Below are positions 1-64,000 of a DNA stretch of 64,000 bases, piece by piece. Within the stretch, counting starts at the first letter, position 1, and each line of letters starts with the position of its first letter. The notes beneath the pieces were generated by a model, which was given only the letters and a program-made list of their open reading frames with translations, did no database searches and had not been told where the DNA came from. The DNA comes from Bacteroides sp. GTDB taxonomy: Bacteria > Bacillota > Clostridia > Lachnospirales > Lachnospiraceae. The translations under genes and the position numbers were made by a program. The stretch lies in the NCBI GenBank assembly GCA_023666705.1, contig JAMPBO010000012.1, positions 1-64,000 on the forward strand, in the 5' to 3' direction.

Positions 1-2
1 AT

Positions 3-239
3 GGTATCAACATTGGTCGCGAGCAAGGTCGCAGTGAGGGTATTGATATCGGTCGTGAGCAGGGTATTGACATCGGACGCGAACAAGGCATCGGCATCGG
101 ACGTGAACAAGGCATTATAGCAACAATCACCACTACAATTTCTCTCCTGAAAGAAAACGGCTTCTCCAACGACAAAATAACAGAAGTCCTTATAAGTAAA
201 TTTGCCCTATCACCTGATGATGCACAAAAATACCTTTAA
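3..239 (+). CDS. C-terminal fragment of an Rpn-family (PD-(D/E)XK) nuclease/transposase-like protein
   Basis: The frame is open from the window edge to TAA at 237-239, so only the C-terminus (78 residues) is visible. The visible part begins with about four tandem copies of an eight-residue GI(D/N)IGREQ unit and ends in a short helical tail with LLKENGFSNDKI and LSPDDA. Rpn family recombination-promoting nucleases commonly end in such charged Gly-Arg-Glu repeats followed by this kind of tail; the catalytic N-terminal domain would lie outside the window. It is the only full-size coding frame here on the plus strand and is followed at once by a terminator. A degraded gene of the same family lies at 24381-24622. 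The identification rests on the tail alone, so it is moderate. Confidence 0.6.
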   Translation, partial: GINIGREQGRSEGIDIGREQGIDIGREQGIGIGREQGIIATITTTISLLKENGFSNDKITEVLISKFALSPDDAQKYL

Positions 240-245
240 AATAGT

Positions 246-286
246 AAAGTACCCCTTCCAAAATTTTTCGGAAGGGGTACTTTTTT
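246..286. terminator. Bidirectional rho-independent terminator
   Basis: A 14-bp perfect stem (246-259 with 270-283) has a 10-nt loop and is followed on the plus strand by a T run. It sits between the convergent ends of the Rpn fragment (stop at 239) and the first FN3 gene (stop at 294). It should serve both, although the U tract is stronger for the plus strand. Confidence 0.85.
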
Positions 287-293
287 ACATCAT

Positions 294-2465
294 TTACTTT
301 TTAATTTTTACTTGCTTCACACCTGAAAAGCCCGATGTTACCGTAATCCCTACTTCATTTTTTCCCACTGACTTAATCTTATAATAGTATGTTTTCCCTT
401 TTAAAAGCTTACTGTCAGTAAAGGTCGTCTTTGCTGTCGTTGCTACCTTCTTATATTTACCGTTCTTTGTTGTGGAACGGTAAACGACATACTTTCCGGC
501 ATTTGCAACCCCATTCCATTTGATGGTTGCTTTCTTCGCCGCCGAATTTTTGATTGAAGTAATCTTTGGTGCCTTGAGCTTGTGGGTATAGGATACCGTA
601 AGCTTATTGGTAAAATCATCATATGTCCCCGTATCGCTGTTGTATACCCTTACATAATATGTATAATTGACACCAGATGTTATATCCGTATCTACATAGC
701 TTGTTCCACTAACATTTATGCTGGTTACCTTTGAGCTTTCAAGGGGATTGCATCTGTATAATATATAATCCGTTGCCCCCGATACCGCGTTCCATGATAT
801 GCTTACACTTTTACTATTCTTTTGTTTTATAGTAATCTTCTTCACACCGTCGAGCACTTTATACTCATGTGCATACATTCTATAGGAAAGTGTTTCCTTT
901 CCCCTGACAGCAATTATGTCAATATAATCATAGCCTCCGCTTTTGGATACAATGGTTGTTGTAAGCGTATAGCTTGTTGCCGTTCCCTTTAAGGTTTTTA
1001 ATGTCTTTTCCTTTCCGTCCTTACCACCGACAATACGAATTTTGCTTGCACCATATACCCTGTCCCATTTAATCTTTGTTTTTAATGTAACCTTATCCTT
1101 TGACTTCGATGTTGTTACCTTTGTTTTTACTACTTCAGGCTTCGGTTCCTTAAAGCCAATAAAGCAATATACATTACTGCTGGCTGTATATGTGTTTTTT
1201 CCGCTTCCCCTGATTGCCTTAACCATAAAGTAATATCCTACGTCATTGGTAAGTCCCGATAATTTACAGCTTAACCCCGTTGTCGTTTTATAAAGCCGCC
1301 ATGCATCGCCCGACAGGGAGGTTCTGTACCACACCTCATACTTCTGTGCGCCGACTACCTGATTCCACTCAACCTTTGCTGCTTTTTTTCCTGTCTGCCT
1401 TGCACTGACAGAAATACTTCCAAGTGTCAGCTTTACAGACTTTACATCACTAAATTTTCCATATCCCTTCTTGCCTGTGGCTGTATCATAATAATATCCT
1501 CTGACCTTGTAATAATATGTACCCTTCTTAGCATCCTTGTCTGTATATGTATTATCTCCAACCGTTGCTATCTTTTTGTAGCCCTTTGTCTTTTTTGTGG
1601 AACGCCAAATCTCATAGCCTGAAATCGCGCCATCATAATTTGGCGACATGTTGATTGTCACATTATCCACAAAGTTGAGGCTGACATAAACACTTGCCAC
1701 GGAAACCGTCTGCGACTTTGCCGTAAGCCATGCGCCTGCCGGCACACTTACATAATCATTTTTTCTTGCTTCGATGCGGACACGGTACTGATATTTTTTT
1801 CCTGCAACGACAGTCTTGTCACGATAGCTTCCGCTTCCTGTGCTCCCTATCTTTTTCCATGCAGCACCGCTTTCCCGTCTCCAGATTTCACAATAATCAT
1901 AGTATTGACGATCCCAAGTAATATAGACATATGGTTTTCTGTATCCTGTGGCATCATATTCATATCCTTTGTTATTATAGTTATCCCCATTTGTAGACAC
2001 CTGCAAATTGGAAATTGTATGCTGTGCCATCACTAAAACCTTTGACGCAGGCGTTCCCTCCACGTCTCCCTCCACAGAGTAACTGCACGGAACAACCTTG
2101 ATGGTATAGCTTCCGCCTGGTAATGCCTCATTAAAAACAACATACCAGATACTCATGGATGGTGCAGGATTTTCATTGCTTGCCTGATTTTCTGTATTTT
2201 CAACCGTCTCATACAATTTATCATTGACGTAAACCTTAAATTTTGAGCCATTTCCTGCAAATGAAATGTTTATGCGGCCGTTGTAGTCAGCGACATCAAG
2301 CTGACTCAGGGATGCAGGACCTGCCTTGTCAAGCTGCGGATTGGTAACTTCATAATCTGTTTCTATTTCAGTTTTCGCTTCAGCGGCAAATGCAGTGCCT
2401 GCCTCGCCCCAAACCATTGCAGCAGCAAGAGATAACACAAAAATTGTTTTTTTAATTCGTCTCAT
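294..2465 (-). CDS. Secreted FN3-repeat protein A1
   Basis: A 723-residue protein with a signal peptide of about 28 residues (basic MRRIKK, hydrophobic core, cleavage near AFAA). A beta-rich N-terminal domain (about 50-150) is followed by about six FN3-like modules, recognisable by recurring patterns such as YEIWRSTKKTKGYKKIA, TYYYKVRGYYYD and a final YVVYRSTTKNGKYKKVA. There is no LPXTG motif, choline-binding repeat or transmembrane anchor. The lysine- and tyrosine-rich C-terminus would suit adhesion to an anionic wall polymer, which is inference. Start: GGAGG is followed by ATGCATATG, and the second ATG gives a usable spacing. It is the second gene of a B-A pair, 14 bp after its partner, and ends at a terminator. 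It is an A-type paralogue, recognised by WRRE in the first FN3 module. No enzymatic motif is visible. Confidence 0.85.
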   Translation of the reverse strand: MRRIKKTIFVLSLAAAMVWGEAGTAFAAEAKTEIETDYEVTNPQLDKAGPASLSQLDVADYNGRINISFAGNGSKFKVYVNDKLYETVENTENQASNENPAPSMSIWYVVFNEALPGGSYTIKVVPCSYSVEGDVEGTPASKVLVMAQHTISNLQVSTNGDNYNNKGYEYDATGYRKPYVYITWDRQYYDYCEIWRRESGAAWKKIGSTGSGSYRDKTVVAGKKYQYRVRIEARKNDYVSVPAGAWLTAKSQTVSVASVYVSLNFVDNVTINMSPNYDGAISGYEIWRSTKKTKGYKKIATVGDNTYTDKDAKKGTYYYKVRGYYYDTATGKKGYGKFSDVKSVKLTLGSISVSARQTGKKAAKVEWNQVVGAQKYEVWYRTSLSGDAWRLYKTTTGLSCKLSGLTNDVGYYFMVKAIRGSGKNTYTASSNVYCFIGFKEPKPEVVKTKVTTSKSKDKVTLKTKIKWDRVYGASKIRIVGGKDGKEKTLKTLKGTATSYTLTTTIVSKSGGYDYIDIIAVRGKETLSYRMYAHEYKVLDGVKKITIKQKNSKSVSISWNAVSGATDYILYRCNPLESSKVTSINVSGTSYVDTDITSGVNYTYYVRVYNSDTGTYDDFTNKLTVSYTHKLKAPKITSIKNSAAKKATIKWNGVANAGKYVVYRSTTKNGKYKKVATTAKTTFTDSKLLKGKTYYYKIKSVGKNEVGITVTSGFSGVKQVKIKK

Positions 2466-2479
2466 ATGCATCCTCCTTA

Positions 2480-4705
2480 TTATTTCTTAATCTTTACGGA
2501 TTTATAATTCGATAAAGCCGATGATACCGTAAATCCTGCTGCATTTTTTCCTGTTGCCATAATCTTGTAATAATAGGTCGTACCCTTTTTCAGTTTTTTG
2601 TCCACATACGTTGTCTTACCCTTTTTTACGGTAGCAACCTTCTTGTATTTCCCATTCTTGCCTGTGGCACGGTACACAACATAGCTGCTTGCATAACTCA
2701 CCTTGTTCCACGTTATGGTTGCCTTCTTTGCGGAAGCATTCACCGCACTTTTTATCTTTGGCGTTCCAAGCTTATGGGTATAATTTACGGTTACCTCAAC
2801 CGCCTGAAAAGGTGACCTGATGCCCAGCTTTTCATTGACTGCCTTGATATAATATGTATATTGAACGCCCGGTGTAACATATAAGTCCTTATAGGTACAT
2901 TTCTTCGTCTCGCCAATCAGGACATGGTTTCCATAGGGTGATTGTCTGTATATTTCATACTTCGTCGCTCCTGACACGGACTTCCACGAAATGACACTTC
3001 CTGCATTATTTGTCCGCTTTACCTTAAGCTTTGTTGTGTCATTTAAGCCATTATAGCCCTCAACCGTACTTGCCAGCTCATCTTTTCCCTTAACGGCAAC
3101 AACCTTAATTCTGTCGTATCCCTTATTTGCCGCCGTAAGCTTTGATGTGAGCGTATAGCTTGTAGCCGTTCCCTTCAAGGTTTTAATTACCGTTTCCTTT
3201 GGCTGCACATAGTTGCCATTTTCATCATAATAGCCGTTTGTCACTCCGACAACCCGAATCTGCTTTGCTCCGTATATCCGGCTCCACCTGATGGTTGACT
3301 TAATGGTAACGGCAGTTTTTGCCTTATTGGCAGTTACCTTCTTTTTGGCAATCACCGGTGCAGGCAGTTGAAAACCAACCGAACAGCTACAGTTATTACT
3401 GATATAATAATTTGTGCCATTTTTTCTTGCCCTAATCTTAAATACATATCTTGTATCGTTGGTAAGCCCTGATACCTTCAGCCTTGTTCCCGCAGTCGTT
3501 TTATAAAGCTTGTAAGCGTCTCCCAGCGTATCCGTTTTATACCATACCTCATAGCCGGAAACCCCTTTCAGCTTATTCCATTCAAGCGTAACCTGTTTGT
3601 TTCCCGTCTGCTTCGCCGTGGCATATATGTCCCCCAATACAAGCTTTACGCCACGTGGCTCGGAAAAATCACCATAGTATATCTTGCCTGCTGCCTCATC
3701 ATAGTAATAGGCTCTTGCCTTATAATAATAGGTGCCGCTCTTAACCTTTGTATCCTTGTATGAATTATATGCCGTCCTTGCAATTTTTTTGTAGCCCTTT
3801 GTCCTATTGGTTGAACGGTAAATTTCATATCCGGAGCAAATAAAATATGCACCACCGTTTACCGTTATGCTTATACCGCCGTCCGCTCCATCATAAGCAG
3901 CTGAAATATACACATCAGCAACCTCTAATTGTGCGTTTTTTACACTCTTCCATTTTCCCGGTCCTGCTTTGCCATACTCATTTTGACCGCCTGCAAATCT
4001 AACCCTGTACTGATAGCTTTTTCCGATGGTAACATTATAGTCGCGGAAGTTTTCCTCCATTGTCTTTCCGACAGTCTTCCATGCTCCCTTTCCTTCTTTT
4101 CTCTGTACCTCGTACATAAGCCCTTCGGTCTTAGGGTACGTCCGTCCCCAATGTAACTCTATACAATCCTCTTTTCCATATCCGTTAGGTTTATTCTTTG
4201 CAGGGGCAACATTCAATCCAAGATTTTCTATCGCCAGCTCAGACACGGAAATGCTTTTTGATACAGCCTCCCCTGGAATCAGACCACCTTCTGTATATAG
4301 ATACGGAACAACCTCTATCTTATATGTCCCACCTGGAAATGCATCGTAGAATTTTTCCGAATCATATAAATACGGTGCAGGACTACTTCCCGGAAATTTA
4401 CTCGCATTGTCTACCGTTTGAAACAGCCTGCCATTTATGTTTATGTCAAATTTATGACCGGTTCCGTTAAATACAATAGAAAGATAACTGTCGTATTCAT
4501 AAATATTCAGACCTTGTATTTCAGCAACAGCAGCTGCACTGTCCAAGCTGACATCACCTGAATCATACCCATAATCTGCATCCGCACTTATTCCGGCACC
4601 GCCCGCCGCCTGCTGTGGCAAAGCTGCAAGTGCAGGTCCTGCCTCACCCATTACCATGGCGGCAGCGAGAGATAAAGCCAAAAAAGCTTTCTTGATTTTT
4701 CTCAT
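2480..4705 (-). CDS. Secreted FN3-repeat protein B1
   Basis: A 741-residue paralogue with a signal peptide (MRKIKK, then AAMVMGEAG, cleavage near ALAA). A longer acidic stretch follows, then the N-terminal beta domain (FNGTGHKFDININGRLFQT) and about six FN3-like modules. B-type traits are VQRKEGKGAWK in the first module, a longer fourth module containing an insertion around NGYYDENGNY, and an extra KKGKTTY in the last module. It is the first gene of the B1-A1 unit, separated from A1 by 14 bp. It is preceded by the shared leader repeat at 4723-4768. Start: ATG at 4705 behind AAAGGGTG. It is probably a surface or wall-associated structural protein; ligand unknown. Confidence 0.85.
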   Translation of the reverse strand: MRKIKKAFLALSLAAAMVMGEAGPALAALPQQAAGGAGISADADYGYDSGDVSLDSAAAVAEIQGLNIYEYDSYLSIVFNGTGHKFDININGRLFQTVDNASKFPGSSPAPYLYDSEKFYDAFPGGTYKIEVVPYLYTEGGLIPGEAVSKSISVSELAIENLGLNVAPAKNKPNGYGKEDCIELHWGRTYPKTEGLMYEVQRKEGKGAWKTVGKTMEENFRDYNVTIGKSYQYRVRFAGGQNEYGKAGPGKWKSVKNAQLEVADVYISAAYDGADGGISITVNGGAYFICSGYEIYRSTNRTKGYKKIARTAYNSYKDTKVKSGTYYYKARAYYYDEAAGKIYYGDFSEPRGVKLVLGDIYATAKQTGNKQVTLEWNKLKGVSGYEVWYKTDTLGDAYKLYKTTAGTRLKVSGLTNDTRYVFKIRARKNGTNYYISNNCSCSVGFQLPAPVIAKKKVTANKAKTAVTIKSTIRWSRIYGAKQIRVVGVTNGYYDENGNYVQPKETVIKTLKGTATSYTLTSKLTAANKGYDRIKVVAVKGKDELASTVEGYNGLNDTTKLKVKRTNNAGSVISWKSVSGATKYEIYRQSPYGNHVLIGETKKCTYKDLYVTPGVQYTYYIKAVNEKLGIRSPFQAVEVTVNYTHKLGTPKIKSAVNASAKKATITWNKVSYASSYVVYRATGKNGKYKKVATVKKGKTTYVDKKLKKGTTYYYKIMATGKNAAGFTVSSALSNYKSVKIKK

Positions 4706-4722
4706 ATTTACACCCTTTCCAT

Positions 4723-4768
4723 TTGAACATCATCCCATTACTGAACAGCTAAATGAACCGACACAACC
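4723..4768 (-). repeat. Leader repeat copy upstream of FN3 gene B1
   Basis: Read on the minus strand, this contains GGTTGTGTCGG, ATTTAGCTG and then AATGGGATGATGTTCAA, and ends about 17 nt before the ATG. The same blocks precede five other genes in this window. Here the middle part has diverged. Confidence 0.7.
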
Positions 4769-4800
4769 TGTATCAATTCCAGTATATCTCTTTCATGTAT

Positions 4801-4866
4801 CCTTTATATGTCCTCTATATAAAGGAAAAAGCACCCCTTCCGGGATTTTTTGAAAGGGGTACTTTT
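4801..4866 (-). terminator. Terminator of the B2-A2 FN3 unit with an adjacent palindrome
   Basis: The minus-strand stem AAGTACCCCTTTC / GGAAGGGGTGCTT (about 4826-4866) is followed by a U run and closes FN3 gene A2. It is close in sequence to the terminator at 246-286. Immediately beyond it, CCTTTATAT (4801-4809) and ATATAAAGG (4817-4825) form a perfect 9-bp inverted repeat. Confidence 0.8.
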
Positions 4867-4879
4867 ATTTTACGTCATA

Positions 4880-7045
4880 TTATTTTGTAATCTTAACTGA
4901 CTTTACACCTGAATATGCCGATGTAAGCGTAAAACCTGCAGCATTCTTTCCTGTAGTCTTAATCTTGTAATAGTATGTCTTACCCTTTAAAAGCTTGCTG
5001 TCAGTAAATGTTGTCTTTGTCGTTGTGCCAACCTTCGTGTACTTGCCGTTCTTGCTTGTGGAACGGTAAACAATATATTTTGGTGCACCTGCTGCACTCT
5101 GCCATGTAATGGTTGCTTTCTTTGCAGCAGAGTTCTTGATGGATGTAATCTTTGTTGTGCCAAGCTTTTTGTTGTACTTAACACGTGCAGACTCATCTGC
5201 ATTATAGATACCTAAGCCACTATTAGAAGCATAAACATAATAAACATAATTTACACCCGGCTCAAGATTTTCATCCACATAAGAGGTTTCCGTTGTTGAT
5301 GTAAGGTAATCTCCACCACTTTGTTTGTTTTCATAAGGATTCACCCTGTATACCGTGTAGCTTGTTGCTCCCGGCACGGCAGTCCAGCTTATTTTTGCAC
5401 CTGTGCCGCTCTTCTTAACAGTTACCTTTGTTGCAGCATTCAGCCGTACAAGGTTGCTATTAGATACTTCATTGATTCTCTGGTCCTTTCCCTTAATGGC
5501 AACGACACGTATATAATCATATCCTTTGTTTTTATCCGTAACTGTCGTGGAAACCGTATAGCTTGTAGCCGTTCCCTTTAAGGTTTTTAAGGTTTTTTCC
5601 TTACCGTCCTTGGCACCGATAATGCGGATTTTACTTGCACCATATACCCGGTTCCATTTGAGCGTGGATTTAATGGTAACCTTCTTGGCAGCATCCTTTG
5701 CCGTTACCTTTCTCTTTGCTACAGTAACAGATGGCGAAGAAAAACCGATACGGCAGCTTGCCATGTTATTTGTGATATAGGTATTGGAGCCTGAACCCTT
5801 GATTGCCTTAACCCTAAAGTAATAGTATGTATCATTTGAAAGCTTTTTCACGGTACAGTTTGTGCCTGTTGTTGTTTTGTAAAGCTTCCATGCATCACCC
5901 TCTACATCGGACTTGTACCATACCTCATACTTCTCGGCTCCTTTTACCTTGTTCCACTCAACCTTTGCCGCACTCTTACCTGACTGCGTTGCCGTTACAT
6001 CAAGATTGCCCATAATAAGCTTGATTGGCTGGGCATCGCTGAGTTTCCCATAGTATTTCTTTCCTGAATTGGTATCATAATAATATGCCTTTACCTTATA
6101 ATAATAGGTACCGCTCTTAACGTTATCTGTATATTCTGCACCTGCAATGGTTGCAATCTTCTTGTAGCCCTTTGTCTTATTCGTGGAACGGTAAATCTCA
6201 TAGCCGGAAACAATATCGCCATAATTGGAAATCGATATGTCGACGCCATTGGTATAATCAAGACTTACACGAACATCTGTAACCTTGGCAGCCTCCTCTG
6301 ACTTGGATGTAAGCCACTTGCCTGCAGCCACGGATGCATATGTGTTTTTGGCTCCCATAGTGCGGATTCGGTACTGGTACTTCTTACCCGGAATAACCGT
6401 ATAATCCTGATAGCTCCAGCCGGTAGATTCTCCCAGCTTCTTCCATGCACCTTTTCCTTCCTTACGCCATATCTCAACCTTATTTGTATCATATGACTTA
6501 AAATCCCATGATACGCTTGCATACGGAACCATATAACCGTTCGCCTGTCTGCTGTTATATGTATATACATCTAATTTTGTCAGTGCAGGTGCAGTTGTTG
6601 TAACAGTCTTTGAAACAGGAGTTCCGTCCACATCCCCGCCTGCCGACCAGCTACATGGAACAACCTTGATTGTGTAGGTGCCTCCCTTGATTAACTCCTC
6701 AAAGGATGCAGACGCATAGTACATGGCAGGTGCAGGATTGTCAGCACCTGCAGTGCCATATGTATTATCAATCACCTTATATAATTTATTATTGACATAA
6801 AGCTTGAATTTGGAGCCATTACCCGTAAAGTTTATATTTATACTGTCGCTCCACTCATATACGTTTACATTAAGATTTTCCACTGATGCAGTCGTTGCCC
6901 CGTTAAGGTCAGGATCAATAATCTCATAACCTGCTTCCTTGCCTGCTGTCTTTGAAGGCTCCGCCGCAAGTGCAATGCCTGCCTCGCCCATAACCATGGC
7001 AGCAACGAGAGATAAGCTTAATATTGTTTTCTTAATTCGTCTCAT
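4880..7045 (-). CDS. Secreted FN3-repeat protein A2
   Basis: A 721-residue A-type paralogue. Signal peptide MRRIKKTILSLSLVAAMVMG with cleavage near ALAA, then the N-terminal beta domain (FTGNGSKFKLYVNNKLYK) and about six FN3-like modules, the first marked by EIWRKEGKGAWKKLG. It ends in KSVKITK with no sorting signal. Start: ATG 7045 with GGGAGG upstream at normal spacing. It is the second gene of the B2-A2 unit, 16 bp after B2, and is followed by its own terminator. It resembles A1 over its whole length, which points to duplication of the pair rather than of single genes. The function is inferred only as an extracellular, possibly wall-binding, protein. Confidence 0.85.
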   Translation of the reverse strand: MRRIKKTILSLSLVAAMVMGEAGIALAAEPSKTAGKEAGYEIIDPDLNGATTASVENLNVNVYEWSDSININFTGNGSKFKLYVNNKLYKVIDNTYGTAGADNPAPAMYYASASFEELIKGGTYTIKVVPCSWSAGGDVDGTPVSKTVTTTAPALTKLDVYTYNSRQANGYMVPYASVSWDFKSYDTNKVEIWRKEGKGAWKKLGESTGWSYQDYTVIPGKKYQYRIRTMGAKNTYASVAAGKWLTSKSEEAAKVTDVRVSLDYTNGVDISISNYGDIVSGYEIYRSTNKTKGYKKIATIAGAEYTDNVKSGTYYYKVKAYYYDTNSGKKYYGKLSDAQPIKLIMGNLDVTATQSGKSAAKVEWNKVKGAEKYEVWYKSDVEGDAWKLYKTTTGTNCTVKKLSNDTYYYFRVKAIKGSGSNTYITNNMASCRIGFSSPSVTVAKRKVTAKDAAKKVTIKSTLKWNRVYGASKIRIIGAKDGKEKTLKTLKGTATSYTVSTTVTDKNKGYDYIRVVAIKGKDQRINEVSNSNLVRLNAATKVTVKKSGTGAKISWTAVPGATSYTVYRVNPYENKQSGGDYLTSTTETSYVDENLEPGVNYVYYVYASNSGLGIYNADESARVKYNKKLGTTKITSIKNSAAKKATITWQSAAGAPKYIVYRSTSKNGKYTKVGTTTKTTFTDSKLLKGKTYYYKIKTTGKNAAGFTLTSAYSGVKSVKITK

Positions 7046-7061
7046 ATATATCCTCCCTTAA

Positions 7062-9308
7062 CTACTTTTTAATCTTTACAGACTTACTTGCCGACAAGAC
7101 GGATGAAACCTTATAACCTGCCGCATTTTTTCCTGTTGCAACAACCTTATAATAATAGGTTTTGCCTTTCTTAAGCTTCTTGTCCGTGTAAGTAGTCTTT
7201 CCCTTCTTGACCGTGGCAATCTTCTTGTATTTGCCGTTTTTGCTTGTCGCACGGTACACAATGTAGCTGCTTGCATAGCTTACCTTGCCCCACTTGATGG
7301 TTGCCGTCTTTGCAGAAGAATTTACCGCACTCTTGATCTTTGTCTTTCCAAGCTTGTGTGTATAATCCTTAACAGCCTCGTAGCTGAATGACGTTACATT
7401 TACCTTCGTATTTTTTGCCACAATGTCATAGGTATACTTTACTCCCGGTGTTACATTTAAGTCCTTATATTTTGTCTTAGTCGTACTGCCAATCAGCATA
7501 CGGTTTCCGTAAGGGGATGTTCTATATACATCATATTCCGTAGCTCCTGCAACAGCCTTCCATGAAATGACGCTTCCTGCATTGCTCGTCCTCTTTACGG
7601 TAACCTTCTTTGCTGCAAGTAACTGTTTATAACCGTATAAATAGCTGCCTGCTTCATCCTTACCATTAACGGCAACAATCCTAATTTCATTATATCCTTT
7701 GTTTTTCGTTGTAAGCTTCGTTGTAAGTGTATAGCTTGTAGCCGTTCCCTTTAAGGTTTTTAATACCTTTTCCTTTTCAACATAGCGTCCTTCATTGTCG
7801 TAGCCATATGTAACACCAATCACACGGATTTTCTTTGCACCATATATTCTGTCCCATCTGATTGTGGATTTGATGGTAACCGCTGTCTTTGCCTTATTGG
7901 AAGAAACCTTTGTCTTTGCAACATATGGCGACGGTGCCTGAAAGCCTACGTAACAATAAGTCTCATTACTTGTATAATAAGAAGAGCCGTTCTTTTTCGC
8001 CCTTACTTTAAAATTATAGCTTGTATCATTGGAGAGTCCTGATATCTTCAGCTTTGTTGCATTTGTCGTAGTATACCGCCTGTAAGCGTCTCCCTTTATG
8101 TCTGATTTATACCAGACCTCATAACCGGATACCCCTGCAACCGGATTCCATTCCAGAGTAACCTGATTCTTGCCTGTCTGCTTTGACGTTGCATAGATGG
8201 AACCCAAGATCAGCTTCACCTGCCGTGGTTCCGTAAAATCACCGTAATAGGTTTTGCCTGTTTCCTCATCATAATAGTAGGCTCTTGCCTTATAATAATA
8301 AGTTCCGCTCTTCACCTTTGTGTCTTCATAGGAAGTACCTGTAATCCTTGCCAGCTTTTTGTAGCCCTTTGTCTTCTTTGTTGAACGGTAAATCTCATAG
8401 CCGGAGCACATACCAGCTTCATATGACACGCCTACTGCAACTCCGCTGCCAACACCTTCATAAGTTACATTCATATACACGGAAGAAACATTTACAGCTG
8501 CATCCTTTACGGATTTCCATTTACCTGCAGGTGCCTGACCATATTCATTTTTACCGCCTGCATATCTTACCCTGTACTGATACTTCTTTCCAAGCACGGC
8601 AGTTGCGTCAGTATAAAACGTTCCCGTCGTTTTTGCGATGGACTTCCACGCACCCTTTCCTTCTTTCCGCTGTACTTCATATTGGGTACCTGCAATATCA
8701 TCATCCCCATACCAGCTTACATAAATTCCTGACGCTTTTTGATATCCGTTTTTCTTTGTTTCAGACACTGCATTGTAGTATACGCTTGAAATTGTAGCTG
8801 ATGGCACTGAAACCGTGGTGGATTTTGTGGTTCCTGCAACCGGTCCGGTTTCCGTATTTAAATATGGAACCACCTCAACCTTGTAAGTTCCGCCATACAG
8901 GATACCATAAAAGTCGAAACTTTTATAAGTCGAAGGTGCAGGGTCGTAGTCACTCACATAATCCGAATTATCGAATGTCTGAACAAGTTTGCCATTTACC
9001 TTGACATCAAATTTACATCCATACCCGGAAAAAGAGATATACAGGTAATCCGAATTCCAACCATCGTAATAATTTACATCCAAGTCTTTGACTTCGGCAA
9101 CATTTGCCTTGTCCAAATCAACATCTTCAATGATAATTGACTCACCTTTTTCCGCATTCTGCACAGTTGCCTGTCCGGCATCTGCACTTATCCCTGCGTC
9201 CCCCCCTGCCGCTTGGTTTGGCTCGGCTGCAAGAGCAACCCCTGCCTCTCCCATAACCATGGCAGCAACAAGAGATAAGCTTAAAATTGCCTTTTTAATC
9301 CTTCTCAT
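7062..9308 (-). CDS. Secreted FN3-repeat protein B2
   Basis: A 748-residue B-type paralogue with a signal peptide ending near ALAA, a 40-residue acidic spacer, the N-terminal beta domain (FSGYGCKFDVKVNGKLVQT) and about six FN3-like modules (first VQRKEGKGAWKSIAKT, last with KKGKTTYTDKKLKKG). The long fourth module has the same insertion as B1 (YGYDNEGRYVEKEKV). Start: ATG 9308 behind GGAGGAAATGT. It is the first gene of the B2-A2 unit. Upstream lie a diverged leader repeat and a strongly structured 100-nt stretch, the only intergenic region of this cluster longer than 300 bp. No catalytic motif is seen. Confidence 0.85.
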   Translation of the reverse strand: MRRIKKAILSLSLVAAMVMGEAGVALAAEPNQAAGGDAGISADAGQATVQNAEKGESIIIEDVDLDKANVAEVKDLDVNYYDGWNSDYLYISFSGYGCKFDVKVNGKLVQTFDNSDYVSDYDPAPSTYKSFDFYGILYGGTYKVEVVPYLNTETGPVAGTTKSTTVSVPSATISSVYYNAVSETKKNGYQKASGIYVSWYGDDDIAGTQYEVQRKEGKGAWKSIAKTTGTFYTDATAVLGKKYQYRVRYAGGKNEYGQAPAGKWKSVKDAAVNVSSVYMNVTYEGVGSGVAVGVSYEAGMCSGYEIYRSTKKTKGYKKLARITGTSYEDTKVKSGTYYYKARAYYYDEETGKTYYGDFTEPRQVKLILGSIYATSKQTGKNQVTLEWNPVAGVSGYEVWYKSDIKGDAYRRYTTTNATKLKISGLSNDTSYNFKVRAKKNGSSYYTSNETYCYVGFQAPSPYVAKTKVSSNKAKTAVTIKSTIRWDRIYGAKKIRVIGVTYGYDNEGRYVEKEKVLKTLKGTATSYTLTTKLTTKNKGYNEIRIVAVNGKDEAGSYLYGYKQLLAAKKVTVKRTSNAGSVISWKAVAGATEYDVYRTSPYGNRMLIGSTTKTKYKDLNVTPGVKYTYDIVAKNTKVNVTSFSYEAVKDYTHKLGKTKIKSAVNSSAKTATIKWGKVSYASSYIVYRATSKNGKYKKIATVKKGKTTYTDKKLKKGKTYYYKVVATGKNAAGYKVSSVLSASKSVKIKK

Positions 9309-9323
9309 ACATTTCCTCCTTAT

Positions 9324-9362
9324 CTTGAATCGAAACCCAGTTCCAGCAAATCACCGACAGAC
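9324..9362 (-). repeat. Diverged leader repeat upstream of FN3 gene B2
   Basis: Minus strand: TGTCGGTGATTTGCTGGAAC, then TGGGTTTCGATTCAAG, directly before AAGGAGG. It keeps the spacing and the ends of the leader repeat (TGTCGG, ATTTGCTG, GGG, TTCAAG) but is the least conserved copy. Confidence 0.45.
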
Positions 9363-9590
9363 ATTTTCAAACATTTTAATCTTATAAAGGAACAAAGCAT
9401 CTCCGACGCTGCAGTTCGTATCCTAGCAGGATTTTTAATCCTGCCTTATAAGAAATTTCGGAGAACTTTCTTATAAAGTAAAAAAATGTTCCACAAACCG
9501 GAATTTGTTTTTTGGAAATGGGTAACCTCATACAATAATGAATACATTATAACCCTAAAATATGTCACGTGCAAGAAAAATAGTATTGTA

Positions 9591-9636
9591 TAAATTAAAA
9601 ACCGTTTGAGGATATCTGTATCACCCCAAACGGTTT
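9591..9636 (-). terminator. Terminator of the B3-A3 FN3 unit
   Basis: AAACCGTTTG (9599-9608) pairs perfectly with CAAACGGTTT (9627-9636). On the minus strand the stem is followed by TTTTAATTTA. It lies 9 bp after the stop of FN3 gene A3. Confidence 0.85.
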
Positions 9637-9645
9637 CCTTTTGCT

Positions 9646-11796
9646 TTATTTCTTTATCTTGACTGCCTTCACCTTGGAGAAAGAGGACGTTACAGTAATG
9701 CCTGCTAAATTGGTTCCTGCCGCCTTAATCTTGTAGTAATAGGTCTTTCCCTTCTTGAGCTTCTTGTCGGTAAAGCTTGTCTTTGTCGTTGTTGCTATTT
9801 TCTTATATTTTCCATTCTTGCTTGTCGCACGGTAAACCACGTACTTTTTGGCATTTGTCACCTTGCTCCACTGAATGACTGCTTTCCGTGCTGCCAGGTT
9901 TTTTGCACTCTTAATTTTAGTCACGCCAAGCTTGTGCTTATACGCTGTCACCTTTGGCTCTACCCACCCACTGTCGATGCCAACAGTAGCATTGCGTGCT
10001 CTTACATAATACATGTAATACGCACCTAAGGTTACGGGGCTGGTAACGGAAGTACTTCCGGTTGTTGCGATTTGCTTCCATTCAGATTTATATGGGTCCT
10101 TTGCATACACATAATATGTGGTTTCACCCGGCAGTGCCTTCCATGATAACACTGCGTTTTCTGCATCCTTTCTTTTCACCGTAACCGTTATAGGATCATA
10201 TGCCGGAAGAGATAGGTACCCTACATATCTCCGTTCCTCATTTTGGGCATTCACAGCTATCATCACTATATAATCATAGCCACTATTTTTGTCTGTATAT
10301 TGGGTTGACAGTGTATAGCTTGTCGCCGTTCCTTTTAAGGTTTTCAGCAGGGTTTCCCTGCCTTCTATATAGATTCCATTTACCGTATGACCCCATGTTC
10401 CTCCTATGATGCGTATTTGCTTTGCACCATATACCCTGTTCCACTTAATGGTCGTTTTTATCGTGTATACAGATTTGTTTACTGTCACCGTCCGTTTTGT
10501 CACCTCAGGCTCCGGTGCCTGAAAGCCCATGGTAAACTTTTTTGTATCCCTGGTATAATAAATCTTCCCTTTTGTTTTTTTAACTGCCTTCACCCTGAAA
10601 TCATAGGACTTATTATTTTTCAGTCCAGTTACCTTTACACTCGTTGCTTTTGTTGTTTTTACACGTTTCCATGCATCGCCCACTGCATAGCTTTTATACC
10701 ATACCTCATATTCGGAAGCTCCTGCCACCTTGTTCCACTGAAGCTTTACCGCATTGTTTCCTGCACGTTTTACCGTCATCTGCAGGTCACCTAAAATGAT
10801 ACTAATTGGATGAGCCCCGCTGAATGTACCATAACTCTTTTTGCCTGTATTGGTATCATAATAATAGCATCTCACCTTATAATAATAAGTTCCACTCTTT
10901 GCCTTTTTGTCGGTATATGTATTTTCTGCAACTGTTGCAATTTTTTTGTAGCCCTTTGACCGCTTAGTGGAACGCCAGATTTCATATCCTGAAATAAGAC
11001 CGTTGTAATCTGGTTCTATTGTCAAGGAAAGGGTATCATCATATACAAAAGAAATCTTCTCCACACCTGAAACCTTCATCTGTTCCAATTTCGATGTCAG
11101 CCATTTCCCTGCCGGTACCGTTACATAATCATCCTTCCGCTCTGCAACCCGTACCCGATATTGATACTTTTTCCCCGGAACGACGTCCTCGTCATATAAA
11201 AAGTAAGTTCTTGTACCAAGCATCTGCCATGCACCTGTTCCCTCCCTGCGCCATACTTCACAGTCCGCCGAGACATCCGCCCACGTCCACGAAACAAAAT
11301 TATACGGGTTTTTTGCATATCCTTTTTCATAATCAACAGATTCTGGTTGTACACTTAAATTTAAAATCCGTGGTGCCGGAATTGCAATCTTCTTTTCGAC
11401 AGCCGTACCTGCAATATAGGACCCATCGGAATAACGATATGGTATAACCTTGACTGTATAGCTTCCGCCTGTGATTCCCCAAAGCCGTTTCTCCCAGTGA
11501 ATCGGCGGCACTCCATCCGTCGTTTCAGTGGAACTATATGTAGTGACAATATTCTTGCCGTTTATGAAAACATCACATTTTCTGGCATATCCGTCAAATG
11601 ACATTTTGAGACACTTCGTTTCCTTGTCATATGTCACGTCTAAATATATAGATGTTCCATCAGCCGTATCAAGCTCCGGATTTTGAATTTCGTAATTTGG
11701 GATTTCATGCGTTGCCGCAAATACAACACCGGCTTCACCAATCACCATGACAACAGCGAGTATGATGCCCGCCATTATTTTTTTTATCTGTCCCAT
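9646..11796 (-). CDS. Secreted FN3-repeat protein A3
   Basis: A 716-residue A-type paralogue, the most diverged of the three. The signal peptide is MGQIKKIMAGIILAVVMVIG, with cleavage near VFAA. The N-terminal beta domain (FDGYARKCDVFINGKNI) is closer to the B type, while the first FN3 module (EVWRREGTGAWQ) and the last (ATTTKTSFTDKKLKKG) are A-like. That mixture would fit recombination between paralogues. About six FN3-like modules and a basic C-terminus KAVKIKK follow. Start: ATG 11796 with AAAGGAGG upstream. It is the second gene of the B3-A3 unit, 15 bp after B3, followed by a terminator. Confidence 0.85.
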   Translation of the reverse strand: MGQIKKIMAGIILAVVMVIGEAGVVFAATHEIPNYEIQNPELDTADGTSIYLDVTYDKETKCLKMSFDGYARKCDVFINGKNIVTTYSSTETTDGVPPIHWEKRLWGITGGSYTVKVIPYRYSDGSYIAGTAVEKKIAIPAPRILNLSVQPESVDYEKGYAKNPYNFVSWTWADVSADCEVWRREGTGAWQMLGTRTYFLYDEDVVPGKKYQYRVRVAERKDDYVTVPAGKWLTSKLEQMKVSGVEKISFVYDDTLSLTIEPDYNGLISGYEIWRSTKRSKGYKKIATVAENTYTDKKAKSGTYYYKVRCYYYDTNTGKKSYGTFSGAHPISIILGDLQMTVKRAGNNAVKLQWNKVAGASEYEVWYKSYAVGDAWKRVKTTKATSVKVTGLKNNKSYDFRVKAVKKTKGKIYYTRDTKKFTMGFQAPEPEVTKRTVTVNKSVYTIKTTIKWNRVYGAKQIRIIGGTWGHTVNGIYIEGRETLLKTLKGTATSYTLSTQYTDKNSGYDYIVMIAVNAQNEERRYVGYLSLPAYDPITVTVKRKDAENAVLSWKALPGETTYYVYAKDPYKSEWKQIATTGSTSVTSPVTLGAYYMYYVRARNATVGIDSGWVEPKVTAYKHKLGVTKIKSAKNLAARKAVIQWSKVTNAKKYVVYRATSKNGKYKKIATTTKTSFTDKKLKKGKTYYYKIKAAGTNLAGITVTSSFSKVKAVKIKK

Positions 11797-11811
11797 ACGG
11801 TTCCTCCTTTC

Positions 11812-14058
11812 CTACTTTTTAATCCTGACAGCCTTATACGCAGACAATGCCGAAGAAAAGGTCAGACCTGCAGGATTTTTCACCGTTGCCTTTACCTTGT
11901 AGTAATAGGTCTTTCCCTTTTTCAGTTTTTTGTCCGTATAGCTTGTCCTGCCCTTACTTATGGTTGCAAGCTTTTTATATTTCCCTTTTTTTGCCGTCGC
12001 ACGGTACACAACATAGCTGTCAGCATTTGCCACCTTGCTCCATGTTATGGTTGCTGTTTTCTTTGCTGTGTTTTTTGCACTTTTTATTTTAGGTCTGCCA
12101 AGCTTATGTATGTAAGTTTTCACAATCGACGGATACGAGTAGTAGTAAAGCTGCACGCCATTATTTTCCGCACTCACACTGTAGGTATATTTTACCCCCG
12201 GTACCACACTTACATCTTTATATGAGCATAGACTGGTCCATCCCAACTCTTCTTTATATCCGTAAGGCGATTGTCTATATACACGATAATTGGTTGCTCC
12301 CGGCACTTCTTTCCATGAAATGACACAGGCATTACTGCCCGCCCTTTTTACGGTAAGTCTGCTTGTATCATCCAGTCTGTAAGCATCATACAGACTAATA
12401 TCCTTCGTAATATGCTCTTTTCCATTGGTAGCAGAAATCCGGATTTCCCGGTATTGCCTGGCGTCCTTGGTGCCCTTGGTCCATTTACTTGTCAAGGTAT
12501 AGCTTGTTGCAGTTCCTTTTAATGTCTTTAGCACCGTCATGTCACCAGATGAGTAAATACCAATAATCCTTATCTCTTTTGCCCCATATATCCGGTTCCA
12601 CTTAATGGTTGATTTTATCGTAACCTCTGTTTTTGCCTTATTTGAGGTAACCTTATTTTTTGCAATATATGGATAAATCTCGTTGAAGCCCACGTAACAA
12701 TCACAGTCATTGCTGGAATAATAGGAGGACCCATTCTTTTTTGCCCGTACCACAAAGGTATAATTTGTGTTGTTTAACAGTCCTGACACATTTAGCTTTG
12801 TTTTCTTCGTGGATTTATAAAGCCGGAAAGCATCTCCCTGTATTGCAGATTTGTACCACACCTCATAGCGTGATACACCTTTAATCTTATTCCACTCAAG
12901 TGTAACCTGACGGTTTCCCGTCTGCTTTGCACTCACAGTTATCTCATCTAATATCAGCTTAATGCATTCAGGCTCGGAAAATGTACTGTAATAAATCTTT
13001 CCTGTTGCCGTGTCATAGTAGTACGACCGCACCTTGTAATAGTAGGTTCCCTTCTTCGCTGTTCTGTCTACATAGGAATTTTCCGCAATTCTTGCAATTT
13101 TCTTATATCCCTTTTTTTCCTTCGTAGAACGGTAAAGCTCATATCCGGACATAATACCATCTACAGACGTTGACTTAATATCAATTCCCACACCCTGCCC
13201 TGTCTCAGGAAAAGAGAGGGTAAGATATGCAGGCGGTGCTGTAGTTTGTACATTCTTTAAATAAAACCACTTTCCCGCAGCTACCTTTCCATACGCATTT
13301 TGTCCTGCAGCAGAACGGATCCGGTACTGGTATTTTTTTCCGATAGAAACTGTTCTGTCTGTATATCCGTACTTCTTCCCTATTTTATCGAGTGTCTTCC
13401 ATGCACCGTTTCCTTCTTTTCGCTGTATCTCATATTTTGCATCATTCAGCATTGCGTCACAATCAAACCAAAGTGTTATTACTCCGTCAAATTTGGCATA
13501 CCCGTTTCCGGTTCGTGCACCATATTGTGTATACGACATTCCCGCCACATTAAGATCAGGTATCGTAACTGTTTTTGACACGGCAGGACCTGCAACATGC
13601 CCTGATTCGGTATATGTATATGGGATGACATCTATTTTATACGTTCCGCCGTATAACACATCTTTAAAGCTCGTATAATCAACTAAGAGGGGAGCCGGAT
13701 TATCTATGCTTGCATCGCCCTCCGTTACCTGCTCAAACAGCTTACCGTTTATATATATGTCAGCCTTACTTCCATACCCTAACACTTCTATGCTTAAATA
13801 GCTGTATAAGCTAGCATCGCCCCGCATGATATAATCCACCTCAAACGTATTAATGACTGCAGTATTGACTGCCGTGTTAAGGGCAATATCGTGCGTAACA
13901 GTCTCATCCTGCCTGTCACCATACTGCGGCCCTGCCTCCGTATCCGCTTCTGCCTGCCGCTGCTCCGCCGCAAGGACAGTTCCTGCCTCCCCCATGACCA
14001 TGGCAGCAACGAAAAATACACTTAGGACTATTTTTTTTAGACACTTTGTAAATTCCAT
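11812..14058 (-). CDS. Secreted FN3-repeat protein B3
   Basis: A 748-residue B-type paralogue: signal peptide with the family core AAMVMGEAG and cleavage near VLAA, an acidic spacer, an N-terminal beta domain (LGYGSKADIYINGKLFEQ) and about six FN3-like modules (IQRKEGNGAWK in the first, KGRTSYTDKKLKKG in the last). Two ATGs follow GGGAGG; the second (14058) has workable spacing, whereas the first (14064) abuts the ribosome site. It is the first gene of the B3-A3 unit. Upstream there is only 56 bp to the stop of the small membrane gene, including the leader repeat, so these three genes may be co-transcribed from the ECF-type promoter at 14502-14528. Confidence 0.85.
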   Translation of the reverse strand: MEFTKCLKKIVLSVFFVAAMVMGEAGTVLAAEQRQAEADTEAGPQYGDRQDETVTHDIALNTAVNTAVINTFEVDYIMRGDASLYSYLSIEVLGYGSKADIYINGKLFEQVTEGDASIDNPAPLLVDYTSFKDVLYGGTYKIDVIPYTYTESGHVAGPAVSKTVTIPDLNVAGMSYTQYGARTGNGYAKFDGVITLWFDCDAMLNDAKYEIQRKEGNGAWKTLDKIGKKYGYTDRTVSIGKKYQYRIRSAAGQNAYGKVAAGKWFYLKNVQTTAPPAYLTLSFPETGQGVGIDIKSTSVDGIMSGYELYRSTKEKKGYKKIARIAENSYVDRTAKKGTYYYKVRSYYYDTATGKIYYSTFSEPECIKLILDEITVSAKQTGNRQVTLEWNKIKGVSRYEVWYKSAIQGDAFRLYKSTKKTKLNVSGLLNNTNYTFVVRAKKNGSSYYSSNDCDCYVGFNEIYPYIAKNKVTSNKAKTEVTIKSTIKWNRIYGAKEIRIIGIYSSGDMTVLKTLKGTATSYTLTSKWTKGTKDARQYREIRISATNGKEHITKDISLYDAYRLDDTSRLTVKRAGSNACVISWKEVPGATNYRVYRQSPYGYKEELGWTSLCSYKDVSVVPGVKYTYSVSAENNGVQLYYYSYPSIVKTYIHKLGRPKIKSAKNTAKKTATITWSKVANADSYVVYRATAKKGKYKKLATISKGRTSYTDKKLKKGKTYYYKVKATVKNPAGLTFSSALSAYKAVRIKK

Positions 14059-14073
14059 ACGCATCCTCCCTTT

Positions 14074-14118
14074 TTGAACATCATCCCATTCAAAATTTTT
14101 ACTTTCTGTACTGACACT
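14074..14118 (-). repeat. Leader repeat copy upstream of FN3 gene B3
   Basis: Minus strand: GTGTCAGTACAGAAAGTAAA, then TTTTGAATGGGATGATGTTCAA, then GGGAGG. Compared with the copy at 38401-38453 it lacks the CCCATTTGCT segment, so the hairpin cannot form, but the flanking blocks are kept. Confidence 0.7.
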
Positions 14119-14120
14119 CC

Positions 14121-14432
14121 TTACAATTCTTCTTCCTCACCCTTATTGCCTAATACCTCGATGAAACCACGCACAATTTCAACCGGGATGAGTACCCAGC
14201 CGATTATCCCTGCCAGCATGGCACGCATGAGAAGCAAAAAAATCATTAACGGAAAATTGTTCGTTACAAGCTGCCCAAAATATTTCCCCAAAAAGGACCA
14301 TCCTATCGGCACACCCATACAAAACAATATCCAAAACCGCTTGTCCGCTCCAAAAATAGACAAGCTGCCTAAGATAATTCCAAGTATTGCTCCAACAAGT
14401 GCCATAACGACTGTTTTGATTACTCTTTTCAT
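14121..14432 (-). CDS. Small membrane protein, probably ECF-sigma regulated
   Basis: A 103-residue protein that I do not recognise. It has about three hydrophobic segments (roughly 5-27, 33-50 and 62-92), glycine-rich faces (GAILGIILGSLSIFG) and an acidic tail ending EEEEL. Start: ATG 14432 with GGAGG six nucleotides upstream. It sits between the ECF sigma factor and the FN3 cluster. An ECF-like promoter (14502-14528) precedes it, and the next gene, FN3 B3, starts 62 bp downstream. From position it could be an envelope-stress effector, a regulator of the sigma factor or an FN3 partner. None of these is shown by the sequence. Confidence 0.65.
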   Translation of the reverse strand: MKRVIKTVVMALVGAILGIILGSLSIFGADKRFWILFCMGVPIGWSFLGKYFGQLVTNNFPLMIFLLLMRAMLAGIIGWVLIPVEIVRGFIEVLGNKGEEEEL

Positions 14433-14501
14433 TTGTATCCTCCATAAAATTTAGTTGAAATTAATAAGCCGTGGATAAAATCCATCTACTTTCATAAATA
14501 A

Positions 14502-14528
14502 GTCGTCCAAAAAGTACCTTTGGTTTCA
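14502..14528 (-). promoter_or_regulatory. ECF-sigma-type promoter of the small membrane gene
   Basis: Minus strand: TGAAAC (14523-14528), 17-nt spacer, CGAC (14502-14505). The -35 lies just after the stop codon of the sigma gene. The extended matches TGAAACCAA and CGACTTATT are shared with the site before the sigma gene itself. Confidence 0.6.
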
Positions 14529-14533
14529 AAAAT

Positions 14534-16318
14534 TTATTCGTATTGCCATCCATTGGAAAATAATATCCATGGAATCTCTAATCGTCCGGCTGCACCAATC
14601 TGCTGCTGATACCATGCATCATATTCATCCTGCTCAAGATAAGACACATTGCTATCAGGTGAAACAAAGCAATAGACAATTCCGTCTCCGTCACCATCCA
14701 CATCCTCCAGTAAATCATCTCCATATTGTTCACCCCACTCGTCACGCGTCCACTTAAATACATATGCCTGTCTTTCATAAATCCCACTGGCTGCATTATA
14801 TTTAAATAAATCCTTACCATACCTGTGTGAATTATCGGAAGGTCCCCATGCCGTCTGGTTATCATAGTACGCTGCCCCGGGATATATTGTTAACATGCAG
14901 GTGATTTCTCCCGTATCAGGATTGCACTTGTACAACTTTTCCTGACGTGATGCCATATTATCTGCCGTGACTACCGAGACAGCAAGCTCTTCATATCCAT
15001 CTTTATCAAAATCATACACCGTATACTGCAACGCCTCCATTATATCCGTACTGATATACAAATCCGTACCGTCCGGCCATTGATACGTCGTGCACATCCT
15101 ATGATATATGTCATGATAGCACCTGCGTAATTTTGTCTGGCGTTCCAAATCTACCGTTACGGCCTCCGTTGTTGTTATTTCTTCCGTCGTGACTGTTCCT
15201 GCCATCTGCTCTATCTGCATAGGCTCCGCCGGCTCTGTTGACAGCGGACCGTCTGCTTCGGTTGTCGTTATTTCTGTCGTTTTCTCTGTCTTAGGCGGTT
15301 CTTCCGTCTCCGTTGACAGCGGACTGTCTGTTTCCGTCTCCGTCACCTGTTCCGTCGTTGTAGTATTTACTGTTTCATCGTTGTTTTTCACCATATAGAC
15401 GATGACTCCTCCTGCAAGCAGCGAAGCCACGATTCCAATCGCTAATTTTTTCACTGCAATTCCCGCCACTTTAGCTCCTGCCATCCCGACAGCCCCAGTA
15501 GTTCCTGCGGCTCCAACAGTCCCCACTCCCTGTGACACCACTTCACTACCTATAACACCAGCCGAAAGCTGCGGAAGCCGCCCCAAAAATTGTCCCATAA
15601 AAGCCCCCACTGCCTCCGATACCCCAAATGGTACGGCTGTCGCCTCCGCTTCCAAATGGAACAGCAACAGCAAAACCGGTGCCGCCGACACAGAATGCAG
15701 TCGTATTCCCTGCTCTTTCTCCATCCGTTCAATTGAGGTCTGCAGCCTTTTCCTTGCCCGTGAAAGTCTTGTCTTGACCGTATTTGGAGAAATTCCAAGT
15801 GTCTCTGCAATCTCATCAATCTTACACTCATCAAAGTAATATGCAATAATCACCTGTTTATAATCCTCCGGAAGACTGTCTACCATATTCCGAATCATTC
15901 CCTGCATGGTCTTGCTCTCTAAAATATCCTCCGGAAGCCTTATCGTATCCTCCAGCCTGAAGCTGTCTATCATCTCCATCTGCCCGGTAATTATTTTTTC
16001 TTTTTTCTCACTCCTGAAATAATCCATAGATTTATGATATGCGATGCTTTTAATCCAGCTAATTGCAGCATCAACATCCTGCAATGTTCCCAGATTTTCA
16101 TAGATTGCCATATACACTTTTTGCATGATATCCGTGGCAGCTTCCTCTGGCACCCCATGCTTCATAATACAATAGTAGACATACTGCTCTGTGTGGAAAT
16201 ACAACCGATTAAAAGCCTGCTTATTTCCATTCCGTATATCTGTAATATCATTGCCAATTTCCTGTTGCCATTGTTTATAGTGCTCTGTCTCCTTATGTTC
16301 CAAATGCCCATTACTCAT
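14534..16318 (-). CDS. ECF-type sigma factor fused to a membrane anchor and outer domain
   Basis: A 594-residue fusion. Residues about 30-105 are sigma region 2 (AFNRLYFHTEQYVYYCI, AISWIKSIAYHKSMDYFR). Residues about 145-200 are region 4 (LPEDYKQVIIAYYF, a helix-turn-helix IAETLGISPNTVKTRLSRAR). A Gly/Ala/Val-rich stretch leads to one transmembrane helix near 280-305 (LAIGIVASLLAGGVIVYMV), then a Thr/Glu/Pro linker with repeated TTTE and PLSTE units, then a C-terminal domain of about 205 residues with DFDKDGYEEL and DVDGDGDG, which resemble FG-GAP or EF-hand calcium loops. The orientation puts the last domain outside, so it may tether or gate the sigma factor. Start: ATG 16318 has good spacing to GGAGG; the ATG at 16327 abuts it. 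An ECF-like promoter precedes the gene, suggesting autoregulation. Confidence 0.85.
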   Translation of the reverse strand: MSNGHLEHKETEHYKQWQQEIGNDITDIRNGNKQAFNRLYFHTEQYVYYCIMKHGVPEEAATDIMQKVYMAIYENLGTLQDVDAAISWIKSIAYHKSMDYFRSEKKEKIITGQMEMIDSFRLEDTIRLPEDILESKTMQGMIRNMVDSLPEDYKQVIIAYYFDECKIDEIAETLGISPNTVKTRLSRARKRLQTSIERMEKEQGIRLHSVSAAPVLLLLFHLEAEATAVPFGVSEAVGAFMGQFLGRLPQLSAGVIGSEVVSQGVGTVGAAGTTGAVGMAGAKVAGIAVKKLAIGIVASLLAGGVIVYMVKNNDETVNTTTTEQVTETETDSPLSTETEEPPKTEKTTEITTTEADGPLSTEPAEPMQIEQMAGTVTTEEITTTEAVTVDLERQTKLRRCYHDIYHRMCTTYQWPDGTDLYISTDIMEALQYTVYDFDKDGYEELAVSVVTADNMASRQEKLYKCNPDTGEITCMLTIYPGAAYYDNQTAWGPSDNSHRYGKDLFKYNAASGIYERQAYVFKWTRDEWGEQYGDDLLEDVDGDGDGIVYCFVSPDSNVSYLEQDEYDAWYQQQIGAAGRLEIPWILFSNGWQYE

Positions 16319-16369
16319 TGTTGTCATCCTCCATCTGCTTCATTTGAACTTAAAGCCCCATAATAATAA

Positions 16370-16395
16370 GTCGCAAAAAAACCGAATTGGTTTCA
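16370..16395 (-). promoter_or_regulatory. ECF-sigma-type promoter of the sigma factor gene
   Basis: Minus strand: TGAAAC (16390-16395), 16-nt spacer, CGAC (16370-16373), about 50 bp before the sigma start. It matches the general ECF pattern (TGAAAC near -35, CG-containing -10) and the second site at 14502-14528. It overlaps the terminator of the upstream gene. Confidence 0.6.
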
Positions 16396-16428
16396 TGAAT
16401 TTTACATTCTTTCCCTTCGGTTTTCTTT
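16374..16428 (-). terminator. Terminator of the export-module operon
   Basis: The minus-strand stem AAACCGAA / TTCGGTTT encloses a loop of about 30 nt and is followed by a T run. It lies 50 bp after the stop of the MBL-like gene. The long loop also contains the ECF -35 element of the next gene. Confidence 0.6.
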
Positions 16429-16477
16429 TTAACGTATTATTTTTCAGATATACCAATATAATACAGGTATTTTTTAA

Positions 16478-18034
16478 TTAACGGATATACACAGAATTCG
16501 GGCATGTATCAAACTGATATACAGTCACACCCTGTTCTTTAAAATATGTTTTTATACTATATGAATTTTCTCCCTTTTTCGTCTCCATGAAGCTTTCTGA
16601 CGCATCTATAAAAACAGCCTCAGGCTTTAATGCATGATATGTCTCTCCGGTTAATACCCTGCCACTGTTTGCAAGCTGAATATACTTGATATTGTAGTCA
16701 TCGGAAATCCCTGCCAAAAGCGTCTTGGTCCGTGTTCCTGCAACAGAGCAGTAAAGCATCGTTTCTTCCCTGCCTGTCAGTGCCAGCGTCATTGCACCCC
16801 TGCCTGTCTTTTCACCGTTTTTTACAACCAAATCACTTAATACATCAACCTTAAGTCCATAAATATCAACGGTATCTCCCTGTTTCAGCTGCTGCACCAT
16901 ATCCGCCCTGCCAAAAAATGGTTTGCATGTCTCGTATAAGCTCCACTGCTTTTGTGTGGCAACTGCCTTGTATTCTTCTTCGGAAACCGCAGGTACATAT
17001 AAGCATTTTATATCAATATCATACTTCCCCATTAAATATGCAAATGCACCTGCACTTTCAGGGGCATAGCTCGTTATTATCCATGCATCAACGCTACCGC
17101 CATGGTCCTGTATATACTGCATAAGGGTAGTGCATCCCCTTGCTGTACCTCCATCAATGACAATCAAATGCTCCTCACTGTCCTCTATCACATACCTGTG
17201 CAGCAACCTGTTTCCTACCTCGTATGACGCAAGCTGTGTAACCATCCAGCCCATATCGTCATCTGTTTCAGATGCACAGTAATATATCGTATACTTTCCA
17301 TAAGAACCAATCTGGCTGTAGCCATATTTTTCCAGCAGTTCCCTGCTGATTGGCTTGTTGTCCCCGGCAACAACAAAGCCTCGTTCCTCTGCTCTTGCAT
17401 AAAATAAGATTTTCTCATAGTCAGGAGCCGCACTGTCGATACTCTTTGCCAATGCCCGCTTTCTTGCATCTGCACTCATAATAAATCCATAGCAGTCCCT
17501 GCCAAACATCGGCTCAATATTTCCATTATAAACTCTTGCCTCCACGGCAATTTCAACAGGCAGGATACATCTTGGGGAATCGTCATATGCAAGCATGATA
17601 TCACACACACCCTTAGTCGTATCTGAGAGCTTTTCCAAATTTTGAATCCGCACATAATTTTCATGACTGTAAACAATATTTCCTGCAAATATCACAGCCA
17701 AAGCCGACACAATACCGACAATCGCTTTCTGCCACTTTTTCCTGCAGTCCTGAATCAGCCGGACTGCTGCCGTTGGTATGACAACTACATCTGCAATCAC
17801 CCAGAACATTCTCTTATACACAACCTTGCTGAATATATATTTGTACAAAACAGGATTGACAATGACGACCGCCATCAATATGGTTGGATAAACCAGCTTT
17901 CTCCTAAGCTCCTTTGACGCAAGAAGAAGATAGAAAAAACAAACTGCCATAAGCAGCAATATCCGTTTATCACCGTAATAGCTGCTCATTGTTTCTCTTA
18001 TGGGATTTTTCAGTAACTCTATGAATTCACTCAT
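16478..18034 (-). CDS. Membrane protein with a metal-ligand-free MBL-like domain
   Basis: A 518-residue protein with about four hydrophobic segments in the first 125 residues, an extracytoplasmic middle part and a C-terminal domain (about 275-518) that reads like the ComEC-type metallo-beta-lactamase fold. The fold starts with HLIVIDGGTARGC and a helix, then IITSYAPESAGAFAYL. In active family members that last place carries a T-H-x-D-x-D-H metal motif. Here all the histidines and aspartates are replaced, so hydrolysis is unlikely; a binding or regulatory role is inferred. Start: ATG 18034 behind AGGTGAAAAA. It is the last gene of the rfbC/ABC/methyltransferase run, 21 bp after the DUF6077 gene, and is followed by a terminator. 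Confidence 0.55.
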   Translation of the reverse strand: MSEFIELLKNPIRETMSSYYGDKRILLLMAVCFFYLLLASKELRRKLVYPTILMAVVIVNPVLYKYIFSKVVYKRMFWVIADVVVIPTAAVRLIQDCRKKWQKAIVGIVSALAVIFAGNIVYSHENYVRIQNLEKLSDTTKGVCDIMLAYDDSPRCILPVEIAVEARVYNGNIEPMFGRDCYGFIMSADARKRALAKSIDSAAPDYEKILFYARAEERGFVVAGDNKPISRELLEKYGYSQIGSYGKYTIYYCASETDDDMGWMVTQLASYEVGNRLLHRYVIEDSEEHLIVIDGGTARGCTTLMQYIQDHGGSVDAWIITSYAPESAGAFAYLMGKYDIDIKCLYVPAVSEEEYKAVATQKQWSLYETCKPFFGRADMVQQLKQGDTVDIYGLKVDVLSDLVVKNGEKTGRGAMTLALTGREETMLYCSVAGTRTKTLLAGISDDYNIKYIQLANSGRVLTGETYHALKPEAVFIDASESFMETKKGENSYSIKTYFKEQGVTVYQFDTCPNSVYIR

Positions 18035-18055
18035 TTTTTCACCTTTTTATATCCA

Positions 18056-19090
18056 TCAGCCCAGCAGGGAATTCACCGCATAGAAAACTGCACACGGCAA
18101 TACCGTAAGCCACATTCCAAGACATACCCTGATATTTTTTTTAACAATGCCATATATCAGTCCAAGACACCCTGCCATAACAGCACCAATGATAATTCCC
18201 ATGCCTGACAGAAGACACAACGATATTTCACATACAAACAGCAGAATATAATATGATTTTTTGTCGCACTTCCTGTATATCCACATACACAGCAAAAATA
18301 CAAGGGGCACGCCTACACCTGCCACAACTGCTTTTCCCTGCCAAATCCTGAGCATCGTGTAAGCCTCTGCACTTGCATTGCTGTAAAACCCAAATACCGT
18401 CACCAGCATGGCAAAGCATACAAACAAGGAACGGTACACCAGCCTGTCACCCACAAGCTCCTTTGACAGCATAAAATAAATACAACCGATCATTATATAA
18501 ATGAAAACCGGAAGTATCACGTGTGCCGTCACAGCGGCATTTGCACCCGTAAGCGTGGCAACCCATGCAATAAACACCGCCCACGGTGACGTAACATCCT
18601 TCACCAGCTCGCCCCGCCACGCTCCAAGCAGCTCCCCCGATGCAGGGTTTGTGAGAAACATGCGGTTTGTCCTGCATATATCCACGGCATTTGCTACAAA
18701 TCTTGAATCATCGTTATCTGTATGCTGTAACACAATTCCAAGCACGACAATGACAAGTATCAAACTAACCATTACGGCAAAACCGAGCCTGTCCCATATA
18801 TTTTGCATATTATATGGAAATATGGGATATTTTTTTCTGATAAGTGCATAGCTTGATATGATAACAAAAATTCCGGAAAGCATCCCGGCAACAATTAAAA
18901 ATGAGCCCTTTGCAAGTATGACGGGCACCGAAATCAGCTGACAAACTGCCCACATTCCCATCATTCCAAGCACATAACTTTTCCCCCACAAAAGCTCCTC
19001 GTGACACAGGGTACAAATCGTATTTCCCATAAGCACGGGTACAATACCCAGCACTACTACTGCCAATATTATATTTGTAACTGTAAGCAT
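18056..19090 (-). CDS. DUF6077-type polytopic membrane protein
   Basis: A 344-residue protein that is almost entirely hydrophobic, with about nine or ten transmembrane segments. A loop contains HTDNDDSRFVANAVD and later TSPWAVFIAWVATLTG, and a further loop AEAYTMLRIWQGKAVVAG. These correspond to the conserved DDxxYVA-like and RxWQGKA motifs I associate with DUF6077. The family is found in Firmicute polysaccharide loci and looks like a GT-C-type membrane glycosyltransferase or a flippase-like protein; the biochemical role is not known to me. The start codon overlaps the stop of the methyltransferase-kinase gene (TAATG), implying translational coupling and a shared pathway. Confidence 0.7.
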   Translation of the reverse strand: MLTVTNIILAVVVLGIVPVLMGNTICTLCHEELLWGKSYVLGMMGMWAVCQLISVPVILAKGSFLIVAGMLSGIFVIISSYALIRKKYPIFPYNMQNIWDRLGFAVMVSLILVIVVLGIVLQHTDNDDSRFVANAVDICRTNRMFLTNPASGELLGAWRGELVKDVTSPWAVFIAWVATLTGANAAVTAHVILPVFIYIMIGCIYFMLSKELVGDRLVYRSLFVCFAMLVTVFGFYSNASAEAYTMLRIWQGKAVVAGVGVPLVFLLCMWIYRKCDKKSYYILLFVCEISLCLLSGMGIIIGAVMAGCLGLIYGIVKKNIRVCLGMWLTVLPCAVFYAVNSLLG

Positions 19091-21237
19091 TACTTAGTGC
19101 CTCCATATATCCTGTTATTTATTTTAAATTTCAAAGCAGACAGCCTTTTTGATTGCGTTGCCGCATAATCAGCGGTAACTGCATTTACCTCGAATACCAT
19201 TTCAATCCTGACTATCGTTTCATTCATATCTTTAATAAACATCTGCGGGTCATCCGTCTCATATGTATCATAACCATCCTTTGACGCCACTGTGTTTGCA
19301 TAATATTGAAGCGGTATGCTTGTTCCGTCACCGTTTTCTCCGGCAAGTGATTTTATTTTCACAATGCAAGGAAAAGCGGCAGGGTCAATCCTTAAATGGC
19401 GGCAGCCCTTTATGTTCGTGATAACCGCATGTCTGTCCCCATCTGCATCAAAAAATGTCTTGACCAGCATGGAAGTTTCCTCTGAAAAGCCGTCACCTCT
19501 ATCTGTGTAAACCTGAATGACATCAGGATTTTTTGAAGTGGCAAAGGCAACTGCATCAAAGCTTCTGTTTCCGATTGCCTCATTGAGAATTCCAAGTGAC
19601 ATCTGATTTCCATTTACATATTTGTGAAACCGTGCATCCATTTTTTTGTACTGCTCACACTCATTGTCATCAAGCCCCAGATAACCGTACAAATTTTCAT
19701 CCCACAGATAGCTTCTCCGGTCATTCTTATAGGCGTAATCAAAGACAGCCCTGTATAAGATATAATTTAACGGCACCAAAAAATCAAAGGTCCACTCATA
19801 ATCTATGATTGTCCATCTGTCATTTATCATAATGTTGCCAAAAATAAGGTCAACGTCAACCGGTGCTGCCGCCTCAAGTGTTTTCCCGAACGCAGTCTCT
19901 CCAAACACTCTGTTAAAATCCTCTGTTGCCGCAAAGTCTTTCGTTGGAAATGCAGCATAAACACGATTTTTATATTCATCCAAAAGTGCATAAAAGCTCT
20001 TTTTATCCTTGTTCCATGCCTCATCTAAAGCTACCTCAAGAGTATGTCCCAAAATGTATTCAAATACCACATCGTTCCCACTCTGACTGCATTTATTTAT
20101 ATCAAATGCCGCCTTACCGGTTCTTTCCTTAAGCTTATTGTAGCTGTCATATATTCCTTTGACATACTCACGGGATGACTCCGTATAAGGATGCTTGGCA
20201 ACACATTTCCTGCCATCTTCATTTATAATACTGGTCCGTATCTGCTTATCCCTGCTTCTTTCCACGGAATATCTTGTGTATATGGCAGACAAGCATTGAA
20301 AAGGCTTCCGCCATGCAACAGCCAAAAAGGAATTTGCCAGATCTGCATACATATCATCCTCAATCAGGCTGTCATATACCTTTGACTCATGGAAGGTTTT
20401 GATTCTGTCCCCATCAAAGAAAAATCCGTTTTTGTCAAGACTGCCCTTTACAGGCATATACTCCGTTGAAAAAATATCAAGGGGCATCCGGTAATCAGGA
20501 TACGGATAATAAAAATCCGTATTGGAAAAACCACATTCATACAATCTGTTCTCCAGCCCTTTTCTCGTGTAAGTTCTTATATTTTTGCTGTTGCAAAAGC
20601 CCTCTATTCCCTCGTAATATTTTCCTGTATAATACTCCCTGCATCCTGAAAAATATTTTAATCCATACTTGTTGTCAGCCGCTATAACAAGTGCCGCATC
20701 CTGTTTCATATAGCTTGCAAGGAGCTTAATAAGCACAGCATGCTCATCAAAGGAATAGCCTGTAATCAGGGCATTGTCCAACGCACCAATCATAAGTATA
20801 AAATCATATTTCCCGGTAAGCTTTGGGCACACCGTCCTGAAATCGCCAACAAAAATTGAAATATGTTCCTGCCTGCTGTTTCTGGCAGCGTTTGCAAGGG
20901 ACCGCTTTTTGGATGGTTCAATACATGTAATATGGCATCCCCTTTTTGCAAGAAGCTCCGTGATAGCACCCGTGTCCGAGCCAATCTCCAGGACATGCAT
21001 TCCCTGCTTTAGCGGAAGCCATTCTATAACATTTTGACGCACACATGACAGGGAGGAAAGGATATCCCACGATTTTCTTTCCTCCATCTCCCGTTCCCTC
21101 CAACCACTGTCAGGATCTTCCTCCATATGTCTGTTGAAAAGTGTAAGGAGTACCTCGTCCGCATCCCGTCCATGTTCCTCATCATATCCCATATAGCAGT
21201 CGTCATTCACTTTCACTTTGCCGATTGTATTTGTCAT
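19090..21237 (-). CDS. Methyltransferase-kinase fusion, WbdD-like polysaccharide chain terminator
   Basis: A 715-residue protein with three parts. Residues about 55-250 are a class I SAM methyltransferase (motif I VLEIGSDTGAITELLA, then CIEPSKKR and YDFILMIGALDN). Residues about 310-560 resemble an aminoglycoside/choline kinase-type fold, with DLIFGNIMI (catalytic Asp and Asn at the correct spacing) and IIDYEW (metal-binding Asp), but without the usual His before the catalytic Asp. A C-terminal beta-rich part of about 130 residues follows. The order methyltransferase then kinase, and the 4-bp overlap with a Wzt-type ATPase carrying a cargo domain, match the WbdD-Wzt pairing of E. coli O8/O9 O-antigens, where phosphorylation and methylation cap the chain before export. 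That role here is inference. Confidence 0.7.
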   Translation of the reverse strand: MTNTIGKVKVNDDCYMGYDEEHGRDADEVLLTLFNRHMEEDPDSGWREREMEERKSWDILSSLSCVRQNVIEWLPLKQGMHVLEIGSDTGAITELLAKRGCHITCIEPSKKRSLANAARNSRQEHISIFVGDFRTVCPKLTGKYDFILMIGALDNALITGYSFDEHAVLIKLLASYMKQDAALVIAADNKYGLKYFSGCREYYTGKYYEGIEGFCNSKNIRTYTRKGLENRLYECGFSNTDFYYPYPDYRMPLDIFSTEYMPVKGSLDKNGFFFDGDRIKTFHESKVYDSLIEDDMYADLANSFLAVAWRKPFQCLSAIYTRYSVERSRDKQIRTSIINEDGRKCVAKHPYTESSREYVKGIYDSYNKLKERTGKAAFDINKCSQSGNDVVFEYILGHTLEVALDEAWNKDKKSFYALLDEYKNRVYAAFPTKDFAATEDFNRVFGETAFGKTLEAAAPVDVDLIFGNIMINDRWTIIDYEWTFDFLVPLNYILYRAVFDYAYKNDRRSYLWDENLYGYLGLDDNECEQYKKMDARFHKYVNGNQMSLGILNEAIGNRSFDAVAFATSKNPDVIQVYTDRGDGFSEETSMLVKTFFDADGDRHAVITNIKGCRHLRIDPAAFPCIVKIKSLAGENGDGTSIPLQYYANTVASKDGYDTYETDDPQMFIKDMNETIVRIEMVFEVNAVTADYAATQSKRLSALKFKINNRIYGGTK

Positions 21238-22577
21238 ACATTCCCACCATTTTCCCGGGCACCAAGCCCACCAGATTTTACAAGCCGCTTTACATCAATC
21301 TCACTGTTTAAGTCAAAAAAACCAACACTATCCTTGTGGGAAACAACCGTTACGTTAAAGGCATCATACAGTCTGTGGTAAACTACAAAATCGACGCCCT
21401 CATAGTTTGTACATCCGAGAGATACAAGGTACTCCCCTGAGCATAGTGTCATTCTCTGCGTAAATGTAACCTCAACAACCTCACCTGCCTCCACATGTCC
21501 CACATCAGATTTTTCAAACAGGGTATTGGTTCCCGTAAGCTCATTTCCCATACGGTCCTTAAAGGAATATGCAAATATAGGATCATCCGCCGCCTCATGG
21601 AACCGGACTCTTACCTTAATGTTGAAGATGCCATTTTTCTCTACGCTGTTTGTGATAATTCCCTTTGCGTCGGTGACACAAAAATCAAATATTTCCGCTC
21701 TCCTGTCCCCATAATCAAGAACCGTTGGATTCACGCCAAAATTATCACGCCAAAGAACAATGCCGTCCTCCTTTGCCATCGCCGCAAGCTGCTCTAAGCT
21801 TGTTCCCTCGGCATTGCCATAATCGTCATCATCCTCATCATATTGGTTTACAAGTATTTTCTTGTATATATCAATAATTTCTTTCGGGTCACCCATCTTA
21901 ACCATATGTCCCTTATTCAGTAATACAACCTTATCACAATACCGCATAATACTTCCAAGGTCATGGCTTACAAACAAAATGGTTTTGCCGTTATTTTTAA
22001 ATTCCTCAAACTTCCGGAAACATTTGGACTGAAAAAATATATCTCCAACGGAAAGTGCCTCATCAATGATCAGAACCTCAGGGTCAATATTAATGGCAAC
22101 TGCAAATGCAAGCCTGACAAACATACCTGATGAATATGTTTTGACAGGTTGGTTTACATAATCTCCTATATCGGCAAATTCTACGATATCGTCTATTTTT
22201 GTCTTCATTTCCTCCTTGGAATAACCAAGCAAGGTTCCATTCAGGTATATATTTTCAATTCCCGTATACTCAGGGTTAAAGCCGGCACCCAGCTCCAACA
22301 ATGCGGAAATTCTTCCATCCACACGAATCTCACCCTCCGTCGGTGTGAGCAGCCCTGTTATCAGCTTTAAAATTGTGGATTTTCCCGAACCGTTTGTTCC
22401 GATAATTCCCACGGTTTCTCCCTGCCCAATGGTAAAGTTTATATTTCTTAAGGCATAATGCTCCTTGTACCTTTTCTTACCTCCCGGCGAAAGTGCATCC
22501 TTAATCCTGTCTTTTCCATTGGCATACAGCTTGTACATCTTTGATAAATTTTTAACCGTTACTACGTCCTTACCCAT
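21234..22577 (-). CDS. Polysaccharide ABC exporter ATPase with C-terminal cargo-binding domain (Wzt type)
   Basis: A 447-residue ATPase. Walker A GTNGSGKST at 60-68, signature YSSGM at 149-153 and Walker B VLIIDEA at 168-174 indicate an intact NBD. It belongs to the RfbB/TagH subgroup, with the typical LLELGAGFNPEYTG after the Q-loop region. The extra 190 C-terminal residues (about 260-447, with DFCVTDAKGI, FAYSFKDRMGNELTGTNT and FTQRMTLCSGEYLVSLG) match the Wzt C-terminal beta-sandwich that recognises the capped end of the glycan. The second ATPase in this window (50890-51627) lacks this domain. It is between the permease (23 bp upstream) and the methyltransferase-kinase (4-bp overlap). It should energise export of a capped polymer across the cytoplasmic membrane. 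Confidence 0.9.
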   Translation of the reverse strand: MGKDVVTVKNLSKMYKLYANGKDRIKDALSPGGKKRYKEHYALRNINFTIGQGETVGIIGTNGSGKSTILKLITGLLTPTEGEIRVDGRISALLELGAGFNPEYTGIENIYLNGTLLGYSKEEMKTKIDDIVEFADIGDYVNQPVKTYSSGMFVRLAFAVAINIDPEVLIIDEALSVGDIFFQSKCFRKFEEFKNNGKTILFVSHDLGSIMRYCDKVVLLNKGHMVKMGDPKEIIDIYKKILVNQYDEDDDDYGNAEGTSLEQLAAMAKEDGIVLWRDNFGVNPTVLDYGDRRAEIFDFCVTDAKGIITNSVEKNGIFNIKVRVRFHEAADDPIFAYSFKDRMGNELTGTNTLFEKSDVGHVEAGEVVEVTFTQRMTLCSGEYLVSLGCTNYEGVDFVVYHRLYDAFNVTVVSHKDSVGFFDLNSEIDVKRLVKSGGLGARENGGNV

Positions 22578-22600
22578 CTTTTACCACCAATTCCCATGTT

Positions 22601-23563
22601 CTACAATATATCTGCAAAATGTGGCTTAAATGTCCGCATAAGCCTGATTCCGATTATATCAATCACGATAGTCACGAGCCAAAACCACGCCATCATATAA
22701 AAATGGTTAAAAAACCATGCTCCGTCTATGAGTGCCTCCCTATAACCATTTACAACATAAAACAGAGGATTGAGCAAATATACCCATCTGAGCTTTGTTG
22801 AAACCGAATCAAGCATATGATAGTCCCACATAATAGGTGTAAGCCACATCACAAACTGCATTACAATTGTAAGCAGTTGGCTGACATCCTTGACAAAAAC
22901 CGTCACGGTTGCCGTTATCATGGAAAGCCCCCATGCAAACATCGTAAGGCATACGGAAAAATATAGCATATCCAAAATGTGCACACCCGGAAACCAGCCG
23001 TACAGCATGAATACTACAAGTATAATCAGATTATAAATAATATTCATGATGCACGATGCCAATATCTTGACCATCGGGAGAATATCTACGTTAAAAACTA
23101 TTTTTTTTACAATATAATCATATCCGACAAATGCACGGTTGCTGGACGTCCACGCATCCTGAAAAAAATTCCACGGCATCATTCCTGCCACAAGCCACAA
23201 AAGAAACGGTGCATCCGAAACCGGCTGGCTCCTGAAGCCTACCTGAAATACAAACCAGAATAACAAAATAGTCATTGTCGGCTGTGCAATGCCCCAAAAT
23301 GCTCCGAAATACGAACCGGAATATCTTCCCCTGAAATCACTTTTTGCAAGAGCAATCACCTGCTTCCTGCTTTTTATGGTTCCGTTTATCATGCCCATAA
23401 TAGGCTCCTTATTCAGTTGAAGCAATGCAAACAGTATGACAAATGATGCTATGGCAGCAATGAATGCCTCATGCATTCCCTTGTCCTTAGGTGCCCATAA
23501 TAACGCCAGTCCGAAAACGCCCAGACTTGCCAGTGCCGAGACACCTGTATATTTTTTATCCAT
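22601..23563 (-). CDS. Polysaccharide ABC exporter permease (Wzm/TagG type)
   Basis: A 320-residue ABC-2 type permease with an N-terminal extension carrying two hydrophobic stretches (residues about 8-45), then the family pattern ALAKSDFRGRYSGSYFGAFWGIAQP and six transmembrane helices. LRWVYLLNPLFYVVNGYREAL is the conserved amphipathic loop near the C-terminus. It pairs with the Wzt-type ATPase 23 bp downstream to export an undecaprenyl-linked glycan. Start: ATG 23563 behind AAAGGAAT. Upstream there is a 134-bp gap to rfbC holding a leader repeat copy. The N-terminal extension is longer than in TagG (compare the 258-residue permease at 51639-52415). Confidence 0.9.
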   Translation of the reverse strand: MDKKYTGVSALASLGVFGLALLWAPKDKGMHEAFIAAIASFVILFALLQLNKEPIMGMINGTIKSRKQVIALAKSDFRGRYSGSYFGAFWGIAQPTMTILLFWFVFQVGFRSQPVSDAPFLLWLVAGMMPWNFFQDAWTSSNRAFVGYDYIVKKIVFNVDILPMVKILASCIMNIIYNLIILVVFMLYGWFPGVHILDMLYFSVCLTMFAWGLSMITATVTVFVKDVSQLLTIVMQFVMWLTPIMWDYHMLDSVSTKLRWVYLLNPLFYVVNGYREALIDGAWFFNHFYMMAWFWLVTIVIDIIGIRLMRTFKPHFADIL

Positions 23564-23599
23564 GTTATAACGATTATTCCTTTCCGCCTAGAAGTTTAT

Positions 23600-23647
23600 C
23601 TTGAACATTAGTCCGAATTTGCTTTCAGCATATAGACTGACAAATCC
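23600..23647 (-). repeat. Leader repeat copy upstream of the Wzm-type permease gene
   Basis: Minus strand: TTGTCAGTCTATATGCTGAAAG, here split as TTGTCAG, then TATGCTGAAAGCAAATTCGG and CTAATGTTCAAG. The order and spacing match the copy at 38401-38453. The stem sequences differ but AGTCT can still pair with GGACT, which suggests that pairing is maintained. Confidence 0.65.
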
Positions 23648-23697
23648 CGATGGTTTTGCCAACGGATATACTATATGTTAAGTTTTCATAAAACACT

Positions 23698-24276
23698 TCA
23701 AAACATTTTTCTATATTCTGTGATTCCTGACCACTTTTTATCCTTATCCGAAATAATAAGTGCATCCTTTGTGAACCCACTTGGCAGCGGCCACTGCACT
23801 CCAATATCAGGGTCATCAAAGAAAAGACCGCCCTCATCATTCGGGTGGTAAAAATCCGAGCACTTATAAGTAAATTCTGCACTATCCGAAAGCACAATAA
23901 ACCCATGTGCAAAGTTTTTTGGAATAAAAAACTGCTTTTTATTCTCGGCAGATAGCAAAACCCCATACCACTTTCCAAAGGTTTTGGAATCCTTTCTAAG
24001 GTCAACTGCCACATCAAACACTTCACCGCTCACAACCCTTACAAGCTTGTCCTGGGGATAATTAATCTGAAAATGCAACCCACGAAGCACACCCTTTTTG
24101 GAGCTTGACTGATTATCCTGTACAAATTCCACATCGATACCTGCCGCCTGAAAATCCTGCTTTTGGTATGTCTCCATAAAATATCCCCTGTCATCCCCAA
24201 AAACAGAAGGACTAATTACCTTTAATCCGTCTATATCGCAAGTCTCCACCGTTATTTTGCCGAAAACCTCTTTCAT
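23698..24276 (-). CDS. rfbC: dTDP-4-dehydrorhamnose 3,5-epimerase
   Basis: A 192-residue RmlC-family epimerase that converts dTDP-4-keto-6-deoxy-glucose to dTDP-4-keto-rhamnose for dTDP-L-rhamnose synthesis in the cytoplasm. Features: GDDRGYFMETY near 27-37, catalytic His in VLRGLHFQ (His68), VDLRKDSKTFG, IPKNFAHGF and the tyrosines of YKCSDFYHP. The length is normal. The frame extends to a GTG at 24289-24291, but that codon lies in the ribosome-binding site GGAGGG; ATG 24276 has correct spacing. rfbA, rfbB and rfbD are not in the window. A rhamnosyltransferase candidate lies at 52523-53710. A sigma-A-like promoter and a short leader repeat precede it. Confidence 0.93.
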   Translation of the reverse strand: MKEVFGKITVETCDIDGLKVISPSVFGDDRGYFMETYQKQDFQAAGIDVEFVQDNQSSSKKGVLRGLHFQINYPQDKLVRVVSGEVFDVAVDLRKDSKTFGKWYGVLLSAENKKQFFIPKNFAHGFIVLSDSAEFTYKCSDFYHPNDEGGLFFDDPDIGVQWPLPSGFTKDALIISDKDKKWSGITEYRKMF

Positions 24277-24292
24277 AATAAAACCCTCCACT

Positions 24293-24312
24293 CTTGAACA
24301 TCAGCCCATTCC
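24293..24312 (-). repeat. Short leader repeat copy upstream of rfbC
   Basis: Minus strand: GGAATGGGCTGATGTTCAAG, identical to the 3' half of the copy at 38401-38453. Only this half is present. It starts about one nucleotide after the expected transcription start of the promoter at 24320-24348, so here the motif would form the very 5' end of the mRNA. Confidence 0.7.
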
Positions 24313-24319
24313 TTAGCAC

Positions 24320-24348
24320 ATTATAGCCTACCCATTGTTATTATTCAA
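24320..24348 (-). promoter_or_regulatory. Sigma-A-like promoter of rfbC
   Basis: Minus strand: TTGAAT (24343-24348), 17-nt spacer, TATAAT (24320-24325). The predicted start is near 24313, giving a leader of about 37 nt. Confidence 0.75.
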
Positions 24349-24380
24349 GAACCAAAGTGGCAGCGGGTGCCTGCTGTTCA

Positions 24381-24622
24381 TCAATCAGCTTTGATATCAT
24401 CGCAGGCAAGAAATGAGAGCCATGCGTCTAATTTGCTTTCTATTCCTTTAAGATACAGTTTTCCCTTAAATATGTCAAGCGGTATGAATATATATTTCTG
24501 CAAAAGGTCAATCTTAATCCCCGTGTCCGTCTGCTGCATGGACTACTCTATCCCGAAAACTTGTAGCCATGCTTTTGTACTTCAACATTTACAATCTATC
24601 CGTCCTCAAGCTCAACAACAAT
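24381..24622 (-). pseudogene. Degraded Rpn-family nuclease/transposase-like gene
   Basis: Minus-strand translation gives IVVELEDG, a stop, then IVNVEVQKHGYKFSG, another stop, an apparent internal deletion, then QQTDTGIKIDLLQKYIFIPL in another frame, ending ESKLDAWLSFLACDDIKAD and a stop. These fragments read like consecutive conserved blocks of Rpn/PD-(D/E)XK transposase-like proteins (compare VELEDGSIVNVEVQK, LLQKYIFI and GIESKLDAWLTFL). Two in-frame stops plus a frameshift make it a relic. It ends at a perfect 16-bp palindrome and lies beside the toxin-antitoxin locus. Confidence 0.7.
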
Positions 24623-24658
24623 GTACAAATTGTATAGTTTGGTATACAATTTGTACAT
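24621..24658. repeat. Perfect 16-bp inverted repeat
   Basis: ATGTACAAATTGTATA (24621-24636) and TATACAATTTGTACAT (24643-24658) are exact reverse complements around the 6-nt loop GTTTGG. A second small palindrome, TTCAATTGAA (24658-24667), overlaps its right edge and the -35 of the toxin promoter. It could be an operator, or the scar of the Rpn-gene end. Confidence 0.75.
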
Positions 24659-24662
24659 TCAA

Positions 24663-24691
24663 TTGAAAAACTTATGACGGTATGTTAATAT
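24663..24691 (+). promoter_or_regulatory. Sigma-A-like promoter of the toxin mRNA
   Basis: Plus strand: TTGAAA (24663-24668), 17-nt spacer, TAATAT (24686-24691). Predicted start near 24698. Confidence 0.7.
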
Positions 24692-24714
24692 TTTTGCAGG
24701 ATTACCAAGATGGT

Positions 24715-24795
24715 AGGCGGTTAGCCCTCTTCGGAGGGACTGTGACCCTCCGTTTACATAGAAACCCGAAAGGGAATCTGGGAAAGGAGGGCTAA
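24715..24795 (+). promoter_or_regulatory. Structured 5' leader sequestering the toxin ribosome-binding site
   Basis: TTAGCCCTC (24721-24729) is perfectly complementary to GAGGGCTAA (24787-24795), which overlaps the Shine-Dalgarno GGAGG of the small ORF. The same CCCTC can alternatively pair with GAGGG over a TTCG tetraloop (24725-24738). CCCGAAAGGG (24765-24774) is another hairpin. Such leader folding that hides the ribosome site is typical of type I toxin mRNAs. Confidence 0.6.
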
Positions 24796-24799
24796 GCCA

Positions 24800-24898
24800 A
24801 TGGATATTTTAGGACTTATTGCGGTGCTGAGCTTCGGCTTGACCTGCTTTGGCATAGGATACTCAATCGGTAAAGATAATAATAAAACGCAAAAATAG
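24800..24898 (+). CDS. 32-residue hydrophobic peptide, candidate type I toxin
   Basis: ATG 24800 to TAG 24898, with AAAGGAGG nine nucleotides upstream. The peptide begins MDILGLIAVLSFGLTCFGIG, a single transmembrane helix, and ends in a short polar tail YSIGKDNNKTQK. The size, single helix and charged tail fit TxpA/Fst/BsrG-like membrane toxins, and I recall similar short peptides in Clostridia. Support comes from context: its own promoter on the strand opposite to all neighbours, a leader able to sequester the ribosome site, a shared bidirectional terminator and a convergent antisense promoter. Toxicity itself is inferred. Confidence 0.65.
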   Translation: MDILGLIAVLSFGLTCFGIGYSIGKDNNKTQK

Positions 24899-24930
24899 CC
24901 GCCAACCCTACAAAATGTGCGGCTATTTTT
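24891..24930. terminator. Bidirectional terminator shared by toxin mRNA and antisense RNA
   Basis: AAAAATAGCCGC (24891-24902) and GCGGCTATTTTT (24919-24930) form a perfect 12-bp stem with T runs on both strands. It overlaps the toxin stop codon. Confidence 0.85.
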
Positions 24931-25004
24931 AGCTAAACAAAAGTTGGGCTAACCGTCTATCGGTAGTCCTGTAAGGACATCTGTTGTTGCAGGTGTCCTT
25001 ACTT
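24891..25004 (-). ncRNA. Candidate antisense antitoxin RNA
   Basis: A minus-strand transcript of about 115 nt is predicted from the promoter at 25011-25039 to the shared terminator. It would begin with a hairpin (GTAAGGACA / TGTCCTTAC, 24971-25002) and then carry AGACGGTTAGCCC (complement of 24946-24958). That is nearly identical to the anti-ribosome-site sequence in the toxin leader (AGGCGGTTAGCCC, 24715-24727), so it can pair with GGGCTAA at the toxin ribosome site. Overlap at the 3' ends resembles txpA/ratA and bsrG/SR4. Confidence 0.5.
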
Positions 25005-25010
25005 GCATTT

Positions 25011-25039
25011 AATATATCATAAATTACAAACAGGTTCAA
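25011..25039 (-). promoter_or_regulatory. Promoter of the candidate antisense RNA
   Basis: Minus strand: TTGAAC (25034-25039), 17-nt spacer, TATATT (25011-25016). Confidence 0.6.
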
Positions 25040-25060
25040 GTATTATCTGGCAGGAAAAGT

Positions 25061-25108
25061 AAAAGTAAAAACGAACCATCCAAAAGCACCTGCTTTCAAA
25101 TGGTTCGT
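25061..25108 (-). terminator. Terminator of the 25.2-kb FN3 gene
   Basis: ACGAACCAT (25071-25079) pairs with ATGGTTCGT (25100-25108), with an inner stem AAAGCA / TGCTTT. On the minus strand it is followed by TTTTTACTTTT. It lies 80 bp after the stop. Confidence 0.8.
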
Positions 25109-25188
25109 CTTTATATCGCATATGCTAAATTTAATTGCCTGATGTGTAATTAACAATCACACACTTTACCTTAGCATGCTTTCATATT

Positions 25189-26451
25189 TTAGTAATAATA
25201 AGAGTAGTATCTCCAGCTATAGTAAGTTGACTTTACGCCCTTGTATGTTTTGCTTCCAACCTTAACTGCCGGAATAACATAAGCACAAAGATATGTACTT
25301 GACTGAAGACCAGTTACATTGTACGAGGTCGTCTTGCTGCTTACTGTAGCAACCTTCTTAAACTTTGAAGATGATAAGTTATAGCTTGAAGACAAGTTCT
25401 TGGCAACATATACATAATACTTTGTTGCACCTGATACCTTCGCCCACTTTATCTTAGCTGTGTTGGTGTTATCAATCAAATCTGCTGACAGCTTACACTG
25501 TGGAACAACAACCTTTCTGGCAGACCATGCACCCCAGCACTTCTTGCCGTTGATATTTGCATAGCCTCTTACCTTTACCGAGAAGCCCTTGTTCTTAACT
25601 GCCTTCAATGTAAATCTTGCATAAGTATATGCGGAGTCAGTCGTAATCGTCTTCAGCTTCTTCTTTCCGTTTGCCGAATAAATTACAAACTGGAAGCCGT
25701 CACATGTCTTATCCTTTGTGTTCTTATCTGCGTAAAGGGTAACCTGATTCGTATCCGGATTCCACTTTACATTTCCCTGTGCCTCATTGGCAACATATAC
25801 TGGCTTTGCCGGAACTGCATCCGCATATGTTGATGCATAATTGCTTGATGTTGCAGTATAGCTGCCAACCTTTCTTACGGCATAAACCTTGTAATACTGG
25901 CTTGTGCCAACTGTCTGCTTGATTGTTACATTTGTGTTCTTGGTACTTGCAACCTTCTTGTTATCCCTGTATACAACATATCCGGTTGCACCTGATACCT
26001 TAGACCACTTTAACGTAACACCGCTGGTTGTTGCCTTTAACTCCTTTACTGTTTTAGGCTTTTCCGGTGCCGTTGTAACTGCAAGGGCATCCGACATCGG
26101 ACCATAAGAATATACCCCATTTGAGTAATATACGGCTCTAACCTTTACATAATACGTAGTTGCCGGTGAAAGACCAGTTATTATTGTATTCGGAGCGGAG
26201 ACATCCGCACTATTACCTGTATAAGAGCTCTTTCTGACATAGGTACCGTTCAAGGTATTGGATTTAAATACCTGATATCCCTGGCAAGTAATATCTCCAG
26301 TCCATGAAAATGAAACACTGCTGTCAGTAGCAGCTGTCTGCTTCAAACCAGTCACCTTCGTGGCAGCAAGTGCTGTGATGGACATTGCAAATGTCATAAT
26401 AACGGCAAGTGCAAGTGTGAGCATCACGCGTTTTTTTGTTTTTGATTTCAT
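25189..26451 (-). CDS. Secreted FN3-repeat protein (420 residues)
   Basis: Signal peptide of about 29 residues (MKSKTKKRVMLTLALAVIMT, cleavage near ALAA), then about four FN3-like modules: about 33-128 (VSFSWTGDITCQGYQVFKS, ATTYYVKVRAVYY), 135-215 (VTLKWSKVSGATGYVVYRD), 225-320 and 325-415 (AKIKWAKVSGATKYYVYVA). The tail is tyrosine-rich (STYYSWRYYSYYY), with no sorting signal. Start: ATG 26451 with AAAGGAGAG upstream. It is a paralogue of the next gene (26660-27913), with matching third and fourth modules (CDGFQFVIYS, GKKCWG). It has its own promoter (26524-26552) and terminator. No enzymatic domain is seen; an adhesive or matrix role is possible. Confidence 0.85.
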   Translation of the reverse strand: MKSKTKKRVMLTLALAVIMTFAMSITALAATKVTGLKQTAATDSSVSFSWTGDITCQGYQVFKSNTLNGTYVRKSSYTGNSADVSAPNTIITGLSPATTYYVKVRAVYYSNGVYSYGPMSDALAVTTAPEKPKTVKELKATTSGVTLKWSKVSGATGYVVYRDNKKVASTKNTNVTIKQTVGTSQYYKVYAVRKVGSYTATSSNYASTYADAVPAKPVYVANEAQGNVKWNPDTNQVTLYADKNTKDKTCDGFQFVIYSANGKKKLKTITTDSAYTYARFTLKAVKNKGFSVKVRGYANINGKKCWGAWSARKVVVPQCKLSADLIDNTNTAKIKWAKVSGATKYYVYVAKNLSSSYNLSSSKFKKVATVSSKTTSYNVTGLQSSTYLCAYVIPAVKVGSKTYKGVKSTYYSWRYYSYYY

Positions 26452-26523
26452 AACTCACTCTCCTTTTTTCATAATTAAATAATTAGTTTTTTCATTTTGT
26501 TATGCCAAATGATGCTACTTTTA

Positions 26524-26552
26524 AATTTATCACAAAGCTGTAATTTTTGCAA
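26524..26552 (-). promoter_or_regulatory. Promoter of the 25.2-kb FN3 gene
   Basis: Minus strand: TTGCAA (26547-26552), 17-nt spacer, TAAATT (26524-26529). An AT-rich motif at 26571-26588 lies 18 nt upstream of the -35. Confidence 0.6.
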
Positions 26553-26570
26553 TAATATTTGTTGATTTTA

Positions 26571-26588
26571 TCATTCAAAAAAAGATGA
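26571..26588. promoter_or_regulatory. Repeated upstream motif, copy 1
   Basis: TCATTCAAAAAAAGATGA, with ATCAT/ATGAT arms. A copy with one fewer A is found at 30330-30346, also directly after a terminator and upstream of the promoter of a secreted FN3 protein. It may be a regulator binding site. Confidence 0.45.
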
Positions 26589-26594
26589 TTTTTT

Positions 26595-26633
26595 AAAAAA
26601 ATACCATCAAAAAACATTCGTTCTTTGATGGTA
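26595..26633 (-). terminator. Terminator of the 26.7-kb FN3 gene
   Basis: TACCATCAAA (26602-26611) and TTTGATGGTA (26624-26633) form a perfect 10-bp stem followed on the minus strand by TTTTTTT. Confidence 0.88.
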
Positions 26634-26659
26634 CATTTTATTTGTGTTTTATGATACAA

Positions 26660-27913
26660 TTAATTTGAGTAACGGTATCCCCACCAAAAATCACTTTTTT
26701 GTCCGGTATACGTTTTGCCTCCAACCTTAACTACCGGAACAACATAAACTGCATACCACTTTCCTGCCGGAAGCCCGGTTATTTTATAGGAGGTTTTCTT
26801 TTTACTTACTGTTGCAGCTTTCTTAAATGTAGGTCTGCCAAGACAGGTAGGACATTTTTTTGCAACATACACATAATATCTTGTTGCTCCCTGTATCTTA
26901 GCCCACTTTACCGTAGCCGTTGATGTACGGATACCATCCGGAGCTTTCACAACTGGCTGCGGAATCACTACTTTCTTGGAAGACCATGAACCCCAGCACT
27001 TCTTGCCATTTACAGTTGTATATCCTCTTGCCATTACCTGAAAGCCCTTATTTTTAACAGCCTTTAATGTAAACTTCGCAGAGCTGTATGTTGCTGTAGC
27101 CGTAACAGCCTTAAGCTTCTTCTTTCCATCTACAGAATAAATTACAAACTGGAAGCCGTCACACGTAGCATCCTTACTGTGTTTATCTGCCTTCAGTGTC
27201 ACCTGATTTGTGTTTGCATCCCAGCTTACGTTCTTTTTGCTTATATTTGCCACATTTACAGGCGGACGCGGAATCGCCTTCGCCTCTATGGTCTCTACGT
27301 CCTTACTGTCTACTGCTGCTGAAAATGTGCCTGATGCCCTTACCGGACATACTGCATATTTTTTACGTGTTCCCACTGTCTGCTTTATTGTAACCGTAGT
27401 TTTTGTCGTAGTCGCTACAACCTTGTTATCCCTGCATATGTTGTATGAGGTTGCTCCTGCTGCCTTAGACCACTGCAGCGTAACACCTTTGGAAGATGCT
27501 TTTGTCTGTTTAACATTGCTGACTTTGTTCGGCGTGGTTACAACAGCAAGTGTTGCCGATGTTGTTCCCGGGCTGAACTGCCAGTTCCCCAAATCATATG
27601 CCGGCACGACCCTGACATAATATGTCTTTCCCGGCTCAAGACCAAACAGGGTATAGCTTGTTTTATCTGTCTCCGGTCTGTCAGAAGTACCAACTCTGCT
27701 CCAATTTACATTATCCGTTGATTTGTATACGTAATACCACGATATACCCGAAACAGCATTCCATTCAAAGCTGACGCTGTTTGCCGTCCCTTTTGTCTGT
27801 TTCAGTCCCGTAGGGGCATCCGCTGCCAATGCCGTAACAGACATTGCACATGCCATAATAATTGCAAGTACCAGTGTCAGCATCACACGTTTTTGTTTCA
27901 TTTTCTGCTTCAT
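26660..27913 (-). CDS. Secreted FN3-repeat protein (417 residues)
   Basis: Paralogue of the preceding protein: signal peptide MKQKMKQKRVMLTLVLAIIM with cleavage near ALAA, then about four FN3-like modules (VSFEWNAVSGISWYYVYKS; VTLQWSKAAGATSYNICRD; CDGFQFVIYSVDGKKKLKA; VKWAKIQGATRYYVYVA). The open frame continues upstream to 27982, but GGAAGGGAGAG about 11 nt before ATG 27913 and the signal-peptide position favour the start given. A CPTC-type pair (KKCPTCLG) in the last module is unusual for FN3. It has its own promoter (27996-28025) and terminator. The role is probably extracellular; ligand unknown. Confidence 0.83.
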   Translation of the reverse strand: MKQKMKQKRVMLTLVLAIIMACAMSVTALAADAPTGLKQTKGTANSVSFEWNAVSGISWYYVYKSTDNVNWSRVGTSDRPETDKTSYTLFGLEPGKTYYVRVVPAYDLGNWQFSPGTTSATLAVVTTPNKVSNVKQTKASSKGVTLQWSKAAGATSYNICRDNKVVATTTKTTVTIKQTVGTRKKYAVCPVRASGTFSAAVDSKDVETIEAKAIPRPPVNVANISKKNVSWDANTNQVTLKADKHSKDATCDGFQFVIYSVDGKKKLKAVTATATYSSAKFTLKAVKNKGFQVMARGYTTVNGKKCWGSWSSKKVVIPQPVVKAPDGIRTSTATVKWAKIQGATRYYVYVAKKCPTCLGRPTFKKAATVSKKKTSYKITGLPAGKWYAVYVVPVVKVGGKTYTGQKSDFWWGYRYSN

Positions 27914-27995
27914 TTTTGTACCAACTCTCCCTTCCTTTCCTGCCGGCATACGACAGGATATAAAAAGAATATTACCCGTCAACTAACACTTCCAT

Positions 27996-28025
27996 TGTAA
28001 CATATTTTTGCCCCTTTTCTCAAGC
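27996..28025 (-). promoter_or_regulatory. Promoter of the 26.7-kb FN3 gene
   Basis: Minus strand: TTGAGA (28020-28025), 18-nt spacer, TACAAT (27996-28001). TAGTTGACGG follows shortly after the start, as it does downstream of the promoter at 30269-30297. Confidence 0.6.
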
Positions 28026-28078
28026 TGGCTAATGTAGCTTATTTCCGCTTATATAGCTTTAGAATCACAAAATGCCGG

Positions 28079-30148
28079 TTATTGGACACTCCAATTCTCC
28101 TTGTCGCTAAAATCTAATGTATTCGCATAATAAATATCACAATCATTTTGAACATTTTCCAGCGTATTGTATACAACATCTTCCTCTTTGACACTATTAT
28201 ACACTGGTTTGTAACTGCTTAGACCCGGATGAGAAGCTATCGTACTTTGGGAATAGGTGGCAACTTTGATAATCATAAACCGGTCGCTGTTTTTTACACT
28301 ATTGCCAGACACCTCGACATTCGACACTCCACGCATTTCGATTACCAGGGAGTCCTCATCGCCCGAAATTTTATCTATTTTATTGTTTGTGATATAGCTA
28401 TCCTGCCAGTTCATGGCACGAATACCGTAATACTTACAGTTGCGAATCGTATTTCCTGTCACTTCAATTCCCTTATGCGGATGTCCGTCAGAATACGCAT
28501 GTGTGCCAACTGCAGTCGGAACATTGTCAAAAACATTGTTCCGAATCACAACACCATCATTTGCAGTTTTGTCCATACTGCTGTAGGTACCACTGAATCC
28601 GCCTGTAATGCTGTCCGGTGTATCAATATTAATCGCTTCCTTAATTGCTCCTGTATCCTTATATCCTGTGAACTTGCAATTCTGTACGACTACATTTTGC
28701 GAAGCATCAAGTTCTATGAAATGTGTGCCGCCATCCATATTCTTAAATGTGATACCATCAATCAATATGTTCTTGGTGTGTCCAATCAGAAGAGCCGAAT
28801 TTTTCTTGTATTCCTTGTCAAAAACAACGGTCCCCGTTCCAATCAGCTTTACATCATGCACACCATTATATCCGTAATATTTCTTTGAAGTTTCCATTAT
28901 GGATGGTGCCGCAAGCACAAACATTCCGTAATTACCACTTGAAGTAGCAGTACTCTTAATTGTGACACCGTCGGAAAAGCGAATCGTCGTATTGGATGGG
29001 ATGTAGATTGGCTTCCACAAACCGTAAGTACCCGCATTAAGCTTCAATTCGCCTCCGCCCAAACGCTCAAACAACTGCATATAAGATAAAATGGTAAAAT
29101 AATTTTTGGTATTGCTGTTATAATTTGAATTTTTGGTATAATTTCCTGCATAAGGAGCTGAGCTTGGCGAAATGGTATAGGAATTCACTACGCGAAGCTT
29201 TTTTGCTTTCGACTTTTCTCCCTCAACTTTTTTGCCATCCGCCTCACGGTATGCAGATACTTTATAATAATATGTAGACCCCTTAACAATTGTGTTATCG
29301 GTAAACTCTTTTATACTATTATTTGTGATTGTGCCAATTTTAGTGTAACCGCTTGACTCCGAATTGCTTCGGTAAATATAGTATCCGCTTGACCCTGAAA
29401 CAAACTTCCATGTCAATGTAGCAGATTTCAAAGAATTCAACTCAATCGTAGCAATTTCTGCAGCTACCGGAACCGAATAACCACTCTTAGCAGCAGAACT
29501 GGCTCCTAACACCTGTTTCCCGCCCACAGTTTTATACGCTCTGATTTTAAAGTAATATGTTCTCCCCCCTGCAAGATTTGTTATGTTTGCGGACACCTTA
29601 TTCTTACCTGAAACCGTCTTTGCCAATGTGTATTTACCATTTTTAGAAGTGCATTTATAAATACAATAACCGCTTGCACCAGTCACAGCTTTCCATTTTA
29701 ATTTTAATGTCTTATAATCAACTGAGGTTATTGAAGAAATTGTCGTTTTCGCAGGTACAGGCTTAACACTCACCACTTTTGAATACGAACCATACTTTAC
29801 ACTTCGTCCACTTTTATAATAGGCACGGATTTTATAATAATACGTCTTACCCGTCGTTAGTTTCTTATCTGTAAAAATCAGTTCACTGTTTTTTTTGATT
29901 GTTGCGATTTTTTTATATCCTTTGTTTTTGCTTGCACTTCGGTATATCTCATATCCTGTAACCCCTTTTGCTGCTTTCCATTTCACTTCAACGGAATTAT
30001 AAGTCTTAGATTTCGCACTCACACCGCCTACTCCCGGAACCTTTGCTGCCGCCTGACAGGTAACATCCGCACAAAGCATAATCACCAACAATATACATGC
30101 CATAAGAGAAAACAACACATGTTTTTTATCATTTGACTTTCTTCCCAT
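28079..30148 (-). CDS. Secreted FN3 / right-handed beta-helix protein
   Basis: A 689-residue protein. Signal peptide about 1-34 (basic GRKSNDKKH, then LFSLMACILLVIMLCADVTC). Three FN3 modules at about 36-120, 122-208 and 212-300 (KGVTGYEIYRSASKNKGYKK; ASGYCIYKCTSKNGKY; SSGYYIYRSNSESSGYTK). A parallel beta-helix domain follows at about 330-680, with stacked asparagine-rich turns such as NILIDGITFKNMDGG, QNVVVQNCKF, NDGVVIRNNVFDNV and VTGNTIRNCKYYG, as in pectate-lyase-like polysaccharide lyases and hydrolases. The substrate is unknown and no lyase triad could be confirmed. Start: ATG 30148 with GGGAGGG seven nucleotides upstream; the longer frame to 30220 lacks a ribosome site. Single-gene transcript. 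Confidence 0.83.
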   Translation of the reverse strand: MGRKSNDKKHVLFSLMACILLVIMLCADVTCQAAAKVPGVGGVSAKSKTYNSVEVKWKAAKGVTGYEIYRSASKNKGYKKIATIKKNSELIFTDKKLTTGKTYYYKIRAYYKSGRSVKYGSYSKVVSVKPVPAKTTISSITSVDYKTLKLKWKAVTGASGYCIYKCTSKNGKYTLAKTVSGKNKVSANITNLAGGRTYYFKIRAYKTVGGKQVLGASSAAKSGYSVPVAAEIATIELNSLKSATLTWKFVSGSSGYYIYRSNSESSGYTKIGTITNNSIKEFTDNTIVKGSTYYYKVSAYREADGKKVEGEKSKAKKLRVVNSYTISPSSAPYAGNYTKNSNYNSNTKNYFTILSYMQLFERLGGGELKLNAGTYGLWKPIYIPSNTTIRFSDGVTIKSTATSSGNYGMFVLAAPSIMETSKKYYGYNGVHDVKLIGTGTVVFDKEYKKNSALLIGHTKNILIDGITFKNMDGGTHFIELDASQNVVVQNCKFTGYKDTGAIKEAINIDTPDSITGGFSGTYSSMDKTANDGVVIRNNVFDNVPTAVGTHAYSDGHPHKGIEVTGNTIRNCKYYGIRAMNWQDSYITNNKIDKISGDEDSLVIEMRGVSNVEVSGNSVKNSDRFMIIKVATYSQSTIASHPGLSSYKPVYNSVKEEDVVYNTLENVQNDCDIYYANTLDFSDKENWSVQ

Positions 30149-30268
30149 AATAAATCCCTCCCTAAAATCACCTGAACATTCTCGGAAACGCACATATTTC
30201 TTCAATACACACGGTACCATTAGCTTTATCTATGCCATATATTTCAATTCACCGTCAACTATAGATTT

Positions 30269-30297
30269 ATTATAATAGTTATGACTACTATATGCAA
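30269..30297 (-). promoter_or_regulatory. Promoter of the FN3/beta-helix gene
   Basis: Minus strand: TTGCAT (30292-30297), 17-nt spacer, TATAAT (30269-30274). The predicted leader is about 114 nt long. Confidence 0.7.
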
Positions 30298-30329
30298 TAA
30301 TTAAAAAAGCATTTCATCATACAATTTTA

Positions 30330-30346
30330 TCATTCAAAAAAGATGA
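30330..30346. promoter_or_regulatory. Repeated upstream motif, copy 2
   Basis: TCATTCAAAAAAGATGA, flanked by TTTTA and TTTT as in copy 1 at 26571-26588. It lies 32 nt upstream of the -35. Confidence 0.45.
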
Positions 30347-30350
30347 TTTT

Positions 30351-30385
30351 AAAAAAAGAAACAGGACATGGCACCCTGTTTCTTT
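30351..30385 (-). terminator. Terminator of the RelA/SpoT cassette
   Basis: AAAGAAACAGG (30355-30365) and CCTGTTTCTTT (30375-30385) form a perfect 11-bp stem followed on the minus strand by TTTTTTT, immediately after the stop of the 174-residue gene. Confidence 0.88.
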
Positions 30386-30910
30386 TTATTGATGGTCTGC
30401 ACAGTATTGATATGCACATCCTGCACGAAAAGACAAAATAATCAACTCTATGGTCTTTGCAGTATAATCTCTATATTGGAAATAATAAAATAATGTATCA
30501 ATAAAATTGTCCACTTCATCTCTTTGAGGCTCTGATAAAACAGTCCCCTCAAGTTCCGAAAACAGATAACTTCTAAGAAATGTACATACAAAATCTTCGT
30601 TAATGAATGCCATATCGCCTAAGCCATCTTCTCTTAACAATTGAATCGGTTTATGCCTAAGAATCCAAAAGCTTAAATATGCATAAATTTTGGAAGAATG
30701 TACTATTTCTATTTCCTGAAATTCCTTAAGCCTATCAATGTCAACGAAATAATCAACAATAATATGCTTTAATACATCTTGGGAAACAATGGCTTTCCCC
30801 TGATAATTCCGTTTCTTTATATATAATTCTAACAACTCATCCAGCCAATCATACCTGGACTGAATTTTTTCTTTTGTGAATTTCTTTACTAAATACTCAT
30901 ACTCCGCCAT
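30386..30910 (-). CDS. Unknown 174-residue protein of the RelA/SpoT cassette
   Basis: I do not recognise this protein. It is predicted mostly helical, acidic and aromatic-rich (HIIVDYFVDIDRLKEF, LFYYFQYRDYTAKTIELI), with no signal peptide or membrane segment. Start: ATG 30910 behind AGAGG. It overlaps the 3' end of the 72-residue gene by 14 bp and is the last gene before a strong terminator, so it belongs to the cassette headed by the RelA/SpoT-domain protein. If that enzyme is a toxin, this protein or its small neighbour is the natural antitoxin candidate. The local DNA is visibly more AT-rich than the flanking glycan genes, as expected of a mobile or horizontally gained cassette. Confidence 0.65.
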   Translation of the reverse strand: MAEYEYLVKKFTKEKIQSRYDWLDELLELYIKKRNYQGKAIVSQDVLKHIIVDYFVDIDRLKEFQEIEIVHSSKIYAYLSFWILRHKPIQLLREDGLGDMAFINEDFVCTFLRSYLFSELEGTVLSEPQRDEVDNFIDTLFYYFQYRDYTAKTIELIILSFRAGCAYQYCADHQ

Positions 30911-31115
30911 AATATTCCTCTTTCTTCAATCTCGTATCCATCATATGGCACCCACATGAACATATATATCTATCAAAATAATCAAAATACATTCCTTCTA
31001 AACCACCCGTGAAATTCAGCCCTCTGTTCGTTCTATGATTTTTCTTAAATTCTCCACTTAATAGCTCTGCTACAAATTTTTCTCCCTTAGTCATTTTTTC
31101 ACTTGGATAACTCAT
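30897..31115 (-). CDS. Unknown 72-residue protein of the RelA/SpoT cassette
   Basis: A short soluble protein starting MSYPSEKMTKGEKFVAELL, with a glycine/aromatic middle (NFTGGLEGMYFDYF) and a CSCGCH cluster that could bind metal. I do not recognise the family. The frame can be read from a GTG at 31124, but that codon lies next to the ribosome site GAGGGG; ATG 31115 is better placed. It lies 28 bp downstream of the RelA/SpoT-domain gene and overlaps the following gene by 14 bp, which suggests coupled translation. Confidence 0.6.
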   Translation of the reverse strand: MSYPSEKMTKGEKFVAELLSGEFKKNHRTNRGLNFTGGLEGMYFDYFDRYICSCGCHMMDTRLKKEEYYGGV

Positions 31116-31143
31116 TTTAATCACCCCTCTTTTAACAATACTG

Positions 31144-32091
31144 TTATTCTCTTTTTTTCACGGCAATTTTACTTTTAAATGTATTGATATCATCACTTAT
31201 ATTTATCATTCTCTTTGACATTTCATCCAACTCATGAATGAGCTCTTCGGAACATCTCCATCCTTCAGAATGCTTCTCTATCAACTGTTCATCGTATATA
31301 TCCTTCATCTTTTCGCCTATATCATTTGATAAATTTGTAAGCTTTGATAATATGGACGAAAGATTTTTCAATGCTTCGTGACTTTTGTTATCATCTTTTT
31401 TATATACATAATTGTGGTCACAATCACTCCACGCTTCATCATATATTGTCCGCATTTGAATTTCAACGTAAAATCCATTGTATGTAACAGTATAATGTAT
31501 GCTTCGATAGTTCATTGTATGTTGTTTTGTAATCAAGCCCTCTTTGATATAAGCATCAACATTATCACCAACTGCATAATATACTTTCGGAATTTCTGCC
31601 TGTATATTTAATCCTTTTTCCACAGGTATTAAAACACCTTTTTGATATTTTTGCGTTTTATCATATGGAAATTTTTCCAAAATCTGTTTATGCATTTCTA
31701 ACCAATGACCACGATAATTAATGATTATTCTCAAGCCAACCAAATCCGTCACGACATTTTTATATGTTTCTGCACTGATATCAGCATAACCACTTTCTTT
31801 ATCAAACATTCGCTGATAACGTTTTGTTATTATTTTTTCAATAAGGCTTTCAACAGATTTCACCCGACTGGTATGTAAATGAACACCGGGCAGATTTTCC
31901 ATCATATCTAAAATTTCCTTTTTTGTTGCCTTCAACTCTGGTTTTATTTGATTATAATCGGCAAAAATATTATGACATATATCTTCCATAGATACAGCAT
32001 TTCCATTTGCTTTATCCATGACATCCATCTCATTTATTTTTTTCCCAATCCCCTTGTTTAACAGCTTTTTCCAAAGTTCTTCCCATTCCAT
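31144..32091 (-). CDS. RelA/SpoT-domain nucleotide pyrophosphokinase, possible toxSAS
   Basis: A 315-residue protein. The central (p)ppGpp-synthetase-type domain (about 80-240) keeps the family motifs: RVKSVESLIEKIITKRYQ, VTDLVGLRIIINY, MNYRSIHYTVTY and the catalytic VEIQMRT followed by EAWSDCDHNYVYK. No HD hydrolase domain is present, so it is a small-alarmone-synthetase-like enzyme. Helical N- and C-terminal extensions surround it, unlike housekeeping RelP/RelQ. Related stand-alone enzymes act as toxins (toxSAS) that make alarmones or pyrophosphorylate tRNA, neutralised by an adjacent protein. Two small genes follow directly. The open frame begins at a TTG (32103), but ATG 32091 follows GGGGAA. 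A good promoter lies at 32115-32143. Confidence 0.75.
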   Translation of the reverse strand: MEWEELWKKLLNKGIGKKINEMDVMDKANGNAVSMEDICHNIFADYNQIKPELKATKKEILDMMENLPGVHLHTSRVKSVESLIEKIITKRYQRMFDKESGYADISAETYKNVVTDLVGLRIIINYRGHWLEMHKQILEKFPYDKTQKYQKGVLIPVEKGLNIQAEIPKVYYAVGDNVDAYIKEGLITKQHTMNYRSIHYTVTYNGFYVEIQMRTIYDEAWSDCDHNYVYKKDDNKSHEALKNLSSILSKLTNLSNDIGEKMKDIYDEQLIEKHSEGWRCSEELIHELDEMSKRMINISDDINTFKSKIAVKKRE

Positions 32092-32114
32092 AGTCTTCCC
32101 CAACGCATCGTAAT

Positions 32115-32143
32115 ATTATAATAAAACAACATAGTAGCTTCAA
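32115..32143 (-). promoter_or_regulatory. Promoter of the RelA/SpoT cassette
   Basis: Minus strand: TTGAAG (32138-32143), 17-nt spacer, TATAAT (32115-32120). The predicted leader is only about 17 nt. The gap 32104-32285 otherwise holds no gene. Confidence 0.7.
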
Positions 32144-32285
32144 TATAACAAAAATCAAGCCAACGTGCAAGAAAAATCGCAATTAATTCGATTTACTTTA
32201 ACTACACATAAACATAAATATTGCAAATGCAAACGAATTAAATAACACGTCCCCGTTATTCCTCCTGTGGTAATAAATAACACAA

Positions 32286-35200
32286 TTATTTCTTTTTTCT
32301 TCTTAAAAATCTTTTTAGCCTATTTTTAAAGCTTCGTGGCTTCATAACCTCCTGTACTACTTTTTCACAAGATTTTTCATTTTCATAGGTAAGGAATTTT
32401 GAATGGAAGCTTTCGATTCTGTCCCTATTTTTTTTCTGCTCCTCCTCAACATTTACGATTGCATTTATAACCTCGTCTGAAGTAAATGCCAAGGTTCCCG
32501 GTGCCTCCTTTTCAAAATCTATATATAAGCCCCTCAGCTTATCACAGTACTCCTCCATGTCATAAGTGAAGAATATCATCGGCTTGTTCAAAAGTGCATA
32601 ATCAAACATTACAGAAGAATAATCTGTTATCAAAATATCAGATATATTGTACAAATCTTCCACGTATTGATAATCACCCAAATCAAAAATAAATTCATCA
32701 TCTGCAGGCACTGTATATCCGCCTGTTGAAAAATGGTGCAGACGTACCAAAAGTGCATACTCATCCTTCAGGGTTTCCTTCATTTTTTCCAGGTCAAGCA
32801 TCATGTCGAACCTGTTTTTTACTCTCCATGTAGGTGCATATAAAATCAGTTTTTTATCAAGCGGCAGTCCAAGCTCCTGTTTCAATACACTGAGCTTGGC
32901 ATTATCCGTGTGAAACAGCCTGTCTGTCCTCGGATATCCTGTCGTTAAAATTTTCTTGTTAAAACGGTAGCAGTCGTATCCCTTTTCCTCCATAAATTTT
33001 CCCTGTACAATAAGGTAATCCCATCTGGAATTCTTTTTTATATACTTTTCCCGCACTGCTTCTGTAGAAAAGTCTTCCGTCACATCCAAGCCTATTGTCT
33101 TTAGCGGTGTGCCATGCATGGTCTGAATTTCTATCTGCCCCTTCCGCTTCACATAGGCGTCCTCAAAATTGACATTATTTACAAAATATTTTGCAGTTGC
33201 AAGATACTCAAAATATTTTTGGGAACCTCTGCGTACACGAATTCCCTTACCCTTAATTGGTGTTCTTGGATCCTCCAATGACCAGATACACTCATATTCC
33301 GGATAATGCTTATCAATATATTCGTATAAAGCCTGTGGATTACAGCTATACTTGGTACCCCACATTGACTCAAATATGATCCGGTTTTCGCATATTTTTT
33401 TCTTTCTGTACTTAGGATAGTTTTCGTTTGTAAGCAGCCTGCGTTTTTCAGGGGAATTTTCCTCCTCGGACCATTCATTCGTAAGCTTAATATAAAACAG
33501 CCCATTGGCTCCCCGGTAGCATCCTATTTTTAAATCTTTAATTTTTATATTATGCTTGCCTTTTGTTTCACTGAATAATGCTGTTTTATATGTGGTGTTA
33601 TCCTCCATTTTATATTCTACACATACAGTCCTTGTACTGTTATAGAAATTTTTTGTTATTTTTCTGCCTGCAAAATTGATATCAATGCGAAGAGAATTGG
33701 CACCATTCGAAAAATCACATGCCGCTTCCGCAAGGACGACATCCTTTTTTGCCTTATCATCCCTGACAAACACGCATAAGCTCTTGGCTTTTGCCAACAG
33801 CTTTTTATTACCTGCAATGGAAACCGTCATTTGCAGGATCTTATTTATTTTTTTTGTATTTGTTATTTTTGTTATAACATCATCTATAACAAAACGCACC
33901 TGCCTCGTACTGATTGTATTTACAACCAATACGTTTGTGTCATATTCCTGAATTTCAATTCCTTTTTCTGCTGTGTACAGCTCCTGCTTATCTCCCGCTT
34001 CACTTGCAGTAAACAGCCTGCCTCCCGCTTTCAGTTTACTGATATCTGCACTGTATATGTTTTCTTCTTCCTGATCCAGCTTGTATTCTCTTGCATCATC
34101 ACACAAAGCAGCCATTTCTTTACAGCTTCCGGTTGTTTTGCATATAAGCTTATCGTTTTTCAAATATAAGCTTTCACAGATGATATCAAGCTTTAATATA
34201 TCAAAAAATATCTCATCCAGGTATCCGAATCTGATTGTTGTCACATTGTTGTCCACAAACACAGTTGTATTATTTTTACTGTTTTTTATCCCGCCTCTCA
34301 GCTTCTTTAACAGAAAACTCTTTTTGCAGAAGCGGTCTGTATACTCAATCAATATATTATTTCTTCCATATAACGCATCCGTATAGGCGATTTGGGCTGC
34401 GTCAAGCGTTATCTGAAAACCTGCACCATCATAATTATAATTTGAAATTTCTCCGTTATAGCTGCACAGCTTTTGTCCCCATTTAGCCGTTAATTCAGTC
34501 GTCACCAAATCCTCTATAGGAAGCTCCACCCTGTTGTGGGTCACCTGATTATACAGATAAGCCTTGAGCACCCGCTCTGAATTTTCTGGTATGTTTATTC
34601 TTGGTTTAAACACATGCCCTGAAATTATGATTTTTGAGTCGTCTATTTTTAGATCCCTGATTGTACATTTCACAGGTGCATCATTCAACTCATTCGTCAC
34701 ATCATATGTTCCCTGCTCATATAAATCCTCAGGCGTCTTCATCAATAACCGGTTCTGGTCCTCCCGGACCGGAAATTCATGATATTGGGACTGATTATCC
34801 AAAAATGAAACCAGCCTGTCCAAATCATTGTTCATTACGTACTTGTACTTTTCCCTATATAAAACAGGCAGACCATCTATGATTTCTTTATCCATGTTTT
34901 CATCAATATATTCCCTGATAATCCGCATTGACTCCTCTGCCTGCTCATGCGGTATCTTATTACATTCATTCACGAATATAAGCAAATCGATAATAAAATT
35001 TTTCTCCTGCTGCCTGTGCCACATATCCTCATTTTTCAGTTCATTTTTGTAAAAGCTGTTCAGCCTTTTCATGGCATCAAGCCTGTCTGTCAGGTTCTTC
35101 TGGCTTGAAGTACCTTGTGTGATAGATTTGGATGCTCCATCACGCACACGCCATAAATAGCCCACACTGTTTAGTATGGATACACTGTTTGCCTTATAGT

Positions 35201-35783
35201 GCATTGGCATTGAAACAGGAATGTCTTCATACAGGGCATTTTCCGTAAAGAAAAATTTATTTTTTTTGTAAAAGCTTGTACGTATTAATTTGTCACATAC
35301 AATCGTATCATACAAAAGACGCGGACTCTTCGTGATATGGGTATTGTCCTCAATATCTTCAAATACCTTCTCAAACAGACCTGCCGCCCATGTTTTTTGT
35401 GAATTAAACCGTGCCACATCACAGATGGTTAAATCGCTCTTGTATTTTTCCGCCAATTGAAACATCTTTGCATAGGTGCCGTCAACGATAATATCATCCG
35501 AATCAAAAAAGGTGAGATACTTTCCTTTCACAAACTGTATGGCGTAATTTCTTGCATGTCCCAGACCGCCGTTTTCTATCAGATGGTACTCAAAATTAGT
35601 ATGTTCCTTTACATACTGCTGTGCCAGCTTGCCACTACCATCCGTAGAGCCGTCGTCTATCATAATAATCTGCAAAGATACGTTCCCCTGAACAAGCATG
35701 GAGTCAAGACATTCCTTTAAATACTCCTCCACATTGTAAACAGGTATAATAACACTTACGTCAAACTCATATTTCTTACTCAT
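32286..35783 (-). CDS. GT2 glycosyltransferase fused to CDP-glycerol glycerophosphotransferase
   Basis: A 1165-residue bifunctional enzyme. Residues about 7-230 are a GT-A family 2 domain (VSVIIPVYNVEEYLKECLDS, IIMIDDGSTDGS, NGGLGHARNY and the DXD-like FFDSDD). A middle region of about 450 residues (350-800) contains beta-rich repeats of uncertain function. Residues about 800-1150 are a TagF/TagB-type glycerophosphotransferase, with TMHGTPLKTIG (nucleophilic His), GYPRTDRLF, LILYAPTWR and ITDYSSVMFDYALLNKP. It ends in a basic tail (RLKRFLRRKKK) that could contact the membrane. It probably adds both a sugar and glycerol phosphate to a wall polymer on the cytoplasmic face. Start: ATG 35783 behind AAGGGAG. 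It is the last gene of the glycan operon; no clear terminator follows. Confidence 0.88.
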   Translation of the reverse strand: MSKKYEFDVSVIIPVYNVEEYLKECLDSMLVQGNVSLQIIMIDDGSTDGSGKLAQQYVKEHTNFEYHLIENGGLGHARNYAIQFVKGKYLTFFDSDDIIVDGTYAKMFQLAEKYKSDLTICDVARFNSQKTWAAGLFEKVFEDIEDNTHITKSPRLLYDTIVCDKLIRTSFYKKNKFFFTENALYEDIPVSMPMHYKANSVSILNSVGYLWRVRDGASKSITQGTSSQKNLTDRLDAMKRLNSFYKNELKNEDMWHRQQEKNFIIDLLIFVNECNKIPHEQAEESMRIIREYIDENMDKEIIDGLPVLYREKYKYVMNNDLDRLVSFLDNQSQYHEFPVREDQNRLLMKTPEDLYEQGTYDVTNELNDAPVKCTIRDLKIDDSKIIISGHVFKPRINIPENSERVLKAYLYNQVTHNRVELPIEDLVTTELTAKWGQKLCSYNGEISNYNYDGAGFQITLDAAQIAYTDALYGRNNILIEYTDRFCKKSFLLKKLRGGIKNSKNNTTVFVDNNVTTIRFGYLDEIFFDILKLDIICESLYLKNDKLICKTTGSCKEMAALCDDAREYKLDQEEENIYSADISKLKAGGRLFTASEAGDKQELYTAEKGIEIQEYDTNVLVVNTISTRQVRFVIDDVITKITNTKKINKILQMTVSIAGNKKLLAKAKSLCVFVRDDKAKKDVVLAEAACDFSNGANSLRIDINFAGRKITKNFYNSTRTVCVEYKMEDNTTYKTALFSETKGKHNIKIKDLKIGCYRGANGLFYIKLTNEWSEEENSPEKRRLLTNENYPKYRKKKICENRIIFESMWGTKYSCNPQALYEYIDKHYPEYECIWSLEDPRTPIKGKGIRVRRGSQKYFEYLATAKYFVNNVNFEDAYVKRKGQIEIQTMHGTPLKTIGLDVTEDFSTEAVREKYIKKNSRWDYLIVQGKFMEEKGYDCYRFNKKILTTGYPRTDRLFHTDNAKLSVLKQELGLPLDKKLILYAPTWRVKNRFDMMLDLEKMKETLKDEYALLVRLHHFSTGGYTVPADDEFIFDLGDYQYVEDLYNISDILITDYSSVMFDYALLNKPMIFFTYDMEEYCDKLRGLYIDFEKEAPGTLAFTSDEVINAIVNVEEEQKKNRDRIESFHSKFLTYENEKSCEKVVQEVMKPRSFKNRLKRFLRRKKK

Positions 35784-35843
35784 TTTATCCTTCTCCCTTA
35801 TATAAATAAATCAAACCCGAACGTCAGCTTACCCATAAATACA

Positions 35844-38384
35844 CTATAGGTGGAGCACCTCATCTATAACCTTATCAAATTCATCCATGCATTTCAAGTT
35901 ATATGTCGTCGGGTCAAACTCCGCTTTTTTTGTCCCAATAAATTCCTTTAGTCCCCCGTACATTGCATTTTTTCCTGTTTTGATTAAAAAATGGGCTTCT
36001 TCATCAATCAGTGAATCCTTCACGTTATCAAATTTCGGCATAACAACAGCAAGACCCAGTCCCCCCGCCGCAAGCAGTGTCGTGGACGTCCACTCATAAA
36101 ACGACGGCACAACCAGACATCCGCACCTGTTCAATATGGCATGTATATTTTTTACACCTCCTGTAAGAAGCACAATGCCATCAAGCCTAAGCTCTTTAAT
36201 GAGTGTCCGCAGCTTTTGCTTCCATGGACCATCACCAATGATATATAACCTGACCTTGTCATTTTCGGCATAAAGCCTTGCAAATTCCCGAATCAGGGTA
36301 TCATAATTTCTTTCCTCACAAAGCTGTCCCACTGCAGCAAAATTAATCGTATCCTGAGTAGGGTATGGAACCAGCTTCGTATTGATTTCGGAGTTGCCAG
36401 GCATATCCTCATATATGTCAAGATACCACTCCCTATCATCGAGCGTAACAACCTGTCCCCGCTTTGCCTTAGCCAAAAGCACATCCGTATCCATCATGGT
36501 ATGGACAAATGTAAATTTACCATACGTATCCTCTGTAGAAATTTTCTCTCTGACAACCTCCATCGCGGCTTCCGAGCATCCCACAACCCTGTCAACAGCA
36601 TGGAATTGTTTTACAAGTTGCTGCAAATTTTTGTCTTCCTCCGTCAAATTACTAGCATCCATATTTTCAATTTTAATTTTTAAATCATCGTGGAACCACA
36701 ACAATTGTCTTGCGTTTTTTTGTGTGGCAAACACATTCATCCAAAAGCTGTCTGTCCCCGAAAAGTTAATGATGCAGTCATATCGACTGGCTCCAAACCG
36801 CCTCTTGAATTCCGTTTCATATATGTGGGACGGAAAGATGTCATTACCGTCGCTGGAAGTAATCCCATTATCAGAACAGTACTTTCTTCGTGCCGTATCC
36901 CTTACCGTGCCGTAAACCCTGCCTATGTTGCACAGAACACGCACATTTTTATTTATGGATAACAGTATCGCTTCCCTATCCTTCGGTACAATTGCATTAA
37001 AGGTGACATCGTATTTATCATAATCCATACTGTTTAACAGCTTAAAGCAGGCAGGGGTTATCTCCTCATCCCTTAAATTGTCCACATGAACCAGCAGCCT
37101 CGGTTTCTCTGTCCGAAACTGCTTTACGCATGAAGCATCATGGTCAAAAATTGCATTTATAATGCGTTCACACACATGTCCGTCCTCATTGGGAACAAAC
37201 CGTGAAGCTGCTTTTTTATATTTTTCATAATCAAATAATTCACTGTATTTCACTTCGCCACAGGTAAGCTTTTTCAGCCAATCTGCCACTGTCTTTCCGT
37301 CATCCGACACGGGACCCGGCAGCTCATCAACAGAGAAATAAAGTCCCCTTGTAGTCCTATATTCCTCAAGATCTGAAACATAAAACAAAATTGGTCGTCC
37401 TGTTGCAAGAAAATCAAAAAATATACTGGAATAATCCGAAATCAAAATGTCCGTCACACCCAAAAGCTCATTTGCATCTATGGCTGCAGGCACCATTGTG
37501 TCATCTGCAAGTCCCTGCTCCTGAAGCGTCTTATAAACAACCTGATGCGGCTTAAACAAAACCTGATATTCCTCAGGATTGATTACGCTTTTTATCTGCT
37601 CCATAAAAGCATTGTACTCTGTCATGGAAATATCAGGGGTGGCATATTTTTCCCCTCTCCATGTAGGTGCATACAAAATAACCTTTTTACCTGAAGCTAT
37701 TTTGATACCATAAGCTTCTGCCTTTTTTATGAATGCTTCCCTGTCAATGTTTATCAGCGTATCACACCTCGGATACCCTGCTTCAATTATTTTCCCGTCA
37801 TATAAGTCATGAAGCTTATATGCATTTGAATAAATATCAGTCATGTACGCATTGGGAGAAATGATATAATCTGCGAACAAGAAATTCCGGTATGAATTCG
37901 GAGACTCAAACGCACCATTTGGAATATCGTACCCTAAATACTTGAGTGGTATCCCATGCCATGTATTAATGACAATCTGTCCCTCTTTTTTTACAAAATA
38001 CCTCTGTTCATTTACATTATTGATGATATATTTTGCTGATGAAAGATATTTAAAATACCCGTTACTATGAAACTCTACAAAAATAACCCGTTCGTCATCC
38101 TTGTATGCATCAAGCTCCACGCAATGATTTTGGATATTATCCAATACCCACACAAACCTGTAATCACAAAATCTGTCTTGTGCCATACAATACTGAAATA
38201 ATGCGAACGGGTTACAAATCATTCCCCGTCCGAAAAAGGACGTAAAAATCATAAGCTTGTCATCAAGCTCACATTGTTCACGAATTTCAGCATAATCAGA
38301 TGCACGTGCATATACCTCATTTTCTTCATATTGCACCTGCTGTTCCTCAAGATACGGTTGAAGTAATTGTTCCAATTCTTCCAT
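35844..38384 (-). CDS. CDP-glycerol glycerophosphotransferase fused to GT4 glycosyltransferase
   Basis: An 846-residue bifunctional enzyme with the reverse arrangement of its neighbour. Residues about 40-420 are the glycerophosphotransferase (INTWHGIPLKYLGYD near 145, AGYPRCDTLI, VILYAPTWRGEKY, ISDYSSIFFDFLATGRP). Residues about 430-840 are a GT-B family 4 glycosyltransferase (VHVDNLRDEE at the start, then FAAVGQLCEERNYDTLIREF, LYIIGDGPWKQKL and the donor-site region VVPSFYEWTSTTLLAAGGLG). It would extend and glycosylate a glycerol-phosphate polymer. Start: ATG 38384 behind AAGGAG. Directly upstream is the best-formed leader repeat (38401-38453), which suggests separate control of this and the next gene. 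Confidence 0.88.
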   Translation of the reverse strand: MEELEQLLQPYLEEQQVQYEENEVYARASDYAEIREQCELDDKLMIFTSFFGRGMICNPFALFQYCMAQDRFCDYRFVWVLDNIQNHCVELDAYKDDERVIFVEFHSNGYFKYLSSAKYIINNVNEQRYFVKKEGQIVINTWHGIPLKYLGYDIPNGAFESPNSYRNFLFADYIISPNAYMTDIYSNAYKLHDLYDGKIIEAGYPRCDTLINIDREAFIKKAEAYGIKIASGKKVILYAPTWRGEKYATPDISMTEYNAFMEQIKSVINPEEYQVLFKPHQVVYKTLQEQGLADDTMVPAAIDANELLGVTDILISDYSSIFFDFLATGRPILFYVSDLEEYRTTRGLYFSVDELPGPVSDDGKTVADWLKKLTCGEVKYSELFDYEKYKKAASRFVPNEDGHVCERIINAIFDHDASCVKQFRTEKPRLLVHVDNLRDEEITPACFKLLNSMDYDKYDVTFNAIVPKDREAILLSINKNVRVLCNIGRVYGTVRDTARRKYCSDNGITSSDGNDIFPSHIYETEFKRRFGASRYDCIINFSGTDSFWMNVFATQKNARQLLWFHDDLKIKIENMDASNLTEEDKNLQQLVKQFHAVDRVVGCSEAAMEVVREKISTEDTYGKFTFVHTMMDTDVLLAKAKRGQVVTLDDREWYLDIYEDMPGNSEINTKLVPYPTQDTINFAAVGQLCEERNYDTLIREFARLYAENDKVRLYIIGDGPWKQKLRTLIKELRLDGIVLLTGGVKNIHAILNRCGCLVVPSFYEWTSTTLLAAGGLGLAVVMPKFDNVKDSLIDEEAHFLIKTGKNAMYGGLKEFIGTKKAEFDPTTYNLKCMDEFDKVIDEVLHL

Positions 38385-38400
38385 ATAGTTTTCTCCTTAA

Positions 38401-38453
38401 CTTGAACATCAGCCCATTCCAAATTTACTTTCAGCAAATGGGCTGACACAACC
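38401..38453 (-). repeat. Leader repeat, best-formed copy, with hairpin
   Basis: Minus strand: GGTTGTGT, then CAGCCCATT, TGCTGAAAGTAAATTTGG, AATGGGCTG, ATGTTCAAG and the ribosome site. CAGCCCATT and AATGGGCTG are perfect 9-bp complements, giving a hairpin whose 3' arm overlaps the part conserved in all copies. It ends 16 nt before the start codon. Confidence 0.75.
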
Positions 38454-38504
38454 CACATACCCGCTTTACAGATAATTGCAAACCTGGCTTGTCATACATC
38501 CTTT

Positions 38505-40046
38505 TTAATGTGATGACAAAATAACATCAAGGGCACTCTCCCTGTCGTCTTGCCCATCCGCTTCCACAAATATACCGTTATCAGGCAAATTTCCCAATGC
38601 TGTAGCTGAACTGTATCTTTTATAATAATCAAGCCCCGCCGTAACTTCATTTTTTGTCAGTACCCTGCCAAAATCAAATATGATTGGACACATACCGCTC
38701 TCTAAAATTTCCTTCAGCCTTTCTTCTGCATACAATTCCGTACACCTTGGGCTGATTGTTACGTATTCCGTCTTATCCTTTGGATATTTTACCATAAGTA
38801 CATCAAGGGAATCCTCATCCGAAACAATATTCGTATCAGCCAGGCAAAAACGGGTTTCCCCCTCCACAATATCTATTGTATCTGTATTTTCATACATCCC
38901 AACTGCAGGCGGCGGCAGCACACAGGATTTCCCGCAAAACACTTCAGGTGCAAACGCCTCCGCCTGACTGAGCCTGTCCTCATTGGGAAACAGAATCTCG
39001 TCATACATCCCAAAATGTTTTAACTTTGATACAGTCCACTCTGATGGATTATTATAATGATCTAAATTATAAAATATCTTTTTCCCGGTAAGTGCATGAA
39101 TGAACAATCTCCATTTAATTCCGTCATATTTCATGTTAAACACATAGTCAAAGCACTTACTTCCAAACAATTTGGCGGCTTCCTTAGCAAAAACATCCTT
39201 GCCCAAAAATTTCTCTACCACAGCTACATCAGGCAGGTCAAAATTTTTTTCTTCAAGAAATGCAAGTTTTCTTTCCGTCCCTGCATCACATTCCATGGAT
39301 GGCTTCCGGAATACTACATTTATCTCAGGATTTAGCCTGCCCATCTGTTTCCGGAACCGTTCCTTTACGCTCATTGCAAAAAGCACGGTAACATCATACC
39401 TTGTATAGTCAATCTGATTTTGAATACTTAAAATATATGCAAGGGTTCTGTCATAATAATTTGTATTTATAATAAAGAGAACCTTTTGTTTATCATCCAA
39501 AATCATATTGGTTTTCAACTTTTTTTCAAGGAGACATTCAAAAATTTCTTTTCTTGTTTTTTTTCCTTTTACAATGTGGTCTGCATGACATACTATGGAA
39601 TCAACCCTGATGCGGTTATCAAAATCCTCTCTGTCGTAGGAGGGCAAATCCACAATCAAAACCTGCTTGTCAGTCTTGGAAAAATTATAATTTAAGTTTG
39701 AGGTGGCATAAATATATTTTGCCTCCGTGAGAAGCTTAAAATATTCCACAGAATTTTTTTCCGTGTATATTATGTTCCCACTTTCTCCAAGCCTGTCCTT
39801 CCACTTATCTGTGGTTGCAACCTCAAAGCCCTTTTCAAGTGCCTGTTTTACAAGCTCCTCCGTTATTGTGCCCCGTTTTCCTGACGGATTTCCATGCACA
39901 AAAAGCAGCCTGCTTTTAAACCCTGCAGCCTGCCATCCGAGCATGTAATCACTTTGCTCATATTCCAAAGTGCCATCCCACTTATCATAATCTTCATTTA
40001 GTGCCTTTAAAAGCTGTTTATTTTCAAGTAACGTGTGTAAACCCAT
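38505..40046 (-). CDS. Unknown protein of the teichoic-acid locus, glycosyltransferase/TagF-like
   Basis: A 513-residue soluble protein that I cannot place firmly. The first 200 residues contain KYIYATSNLNYNF and QVLIVDLPSYDREDF, which recall the region before the active-site WHG of CDP-glycerol glycerophosphotransferases, but the WHG/HGxPLK histidine is missing. The rest alternates beta strands and helices (KVLFIINTNYYDRTLAYILS, KIFYNLDHYNN, EILFPNEDRLS), compatible with a GT-B fold. It may be an inactive or diverged transferase or a scaffold. Start: ATG 40046 behind GGGGG. It directly follows tagD2 (14-bp gap) and precedes the double-domain TagF genes. Confidence 0.55.
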   Translation of the reverse strand: MGLHTLLENKQLLKALNEDYDKWDGTLEYEQSDYMLGWQAAGFKSRLLFVHGNPSGKRGTITEELVKQALEKGFEVATTDKWKDRLGESGNIIYTEKNSVEYFKLLTEAKYIYATSNLNYNFSKTDKQVLIVDLPSYDREDFDNRIRVDSIVCHADHIVKGKKTRKEIFECLLEKKLKTNMILDDKQKVLFIINTNYYDRTLAYILSIQNQIDYTRYDVTVLFAMSVKERFRKQMGRLNPEINVVFRKPSMECDAGTERKLAFLEEKNFDLPDVAVVEKFLGKDVFAKEAAKLFGSKCFDYVFNMKYDGIKWRLFIHALTGKKIFYNLDHYNNPSEWTVSKLKHFGMYDEILFPNEDRLSQAEAFAPEVFCGKSCVLPPPAVGMYENTDTIDIVEGETRFCLADTNIVSDEDSLDVLMVKYPKDKTEYVTISPRCTELYAEERLKEILESGMCPIIFDFGRVLTKNEVTAGLDYYKRYSSATALGNLPDNGIFVEADGQDDRESALDVILSSH

Positions 40047-40060
40047 GATATCCCCCTGAA

Positions 40061-40450
40061 TTAAACACTTAAATCATTTTTAATTTGCGTCGTTGAAATT
40101 TCCGGTGTCCTTGGCAGGTACACAACCTCACAGTAATCCTTCAGGAAATCAAACTTTCCATTCCAGTCGTCTCCCATAACAAAGGTATCCACCTTAAATT
40201 CCTTTACATTATCTATTTTTTGCTCCCAGCTTTCCTCAGGTATTACAAGGTCAACATATCTGATTGCCTCCAAAAGCTGCTTTCTCTGTTCATACGTAAA
40301 ATAACATTTTTTCTGTTTCATATTCCAGTTAAATTCATCCGTTGACAAGGCTACAATCAGATAATCCCCTTGTTCCTTTGCCCTTCTCAGCAAATTGATA
40401 TGTCCGTAATGGAGCAAATCATAGGTTCCGTAGGTTATTACTTTTTTCAT
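40061..40450 (-). CDS. tagD: Glycerol-3-phosphate cytidylyltransferase, copy 2
   Basis: A 129-residue enzyme of normal TagD length that makes CDP-glycerol from CTP and glycerol-3-phosphate in the cytoplasm. Nucleotidylyltransferase motif HYGH at residues 14-17 (TYDLLHYGHINLL), followed by MGDDW and the C-terminal RTPEISTTQI, the TagD form of the RTxxISTTxI signature. It supplies the donor for the four glycerophosphotransferase-domain proteins of this locus. It is flanked by the DUF6056 protein and the unknown 513-residue protein with 13-14 bp gaps. It is closer to classical TagD than the second copy at 49178-49594. Confidence 0.93.
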   Translation of the reverse strand: MKKVITYGTYDLLHYGHINLLRRAKEQGDYLIVALSTDEFNWNMKQKKCYFTYEQRKQLLEAIRYVDLVIPEESWEQKIDNVKEFKVDTFVMGDDWNGKFDFLKDYCEVVYLPRTPEISTTQIKNDLSV

Positions 40451-40463
40451 TGTTCCTCTCCTT

Positions 40464-41978
40464 TTACTGTGTTTTCAACCATTTAAAATAATCCATAAAT
40501 TCCACCTTTGTATCACTTGGTATTCCATAATATAATTTATAATTTCCAATCCAATATTCATTCTCGTTGCTGACTTGTGCCCCGAATGAATACATGGAAG
40601 ACCACGGAACCTCCGGCAAAATAATTTCCTTGGCATGGTTTGCCTTTCCATCATCAATAATTTTTTGCCGGATTCCATATATCTCAAAGGTTTTGATTTG
40701 AACACCCAAATTGCATACTAATGTCATCACAATAAAGCAAGATGCGCCCTTCATAATATAATCTTCAACATTTTTAGCAGCTCCGCCTTTAATCTTGTCA
40801 TAAATGCAAAGTGCAATTTGCCCCAAAATCAGTGCCCAAAAAATATAATTATGGAAGAAGCATCTTGGTCCCAACGGAGTTGCGACTATTAATGGTGCAA
40901 CTAAAATAAACTGGGACACCCCCCCTACCAGCATCTTAACCCTTCGTTTTCCATCCGTGAGCATGACAACCGATACAATAAGATAAATATACATAAGAAA
41001 CGTAAGAACAAATCTTATAATCAGTCCAAGCTGCCCTGCCCTATACAGGCTCTCCCAACGAGTATCCATCATATCATAAACAAAGAACGCAGCAAGTATA
41101 GCCCCGATACAGCACATTACCTTTGACAGCGTTCCGCCTTTCATGAGCCAAAGTACAAGCAAGCCAACCAAAATCAGCAAAATCAACAGGGGATAATTGC
41201 TGACAAAGTCCGGCATCATTTCATCGATAAATTTATCAAAATACTCTCCAATCTGTGACAAAAATCCTAAAATATTAATTCTTTTATAGGTTGCATCATC
41301 ATCTGTCACAGCGGCACTGTATGCACTGTTGCTGTACATAATTACAAGACCCACAGCCGATATAAGGGTACATATACCAAGGAAAATTATATTCTTTTTG
41401 TCTTTATTTTTACATGTAATGATTGTCATGGTAATCAGGAAAACGAATATATATATTGTTGTTGTTTCCAATATAAACTGCGAACAAAATACAACAACAG
41501 GGAACAGTACATACATATACTTTTTTGTTGTCTCATCTGAAAATACAATATCAAAAACTGTCTTGATAATAAACGCAAGGGCGACCGCCGCCATAAAATA
41601 ATTGGCATAGCCTGATGTCCACGTGATACACTGTGTACTGAGCTTTAACGGTATGCATGCAAATGAAACTGCAAAGAAAGCAAATGCCACACTATTTTTT
41701 TCTAATATTTCATAAATCATTTTCAGGAAGAACAGTACAAATGCAGTCTCAACGACTGCACGTATCACATTTGGCAGCCTTAATAATACAAGAACAATCA
41801 TGTTGCCGACATACCTGCCGTTATATCCTGCAAATTTACTGTTTAACCTGTCAATGCCAATTTGGCTTCCCCATGCCCAATCATCCAGCCTCATTGGTGC
41901 CATAAGAAACATAACAAATAACAATATTGCCGATATTCCAATTAAAAAAGCCCACTTTTTGTTTATTTTCATTGTCAT
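40464..41978 (-). CDS. DUF6056-type polytopic membrane protein (GT-C-like)
   Basis: A 504-residue membrane protein with about 11-12 hydrophobic segments. After the first helix it carries APMRLDDWAWGSQIGIDRL and FAGYNGRYVGN, an extracytoplasmic loop with an Asp-Asp pair as in GT-C-type transferases, and a soluble C-terminal part of about 70 residues. These fit DUF6056, often found in Firmicute glycopolymer loci. The GtrB-like polyprenyl-phosphate glycosyltransferase just upstream (42043-42990) suggests this is the outer transferase that moves the sugar from undecaprenyl phosphate onto the exported polymer, as in three-component glycosylation systems. That link is inference. The start at 41978 has a weak ribosome site. 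Confidence 0.7.
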   Translation of the reverse strand: MTMKINKKWAFLIGISAILLFVMFLMAPMRLDDWAWGSQIGIDRLNSKFAGYNGRYVGNMIVLVLLRLPNVIRAVVETAFVLFFLKMIYEILEKNSVAFAFFAVSFACIPLKLSTQCITWTSGYANYFMAAVALAFIIKTVFDIVFSDETTKKYMYVLFPVVVFCSQFILETTTIYIFVFLITMTIITCKNKDKKNIIFLGICTLISAVGLVIMYSNSAYSAAVTDDDATYKRINILGFLSQIGEYFDKFIDEMMPDFVSNYPLLILLILVGLLVLWLMKGGTLSKVMCCIGAILAAFFVYDMMDTRWESLYRAGQLGLIIRFVLTFLMYIYLIVSVVMLTDGKRRVKMLVGGVSQFILVAPLIVATPLGPRCFFHNYIFWALILGQIALCIYDKIKGGAAKNVEDYIMKGASCFIVMTLVCNLGVQIKTFEIYGIRQKIIDDGKANHAKEIILPEVPWSSMYSFGAQVSNENEYWIGNYKLYYGIPSDTKVEFMDYFKWLKTQ

Positions 41979-42042
41979 TTCACTGTTCCATAATGCGGGA
42001 TCTGCATTATTTTCCTCTCCTTAAAAATAATTGATATGAATT

Positions 42043-42990
42043 TTATTTTTTATTCTCCATATCATTTTTGTTGTCATCAACATATAATTGTGATGAAATA
42101 ATGTATCTTGGACGTTGTTTGACTTCATCATAAATCTTGGATGTATAATACCCCAAAACACCAATTCCAATCATTATTATACCTGAAAGCAGCGTATGAA
42201 TTAAAATTAATGCCGTATATGCAAGTATTTTTCCTCCTGTCAGCCATGCGACAAGCGTGTAAATTGCAAATACTAAATCAAATAGTAAGCAGATACAGCC
42301 AAGCACCGTAATGATTTGCATAGGTGCCGCAGAAAATGACGTAATATTCGATATGGCGTATTGAACCAATGCTTTTGTACTCCATTTTGAAGTACCTTCC
42401 TCGCGTTCTCTCACAGAAAATGCGACCTTGGTTGATTTAAAACCGACCCATGTGGATAATGCCCTGAAGAATACACTTCTTTCCGGCATAGTATTCAGCA
42501 CATTTATAACCTTTCTGTCCATAAGCTTAAAATCGGAAGCGTTTTTCATATCCAGCCCTGTTGCCTTACCAATGATTTTATAAAATGTATTGGCAAAAAA
42601 ACCGTGCACATGGCTTTCCCTGCCTCTGTCATCCTTCACTGCCTCCACGACCTCATATCCCTGTTCCCAAAGCCGGTACATCTCAACAATCTTTTCCGGC
42701 GGATGCTGCAGGTCACAATCTATAATTACCGCACAGTCTCCCTGTGCCTTTTCCAGTCCTGCAAACATGGCTGCTTCTTTACCAAAATTACGTGAAAAGC
42801 TTATTCCAATCACATTTTTGTTTTGTTCATGGGCATTGACAATTTCCATCCATGTCAAATCCCTTGAGCCGTCATTTACAAATATAAGTTCATATTCTAT
42901 GGAATTTTGTTCCAAAATTCCTGAAATCACTTTTGCGGTTTTGGGTATCATTGCGGCTTCATTATATGCCGGTATAATAACAGAAATCAT
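42043..42990 (-). CDS. GtrB/CsbB-like polyprenyl-phosphate glycosyltransferase
   Basis: A 315-residue family 2 glycosyltransferase. Residues 1-220 are the GT-A domain (MISVIIPAYNEAAMI, LIFVNDGSRDLTW, SFSRNFGKEAAMFAGLEKA and the metal-binding IIDCDLQHPPEKI). Two transmembrane helices follow (about 232-255 and 265-290), then a short polar tail. This layout is that of DPM1/GtrB/CsbB enzymes that transfer a sugar from a nucleotide to undecaprenyl phosphate at the cytoplasmic face. The next gene (DUF6056) is the likely partner. Start: ATG 42990 behind GAGGAAAG. The gap to the acyltransferase gene (102 bp) contains a T run but no convincing terminator. Confidence 0.88.
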   Translation of the reverse strand: MISVIIPAYNEAAMIPKTAKVISGILEQNSIEYELIFVNDGSRDLTWMEIVNAHEQNKNVIGISFSRNFGKEAAMFAGLEKAQGDCAVIIDCDLQHPPEKIVEMYRLWEQGYEVVEAVKDDRGRESHVHGFFANTFYKIIGKATGLDMKNASDFKLMDRKVINVLNTMPERSVFFRALSTWVGFKSTKVAFSVREREEGTSKWSTKALVQYAISNITSFSAAPMQIITVLGCICLLFDLVFAIYTLVAWLTGGKILAYTALILIHTLLSGIIMIGIGVLGYYTSKIYDEVKQRPRYIISSQLYVDDNKNDMENKK

Positions 42991-43092
42991 TTGCTACTTT
43001 CCTCTTTTTGCATAAACTAAAATCATTTTGTAACAGCACAAATACTATACAATAACGCCTTAAAAAAAGCAACCTCCGTACAGTATCCTACG

Positions 43093-44220
43093 TCATGCCT
43101 CTTTCGTTTTTGGTGTTTCATTCATTATTTTCCTGCACAGTTTATCAACTGCCTTGTCCAAACCTATCACATGCTTCACTGCATCTAACACAATGGCAAG
43201 TAAAAGTGATGATACAAACAGTGCAAGATATATTTTAAGGAAATGACCTTGCGAGTATATCCAGTCATGTAAATAGATTGTTCTCAAAAAACTATGGGTC
43301 ATGAAAATGGTCATGGACCGTTTCCCCATAAATACAAAAAAACCATTTACCCACTTAATCGGAACCAGACAATATTTTACAAACAAAATAAATATAAGTG
43401 ACAAAAAAATCAATTTTATCCGCCACATTTCATTTTTTTCAAAATTATATTGCACCAAATACCCCATGATAATACCAAGCACGGAAATCAACCAGCAAAA
43501 TATTGTCTTCCAAAGCTTTCCCATTTTATCAAGCCATGTACTGATATGTTCAAATATTCCATAACTTGCAAACATCATGCCAAGAATTACTGCAGGTACA
43601 AATGTCATTGCATTTGTGCCACCTAAATAAGTTTTACCAATCAGCCGCGGGTATAAAAGTGCCAAAACTAATATTGGAAGCCAGCCTGTACGCTTTGCTA
43701 TATGCCACAAAATCGGAATCAACATAATAAAAATTGTTGCTGCTGCCATATACCACCATGTACCGCACATATCGGGTGTTTTAAGCAACGGTGCTAATCC
43801 TAAAAAATCAATCAGACAATACAAAGTTCCTTTTACAGTTCCATTTCCTTTGAAATACATAGTCCATGGGTATCTGTCAATCAACATTGTTACCAAAAAG
43901 CAGACAATGTATATAAACCAAAAGCCTGACATTGTTTTGATATATCTTGATAGACACCACTTATCCGTCGTATGTCCGTCATGCTTATTTTTCATTTGAT
44001 TATTGTACGACAAAAAAAGTCCATATCCTGTAAGGAATGCAAACAGGCTCACACATATTTTGCACATAACGGCTAGATTTACCATCTGATTTTGTGTAAA
44101 TGGTGCAAAATTCACATCAAAGCCAGCAAATCTGTCCTCTTCCAAAAACAAATGATGAAACATCATTATACAAATTGCAAATCCCTTCACTGCCCATGTA
44201 TCATTTTTTGAAAACTTCAC
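43093..44220 (-). CDS. Acyltransferase family 3 membrane protein (OafA/YrhL-like)
   Basis: About 375 residues with ten or more transmembrane helices and the family-3 hallmarks: an early histidine pair in KGFAICIMMFHHLF, then YGLFLSYNNQ, CLSRYIKTMSGFWFIY, a conserved GTWWYMAAATIF region and a late FMGKRSMTIFMTHSF. The family moves O-acyl groups (usually acetyl) across the membrane onto glycans. No SGNH domain is attached. The frame extends to ATG 44259, but that codon lacks a ribosome site; GTG 44220 follows GGGAG at good spacing and places the family N-terminus correctly, so I prefer it with moderate confidence. It lies between the Stealth and GtrB-like genes. Confidence 0.82.
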   Translation of the reverse strand: MKFSKNDTWAVKGFAICIMMFHHLFLEEDRFAGFDVNFAPFTQNQMVNLAVMCKICVSLFAFLTGYGLFLSYNNQMKNKHDGHTTDKWCLSRYIKTMSGFWFIYIVCFLVTMLIDRYPWTMYFKGNGTVKGTLYCLIDFLGLAPLLKTPDMCGTWWYMAAATIFIMLIPILWHIAKRTGWLPILVLALLYPRLIGKTYLGGTNAMTFVPAVILGMMFASYGIFEHISTWLDKMGKLWKTIFCWLISVLGIIMGYLVQYNFEKNEMWRIKLIFLSLIFILFVKYCLVPIKWVNGFFVFMGKRSMTIFMTHSFLRTIYLHDWIYSQGHFLKIYLALFVSSLLLAIVLDAVKHVIGLDKAVDKLCRKIMNETPKTKEA

Positions 44221-44306
44221 TTTTTGTCTCCCTTTATCTCCTAACAATCCATCGTCCATTTCTTTTAGAGCCTTCTCTTTAGCTCCTTTTCAATTGTTCT
44301 TACTCT

Positions 44307-45296
44307 TTATTTCTCAAAGCTGCTTTTCTTTGGCAAACGCTTTTCAAGCTCGTTGTTTACCATTGTTTTTGTTTCGTCAAAATCCACAACCGTGTCGTCG
44401 TCATTGATACATACCAAGTGGCACTTCTTCTGATGGTGTAAAAAGCTTTTGACTCCCTCCGTATCCGAGGCGGAAACCAGCTGTCCAAATTTTCGGTTTC
44501 TCGGCAGAAAGCTGCCTGATACAAGCTGCCACGACCGCATCAGCCACACATTGTTATCCGCCATATCCCTGTACTTTCTTTTACATGTATCGTCTAATAT
44601 TTTATATTCCTTCTCCCATAAGGTTTCATAGGTGCTCTTTAAAAGTGCATACGGCACATGGGGCTGGAAAATCCCGATAATAGACTTGAATTGTAAAAAT
44701 AAAAGGGTGCGGAGTGCATACTGTCCATACAGTCCCGGCTTTATCCATTTACTTTTATTTTTTTTGATATCGTTCCGTGTAAAATAGTCATTAATGATTT
44801 TCATGTTATTCAGCTCAATGTTCATAATGGAGTTTCTGTATATGGGCTGCGGGCTGATACACGCCATATCCCTCGGCAGTCCGTCCTTAAAAAAATCCTC
44901 CGCCTCCGTTTTCCGCACCACAAACATGTCATCATTAAAATAAATAAACTGCTCCGCCAAATTAGGGATTCGGTGAAAATTAAGCTCAATTGCATTTGCA
45001 TTAAATGTCGGAAGATATTCCTGCGGAATAAAATCCTGATGTTTTACCACATGAAGCTTCGGACAATCTGTATTTAACCACCCTGGAACATGTCCCCATG
45101 TTACAAAATGAACCGTTCTCACCCATGGCATAAAACACTCAATCCCCCGAAATATATACTGGAGATTATCCCACTCCCTGTATCTGATATTGCTGGAAGC
45201 CTCACGTTCACTTGGAGGTGCATATTTTGCTTTTTCATTTTGCCATTCCTTGTCATTGCCATCTACCCATGCAATCACAACATCGATATCATTCAT
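44307..45296 (-). CDS. Stealth-family sugar-phosphate transferase
   Basis: A 329-residue protein with the Stealth conserved regions: CR1 IDVVIAWVDGNDKEW at the N-terminus, CR2 in SNIRYREWDNLQYIFRGIEC through VRTVHFVTWGHVPGW, and FIYFNDDMFV with the acidic pair. Stealth proteins are hexose-1-phosphoryltransferases that build phosphodiester-linked capsules or wall polymers, so this one may insert a sugar-1-phosphate link into the glycerol-phosphate polymer. The start at 45296 overlaps the end of the upstream GT4 gene by 4 bp, with GAGGAAAAGGT as ribosome site. Donor sugar unknown. Confidence 0.87.
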   Translation of the reverse strand: MNDIDVVIAWVDGNDKEWQNEKAKYAPPSEREASSNIRYREWDNLQYIFRGIECFMPWVRTVHFVTWGHVPGWLNTDCPKLHVVKHQDFIPQEYLPTFNANAIELNFHRIPNLAEQFIYFNDDMFVVRKTEAEDFFKDGLPRDMACISPQPIYRNSIMNIELNNMKIINDYFTRNDIKKNKSKWIKPGLYGQYALRTLLFLQFKSIIGIFQPHVPYALLKSTYETLWEKEYKILDDTCKRKYRDMADNNVWLMRSWQLVSGSFLPRNRKFGQLVSASDTEGVKSFLHHQKKCHLVCINDDDTVVDFDETKTMVNNELEKRLPKKSSFEK

Positions 45297-46663
45297 ACCT
45301 TTTCCTCACCCTTGGGACAGTTGTAAATTTCCTCTATTTCCTCCGCCAGCTTTGGCATCGTCTTAATTCCGTCTATGGCAAGCACAGCCGCATTCCATGT
45401 CTGAAGCTGCTTTGCATCAAGGGTCTCCAGTAAATATTTCAGTTCCAGATAAGAGCCTGCCGAAATGACTGCTCCTCCCTCTCCCATGATATCCCTTGCA
45501 CCGACATGGTCCGTTACAATAACGGGAACTCCGTAACTGATTGCCTCAAGCACCGTAAATCCAAATGTCTCATACCATACACTTGGCACAAGCAAAACAT
45601 CCGTTTCGTCAAATATTTTTTCCAAATCCCCATAGGAATACCCATGTCTGTGTATGTTCATATACGGCTCTACCCTGTCAGGCTCCGTATAGAGTGTCAG
45701 GCTAAAATTTCTTTTCCCCTCCTGCCACAGCTCATTCATTGCCTTTCTCACAACGTCAAAGCCCTTGTGTACCTTTGCAGGTGCAAGCATGGTATACCGG
45801 ATACATGCATCCGAATATGTTCTTTCCTTGCGTCTGTCCGCAATATCAGCATGGGTGATGGTAATGACCTTGCCCTTCAAACCGGGAATAATATCCGTAT
45901 ATATTTTTTTTGCCGTACTTGAATTAAAGTGAAAGAAATCTATATACGAAAACAAACGCCTGTAATAGCGGATAAGTATGCTGTATTGTTCTGCCCGTCT
46001 GCGGATTTCTTCCGTCTCGTCCGCATCTAAGGCATTGTCCTTCATCTTTATATTTGATTTTTTGCCCAAATACTTTTTTCTTGCCATGCGGACCAACGGA
46101 GCATCCTTCAGTGTCCGGTACAGCGGTGACTGGAGCAGTACTATTTTTTTGTATGAAAGTCCGTCCATATTACACTGCATACAATTCATGCCCTTTCCGC
46201 ATGTGCCGCATGTACTTCTATTTGTATATAAATATGCCTTTAAACAGATGCCAAAATAATCATGGGTTGTATATACCATCCGTATCCCATATCTTTTTGC
46301 CGCTGTAAAAAAAGCCTCATGCAACCCCATAAGGGTATGCACATGGATTACGTCAGGTGCAAGCTCCCTGAAAAATTTATCATACACGGGATGCCGCTTC
46401 GTTGCAATAAAACGCTCAGGCTCCAAAATCCCCTTGTCCAAGGACACGGGAACGGGATTCACAAGCTCGTAGCTGTCAATATCTCCCGTCTTTCCACGGT
46501 GAACAATCCTCACGTCCCTGCCAATCAGGCTTATTTTGCCCGGCCAGAGTGCACATACGGTATGACCTGCCTTTGCCTGTTCATGCATTAAATCAACTGC
46601 AAGTTTGGTAAGACCTCCTGTCCTGTATGGTGGAAAACCCAAAAAATAATGAACAATCTTCAT
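45293..46663 (-). CDS. GT4 family glycosyltransferase
   Basis: A 456-residue GT-B enzyme. The N-terminal acceptor domain opens with IVHYFLGFPPYRTGGLTKLA and DVIHVHTLMGLHEAFF. The C-terminal nucleotide-sugar domain has LAPAKVHKGFDVVRKAM, SYGDLEKIFDETDVLLVPSVWYETFGFTVLEA and a GVPVIVT motif (the ExFGxxxLEA signature). An insertion with four cysteines (STCGTCGKGMNCMQC) near residue 150 resembles a zinc-binding knuckle found in some GT4 enzymes. It acts in the cytoplasm during glycan assembly. Start: ATG 46663 behind GGAG. It overlaps the Stealth gene by 4 bp and follows another GT4 gene by 11 bp. Confidence 0.9.
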   Translation of the reverse strand: MKIVHYFLGFPPYRTGGLTKLAVDLMHEQAKAGHTVCALWPGKISLIGRDVRIVHRGKTGDIDSYELVNPVPVSLDKGILEPERFIATKRHPVYDKFFRELAPDVIHVHTLMGLHEAFFTAAKRYGIRMVYTTHDYFGICLKAYLYTNRSTCGTCGKGMNCMQCNMDGLSYKKIVLLQSPLYRTLKDAPLVRMARKKYLGKKSNIKMKDNALDADETEEIRRRAEQYSILIRYYRRLFSYIDFFHFNSSTAKKIYTDIIPGLKGKVITITHADIADRRKERTYSDACIRYTMLAPAKVHKGFDVVRKAMNELWQEGKRNFSLTLYTEPDRVEPYMNIHRHGYSYGDLEKIFDETDVLLVPSVWYETFGFTVLEAISYGVPVIVTDHVGARDIMGEGGAVISAGSYLELKYLLETLDAKQLQTWNAAVLAIDGIKTMPKLAEEIEEIYNCPKGEEKV

Positions 46664-46674
46664 ATGGCAGGCTC

Positions 46675-47862
46675 CTATTTTACAAGTCGGTTAAACAGGT
46701 TGTTCCAATCCTCAACCGCATATTTGATATCAAAATCATCTGACTTTTTAATTGCATTCTCGGACATTTTTCTTCTAAGCTCATCATCATGTGCAATTTT
46801 GCTCATTGCCTGTGCAAACTTTGTCGTGTCAAATGCTGTTGGCAAAAGTCCCGTCTTTTCATCATCAATCATCAAATCCATGGAGCCTGTGTGGTATGCA
46901 ATCACAGGAAGCCCATATTCAAATGCCTCCATAATAACCATAGGCCAGCCCTCCCATCTGGATGGGAGCAAAAACACCGATGCATTTTGATAATATTTTT
47001 CTGCATTGGTTGTATAGCCGTAAAACATGACACGTTCCTTTACCTTTTTCTTCTTTGCAAGTGCAATTGTTTTATTCCAAAGCATACCATCGCCTATAAT
47101 ATCTATCGTCCATTCATCATCCGTCTGGCAGAATTTGGCAAAGGAATCCATCAGCAAATCAAGCCCCTTGGCATATACAAATCTTGCACAGACCAAAAAC
47201 CGCTTTGACTCAGGATTACATTTTACGTCTGTTGTAAAGCTTCTCGGATTTATCTTGACCTCCGTATCAATTCCAAGCTTCTTCTTATAATCCCTCTTGT
47301 CATACTCACTAAGTACAATATAACGGTCAAGCTTCGGCAGATATTCCTTCAGAAGCTCCTCCTGCTTCCAGAATACAACACCCGGCGTATTGATATAACC
47401 ATCATAGCAGTTGTGCTGCCATCCGACCGTCTTTGCCTTCAATCTGTCGGAAATCATTCCAAGCCTTAAGCTTAAGCCTGCCGTTGTAATAATAATATCA
47501 TAGTCCTTTTCATTTAAGTACTCGACCCACTTATCCTGTGTTTTCTTTGGAAAAATAGCATCCGCCAGCTTTGCATTGTGCTTTTTCTTGTTGAAGGTGC
47601 CCCACTTATTATTCATTTTTTGTATGATACTTCTTCTGATATTGGCAGGAGTACGCCGCTTATCCACAAAATTAAAATTATCTATGAAGTCAAGCTTTAT
47701 ATCCTCACTCATGTGATACAGCTCCAGGTCTTCGGCAAACCTGTCCTGATAACACATAATGGTAAGGTCATGCTCCTTAACAAGCTCATTGGCAAGAAGC
47801 GTCACCACTCTTTTTGTTCCACCCTGGTCAAATATTTTTGTTACCCAAATACATATCTTCAT
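46675..47862 (-). CDS. GT4 family glycosyltransferase
   Basis: A 395-residue GT-B enzyme. The N-terminal domain starts ICIWVTKIFDQGGTKRVVTLL. The C-terminal domain has FLVCARFVYAKGLDLLMDSF, IIGDGMLWNKTI, VMFYGYTTNAEKYYQNASVFL and the signature SRWEGWPMVIMEAFEYGLPVIAY, with Glu at the catalytic EX7E position. It is likely to add one sugar to the lipid-linked glycan or polymer on the cytoplasmic face. It lies 30 bp downstream of a glycerophosphotransferase gene and 11 bp upstream of the second GT4 gene. Donor and linkage cannot be told from the sequence. Confidence 0.9.
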   Translation of the reverse strand: MKICIWVTKIFDQGGTKRVVTLLANELVKEHDLTIMCYQDRFAEDLELYHMSEDIKLDFIDNFNFVDKRRTPANIRRSIIQKMNNKWGTFNKKKHNAKLADAIFPKKTQDKWVEYLNEKDYDIIITTAGLSLRLGMISDRLKAKTVGWQHNCYDGYINTPGVVFWKQEELLKEYLPKLDRYIVLSEYDKRDYKKKLGIDTEVKINPRSFTTDVKCNPESKRFLVCARFVYAKGLDLLMDSFAKFCQTDDEWTIDIIGDGMLWNKTIALAKKKKVKERVMFYGYTTNAEKYYQNASVFLLPSRWEGWPMVIMEAFEYGLPVIAYHTGSMDLMIDDEKTGLLPTAFDTTKFAQAMSKIAHDDELRRKMSENAIKKSDDFDIKYAVEDWNNLFNRLVK

Positions 47863-47892
47863 ATTAATTCTCCATCCTCGTATAACAAAGCA

Positions 47893-49161
47893 TCAGTCAA
47901 CCGTAATATTAAAATAATCAAGAACTCTCTGACAGTAATTCTCTGATACATTATGTGTCTTTTCACGAACCGCATCACGTTTCGCCTTATGCTTATCTTC
48001 GCCCTCTTTGACATCCTTAACAAACTGCTTCATTTCGTCCATGTTGTAAATATGGCTTCCCGGCATATACTCAAGCGGCTCCTCAAATACCCAGCCTCTT
48101 GAAACAGAGTATTCCTCAAAATCCTCCAGCGTAAAGCCAATTGGTTTGTCCATAAGGATGTAGTCAATTGCAACAGAGGAATAATCCGAAACAAGAGCAT
48201 CCGAAAAATGGATAAACTCATAAAGCTGTACATCCTCTTTTGCCAAATCCGCATCCTCGATATAAACAATGTTGGTAAGCTTGTTGTCCCCAAAGTCATA
48301 CTGAACCTGAAGATAATGTCTTTTGATTACAAGAAGCACACCCATGGCACGGCAATAAGCATCCAGCTCAAGGAGCTTTTCCTTGTCATCAATAATTGGA
48401 ATGTTAAATTCATTGTTTAGCGTCTCCTCATTCAGACGCTCGCTTTCCGAATGCCGGAATGTCGGCATCCACAATATAAACCTGCTTGCCGACGTTTCCT
48501 TCAAAAGTCTTTCCACATACTGCTTTGCACGGTCTGAGCCTCTGAGCATCTGATCATATCTCGGATATCCAAGCGGCAAAAGCTTTCTCGTGGCACAGTG
48601 GAAGAATTCTTTTTTTGTCTCCACAAATATATCTCCCGGAACAAGGCAGTAATCGAAAAATACCTTGCGTTCCAGCTTATTTGCCTTATAGCCACAGCCA
48701 TGCCACAAATCAATAAATACCTGATTGGCACGTGACATCTTAATCCAGTTCACCGCCGTCGTATAAAAAATATAATGTGCACTTTGGGCATATTTATGTG
48801 ACTTTGCGGTTCTAAGCTGTGTATGGGTTTTGAAGCTCTTGATAAATTTAACATTTTTCGCCTTATATTTTTTGTATTTTTCAGGCTCATGCACAAGCCA
48901 TACAAGCTCATATTTTTCATTGTAACCCTTTTCAACCATGTAATCAAAAAGTGCCCTGCCGTTGTCCGTAAAATCATTTCCCGTCTCAAATACAATACGG
49001 TCCATGACAAGCTTTGGCGGACGTTTTTTCAGACAGTTAATTTTGCCGTTATCATAAAGCTGAAAAGACAGATTGCCCCAAAATGCTTTCCAGTCTCCAT
49101 CTTTTTTGAGATTTCCTAAAAGTTCTTTCAGTTTTTTTAATTTCTTTTTTATGTTGCCCAT
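47893..49161 (-). CDS. CDP-glycerol glycerophosphotransferase family protein
   Basis: A 422-residue single-domain enzyme of the TagB/TagF family. Motifs: YAQSAHYIFYTTAVNWI, the active-site block VFIDLWHGCGYKANK near 165-180, LPLGYPRYDQML, FILWMPTFRHSESERL, LLVIKRHY and ALVSDYSSVAIDYILMDKP. The length fits a TagB-type primase or short TagF, whereas the two fusion proteins further downstream carry the same domain with a glycosyltransferase. It transfers glycerol phosphate from CDP-glycerol to a lipid-linked acceptor at the cytoplasmic membrane surface. It shares strong similarity with the enzyme at 49602-50888. Start: ATG 49161 behind GGAGAAG. It lies 16 bp downstream of a tagD gene. Confidence 0.9.
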   Translation of the reverse strand: MGNIKKKLKKLKELLGNLKKDGDWKAFWGNLSFQLYDNGKINCLKKRPPKLVMDRIVFETGNDFTDNGRALFDYMVEKGYNEKYELVWLVHEPEKYKKYKAKNVKFIKSFKTHTQLRTAKSHKYAQSAHYIFYTTAVNWIKMSRANQVFIDLWHGCGYKANKLERKVFFDYCLVPGDIFVETKKEFFHCATRKLLPLGYPRYDQMLRGSDRAKQYVERLLKETSASRFILWMPTFRHSESERLNEETLNNEFNIPIIDDKEKLLELDAYCRAMGVLLVIKRHYLQVQYDFGDNKLTNIVYIEDADLAKEDVQLYEFIHFSDALVSDYSSVAIDYILMDKPIGFTLEDFEEYSVSRGWVFEEPLEYMPGSHIYNMDEMKQFVKDVKEGEDKHKAKRDAVREKTHNVSENYCQRVLDYFNITVD

Positions 49162-49177
49162 AGCTTCTCCGTTCCGC

Positions 49178-49594
49178 TTAATAATCGTTTAACTTTTGTC
49201 TAAGTAACGTTGATGATGTATCCTTTGTGTATGGTAAAAATACCAATCTGGCTCCGACTGTCTCCAAAACCTTTCCGGTCTCCTCCCATCTTGCATTTCC
49301 CTTCCAGTCATCGCCAATGTATATTTCATCAAATCTGAGAGTATCCCACATTTCCATCTTGTCAAGGGTCGTCGTCACAACAACCTCGTCCACATACTTG
49401 ATTGCACGGACGATTGCAACCCGCTCCTCAAGAGGTATGATTGGGCGTTTTTCCTTGTAGCTCGCTACTAACTCATCGCTGTTTATGCCCACTATCAGAT
49501 AATCGCAATGCCTCTTTGCATTTTTCAGCAGGTTCAAATGTCCTATGTGAAACATGTCATATGTCCCTTGCGTATATCCCACTATTTTTTTCAT
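49178..49594 (-). CDS. tagD: Glycerol-3-phosphate cytidylyltransferase, copy 1
   Basis: A 138-residue nucleotidylyltransferase with HIGH at residues 16-19 (TYDMFHIGHLNLLKNAK), SDELVASYKEKRPIIPLEER, IYIGDDWKGNARW and a C-terminal TKDTSSTLLRQKL. That tail replaces the ISTT signature of classical TagD, so a different substrate (for example ribitol- or another polyol phosphate, or ethanolamine phosphate) is possible. The neighbouring glycerophosphotransferase-family genes on both sides make CDP-glycerol the simplest product. It lies 7 bp from the preceding gene and 16 bp from the next. A second, more canonical copy is at 40061-40450. Confidence 0.85.
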   Translation of the reverse strand: MKKIVGYTQGTYDMFHIGHLNLLKNAKRHCDYLIVGINSDELVASYKEKRPIIPLEERVAIVRAIKYVDEVVVTTTLDKMEMWDTLRFDEIYIGDDWKGNARWEETGKVLETVGARLVFLPYTKDTSSTLLRQKLNDY

Positions 49595-49601
49595 TGTGTT
49601 T

Positions 49602-50888
49602 TTATCTCTCCTTTTTTATTCCCAGATTTTTTATCATCCGCTCACGGTAATTTTCACATTGATTGTGCATAACCGGCAACAGCCTATGCCTTTCCTCCCT
49701 ATGCCTGTCCACACCCTGACATACATCCAATATAAATTTTTTCAAGTCATTAAAGGTATAAATCATTTCTCCCGGCATATAATCCGTCGGATTTTCAAAT
49801 ATAAATCCACGCTTCTGCTTATACTGTTCCATATCCCCAACCGCAAACCCAATTGGTCTGTCAAGCAGAATATAATCTACCGCAACAGAAGAATAATCAG
49901 AAATAAGAGCATCACTTACTGCAATAAAATGATACAATAATACATTTCGTTTATCAAGCAGTTTGTTATCCATGAATTTTATATTTTTGTATTTCTGTCC
50001 ACTATGCCCCGACGCCTGAAGCGGATGCCGTTTTATAACAAGAAGGCTTTCCGTCTCACCGCACATTTTGTCAAGTGCCTGTAAGCTCTCATCGTCATCT
50101 GCAACAGGGATTCCATATTTGAGTCCGATATCTCCCTCATCAAAGCCTGCCTCGGCAGCGGTGTTCCGAAAGGTGGGCATCCACAAAATCAGCCTGCGGT
50201 TTTTCATGGACGTGCCAAACAACCTTGCCATAATCGCCTGTTTGTCAAGCCCCTTTTGCAACAGCCAGTCATACCGCGGGTATCCGATTCCCAGTATTTT
50301 ATTCCTGTCACATTCCCAGTATCTCGCCTTTGCTTCCACAAAAAGCTCCCCCGGAACAAGTGCCAAATCAAACATTTCCATTGATTTACTGTACTTGATT
50401 TTGTTGTTCTTATGGGTGGAATCCTTATAACCGCAGCCATGCCATAGGTTGACTACAAGCTGTCCCTTTGCGGCACTCCGGTTCAAATTTGCAGTGTTGT
50501 TCGTGTAAAAAAAATATTTTGCAACGCATCCGTAATAAAATGCCCTTGGACTTGTCCATCCAAATTTATTTTCCGCAACTGCAACGGTAACATTTTTGTA
50601 TTTATTTCTGTCTATGCTTTTCCTGGAAGAAACAAGCCAGATTAATTTGTATTTTTCTGAATACCCGTTTTCATACAGATATTCAAAAAGTGCCCTTGCA
50701 TTATCTGTAAAATCCTGCTGCTGTCTGTTTTTGAATACAATATAATTTTCATGCAAGCCGCCAAAATGCCTGACGAAAAGATGCACAAGCTTCTCCCCAG
50801 TCAGTGTGGCAATGCGGCATAAATAGTAAAATAAAGTATATATCAATCCATTATTTTTTATTCTTTGTTTAATAATTTCTTTTTTCAT
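49602..50888 (-). CDS. CDP-glycerol glycerophosphotransferase family protein
   Basis: A 428-residue single-domain enzyme, a close paralogue of the protein at 47893-49161. Motifs: YFFYTNNTANLNRSAAKGQL, the active-site block LVVNLWHGCGYKDST, LGIGYPRYDWLL, LILWMPTFRNTAAEAGF, LLVIKRHP and ALISDYSSVAVDYILLDRP. The two probably perform successive or alternative glycerol-phosphate additions (primase and polymerase). The start codon (50888) lies one base after the stop of the exporter ATPase gene without a strong ribosome site, which implies translational coupling. A tagD gene follows after 7 bp. Confidence 0.9.
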   Translation of the reverse strand: MKKEIIKQRIKNNGLIYTLFYYLCRIATLTGEKLVHLFVRHFGGLHENYIVFKNRQQQDFTDNARALFEYLYENGYSEKYKLIWLVSSRKSIDRNKYKNVTVAVAENKFGWTSPRAFYYGCVAKYFFYTNNTANLNRSAAKGQLVVNLWHGCGYKDSTHKNNKIKYSKSMEMFDLALVPGELFVEAKARYWECDRNKILGIGYPRYDWLLQKGLDKQAIMARLFGTSMKNRRLILWMPTFRNTAAEAGFDEGDIGLKYGIPVADDDESLQALDKMCGETESLLVIKRHPLQASGHSGQKYKNIKFMDNKLLDKRNVLLYHFIAVSDALISDYSSVAVDYILLDRPIGFAVGDMEQYKQKRGFIFENPTDYMPGEMIYTFNDLKKFILDVCQGVDRHREERHRLLPVMHNQCENYRERMIKNLGIKKER

Positions 50889-50889
50889 C

Positions 50890-51627
50890 TTATTCCGTCA
50901 TTTTTTCATACTGCGGTGCAATCTCGTCTATATCACCATATGCAATCAGCTTTCCCTTGTCCAGTATCATTGCCTTATTACATATGTTTGTCACCTGCTT
51001 TAGGGAATGGGAAACAAGGAGCACCGTAACCCCATCTGTCATCATGCTCTTTATTTTATTTTCACTCTTTTTCTTAAACTTTGCATCACCTACCGACAGC
51101 ACTTCATCCAAAATGAGGATTTCCGGTGATACGACCGTAGCAATCGAAAAGCCAAGTCTCGCCTTCATACCTGATGAATAGCTGGAAAGCGGAACATCCA
51201 AAAATTCACCCAGCTCGGAAAATTCAGCTATCTCATCGAACTTTTCTTTTATAAATGCCTTACTGTAGCCCAAAATCGCCCCATACAAAAATATATTTTC
51301 CCGTCCCGTATACTCCGATGCAAAGCCTGCACCAAGCTCCAGGAGCGGTGCAATATTTCCGTATCGTTTCACAGTTCCCGTGGTAGGCTTAAACACACCT
51401 GAAATTATTTTCAGCAGTGTACTTTTTCCTGCACCGTTTAAACCCAAAATACCCACACGGTCACCCTTTTCAATGGTAAAGGAAACATCCGTCAGTGCCC
51501 AGAATTCCCTATACTGAATCTGGTGCTTTATCAGTTTAATGATATATTCCTTGAAGCTTTCGATTTTTTCCCTGCTCAAATTAAATTTTATACTTACATT
51601 GTCAACGACAATTGCCGGTTTACCCAT
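50890..51627 (-). CDS. Teichoic-acid ABC exporter ATPase (TagH type, no cargo domain)
   Basis: A 245-residue ATPase with Walker A GLNGAGKST near 62-70, LLELGAGFASEYTGRENIFLYG, the signature YSSGMKARLGF and Walker B ILILDEVL. It belongs to the TagH/RfbE subgroup, but unlike the Wzt-type protein at 21234-22577 it has no C-terminal carbohydrate-binding domain and is also shorter than B. subtilis TagH. It energises flipping of the lipid-linked polymer through the TagG-type permease encoded 11 bp upstream. ATG 51627 follows AGAGG at good spacing; the frame itself extends to a TTG at 51633. Confidence 0.92.
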   Translation of the reverse strand: MGKPAIVVDNVSIKFNLSREKIESFKEYIIKLIKHQIQYREFWALTDVSFTIEKGDRVGILGLNGAGKSTLLKIISGVFKPTTGTVKRYGNIAPLLELGAGFASEYTGRENIFLYGAILGYSKAFIKEKFDEIAEFSELGEFLDVPLSSYSSGMKARLGFSIATVVSPEILILDEVLSVGDAKFKKKSENKIKSMMTDGVTVLLVSHSLKQVTNICNKAMILDKGKLIAYGDIDEIAPQYEKMTE

Positions 51628-51638
51628 ATACAATACCT

Positions 51639-52415
51639 CTATATGTTCAATATAAATTTATCCTGTTCCTTCTTAAAATAAACGCATCCGATTAGGATGG
51701 TAATCATGCTAAACGCTGAAGCGTAAATTAAGTAATCCATATTTATAACCCTGCCAAAAACGGAGCTTCTGAAAATATCAATGATACAGTACAACGGATT
51801 GTACTTTAACAAAAATGCCCACTTACTCTCCAAAAGTTTTTCCGGATAATAGAAAATTGCACAGGTGTACATGATAAGCATCAACGCAACAGACCACAAG
51901 TATTCCATATCCCTGAAAAATACCCCTATCGTTGCCATAATCATACTGACGCCGTAGCTTAGCATAAATATAAGCAGCAGGGCTATCGGTGCCTGAAGCA
52001 GATATATGGTTGGATAAACACCTAACAGTATACTTGTGAAAAACAGTACGACCAATGAAATCAAAAAGATTACATAATCATAAAGCACCACGGAAAGCGG
52101 GTACAAATATTTCGGTACATACACCTTTTTTATCAGTCCTGAATTGGAACGGATTGACTTTACTGCTGACCTTGTAGATGTAGAAAAGAAACCGTACAAA
52201 AGTCTTGCAGTCAATATATAAACAGGAAATGTCTTATCCTCCCTGCCATATAATGTACCGAACACGATGGTCAGAACAAGTGTCTGCAATAGCGGCTCCA
52301 GCAGCGACCACACGATACCAAGATAAGAACGCCTGTATTTCAGCTTAATCCCCTTTTTTACAAGTTCCTTTAAAAGATTTCTATATTTCCAAAAGTTTTC
52401 CAGACTCTTTTTCAT
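51639..52415 (-). CDS. Teichoic-acid ABC exporter permease (TagG type)
   Basis: A 258-residue ABC-2 permease of typical TagG/KpsM length. Conserved N-terminal stretch LVKKGIKLKYRRSYLGIVWS, six transmembrane helices, and WAFLLKYNPLYCIIDIFRSSVFG at the family position near the end. With the TagH-type ATPase it exports the glycerol-phosphate polymer. It is the first gene of the operon that starts at the strong promoter at 52499-52526. The mRNA leader contains a long hairpin (52455-52498). The ribosome site is weak (AGGT, seven nucleotides upstream). Confidence 0.92.
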   Translation of the reverse strand: MKKSLENFWKYRNLLKELVKKGIKLKYRRSYLGIVWSLLEPLLQTLVLTIVFGTLYGREDKTFPVYILTARLLYGFFSTSTRSAVKSIRSNSGLIKKVYVPKYLYPLSVVLYDYVIFLISLVVLFFTSILLGVYPTIYLLQAPIALLLIFMLSYGVSMIMATIGVFFRDMEYLWSVALMLIMYTCAIFYYPEKLLESKWAFLLKYNPLYCIIDIFRSSVFGRVINMDYLIYASAFSMITILIGCVYFKKEQDKFILNI

Positions 52416-52454
52416 TTATAATACCTGTGTTTCCTATTTTATATAACCATTTTT

Positions 52455-52498
52455 GCACTCAGGACTCCTCCCAACTTCGTTGGGTCCCTCCTCAGTGC
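52455..52498 (-). promoter_or_regulatory. 5'-terminal leader hairpin of the exporter operon
   Basis: Minus strand: GCACTGAGGA pairs with TCCTGAGTGC (9 of 10 positions) around an inner CCCAAC / GTTGGG hairpin. It begins within a few nucleotides of the predicted transcription start, so it caps the mRNA. No U run follows it in the sense direction, so it is more likely a stabiliser or regulator site than a terminator. Confidence 0.6.
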
Positions 52499-52526
52499 AT
52501 TATACCACAATACCATATAATGTCAA
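52499..52526 (-). promoter_or_regulatory. Near-consensus sigma-A promoter of the exporter/teichoic operon
   Basis: Minus strand: TTGACA (52521-52526), 16-nt spacer, TATAAT (52499-52504). Both hexamers are consensus. The -35 overlaps the stop codon of the preceding glycosyltransferase gene. Confidence 0.88.
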
Positions 52527-53710
52527 AATGATTTATCCCCTCCCATTATTTTAGGTTGTCCCAAAAACAGTTTTTCATACAGTCCTGCGATGTGTTCCCA
52601 TGTGTATGCTTCCTTTATTCTCGCCTTTGCACGGACCCCGTACTCTTTTCTTTTGCTCTCATCAAATTGCTCTGCCTTGTTAATCAGTGCTGCCAAATTT
52701 CCACGAGACTTGTTCCAGTAAAGGGCAGCCCGTTCTCCCACCTCCCTGTTAAAGCTGACACCTAACAGCAAATTTACATCCGTTGCGGAAAGTGCCTCAA
52801 GCAGGCTTGGATTCGTGCCTCCTACCTCATGTCCGTGCAGGTACGCATATGCATGTCTCCTGATATCGAAAAGAAGCTGTTTTTCATAAACTGTACCAAC
52901 AAATTTTATTCTGTCGTCTGATTCAAAATCAAGCTTCTCCTGAAGCCTTTTATAAAAGCCCTCATCGGCAGTAGTCAATATTGCAAGGTCACGCTTACTG
53001 TCCGATTTCATAAATTCACGAAGCATGGTTTCAAAGTTATTTTCAGGAACAAATCTGCCCACAATCAAATAATATCCATATGGTGTAAGCTGTTTTTCCT
53101 TAAGCCATGCCTGATATTGTCCAAAAGAAGCAGCTTCCGTCTCAGGCAGCATATCCGCACCATATGCAATAAATGTAGTTTGGGGATTATATTTTTCATA
53201 TTCCTGCTTTATATATTTTTCTATCTGTTTGCTGTCACACACAAGTAAATCCGAATTTTTCACCATCATCCGTTCCGACAGCTTCCAGTAACACCGAATC
53301 GGCTTATTCCACTTGGAACGCTCCCATTCATGTCCATCGGGATTTACAAACAGTCTGCCGCCCAGACGGTGAAGCTTTCTTAGGTAGTGCCCGCAAAACG
53401 GTCCTATTCTGCATGCCAGCACATAAACAATGGGATTTTTTATGTTGTGCCTTTTGATGTAGCGGCAGCACATATGGAGTGCTTTTAAGTCGTAGTACAC
53501 TGCCTGTGCTGCCCCTATATCGGGAACCTTAACCGAAAAGCATCTGGCATTGTGGTATTTAATTTCCCTTTTCTCCATATTTTTGCAGGCAACGTGATAT
53601 CTGATATGCCTGTTTTCCTGATGATACTCCGTAAGTCGGTCTACAAAGGTCTCATATCCGCCGTAATTTCCCGGTATTCCCTTTGAGCCGACAATAAATA
53701 CATGTTGCAT
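52523..53710 (-). CDS. Rhamnosyltransferase-like GT4 enzyme (Cps2T/DUF1972 type)
   Basis: A 395-residue GT-B enzyme that opens with VFIVGSKGIPGNYGGYETFVDRL, the glycine-rich start typical of DUF1972/Cps2T beta-1,4-rhamnosyltransferases. It continues with AQAVYYDLKAL, VNPDGHEWERSKWNKPIRCYW, YLIVGRFVPENNFETMLREF and YLHGHEVGGTNPSLLEALSA (donor site). Cps2T adds L-rhamnose to undecaprenyl-PP-glucose as second step, which fits the initiating transferase 13 bp upstream and the rfbC gene elsewhere in the window. The frame extends to a TTG at 53722, but ATG 53710 follows GGAGG correctly. Confidence 0.88.
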   Translation of the reverse strand: MQHVFIVGSKGIPGNYGGYETFVDRLTEYHQENRHIRYHVACKNMEKREIKYHNARCFSVKVPDIGAAQAVYYDLKALHMCCRYIKRHNIKNPIVYVLACRIGPFCGHYLRKLHRLGGRLFVNPDGHEWERSKWNKPIRCYWKLSERMMVKNSDLLVCDSKQIEKYIKQEYEKYNPQTTFIAYGADMLPETEAASFGQYQAWLKEKQLTPYGYYLIVGRFVPENNFETMLREFMKSDSKRDLAILTTADEGFYKRLQEKLDFESDDRIKFVGTVYEKQLLFDIRRHAYAYLHGHEVGGTNPSLLEALSATDVNLLLGVSFNREVGERAALYWNKSRGNLAALINKAEQFDESKRKEYGVRAKARIKEAYTWEHIAGLYEKLFLGQPKIMGGDKSF

Positions 53711-53723
53711 GTTTTCCTCCAAA

Positions 53724-55124
53724 TTAAACTGAGCCTTTTTTTGTTACAACCGCCACAATGGTTTTCACGATGATTTTCATATCCAGGGTGATACTGAAAT
53801 TTTTGATATACTCGTTGTCCAGCCGTACGACCTCCTCAAAATCCGTAATATCATTCCTGCCTGAAACCTGCCACATCCCCGTAACGCCCGGCTTCATGGC
53901 AAGTCTGCTCTTATGATGTCCCGCATAACGCTCATATTCATCAACCGTCGGCGGTCTCGTGCCCACCAGACTCATATTACCCTTGAACACATTTATAAAT
54001 TGCGGAAACTCGTCCAAGCTCCACTTCCGCATAAATTTTCCGATTGGCGTGATTCTCGGATCATCGTCCATCTTAAACATAAGCCCTGACATTTTATTTT
54101 GATCCATCAAATCCTTTTTGCGTTCCTCGGCGTCCGCATACATGGAGCGGAACTTGTACATTTTGAATTTTCGTCCATTTTTACCTACCCGTATCTGCTT
54201 AAAAAATATGGAGCCCTTGGATTGTATTTTTATTGCAGGTCCAAAAATAATAAATAAAAGTAATGTTATGATAATGCCCACCAATGAGCCAAAAATATCA
54301 ATCAGCCGCTTGGCAATTTTCTGTTTTGTGGACATAAGATTGTTGCTTGTCGTGATAACCGTGTAGGAATTCATACGCTCCACAGCGGCATTTGGCACAT
54401 TTGTGACGATTCCGTTTAAATTTACATGCACCACCACGCCCATGGAAAGGAATTTGTTGACCACATGATTCAGATTTTTTCCGCCGTAATTTAAAAATAT
54501 TTCATCTATAACATTTCTTCTCACATAATCGTACATATCAATGCCTGTCGCCACAACATTTACATCATGAATCTGCTGCCCAACCATATTTTTATCAATA
54601 ATAACAACGCCCTGAACTGCAAAGGAAACATAGTTGACACCCGTAAGCCCCTTTATAAGCTCATCAGCATCCGCCCGCTCCGTAACCACAAGCACACGGC
54701 TCAGCTTCTCTTCTGTTTTAATGTGATGCCTCAAATATGATTTTAAAAGACAACGTGCACCATACATAAGCACCGAATCAATACCTACAAACAGTGCAAT
54801 CAAAATTCTGGAATAATCAGAGGATTGTTTCTGAAAGAACCAAATCGCAAGCAATACTGCAAGCAATTCGAAATTGTGCACAAGAACGTGCCTGATTTCC
54901 TTTCCGTAGCCCCGCCTTATGATACCGGAATAACATTCCGTAAAAAAAGCAATGGCAATGTGGGCAAGTATTACTATAATGTTCATCATAGTATAATCAC
55001 CCGGCACTGTCTGTTCCTGTCCTAAACGCACATAATAGGCGATGATAAAAGATACCTCGACACATATCAAATCTATGAATATGAAATCAAAATGCTTACT
55101 TCTGCTTGTATATCTGCCTGACAC
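53724..55124 (-). CDS. Initiating polyprenyl-phosphate sugar-1-phosphate transferase (CpsE/WbaP type)
   Basis: A 466-residue polyisoprenyl-phosphate hexose-1-phosphate transferase. The N-terminal half has about four transmembrane helices and a CoA-binding-like Rossmann part (LVVTERADADELI). A fifth helix (about 280-300) precedes the catalytic domain: FFKQIRVGKNGRKFKMYKFRSMY, ITPIGKFMRKWSLDEFPQ (catalytic Asp-Glu), GNMSLVGTRPP, KPGVTGMWQVSGR and the final LDMKIIVKTIVAV. It starts glycan assembly by loading a sugar phosphate, probably glucose-1-P, onto undecaprenyl phosphate. Start: GTG 55124 behind GGCGGTGA. A sigma-A-like promoter lies at 55163-55191. Confidence 0.92.
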   Translation of the reverse strand: MSGRYTSRSKHFDFIFIDLICVEVSFIIAYYVRLGQEQTVPGDYTMMNIIVILAHIAIAFFTECYSGIIRRGYGKEIRHVLVHNFELLAVLLAIWFFQKQSSDYSRILIALFVGIDSVLMYGARCLLKSYLRHHIKTEEKLSRVLVVTERADADELIKGLTGVNYVSFAVQGVVIIDKNMVGQQIHDVNVVATGIDMYDYVRRNVIDEIFLNYGGKNLNHVVNKFLSMGVVVHVNLNGIVTNVPNAAVERMNSYTVITTSNNLMSTKQKIAKRLIDIFGSLVGIIITLLLFIIFGPAIKIQSKGSIFFKQIRVGKNGRKFKMYKFRSMYADAEERKKDLMDQNKMSGLMFKMDDDPRITPIGKFMRKWSLDEFPQFINVFKGNMSLVGTRPPTVDEYERYAGHHKSRLAMKPGVTGMWQVSGRNDITDFEEVVRLDNEYIKNFSITLDMKIIVKTIVAVVTKKGSV

Positions 55125-55162
55125 CTTTTATCACCGCCCATTATCGGAGTATTATTTTGTCA

Positions 55163-55191
55163 ATTCTAGCATACCCAACTATTTTTTTCAA
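55163..55191 (-). promoter_or_regulatory. Promoter of the initiating transferase and rhamnosyltransferase genes
   Basis: Minus strand: TTGAAA (55186-55191), 17-nt spacer, TAGAAT (55163-55168). It lies in the 119-bp gap after dapL. Confidence 0.75.
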
Positions 55192-55243
55192 TATTCTATA
55201 TTTTATAACGGTTTTACACGATATCAGACGGGCTTTCCTAATT

Positions 55244-56461
55244 TTATAATGCTTTTATCCTGTCTATCGCCTTCACCGTATTTTCGTTGGTGCCAAATGC
55301 TGTCAGACGGAAATATCCCTCTCCGCTCGGTCCAAAGCCTGAACCCGGTGTTCCCACAACATTTGCCTTTTCAAGCAAATAGTCAAAGAAATCCCACGAA
55401 TTCATTCCATCAGGCGTTTTCAGCCAGATATATGGGGCATTTACGCCGCCTGAAACGCTATAGCCTGCACTTTTCAGTCCGTCATATATATATCTTGCAT
55501 TGTTCATATAATAAGCAATCTGTTCCCTGGTCTGTGCTCTGCCCTCCTTGGAATATACCGCATCGCCTGCCTGCTGGACAATATAAGGTGCACCGTTATA
55601 TTTTGTTCCATGCCTTCTTGCCCAAAGCGGATTTAAGCTGGTTCCATCACTGCTGCAAAGTGCCTTGGGAACAACCGTAAAGCCAAGCCTCGTTCCCGTA
55701 AAGCCTGCATTTTTTGAGAAGCTTCTAAGCTCTATGGCACATTTTTTTGCTCCGTCGCACTCATAAATCGTGTGCGGGACATCCGCCTCACTGATATACG
55801 CCTCGTATGCGGCATCATAAATAATAACTGCCTTGATACGGTTTGCGTAATCCACCCACTTCTGAAGCTGTTCCTTGTTTACGGTTGCCCCTGTCGGATT
55901 ATTCGGGAAGCACAGATATATGATATCAGGCTCCTCCTTTGGAAGCTCAGGTGCAAAACCATTTTCCTCCTTACACGGCATGTAGATTACATTGCTCCAA
56001 AGCCCTGTGCTGCTGTCATAGGTACCGGTTCTCCCCGCCATAACATTCGAGTCAACATACACGGGATAAACAGGGTCGCAAACGGCGATTTTATTATCAA
56101 GAGAAAATATTTCCTGTATATTTCCAGAGTCGCATTTTGCACCGTCACTAATAAATATCTCGTCAATTTCAATATCCACGCCCCGCTCCTTATAGTCAAA
56201 TTTTGCTATGGAGCTTCTCAAAAATTCGTATCCAAGATCAGGTGCATACCCCTTAAAGGTTTCCTTTACCGCCATCTCATCCACCGCCTTATGCAGCCTG
56301 TCAATAATTGCAGGTGCAAGCGGCTGGGTGACATCACCGATTCCAAGCCTTATAATTTCCTTGTCAGGATTTTTCTCCTGATATTCCCTCACCTTTTTGC
56401 CGATTGTGGAAAACAAATAGCTTCCCGGCAGCTTTAAATAGTTATCATTTACCTTAAACAT
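55244..56461 (-). CDS. dapL: LL-diaminopimelate aminotransferase
   Basis: A 405-residue PLP-dependent aminotransferase that converts tetrahydrodipicolinate directly to LL-diaminopimelate with glutamate. Typical DapL N-terminus [21 protein letters not shown], then [21 protein letters not shown]-type motif ([15 protein letters not shown]), [18 protein letters not shown], and the Schiff-base lysine in [17 protein letters not shown]. The length is normal. It lies 19 bp after dapF, so both form one transcription unit supplying meso-DAP for peptidoglycan and lysine. Start: ATG 56461 behind AGGAGG. Its place between a dlt-like operon and teichoic genes is unusual for this pathway. Confidence 0.95.
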
Positions 56462-56480
56462 GTTCTTCCTCCTAAATCAT

Positions 56481-57350
56481 CTATATATCAGTTTCAATCA
56501 CACCGTCAAACACAACCTTCGCAGGTCCCGTCATGTACACGACATTTTGTTCCCTGTCCCATTTGATGATAAGCTCACCACCAAGCAGCCGGACCGTGAC
56601 CTCCTCCTCTGTAAGTCCATTTAACATACACGCAACTGCAGTGGCACAGGCTCCCGTTCCACAGGCAAGGGTTTCTCCCGTCCCACGTTCATACACACGC
56701 ATCTTAACATATTTTTTATTTACAACCTGTACAAACTCCGCATTGACCCGCCTTGGAAATATAGGGTCACGCTCAAAGCAGGCACCTATCTTCTCCAGTG
56801 GAAATGTATCAACATCCTCCACAAAGGTGATACAATGTGGATTTCCCATGGATACACAGGTGATATCCCATTCCTCGTCTGCAATCCTTACGGTGCGGCT
56901 GACGACCGTATCCTCACCGGAAACACCACTTATATGGACTGGAACAAGGGACGCCTGCAGAATAGGAGCACCCATGTTTACGGTAACCCCTGCAACCTTG
57001 CCCCGACCATCCTTTTCTTCATTTTCAATTTGAAGCTCCAGATATTTGATGCCTGCCAATGTCTCAACCGTCACAGATTTTTTATCGGTAAGTCCATAGT
57101 CATACACATATTTGCCAACGCACCGTATTCCGTTTCCGCACATCTCCGACTGGGAACCGTCCGCATTGTACATTTCCATGGTAAAATCTGCAATTTCGGA
57201 CGGTTTTATCAATATCAGTCCGTCCGAGCCAATTCCAAAATGCCTGTCACTCACCTTGATTGCAAGCTCTCTTGGATGATTCACCGTCTCACGAAAGCAG
57301 TTTACATATACGTAATCGTTTCCAAGACCTTCCATTTTAGTAAACTTCAT
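56481..57350 (-). CDS. dapF: Diaminopimelate epimerase
   Basis: A 289-residue cofactor-independent epimerase that interconverts LL- and meso-diaminopimelate. Motifs: MKFTKMEGLGNDYVYV at the N-terminus, FNADGS-type block (MYNADGSQSEMCGNGIRC, first catalytic Cys), GNPHCITFV, and ERGTGETLACGTGACA (second catalytic Cys). The frame extends to 57416, but the family start MKFTKMEG at ATG 57350, with AAGGAG upstream, is clearly right. It is the first gene of the dapF-dapL pair. Its leader contains a 73-bp inverted-repeat element flanked by 14-bp direct repeats, and a sigma-A-like promoter lies beyond that. Confidence 0.95.
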   Translation of the reverse strand: MKFTKMEGLGNDYVYVNCFRETVNHPRELAIKVSDRHFGIGSDGLILIKPSEIADFTMEMYNADGSQSEMCGNGIRCVGKYVYDYGLTDKKSVTVETLAGIKYLELQIENEEKDGRGKVAGVTVNMGAPILQASLVPVHISGVSGEDTVVSRTVRIADEEWDITCVSMGNPHCITFVEDVDTFPLEKIGACFERDPIFPRRVNAEFVQVVNKKYVKMRVYERGTGETLACGTGACATAVACMLNGLTEEEVTVRLLGGELIIKWDREQNVVYMTGPAKVVFDGVIETDI

Positions 57351-57371
57351 AGTGTCATGCTCCTTACACTT

Positions 57372-57472
57372 CATATAGCCAAATAGGTAATTGCAAAATA
57401 CTGTTTTTTTGAACATTCGTTGTACAATATAGATAATATGACATTTCGCAATTGCCTACATATAGCCAAATA
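57372..57472. mobile_element. MITE-like insertion in the dapF leader
   Basis: CATATAGCCAAATA occurs at 57372-57385 and again at 57459-57472 as a perfect 14-bp direct repeat. Between them lies a 73-bp segment with imperfect terminal inverted repeats: GGTAATTGCAAAAT (57386-57399) and ATTTCGCAATTGCC (57443-57456), 12 of 14 positions complementary. The layout (target duplication, terminal repeats, no gene) is that of a miniature inverted-repeat element. Alternatively, the repeats could be paired regulator sites. Confidence 0.55.
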
Positions 57473-57485
57473 AATTTTCGCTTCA

Positions 57486-57514
57486 AGTGTACCACACGTT
57501 TTTATAAAACGCAA
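57486..57514 (-). promoter_or_regulatory. Promoter of dapF-dapL
   Basis: Minus strand: TTGCGT (57509-57514), 17-nt spacer, TACACT (57486-57491). It lies upstream of the MITE-like segment, which would therefore be transcribed in the leader. Confidence 0.6.
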
Positions 57515-57556
57515 TTGGCAGTGTGAAAATCGGGCAGTCACCAAAGGCATACCCTG

Positions 57557-58519
57557 CTACTTCTCCAATTCATAAATTGCTTTGCTGGATTCCTTCCAGT
57601 CCTCGTAATCTTGCTCCTCCCTTAAATCAGGAAGCCCGCATGTTTTGCTTAAATATTCTCCAATATATCTTGTCACCTTTTTGGCACCTGCATAATTTAC
57701 GTGGTCTCCGCCATCCTTTGTATCCGTATTCCAGTCCATGTTCAGGCTGTTTTGCAGATTCAAATCCAAATATGCGACCTGCGATTTATCCGCCCAGTTT
57801 TTTACGCTGTTATGCTTTGCGTATGTCCAGTTCTTAGGAGACGGTGTGCTTACAAGCAGCAGCTTCGCATTATTTTCACTGCAAAGCTTTTGTATTTTAT
57901 CCATGTAGGTATATGTATCACTTGGAAATTGCTCCTCATCCTGACATTCAACCATATAGCAGCCTCCCGTATAAGGATTTACGCTGTTCCTTACTATGAA
58001 GCCCTTTAGCTTGTCATTTTCCTTTTTTCCCGTTCCGTTTCCTGTCACATTGCTAACAAAATTTTTCCAGTCGGAATGATACGCAAATACAGACAGGCGG
58101 TTTGTCAAAAAGTTGAGCACTCCATCCTTACTGTCTTCGGAGGTGTCAGCTCCTCTGTAAAGGCAATTTGTTTCTATGACAACCACCTTAGGGGACTGTG
58201 TTTTAAATGCTTCCTCCAATATGGTGTAAGTATCACAAAGCCTTTGGGCGGATGTTCCACATACATAGGAGGTATGTCCGAACTCCGAAAATAAAAGCAT
58301 CGGACAAAAGCTGGAATAGCACTCACTGTCACCACAAAATAAGACCTCAAGGGAATTATCCTTTTCCGCATCCACCTCATTTATTTTACGCTCCACCGAC
58401 TCCCTGTCATATACATTGGCAAAGCTTTTTCTGTTAAATACAACTGACATGGCAAGCAGTAATATTAAAAGTCCAAGCAGAAAGCCTGCTGCCCGCAAAA
58501 TACTTTTATTTATTTTCAT
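57557..58519 (-). CDS. SGNH/DHHW-like exported protein (DltD/AlgJ-like)
   Basis: A 320-residue protein with one N-terminal membrane anchor (about 8-27) and an extracytoplasmic SGNH-hydrolase-like domain. Block I is LFCGDSECYSSF (Ser nucleophile candidate), and a late block DGGDHVNYAGA provides the Asp and His. This matches AlgJ/AlgX- and DltD-like partners of MBOAT acyltransferases, which complete acyl transfer onto a polymer outside the cell. It directly follows the MBOAT gene (33 bp). Start: ATG 58519 behind AGAGGTG; the longer frame from 58549 has no ribosome site. It is the last gene of the dlt-like operon before the dapF promoter. Confidence 0.8.
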   Translation of the reverse strand: MKINKSILRAAGFLLGLLILLLAMSVVFNRKSFANVYDRESVERKINEVDAEKDNSLEVLFCGDSECYSSFCPMLLFSEFGHTSYVCGTSAQRLCDTYTILEEAFKTQSPKVVVIETNCLYRGADTSEDSKDGVLNFLTNRLSVFAYHSDWKNFVSNVTGNGTGKKENDKLKGFIVRNSVNPYTGGCYMVECQDEEQFPSDTYTYMDKIQKLCSENNAKLLLVSTPSPKNWTYAKHNSVKNWADKSQVAYLDLNLQNSLNMDWNTDTKDGGDHVNYAGAKKVTRYIGEYLSKTCGLPDLREEQDYEDWKESSKAIYELEK

Positions 58520-58552
58520 AAAAACACCTCTTTCGTACTTTTGCATCACCTG

Positions 58553-60043
58553 CTAGTATGCGGCGTAAATCATATCTACAACGGTATAACCTGCACCGTA
58601 TGCTCCAAGAATAACTACACTCAGTATAACGGCATACCATACACCCCAGCGGAGCGGCAGCCTTAAGGAAGCAATCCGTTCCCTGACTGAAATCCCCCTT
58701 TCATGCAAAACGTCAACCAGCAGCACAACCACAAGTCCCACCAGTGACAAAATAATATCATAGGCATCCATTCCCAAATTGCTCTCCAACAAAGCAGAAA
58801 TATGGAAGTTGCCGAAAATGCGTCCCAGCATGGAAAAGCCCTGTCTGACACTTGCTGCCCTGAAAAACAGTTCTCCGGTATTGACGATTAAAAACAGCTT
58901 GATACCCCGAAGTAGCTTACAAATCGTCCCCTCCATGTTGATATTCTTTCGTGCTGCAAGCTTTTTAATGGGTGCCTCCGTTATATTTTCAATAAATATC
59001 AGTACAAAATAATACATTCCGTAAAATATGTATGTCCACCCTGCACCATGCCATATGCCGTTTGAAAGCCACACACAAAACAGTGCTGCCGTAGGTGCAA
59101 CAAATTTGCTGACACCAATTCCGAATTTACCCTTCACGCTTTTTGCCACCTTCTTGACAGGCTTTGCAAGAGACACGGGATAAAATACATAATCCTTCAG
59201 CCATGTGCCAAGGGTAATGTGCCATCTACGCCAAAAATCAGATGCATTTTTTGCAAAGAACGGCTGCCTGAAATTTTCAGGAAGTACAACACCAAATATT
59301 TCCCCTGTTCCAATTATAATATCCATGCAGCCTGAAAATTCCATGTAAAGCTGTATGGTATAAAAAACAACTCCAACCGCAACTGCCGTGCCATCATAAT
59401 TTTCATAGCCGGAAAACACCTTGAACACTGCTGGTGCAAGTCTGTCCGCAATCAGCATTTTCTTAAATAAGCCCCACAAAATTCTCTGGTAGCCAAATGC
59501 AACATTCTGAAATGCAAGCTGTTTCCCTGAAAAAAGTGCAGGTGCCGTCTCGTTGTATCTGCTGATTGGTCCCTCCATAATTTGAGGGAAAAAGCTTAAA
59601 TACAGTGCAAGTTTTCCAAGATGCGTTTCTGCCTTTACCGTTCCCCTGTACACATCCGTCATATAAGAAATCGTTTGGAGCGTATAATAGGATATTCCAA
59701 TTGGTGCAATAAATGTAATTCCAAACATCTTTAAATATTTAAACACAATCAGCATACCAAGCGTAAGCATTACGCCGATTCCCAGTATGAGCCGCTTTTT
59801 TCGCACCAACTCTTTACCCTTTGCAGTGGAATACTCTGCCACATAGGCAATCACACGTCCACAAACGTAGGTTACAAGCGTTGCAGCAAGCATCCAAATG
59901 ATAAGCTTACCGCTTATCAGCCAGAAAAATATGTAATCCGCCGCAAGTAGCGTCACCCATCTTGCCTTTTGGGGTGTAAGCTGATACACAAGCATCACCG
60001 CAGGTAAAAACAGCAGGCTGTAAGTAAGTAAATGATAAGACAA
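58553..60043 (-). CDS. MBOAT-family O-acyltransferase (DltB/AlgI-like)
   Basis: A 496-residue membrane enzyme with about 11 helices. Family motifs: FPQIMEGPISRYNE, YMEFSGCMDIIIGTGEIFG, FRQPFFAKNASDFWRRWHITLGTWL (family WRRWHxTL block) and LSNGIWHGAGWTYIFYGMYY with the catalytic His of NGIWHG. Such proteins transfer an acyl or aminoacyl group from a carrier thioester, through the membrane, to an outer acceptor. Start: TTG 60043 directly follows the carrier-protein stop, with GGGAGA as ribosome site; the next Met is 16 codons in. Between the carrier-protein and SGNH genes it is the DltB equivalent of this operon. Confidence 0.9.
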   Translation of the reverse strand: MSYHLLTYSLLFLPAVMLVYQLTPQKARWVTLLAADYIFFWLISGKLIIWMLAATLVTYVCGRVIAYVAEYSTAKGKELVRKKRLILGIGVMLTLGMLIVFKYLKMFGITFIAPIGISYYTLQTISYMTDVYRGTVKAETHLGKLALYLSFFPQIMEGPISRYNETAPALFSGKQLAFQNVAFGYQRILWGLFKKMLIADRLAPAVFKVFSGYENYDGTAVAVGVVFYTIQLYMEFSGCMDIIIGTGEIFGVVLPENFRQPFFAKNASDFWRRWHITLGTWLKDYVFYPVSLAKPVKKVAKSVKGKFGIGVSKFVAPTAALFCVWLSNGIWHGAGWTYIFYGMYYFVLIFIENITEAPIKKLAARKNINMEGTICKLLRGIKLFLIVNTGELFFRAASVRQGFSMLGRIFGNFHISALLESNLGMDAYDIILSLVGLVVVLLVDVLHERGISVRERIASLRLPLRWGVWYAVILSVVILGAYGAGYTVVDMIYAAY

Positions 60044-60044
60044 T

Positions 60045-60275
60045 CTAATTATCTCCCTTCAATCTGCAAACCATTTCCCAAAGCTTTTGGGCCGAGTTAA
60101 AGTTATCCGGTATCAGCTCTGCAGGCGATATCTCAATGTCAAATTCCTCCTCAAGCTCTGATACAAGCGATAGGATTGCAAATGAATCTAATATGTGGTC
60201 ATCAATCAGCGTCGTGCAGGTTCCGACATCTGCTCCCTGTGCAATTTCCTCCAAAATCTCCAATAATTTTTCCAT
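60045..60275 (-). CDS. Acyl carrier protein (DltC-like)
   Basis: A 76-residue four-helix carrier protein. The phosphopantetheine attachment serine is in DDHILDSFAILSLVSELEEEF (Ser40 region; shown motif HILDSF). The acidic helix II/III and the length match DltC and stand-alone ACPs. It is likely loaded by the DltA-like enzyme (61513-63036), and its cargo may be modified by the decarboxylase encoded 12 bp upstream. It then hands the group to the MBOAT, whose start lies one base after this stop. Start: ATG 60275 behind AGGAGG. LDSF instead of DltC-typical LDSxGT(V/M) suggests a distinct partner set. Confidence 0.9.
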   Translation of the reverse strand: MEKLLEILEEIAQGADVGTCTTLIDDHILDSFAILSLVSELEEEFDIEISPAELIPDNFNSAQKLWEMVCRLKGDN

Positions 60276-60287
60276 TTTAAATTCCTC

Positions 60288-61511
60288 CTATTCTTTGAAC
60301 GTCACCAAATTTGAATTCAGTATATTTATTTCAGTTTTATGCCGAAGCCTGTCCACTGTGCCATCCGCCCTTACGAAAAGCACCTGCGGCAAATCCCTGC
60401 TCAAAAACAATGCCATTCCCTCTGTTACTGCGTATGCACCACAGCGTTCAAAGGAAAGAACCTCCCCTATTTTCGGGCAGTCAGGCTTAATATCCCTCAC
60501 CAGCACGTCATTTACAGTACACAGCGAACCGCAGACTGCGTATCCGCATGGTCCGCCATTATTTTGTTCCACTGCTTTTACTGCATTTTCTCCAATCAGC
60601 TTCATATATGGCTTTTTCATTCCCATCAGCTGACCATAATAATTTATCTGATGAATGCCTCCATCTACTATCATGTAGCCTGAATTTCCCGTCTGCTTGA
60701 TATCCATGATACGCGTAAGAAAATATCCACAGTCCGCCGTCAGGAATCGTCCTAACTCTATTGTAACTTTTTTATAGCCGTCAAGCTTTTCCAGCATACG
60801 TGCAAGTCCCATAAGCTGCAGTTCGGCATCCGCCGACGCCTTTTCCGCTTCACTGTCATTTTCAAAATAAGACACCTTAAGTCCCGGTCCGTACTCAAGT
60901 TCCAAGCCGTCAAGCTGATATGTTTTTGAAATCCGTTTTGCAACATCCTCCAAAAGCTTCAACTCTTTTTCTACCTTTTCAAGCTTTTTCTGTGTTCCGC
61001 CATAATAATGAAGTCCTGCTACATCCATAAGGTCATCCTCATAAATCTGCGACAGAAGCTGCATAATGCTTTCCTCATCCATGCCAAACTGATTCCCTGA
61101 GGATAGTCTCGGCAATACCTTAAGCCTCACGTCAAACTTTTTTGCACATGCCTTCAAAACCTCATATTGCTGCCTCGACTCTATAGTATAAGTACCTTTC
61201 CCCTGGCTGAAGTACATAATTTCTTCCATCTGCTCCAACGTCTTGCTGACCCCTGACACGACAAGCTGATCCGTAGCAATTCCCTCCCGGATACAGATTT
61301 CATACTCGCCAAAGGAACACACCTCCAGCTTGTCGGTAAGTCTGGCAAGTGCTCCCGCCAAAAACGGATTTGCCTTCATTGCAAAACAAAGTTCCGTATT
61401 CCTTAGCAGTGTTCTGATTAAATCAACACGTCTGATTAATGTTTCCTCAAAAAATACATAGGATGGTGTGCCATATCTTTCAGCAATTTCCATCAATTTA
61501 CTTTCGTACAC
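60288..61511 (-). CDS. PLP-dependent decarboxylase, LysA/BtrK-like, in a dlt-like operon
   Basis: A 407-residue fold-type III PLP enzyme. The PLP lysine lies in ELCFAMKANPF (about residue 46). GLHYYGGTQ takes the place of the LysA-type HIGSQ loop, and LEYGPGL, VTIELGRFL and the C-terminal CGSLCTVNDVLVRD (catalytic Cys and Asp) follow. The overall pattern is that of diaminopimelate/ornithine decarboxylases. The GTQ and LCTxxD variants look closer to BtrK-like enzymes, which decarboxylate an amino acid while it is bound to a carrier protein. A carrier protein gene follows after 12 bp and an adenylating enzyme gene precedes by one base. A substrate of meso-DAP (giving lysine) also fits the nearby dapF/dapL. 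Start: GTG 61511 behind GGAGG. Confidence 0.82.
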   Translation of the reverse strand: MYESKLMEIAERYGTPSYVFFEETLIRRVDLIRTLLRNTELCFAMKANPFLAGALARLTDKLEVCSFGEYEICIREGIATDQLVVSGVSKTLEQMEEIMYFSQGKGTYTIESRQQYEVLKACAKKFDVRLKVLPRLSSGNQFGMDEESIMQLLSQIYEDDLMDVAGLHYYGGTQKKLEKVEKELKLLEDVAKRISKTYQLDGLELEYGPGLKVSYFENDSEAEKASADAELQLMGLARMLEKLDGYKKVTIELGRFLTADCGYFLTRIMDIKQTGNSGYMIVDGGIHQINYYGQLMGMKKPYMKLIGENAVKAVEQNNGGPCGYAVCGSLCTVNDVLVRDIKPDCPKIGEVLSFERCGAYAVTEGMALFLSRDLPQVLFVRADGTVDRLRHKTEINILNSNLVTFKE

Positions 61512-61512
61512 T

Positions 61513-63036
61513 TTATTTCCTCCCCTTTTTGTATGTTTCCTTTAACAATGCCCTGTCTGTCTTTCCATTTTTTGTAACCGGAAGCTCGTCCATAACAATG
61601 AACACGTTCGGCACCATATAATCCGGTACCTTTTTTCTCATTTCCTCCACAATCTGCCGCTTGTCGCCGTCTCCTACATAGCAGGCAACAACCTTGCTTT
61701 TTTCCTCGTCAAAGAAACAGCAGCCCTGTGAAACACAGCTTACACCTCCAAGCACACTTTCTATTTCCTCAAGCTCTATTCTATGACCCATATGCTTAAT
61801 CTGGAAATCCTTTCTTCCTGCAAAAAACAGCAAGCTCTCCTCATTTCGGTATCCAAGGTCGCCCGTCCTGTATATGACTTCAGGAAAGCGGGGTTCCAGC
61901 GGGTTTATTGTAAATGCTTTTTCTGTCATTTCTTTGTTGTTGTAATATCCCAGTGCAAGACATGTTCCTGCCACACATAATTCTCCTGTGACATTCGGCA
62001 TATCCTTTGTTATTTCCTTATCGTTTTCATCGAGCAAAAATACTCTTTCATTTGGAAATGCATGTCCCATCGGCAGCATCTCATCCTCTGCAAATTCCCT
62101 GTCCAAAATGTAATATGTACAATTGCATGTAATCTCCGTCGGTCCGTACAGATTGACAAACATTGCATCAGGATAATGGCTTCTCCAGCCGTTCAGCTGC
62201 TTAATCGGCATCATTTCACCACTGAACAAAATCTTGTTTATATTTGCAGGCACCTTATATTTCAGTCCATGCAGCCGGTTTAACAGACAGAGTGCCGACA
62301 CTGCCCATATCAGCGTTGTCACATTATTTTTATCCAGCATATCAACAACCTGATTTGGAAACATAAAATATGCCTTTGGTATCATTACAATTGTAGCCCC
62401 TGCCTTAAGGGTGCTGTAAATATCCTTTACTGACACATCAAAATCAAAGGGTGCCTGATTGCCAATGACATCGGTTTCTGTTATATGGAACAGCTCCGTG
62501 AAATGGTCAATAAAATCTATAATGGAACGGTGGCAGACCAAAACTCCCTTGGGTACACCCGTGGAGCCTGACGTAAAATTACAGTAAACACCGTCCATAT
62601 CCGTCGCTTCATTGCGGATCTGGGACAAAACAGCCTCGTCACATGGCAGATGATTGAAATCCTCAACAAATAGGATTTGCCCCATATAGCCTGTTCCACG
62701 CAGCTTTTGTTCCTGCTCTTTTTTCGTTATGACAATGTCATTTTGAAGCGTATCAAGCATACTCCTGATTCGGTCATCAGGGAAAGACGGATCCACCAGA
62801 CTGTAAAAACAGCCGCTATATAAAGTTCCCATAAACACTTTAAGGCATGCAACGCTTTTGTCCATAAAAACCACCACAGGCATCCTTGCACAGGTTTTTG
62901 CCGCAAGCAATGTTCCGATTCCCTTAGCCGTCTCCATAAGCTCCTTGTATGTACATGCTTCTTTATCATCACGTGCCACCTGCTTATCCGGATGCTTCAA
63001 AGTGCTTTCTTCAAGATATTCCAAAACATTTTTCAT
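61513..63036 (-). CDS. DltA-like amino-acid adenylating enzyme
   Basis: A 507-residue ANL-superfamily ligase of DltA length that activates an amino acid with ATP and loads it on a carrier protein. Motifs in order: A3 NFTSGSTGVPKGV, A4 FDFDVSVKDIY (Asp for the substrate amino group), A5 NLYGPTEIT, A7 YRTGDLG, A8 DFQIKHMGHRIELEEIE and A10 lysine in PVTKNGKTDR. At the place where DltA has FCGE, whose Cys supports D-Ala selection, this protein reads LFSGEMM, so D-alanine is not the obvious substrate. Start: ATG 63036 with GGAGA upstream; an in-frame ATG at 63048 overlaps the ribosome site. It is the first gene of the dlt-like operon. Confidence 0.87.
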   Translation of the reverse strand: MKNVLEYLEESTLKHPDKQVARDDKEACTYKELMETAKGIGTLLAAKTCARMPVVVFMDKSVACLKVFMGTLYSGCFYSLVDPSFPDDRIRSMLDTLQNDIVITKKEQEQKLRGTGYMGQILFVEDFNHLPCDEAVLSQIRNEATDMDGVYCNFTSGSTGVPKGVLVCHRSIIDFIDHFTELFHITETDVIGNQAPFDFDVSVKDIYSTLKAGATIVMIPKAYFMFPNQVVDMLDKNNVTTLIWAVSALCLLNRLHGLKYKVPANINKILFSGEMMPIKQLNGWRSHYPDAMFVNLYGPTEITCNCTYYILDREFAEDEMLPMGHAFPNERVFLLDENDKEITKDMPNVTGELCVAGTCLALGYYNNKEMTEKAFTINPLEPRFPEVIYRTGDLGYRNEESLLFFAGRKDFQIKHMGHRIELEEIESVLGGVSCVSQGCCFFDEEKSKVVACYVGDGDKRQIVEEMRKKVPDYMVPNVFIVMDELPVTKNGKTDRALLKETYKKGRK

Positions 63037-63117
63037 AGCTGTCTCCATTTAACCTAACAGTAAACTGTTGCTTTTCCAGATTATTTACCAATCATCTGTT
63101 CCATGGCTTTGTATTAT

Positions 63118-63130
63118 TTGTATAGTACAA
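63118..63130. promoter_or_regulatory. Operator-like dyad at the start of the dlt-like operon
   Basis: TTGTATAGTACAA is a 13-bp dyad (TTGTA-N3-TACAA) that overlaps the predicted transcription start. A neighbouring TAGTACAGTA continues the GTAC-rich pattern. It is well placed for a repressor; the regulator is unknown. Confidence 0.45.
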
Positions 63131-63134
63131 TAGT

Positions 63135-63163
63135 ACAGTAACACAATTTATAACTGCTGTCAA
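63135..63163 (-). promoter_or_regulatory. Sigma-A-like promoter of the dlt-like operon
   Basis: Minus strand: TTGACA (63158-63163), 17-nt spacer, TACTGT (63135-63140). Consensus -35, weaker -10. Confidence 0.75.
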
Positions 63164-63289
63164 GCACCATACTTAAAACATATTTTTATTGCCTCGTATA
63201 TAATAGCACCTGCAGGATTAAAATAAAACTAACAAAACAATTAAGATTTCATTAAAAAACAAGAATACGACGGATTTTTCCTATAAAAG

Positions 63290-63322
63290 AATAAACAAAG
63301 CCCCGACCACCTGGTCAGGGCT
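63290..63322 (-). terminator. Terminator of the ssb-rpsR operon
   Basis: AGCCCCGACC (63299-63308) and GGTCAGGGCT (63313-63322) form a stem with one mismatch and a 4-nt loop. It is followed on the minus strand by TTGTTTATTC, 22 bp after the rpsR stop. Confidence 0.85.
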
Positions 63323-63344
63323 CCACCTTTGGACTAATATAACA

Positions 63345-63617
63345 TTAATCAACTACATATGGCATTAAGCTCACATGTCTTGCTCTCTTTATGGCAACTG
63401 TCAAAGCTCTCTGATGCTTTGCACAATTTCCGGTAATTCTTCTAGGAAGAATCTTACCTCTCTCAGAAATATATCTCTTAAGCTTGTTTACATCTTTATA
63501 ATCAATAACAGAATTCTTTTCTGCACAGAATACACAAACTTTCTTTCTTCTGCGAATCGGTCTTCTCTTCATAGGAGCGTCCGCACGTTCGCCCTTTTCT
63601 GTCTTATTATAAGCCAT
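63345..63617 (-). CDS. rpsR: 30S ribosomal protein S18
   Basis: A 90-residue basic protein of the small ribosomal subunit platform, which binds with S6. It is recognisable by [40 protein letters not shown] and the end [20 protein letters not shown]. The first part ([20 protein letters not shown]) is a basic extension of normal length. The frame extends to 63632, but ATG 63617 follows GGAGG at proper spacing. The two CxxC-like cysteine sites (CVFC, GNC) correspond to zinc-type S18. It follows ssb by 19 bp, the standard rpsF-ssb-rpsR order, and ends at a terminator. Confidence 0.97.
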
Positions 63618-63636
63618 TTTATTTACCTCCATCTCT

Positions 63637-64000
63637 TTACTTAAAAGGTAAGTCGTTCTCGATTCCCTCAGGAATACTCATAAATCCATCCGCACTTGCA
63701 CTGCTCGGTGCCGGTCTGTCAGCCTGATATCCGCTGCTCTGCTCACTGGCACTCTTGCTCTCGGCAAATTCCTGATCCTCCACTATAACCTCGGTGGTAT
63801 AAACCTTTACACCATCCTTGTTTGTATAGCTTCCTGTCTGAATTCTGCCTGTTACAACTATCTTAAGTCCCTGTCTGAAATACTTCTCAGCGAACTCGCC
63901 TGATCTGCCAAATGCCACACACGGAATAAAATCCGCTGTCTGATCATTGCCTGTCGAATCACGTCTTCCGCGTCTGTCAACAGCAAGCGTATACCTGGCT
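63637..64000 (-). CDS. ssb: Single-stranded DNA-binding protein, 5'-truncated by the window edge
   Basis: The frame is open to the window end (first full codon at 63999), so only the C-terminal 120 residues are seen. They contain the OB-fold part [52 protein letters not shown] and [17 protein letters not shown], a flexible Ser/Ala/Gly/Pro linker, and the acidic tip NDLPFK for protein partners. It binds single-stranded DNA during replication and repair. The last lysine after the usual DLPF is a small deviation. It is followed after 19 bp by rpsR, the normal arrangement. Confidence 0.95.

Follow-up and report, generated by a model that had tools for sequence, protein, structure and literature searches.

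The encounter of a Gram-positive bacterium with cationic peptides, enzymes and host factors is governed by the charge of its wall polymers, for which D-alanylation is the classic example. What, then, is added to the envelope by an operon that mirrors the Dlt pathway and also encodes a PLP-dependent decarboxylase? The question is raised by a 64,000-nucleotide stretch of Lachnospiraceae DNA (the window), in which an earlier sequence-only reading had recognized such a Dlt-like operon next to dapF and dapL. All seven frames are confirmed in the window sequence, and all lie on the minus strand. Family scans identify, in order of transcription, a DltA-like stand-alone amino-acid adenylating ligase (61513-63048; AMP-binding/DltA-like), a fold-type III PLP decarboxylase (60288-61511; Orn/DAP/Arg decarboxylase), a DltC-like carrier protein (60045-60275; PP-binding/DltC-like) and a DltB-like MBOAT acyltransferase (58553-60043). 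In the place of DltD, the predicted fold reveals an SGNH protein (57557-58549) with an N-terminal helix that is a probable membrane anchor. A terminator-like hairpin of 16 pairs (63293-63328, minus strand) between rpsR and the operon marks its upstream border; across the whole region terminator-like sites are not enriched, with 5 observed versus 6.8 in shuffles.

The five-gene operon is real and recurrent. Its arrangement exceeds chance because ligase, decarboxylase, carrier, MBOAT and SGNH protein are jointly present in 70 of the 80 named records and in 27 of the 42 loci from a survey of 200 genomes of the window's family, the two samples overlapping so that some genomes are counted in both. 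This bears out the operon as first described. Within the same 200 genomes, the profile of this non-DltA clade finds a ligase at E <= 1e-165 in 74, and 6 hold a canonical DltA above the curated cut-off. Many gut Clostridia hold this relative of the D-alanylation machinery, through which their wall would gain a different building block; a literature search did not find an operon of such composition reported. The genes behind it, dapF (diaminopimelate epimerase, 56481-57416) and dapL (LL-diaminopimelate aminotransferase, 55244-56461), score far above their curated cut-offs and are probably mere neighbours outside the system. Of the 122 loci taken from other records, L090, the closest relative of the window, is the sole one in which the pair comes after the operon. 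In L122 the operon is directly followed by dapF alone, and in L063 dapL is close by; BLAST at E 1e-30, on stretches of at most about 17 kb, returned no dapF or dapL match in the remaining 119. Three of 122, one of them a near relative, is roughly the level expected by chance on a crude estimate. The dap neighbourhood noted earlier is thus present in the window and mostly local, and the promoter once ascribed to dapF finds no minus-strand promoter-like match in the 140-base gap in question (57417-57556).

Which amino acid does the ligase load? The ligases form a clade separate from DltA, and that of the window scores 294 bits against the DltA family, for which the cut-off is 560. Its pocket (D204, V205, K208, I247, L274, S276, L300, C308, N309 and K496) reads DVKILSLCNK, versus the D-Ala code DLMVLCTVAK or, as a near variant, DLMVLCTVCK in nine canonical or near-canonical DltA proteins, and 111 of 114 rows share the pocket core (104 of 107 once duplicates are removed). 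In a numbering that we take partly from GrsA positions, residue 239 is lysine in 112 of the 114 pockets and arginine in the other two; D235 is likewise kept in 112. Judged from the residues lining the pocket, the lysine suggests an acidic, anionic substrate. Since it would be superfluous for beta-alanine or GABA, the amino acid probably still carries its negative charge when loaded, so that decarboxylation would follow loading. In line with an acidic substrate, a sister ligase clade whose pocket has the same lysine is paired with an Asp/cysteate-type racemase gene (15/19). The window ligase retains both D235 and K517, a combination that PMC12283262 gives as typical of alpha-amino-acid activation, and its loop equals that of DltA in length, which speaks against beta-carboxyl loading in the style of VinN. 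VinN is itself described as retaining D235, and this residue is described as binding an amine at either the alpha or the beta position. Exceptions occur: among 117 decarboxylase-linked ligases, L072 and L075 have the pocket IARGCSQASK, in which D235 is missing and position 239 is Arg, and the pocket of L073 is racemase-type. Moreover, for 10 of 122 ligases with the usual pocket, no decarboxylase lies within 7 kb or before the stretch ends; one of the ten is at a contig end, and three have a formyltransferase gene instead. The loaded amino acid may therefore sometimes be used unchanged.

The decarboxylase itself, to go by its sequence, probably acts on an amino acid bound to the carrier protein, releasing CO2. 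K46, R135, C331 and E364 are invariant in 38 of 38 family members, all of which keep the catalytic lysine, the cysteine and the ExGR arginine, and we take the conserved cysteine to be of the decarboxylase type. After the catalytic Cys stands Thr (34/38) or Ser (4/38) where LysA has Glu, and the Arg-Pro motif of LysA aligns to Tyr-x-Gly-Gln; the Arg-Pro and Cys-Glu residues presumably serve the distal centre of diaminopimelate. Against solved structures in the PDB, the family profile matches BtrK with 217 bits, SbnH with 184 and the best LysA with 177, and the profile alignment shows L-C-T...D and G-A-Y...F-L motifs common to BtrK and the family; the window sequence alone, without the profile, scores higher with LysA (89 bits) than with BtrK (63 bits). 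BtrK and SbnH are described as acting on amino acids whose side-chain end is conjugated (PMC7857480). In an unrooted tree, 19 operon enzymes form one clade with support 100/100 that adjoins BtrK, TIGR03099-like and LysA rows. An identity with LysA was rejected: a clade of the window enzyme with LysA fails (AU p 0.0005), its TIGR01048 score is 134 bits against a cut-off of 297.9, its distal-centre residues are altered, and the genome holds another lysA-like gene (276.9 bits, slightly below the same cut-off). The enzyme is thus not a housekeeping LysA in a genome otherwise devoid of one. Between the two roles first envisaged, the BtrK-like one is favoured by the profile scores, the changed distal residues and the pocket lysine; the other, in which a LysA-like enzyme and the dap genes supply lysine for loading, finds no support, given the second lysA-like gene, the rejected clade and dapF-dapL not being general neighbours.

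In the carrier, which matches PP-binding and reaches 39 bits with DltC (cut-off 68), the expected phosphopantetheine site Ser31 is invariant (30/30). The WHG histidine motif occurs in 105 of 105 MBOATs, and a C-terminal motif (...DMIYAAY in the window) in 102; the other three are a variant and two truncated sequences. Of the two PDB matches DltB ranks first (E 5e-19), and the TIGR04091 score is 156 bits against a cut-off of 375. In sequence, this end motif looks like the acyl-shuttle motif of DltX, and an acyl-shuttle mechanism for such a C-terminal motif is described in PMC12148441. Scanned against Pfam and NCBIfam at E 0.001, the SGNH frame gave no match, and a sequence search of the PDB did not bring up DltD. 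Its predicted structure (pLDDT 85) best matches an SGNH/GDSL hydrolase (E 5e-7; TM 0.40 by query, 0.60 by target), with DltD at rank 26 (E 2.2e-5); Ser75 and His283 are invariant (20/20), and Asp279 is present in 19 of 20.

What follows on the substrate, on how and in what order it is loaded and decarboxylated, and on the acceptor is inferred. It is rather probable that the product of the operon is an unusual aminoacyl group destined for export, with an acidic amino acid loaded, decarboxylated on the carrier and transferred to an extracellular polymer. The ligase would adenylate the amino acid and join its side-chain carboxyl to the phosphopantetheine arm, and the PLP enzyme would strip the alpha-carboxyl from the carrier-bound substrate, as in BtrK and VinO. 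The resulting omega-aminoacyl group would move to the tyrosine of the MBOAT's own shuttle motif and from there to the SGNH serine, whereupon the SGNH protein would esterify the polymer. Aspartate, giving a beta-alanyl group, is our first guess, and a tentative one.

Such a scheme combines parts of several known systems. With the Dlt pathway (DltA-DltC-DltB-DltD-DltX, D-alanylation of teichoic acids) it shares a stand-alone ligase, a small carrier, an MBOAT with a catalytic His and an SGNH protein in one operon and, presumably, a carrier thioester as donor; it differs in the pocket (DVK..S.CN) and clade of the ligase, in a shuttle-like motif inside the MBOAT rather than in a separate DltX, and in the extra decarboxylase. 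In BtrI-BtrJ-BtrK of butirosin biosynthesis a fold-type III PLP enzyme likewise decarboxylates a carrier-bound amino acid, as predicted here; however, the operon decarboxylase has its own clade, a DltA-like adenylating ligase does the loading, and the product, antibiotic-bound there, would here leave through the MBOAT and SGNH protein. The exosortase-A-associated TIGR03098/TIGR03099 also pair a ligase with a decarboxylase, but the operon proteins score far below the curated cut-offs (190 versus 592 and 148 versus 478 bits), TIGR03099 being the NCBIfam family that the decarboxylase matches best, and we know of no pairing of that system with MBOAT and SGNH proteins. For Asp-type substrates, VinN-VinL-VinO and FlvN of macrolactam biosynthesis provide a precedent, described in PMC11284099 as an adenylating ligase, a stand-alone carrier and a carrier-dependent PLP decarboxylase for (methyl)aspartate; the ligase differs in pocket and loop length, as far as that description allows comparison, and no polyketide synthase is present here. 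PatA-PatB, which O-acetylates Gram-negative peptidoglycan, is reported to join an MBOAT bearing its own C-terminal FxYxxF shuttle motif to an SGNH protein (PMC12148441), but PatA draws on acetyl-CoA, whereas ligase and carrier are encoded with the MBOAT here.

A link to pantothenate genes points to beta-alanine. Of 51 genomes with panC above cut-off, just two, G101 and G002, lack panD, and their pan operons hold the ligase and decarboxylase (G101, in the order DUF2520-panB-panC-coaBC-ligase-decarboxylase) or the carrier (G002). No decarboxylase of this family was found in G002, so the link may instead concern the phosphopantetheine arm; overall, panD is not rarer in decarboxylase-positive genomes (12/42 versus 38/158 others; Fisher p 0.55). 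That in some genomes ligase, carrier and decarboxylase act in the cytoplasm, making beta-alanine for pantothenate in PanD's stead, is very improbable: the G101 genome yielded neither panD nor an SGNH match, but it is a single genome of 93% completeness whose carrier gene is found away from the pan operon, at a contig end that may have lost an MBOAT gene, and the window's genome has panD plus a full MBOAT/SGNH pair. Glutamate, loaded through its gamma-carboxyl by the same machine and giving GABA on the carrier as in butirosin biosynthesis, is our second guess, and distinctly less likely. Lysine at position 239 occurs, we believe, in some glutamate-activating domains, and the L072/L075 pocket would suit an amine distant from the activated carboxyl; D235 in 112 of 114 main pockets, a residue reported to bind an alpha- or beta-positioned amine, and the pan-operon link argue against it, as does a butirosin loading enzyme that we take to be of another type. 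Still, BtrK, the solved protein nearest to the family profile, is reported to perform this very reaction (PMC7857480).

Were decarboxylation of the free amino acid to come first, the ligase would load beta-alanine or GABA. IdnL3 is cited in PMC11284099 as decarboxylating free beta-glutamate ahead of loading, and same-pocket ligases occur without a nearby decarboxylase; the order is nevertheless unlikely, as the residue at 239 (lysine, or arginine in two) would find no partner on either product and BtrK and VinO are described as using carrier-bound substrates. Improbable, too, is a lysylated polymer formed from diaminopimelate loaded via one alpha-carboxyl and decarboxylated at its other centre by a LysA-like enzyme. 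An alpha-type pocket with D235 and normal loop length, a distal carboxylate at K239 and the dap genes near four operons would fit, but their near-chance frequency, the altered distal-centre residues (Glu to Thr/Ser among them) and the additional lysA-like gene tell against it. By analogy with D-Ala in the Dlt pathway, the PLP enzyme might instead be an alanine-racemase-fold racemase or epimerase supplying a D-amino acid. The Ala_racemase_N profile does match, and the sister ligase clade is accompanied by its racemase gene; however, the C-terminal decarboxylase domain, the cysteine in all 38 members and the fact that its closest solved relatives are decarboxylases make this quite improbable.

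Dlt logic may well have diversified in gut Clostridia, although we would put this just short of even: one carrier-MBOAT-SGNH chassis would serve ligases of differing pockets and exchangeable tailoring enzymes (decarboxylase, acidic-amino-acid racemase, formyltransferase, acetyltransferases), and wall or surface polymers would bear beta-alanyl or GABA, D-aspartyl, N-formyl or other aminoacyl esters instead of D-alanine. If the preferred reading of the operon is right, common gut bacteria carry other aminoacyl groups on their envelope, chemists are told what to seek, and carrier-bound decarboxylation, familiar from antibiotic biosynthesis, is joined with MBOAT/SGNH export; the operon lends itself to a simple in vitro assay. 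A candidate source of the acceptor polymer adjoins the operon, namely a minus-strand glycopolymer gene cluster (32286-55124) encoding four Glyphos_transf proteins, glycosyltransferases, an ABC-2 exporter, a sugar-phosphate transferase, Stealth and AT3.

All five operon genes are encoded on the window's minus strand. Family scans place a DltA-like adenylating ligase at 61513-63048, a PLP decarboxylase of fold type III at 60288-61511, the carrier protein at 60045-60275 and an MBOAT protein at 58553-60043; the last gene, at 57557-58549, was assigned from its predicted structure and invariant residues and encodes an SGNH protein that has a helix at its N-terminus. A terminator-like hairpin of 16 pairs after rpsR (63328-63293) forms the upstream border, and dapF and then dapL, also minus-strand genes found by family scan, come after the SGNH gene. 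The sequence-only reading had given dapF a promoter of its own, which was not confirmed: the gap preceding dapF contains no promoter-like match. At E 0.001, family scans gave nothing for the SGNH frame. Its AlphaFold2 model (pLDDT 85.4) matches SGNH/GDSL hydrolases with a best E of 5e-7 (TM 0.40 by query, 0.60 by target), DltD being rank 26 among the structure matches; Ser75 and His283 are kept in 20 of 20 aligned proteins and Asp279 in 19 of 20. No further DltA was found in the window's genome, where the best DltA-family match is the window ligase, itself below the cut-off.

The proposal of a Dlt-like five-gene set with a built-in PLP decarboxylase stands, with all frames present in the window and the set recurring elsewhere. 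At a threshold of E <= 1e-30, the decarboxylase was matched in 42 of 200 genomes from the window's family, the weakest (G108) by a distant, TIGR03099-like match, and was not found in the single same-genus genome searched; the distribution is therefore patchy. The survey loci, excluding the window, number 42 from 41 genomes (G090 twice), and in 27 of them the stretch read contains the full five-gene set. Among named records from the genome collection, which share some genomes with the survey and comprise the best 80 of at least 568 confirmed stretches, 70 hold the five genes together, 50 of these 70 in the window's exact order and 10 in the order MBOAT-SGNH-ligase-decarboxylase-carrier. Labels in this best 80 are mostly Lachnospiraceae, Clostridium or Eubacteriales; the others include Oscillospiraceae, Ruminococcaceae, two Enorma species and one Paenibacillaceae bin. 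Cultured carriers of the operon in this set include Gemmiger formicilis and a Lacrimispora species. The five-gene set was recovered in both of these overlapping collections. Loci L102 and L052/L241 come from one genome. The Dlt-like operon with a decarboxylase is a conserved system. Its components are individually of known kinds and their combination is new; no paper on such an operon was found among the open-access papers searched, a collection that takes in few subscription papers and no bioRxiv preprints.

For the decarboxylase, two roles had been put forward: a LysA-like one, in which dapL, dapF and the decarboxylase provide lysine for loading on the carrier, and a BtrK-like one, in which decarboxylation takes place on the carrier. 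The former is rejected by a second lysA-like gene, by the tree and by active-site positions. The other lysA-like gene in the window's genome reaches 276.9 bits to TIGR01048, just below its 297.9 cut-off, and the genome also encodes a carboxynorspermidine decarboxylase; the window decarboxylase scores 134 bits to TIGR01048 and 148 bits to TIGR03099, both far below cut-off. In an unrooted tree of 25 sequences, 19 operon enzymes (out of 38 in the family alignment) form a single clade with support 100/100, and a constraint grouping the window enzyme with LysA was rejected (AU p 0.0005). The alignment, consisting of the window enzyme and 37 others (of 43 frames, L050, L052, L073, L081 and L083 were left out), keeps the PLP lysine, the decarboxylase cysteine and the ExGR arginine in 38/38. 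The residue after the cysteine is Thr in 34 and Ser in 4 of the 38, where LysA has glutamate, and the LysA Arg-Pro motif is aligned to Tyr-x-Gly-Gln; in LysA this motif and the glutamate serve the distal centre of the substrate. Judged by these features, the window decarboxylase is not LysA; instead of a housekeeping LysA in a genome with no other lysA, we find an enzyme outside LysA in a genome with a second lysA-like gene.

The neighbouring dapF and dapL had been tied to lysine supply. Of 122 loci in other records, only L090, the operon's closest relative (decarboxylase 76% identity), has both genes downstream of the operon; L122 has dapF alone there, and L063 has dapL nearby. On this synteny dapF-dapL were rejected as members of the system, and because they are so rarely near the operon the lysine-supply link is probably incidental. 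The unrooted 25-sequence tree does not give the relative nearness of BtrK and LysA. Against solved structures, the family profile finds BtrK first (217 bits), then SbnH (184) and LysA (177), and the window sequence alone finds Thermotoga LysA first (89 bits) and BtrK fifth (63 bits). The sections of PMC7857480 on this family place BtrK and SbnH, along with relatives, in one branch with DAP decarboxylase; of the members named there, all but the DAP and D-ornithine enzymes use amino acids whose side-chain end is conjugated.

The order of loading and decarboxylation was approached through the ligase pocket. Ten positions, numbered after GrsA, were checked against the published pocket residues of DltA. 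The core D-V-K, with S at 301 and C-N at 330-331 (DVKILSLCNK in the window), is present in 111 of 114 ligases, or 104 of 107 without duplicates; D-I-K or D-L-K occurs twice as a variant of D-V-K. By contrast, nine DltA proteins from the same bacterial family have DLMVLCTVAK or DLMVLCTVCK. Position 239 is lysine in 112 of 114 and arginine in 2. The pocket points to an anionic substrate. Because Lys239 would be without a partner on beta-alanine or GABA, the loaded form would be expected to keep its carboxylate and lose it afterwards, which argues that decarboxylation follows loading. As far as the published description of VinN in PMC11253843 extends, this beta-amino-acid enzyme is bulky at 236 and 301, as is the window ligase with V236 and S301, where GrsA has alanines; its beta13-beta14 loop is shortened, whereas that of the window ligase is not. 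DltA is likewise bulky at 236/301, so that beta-carboxyl loading is only a possible mode for the window ligase.

Among possible substrates, we tentatively place aspartate, giving a beta-alanyl group, first. Its product suits the placement of genes in pantothenate operons, which we regard as a hint: in G101 ligase and decarboxylase lie in an operon DUF2520-panB-panC-coaBC-ligase-decarboxylase (L241 10240-17278), and in G002 the carrier stands just before DUF2520-panB-panC-coaBC (L240 5561-10000); a decarboxylase of the operon type was not found in the G002 genome. Matches to panC occur in 53 genomes, 51 above cut-off, and those with no panD match are G101, G002 and G098, the last with a weak panC. 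As a general PanD substitute the decarboxylase was rejected, panD being no rarer among decarboxylase-positive genomes (12/42 versus 38/158, Fisher p 0.55). Glutamate, giving GABA, is our second choice and rather unlikely; diaminopimelate, giving a lysyl group, comes third and is quite improbable. Two decarboxylase-linked ligases, L072 and L075, have the pocket IARGCSQASK, a genuine second pocket lacking D235 and with Arg at 239 (counted as exceptions in the pocket counts), and would be the candidates if any family member activates a longer acid at its side-chain carboxyl. Of 122 ligases of the DVK..S.CN type, 10 (10 of 114 without duplicates) have no decarboxylase inside 7 kb or before the stretch ends, one of them at a contig end. 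By family scan, the operons of three of these ten carry a formyltransferase gene (Formyl_trans_N; L275 5559-6440, L277 5425-6303, L265 5-850).

For transfer to the outside, 102 of 105 MBOAT proteins end in hydrophobic-hydrophobic-Tyr-x-x-Phe/Tyr; of the other three, one has the variant FQYMQF and two are truncated frames. As the passages of PMC12148441 on the FxYxxF acyl-shuttle motif describe it, DltX supplies the motif in Dlt and PatA carries its own. The C-terminal motif of these MBOAT proteins resembles this FxYxxF motif, and differs from Dlt in lying on the MBOAT itself. From this FxYxxF-like C-terminus, the window system would thus seem to join the carrier-protein input of Dlt to the built-in shuttle of PatA.

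A natural candidate for the source of the acceptor polymer is a 23-kb teichoic-acid-like glycopolymer cluster (32286-55124, family scans) directly downstream of dapL. It contains four Glyphos_transf (glycerophosphotransferase-family) proteins, several glycosyltransferases, a Stealth protein, an AT3 acyltransferase, an ABC-2 exporter, a Cps2T-type rhamnosyltransferase and an undecaprenyl-phosphate sugar transferase. When seven cluster proteins were compared with 187 loci (BLAST E 1e-10, about 8 kb each side), GPT4 was found in 2, Cps2T in 1 and the other five in none. Synteny therefore does not name the acceptor, and conserved acceptor genes next to the operon were rejected within this range. 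A RelA/SpoT-domain protein (31144-32103) adjoins the cluster, and six consecutive minus-strand frames of 716-750 residues each (294-14064), possibly a tandem family, lie elsewhere in the window.

Related ligases occur in other operons. In a quick tree with SH-aLRT support only, built without named records, L072 or L075, 81 clade ligases (including the duplicate pairs L089/L248, from the window, and L241/L249, from G101) are set apart from six DltA proteins with SH-aLRT 100. Among the 200 family genomes, canonical DltA exceeds the curated cut-off in 6 and a clade ligase (E <= 1e-165) is found in 74. In a sub-clade whose pocket reads DAKC.GLGMK, a racemase gene lies next to 15 of the 19 ligases, a count unchanged without duplicates, and the two racemases tested score above cut-off for two NCBIfam families, the amino acid racemase subfamily and cysteate racemase. 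These racemase operons (L243 7373-8125, L247 7287-8000 and 13 further loci) lack the decarboxylase, mostly have carrier, MBOAT and SGNH genes, and are candidate D-aspartylation systems. L073 holds a sub-clade member with a near pocket beside a decarboxylase frame; that frame (5716-9057, 1114 residues) carries, besides the decarboxylase, Ig-like and transglutaminase-like domains of surface-protein type, possibly a fusion or an assembly fault, and adjoins the ligase with the racemase-type pocket. Other pockets are accompanied by GNAT or AAC(3)-like acetyltransferase genes, which in L242, L264, L266 and L267 lie between or beside related ligase-carrier pairs; L267 also has a confirmed DUF4910 protein.

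A gene cluster with a response regulator as its tested member is present at 15 of the 42 survey loci (for example L080 12080-12811 and L062 7192-8511) and adjoins the SGNH gene in L060, L062, L064, L068 and L080. At loci with this cluster the operon may be under two-component control. The L080 member tested is OmpR-type, and a histidine kinase was confirmed in L062.
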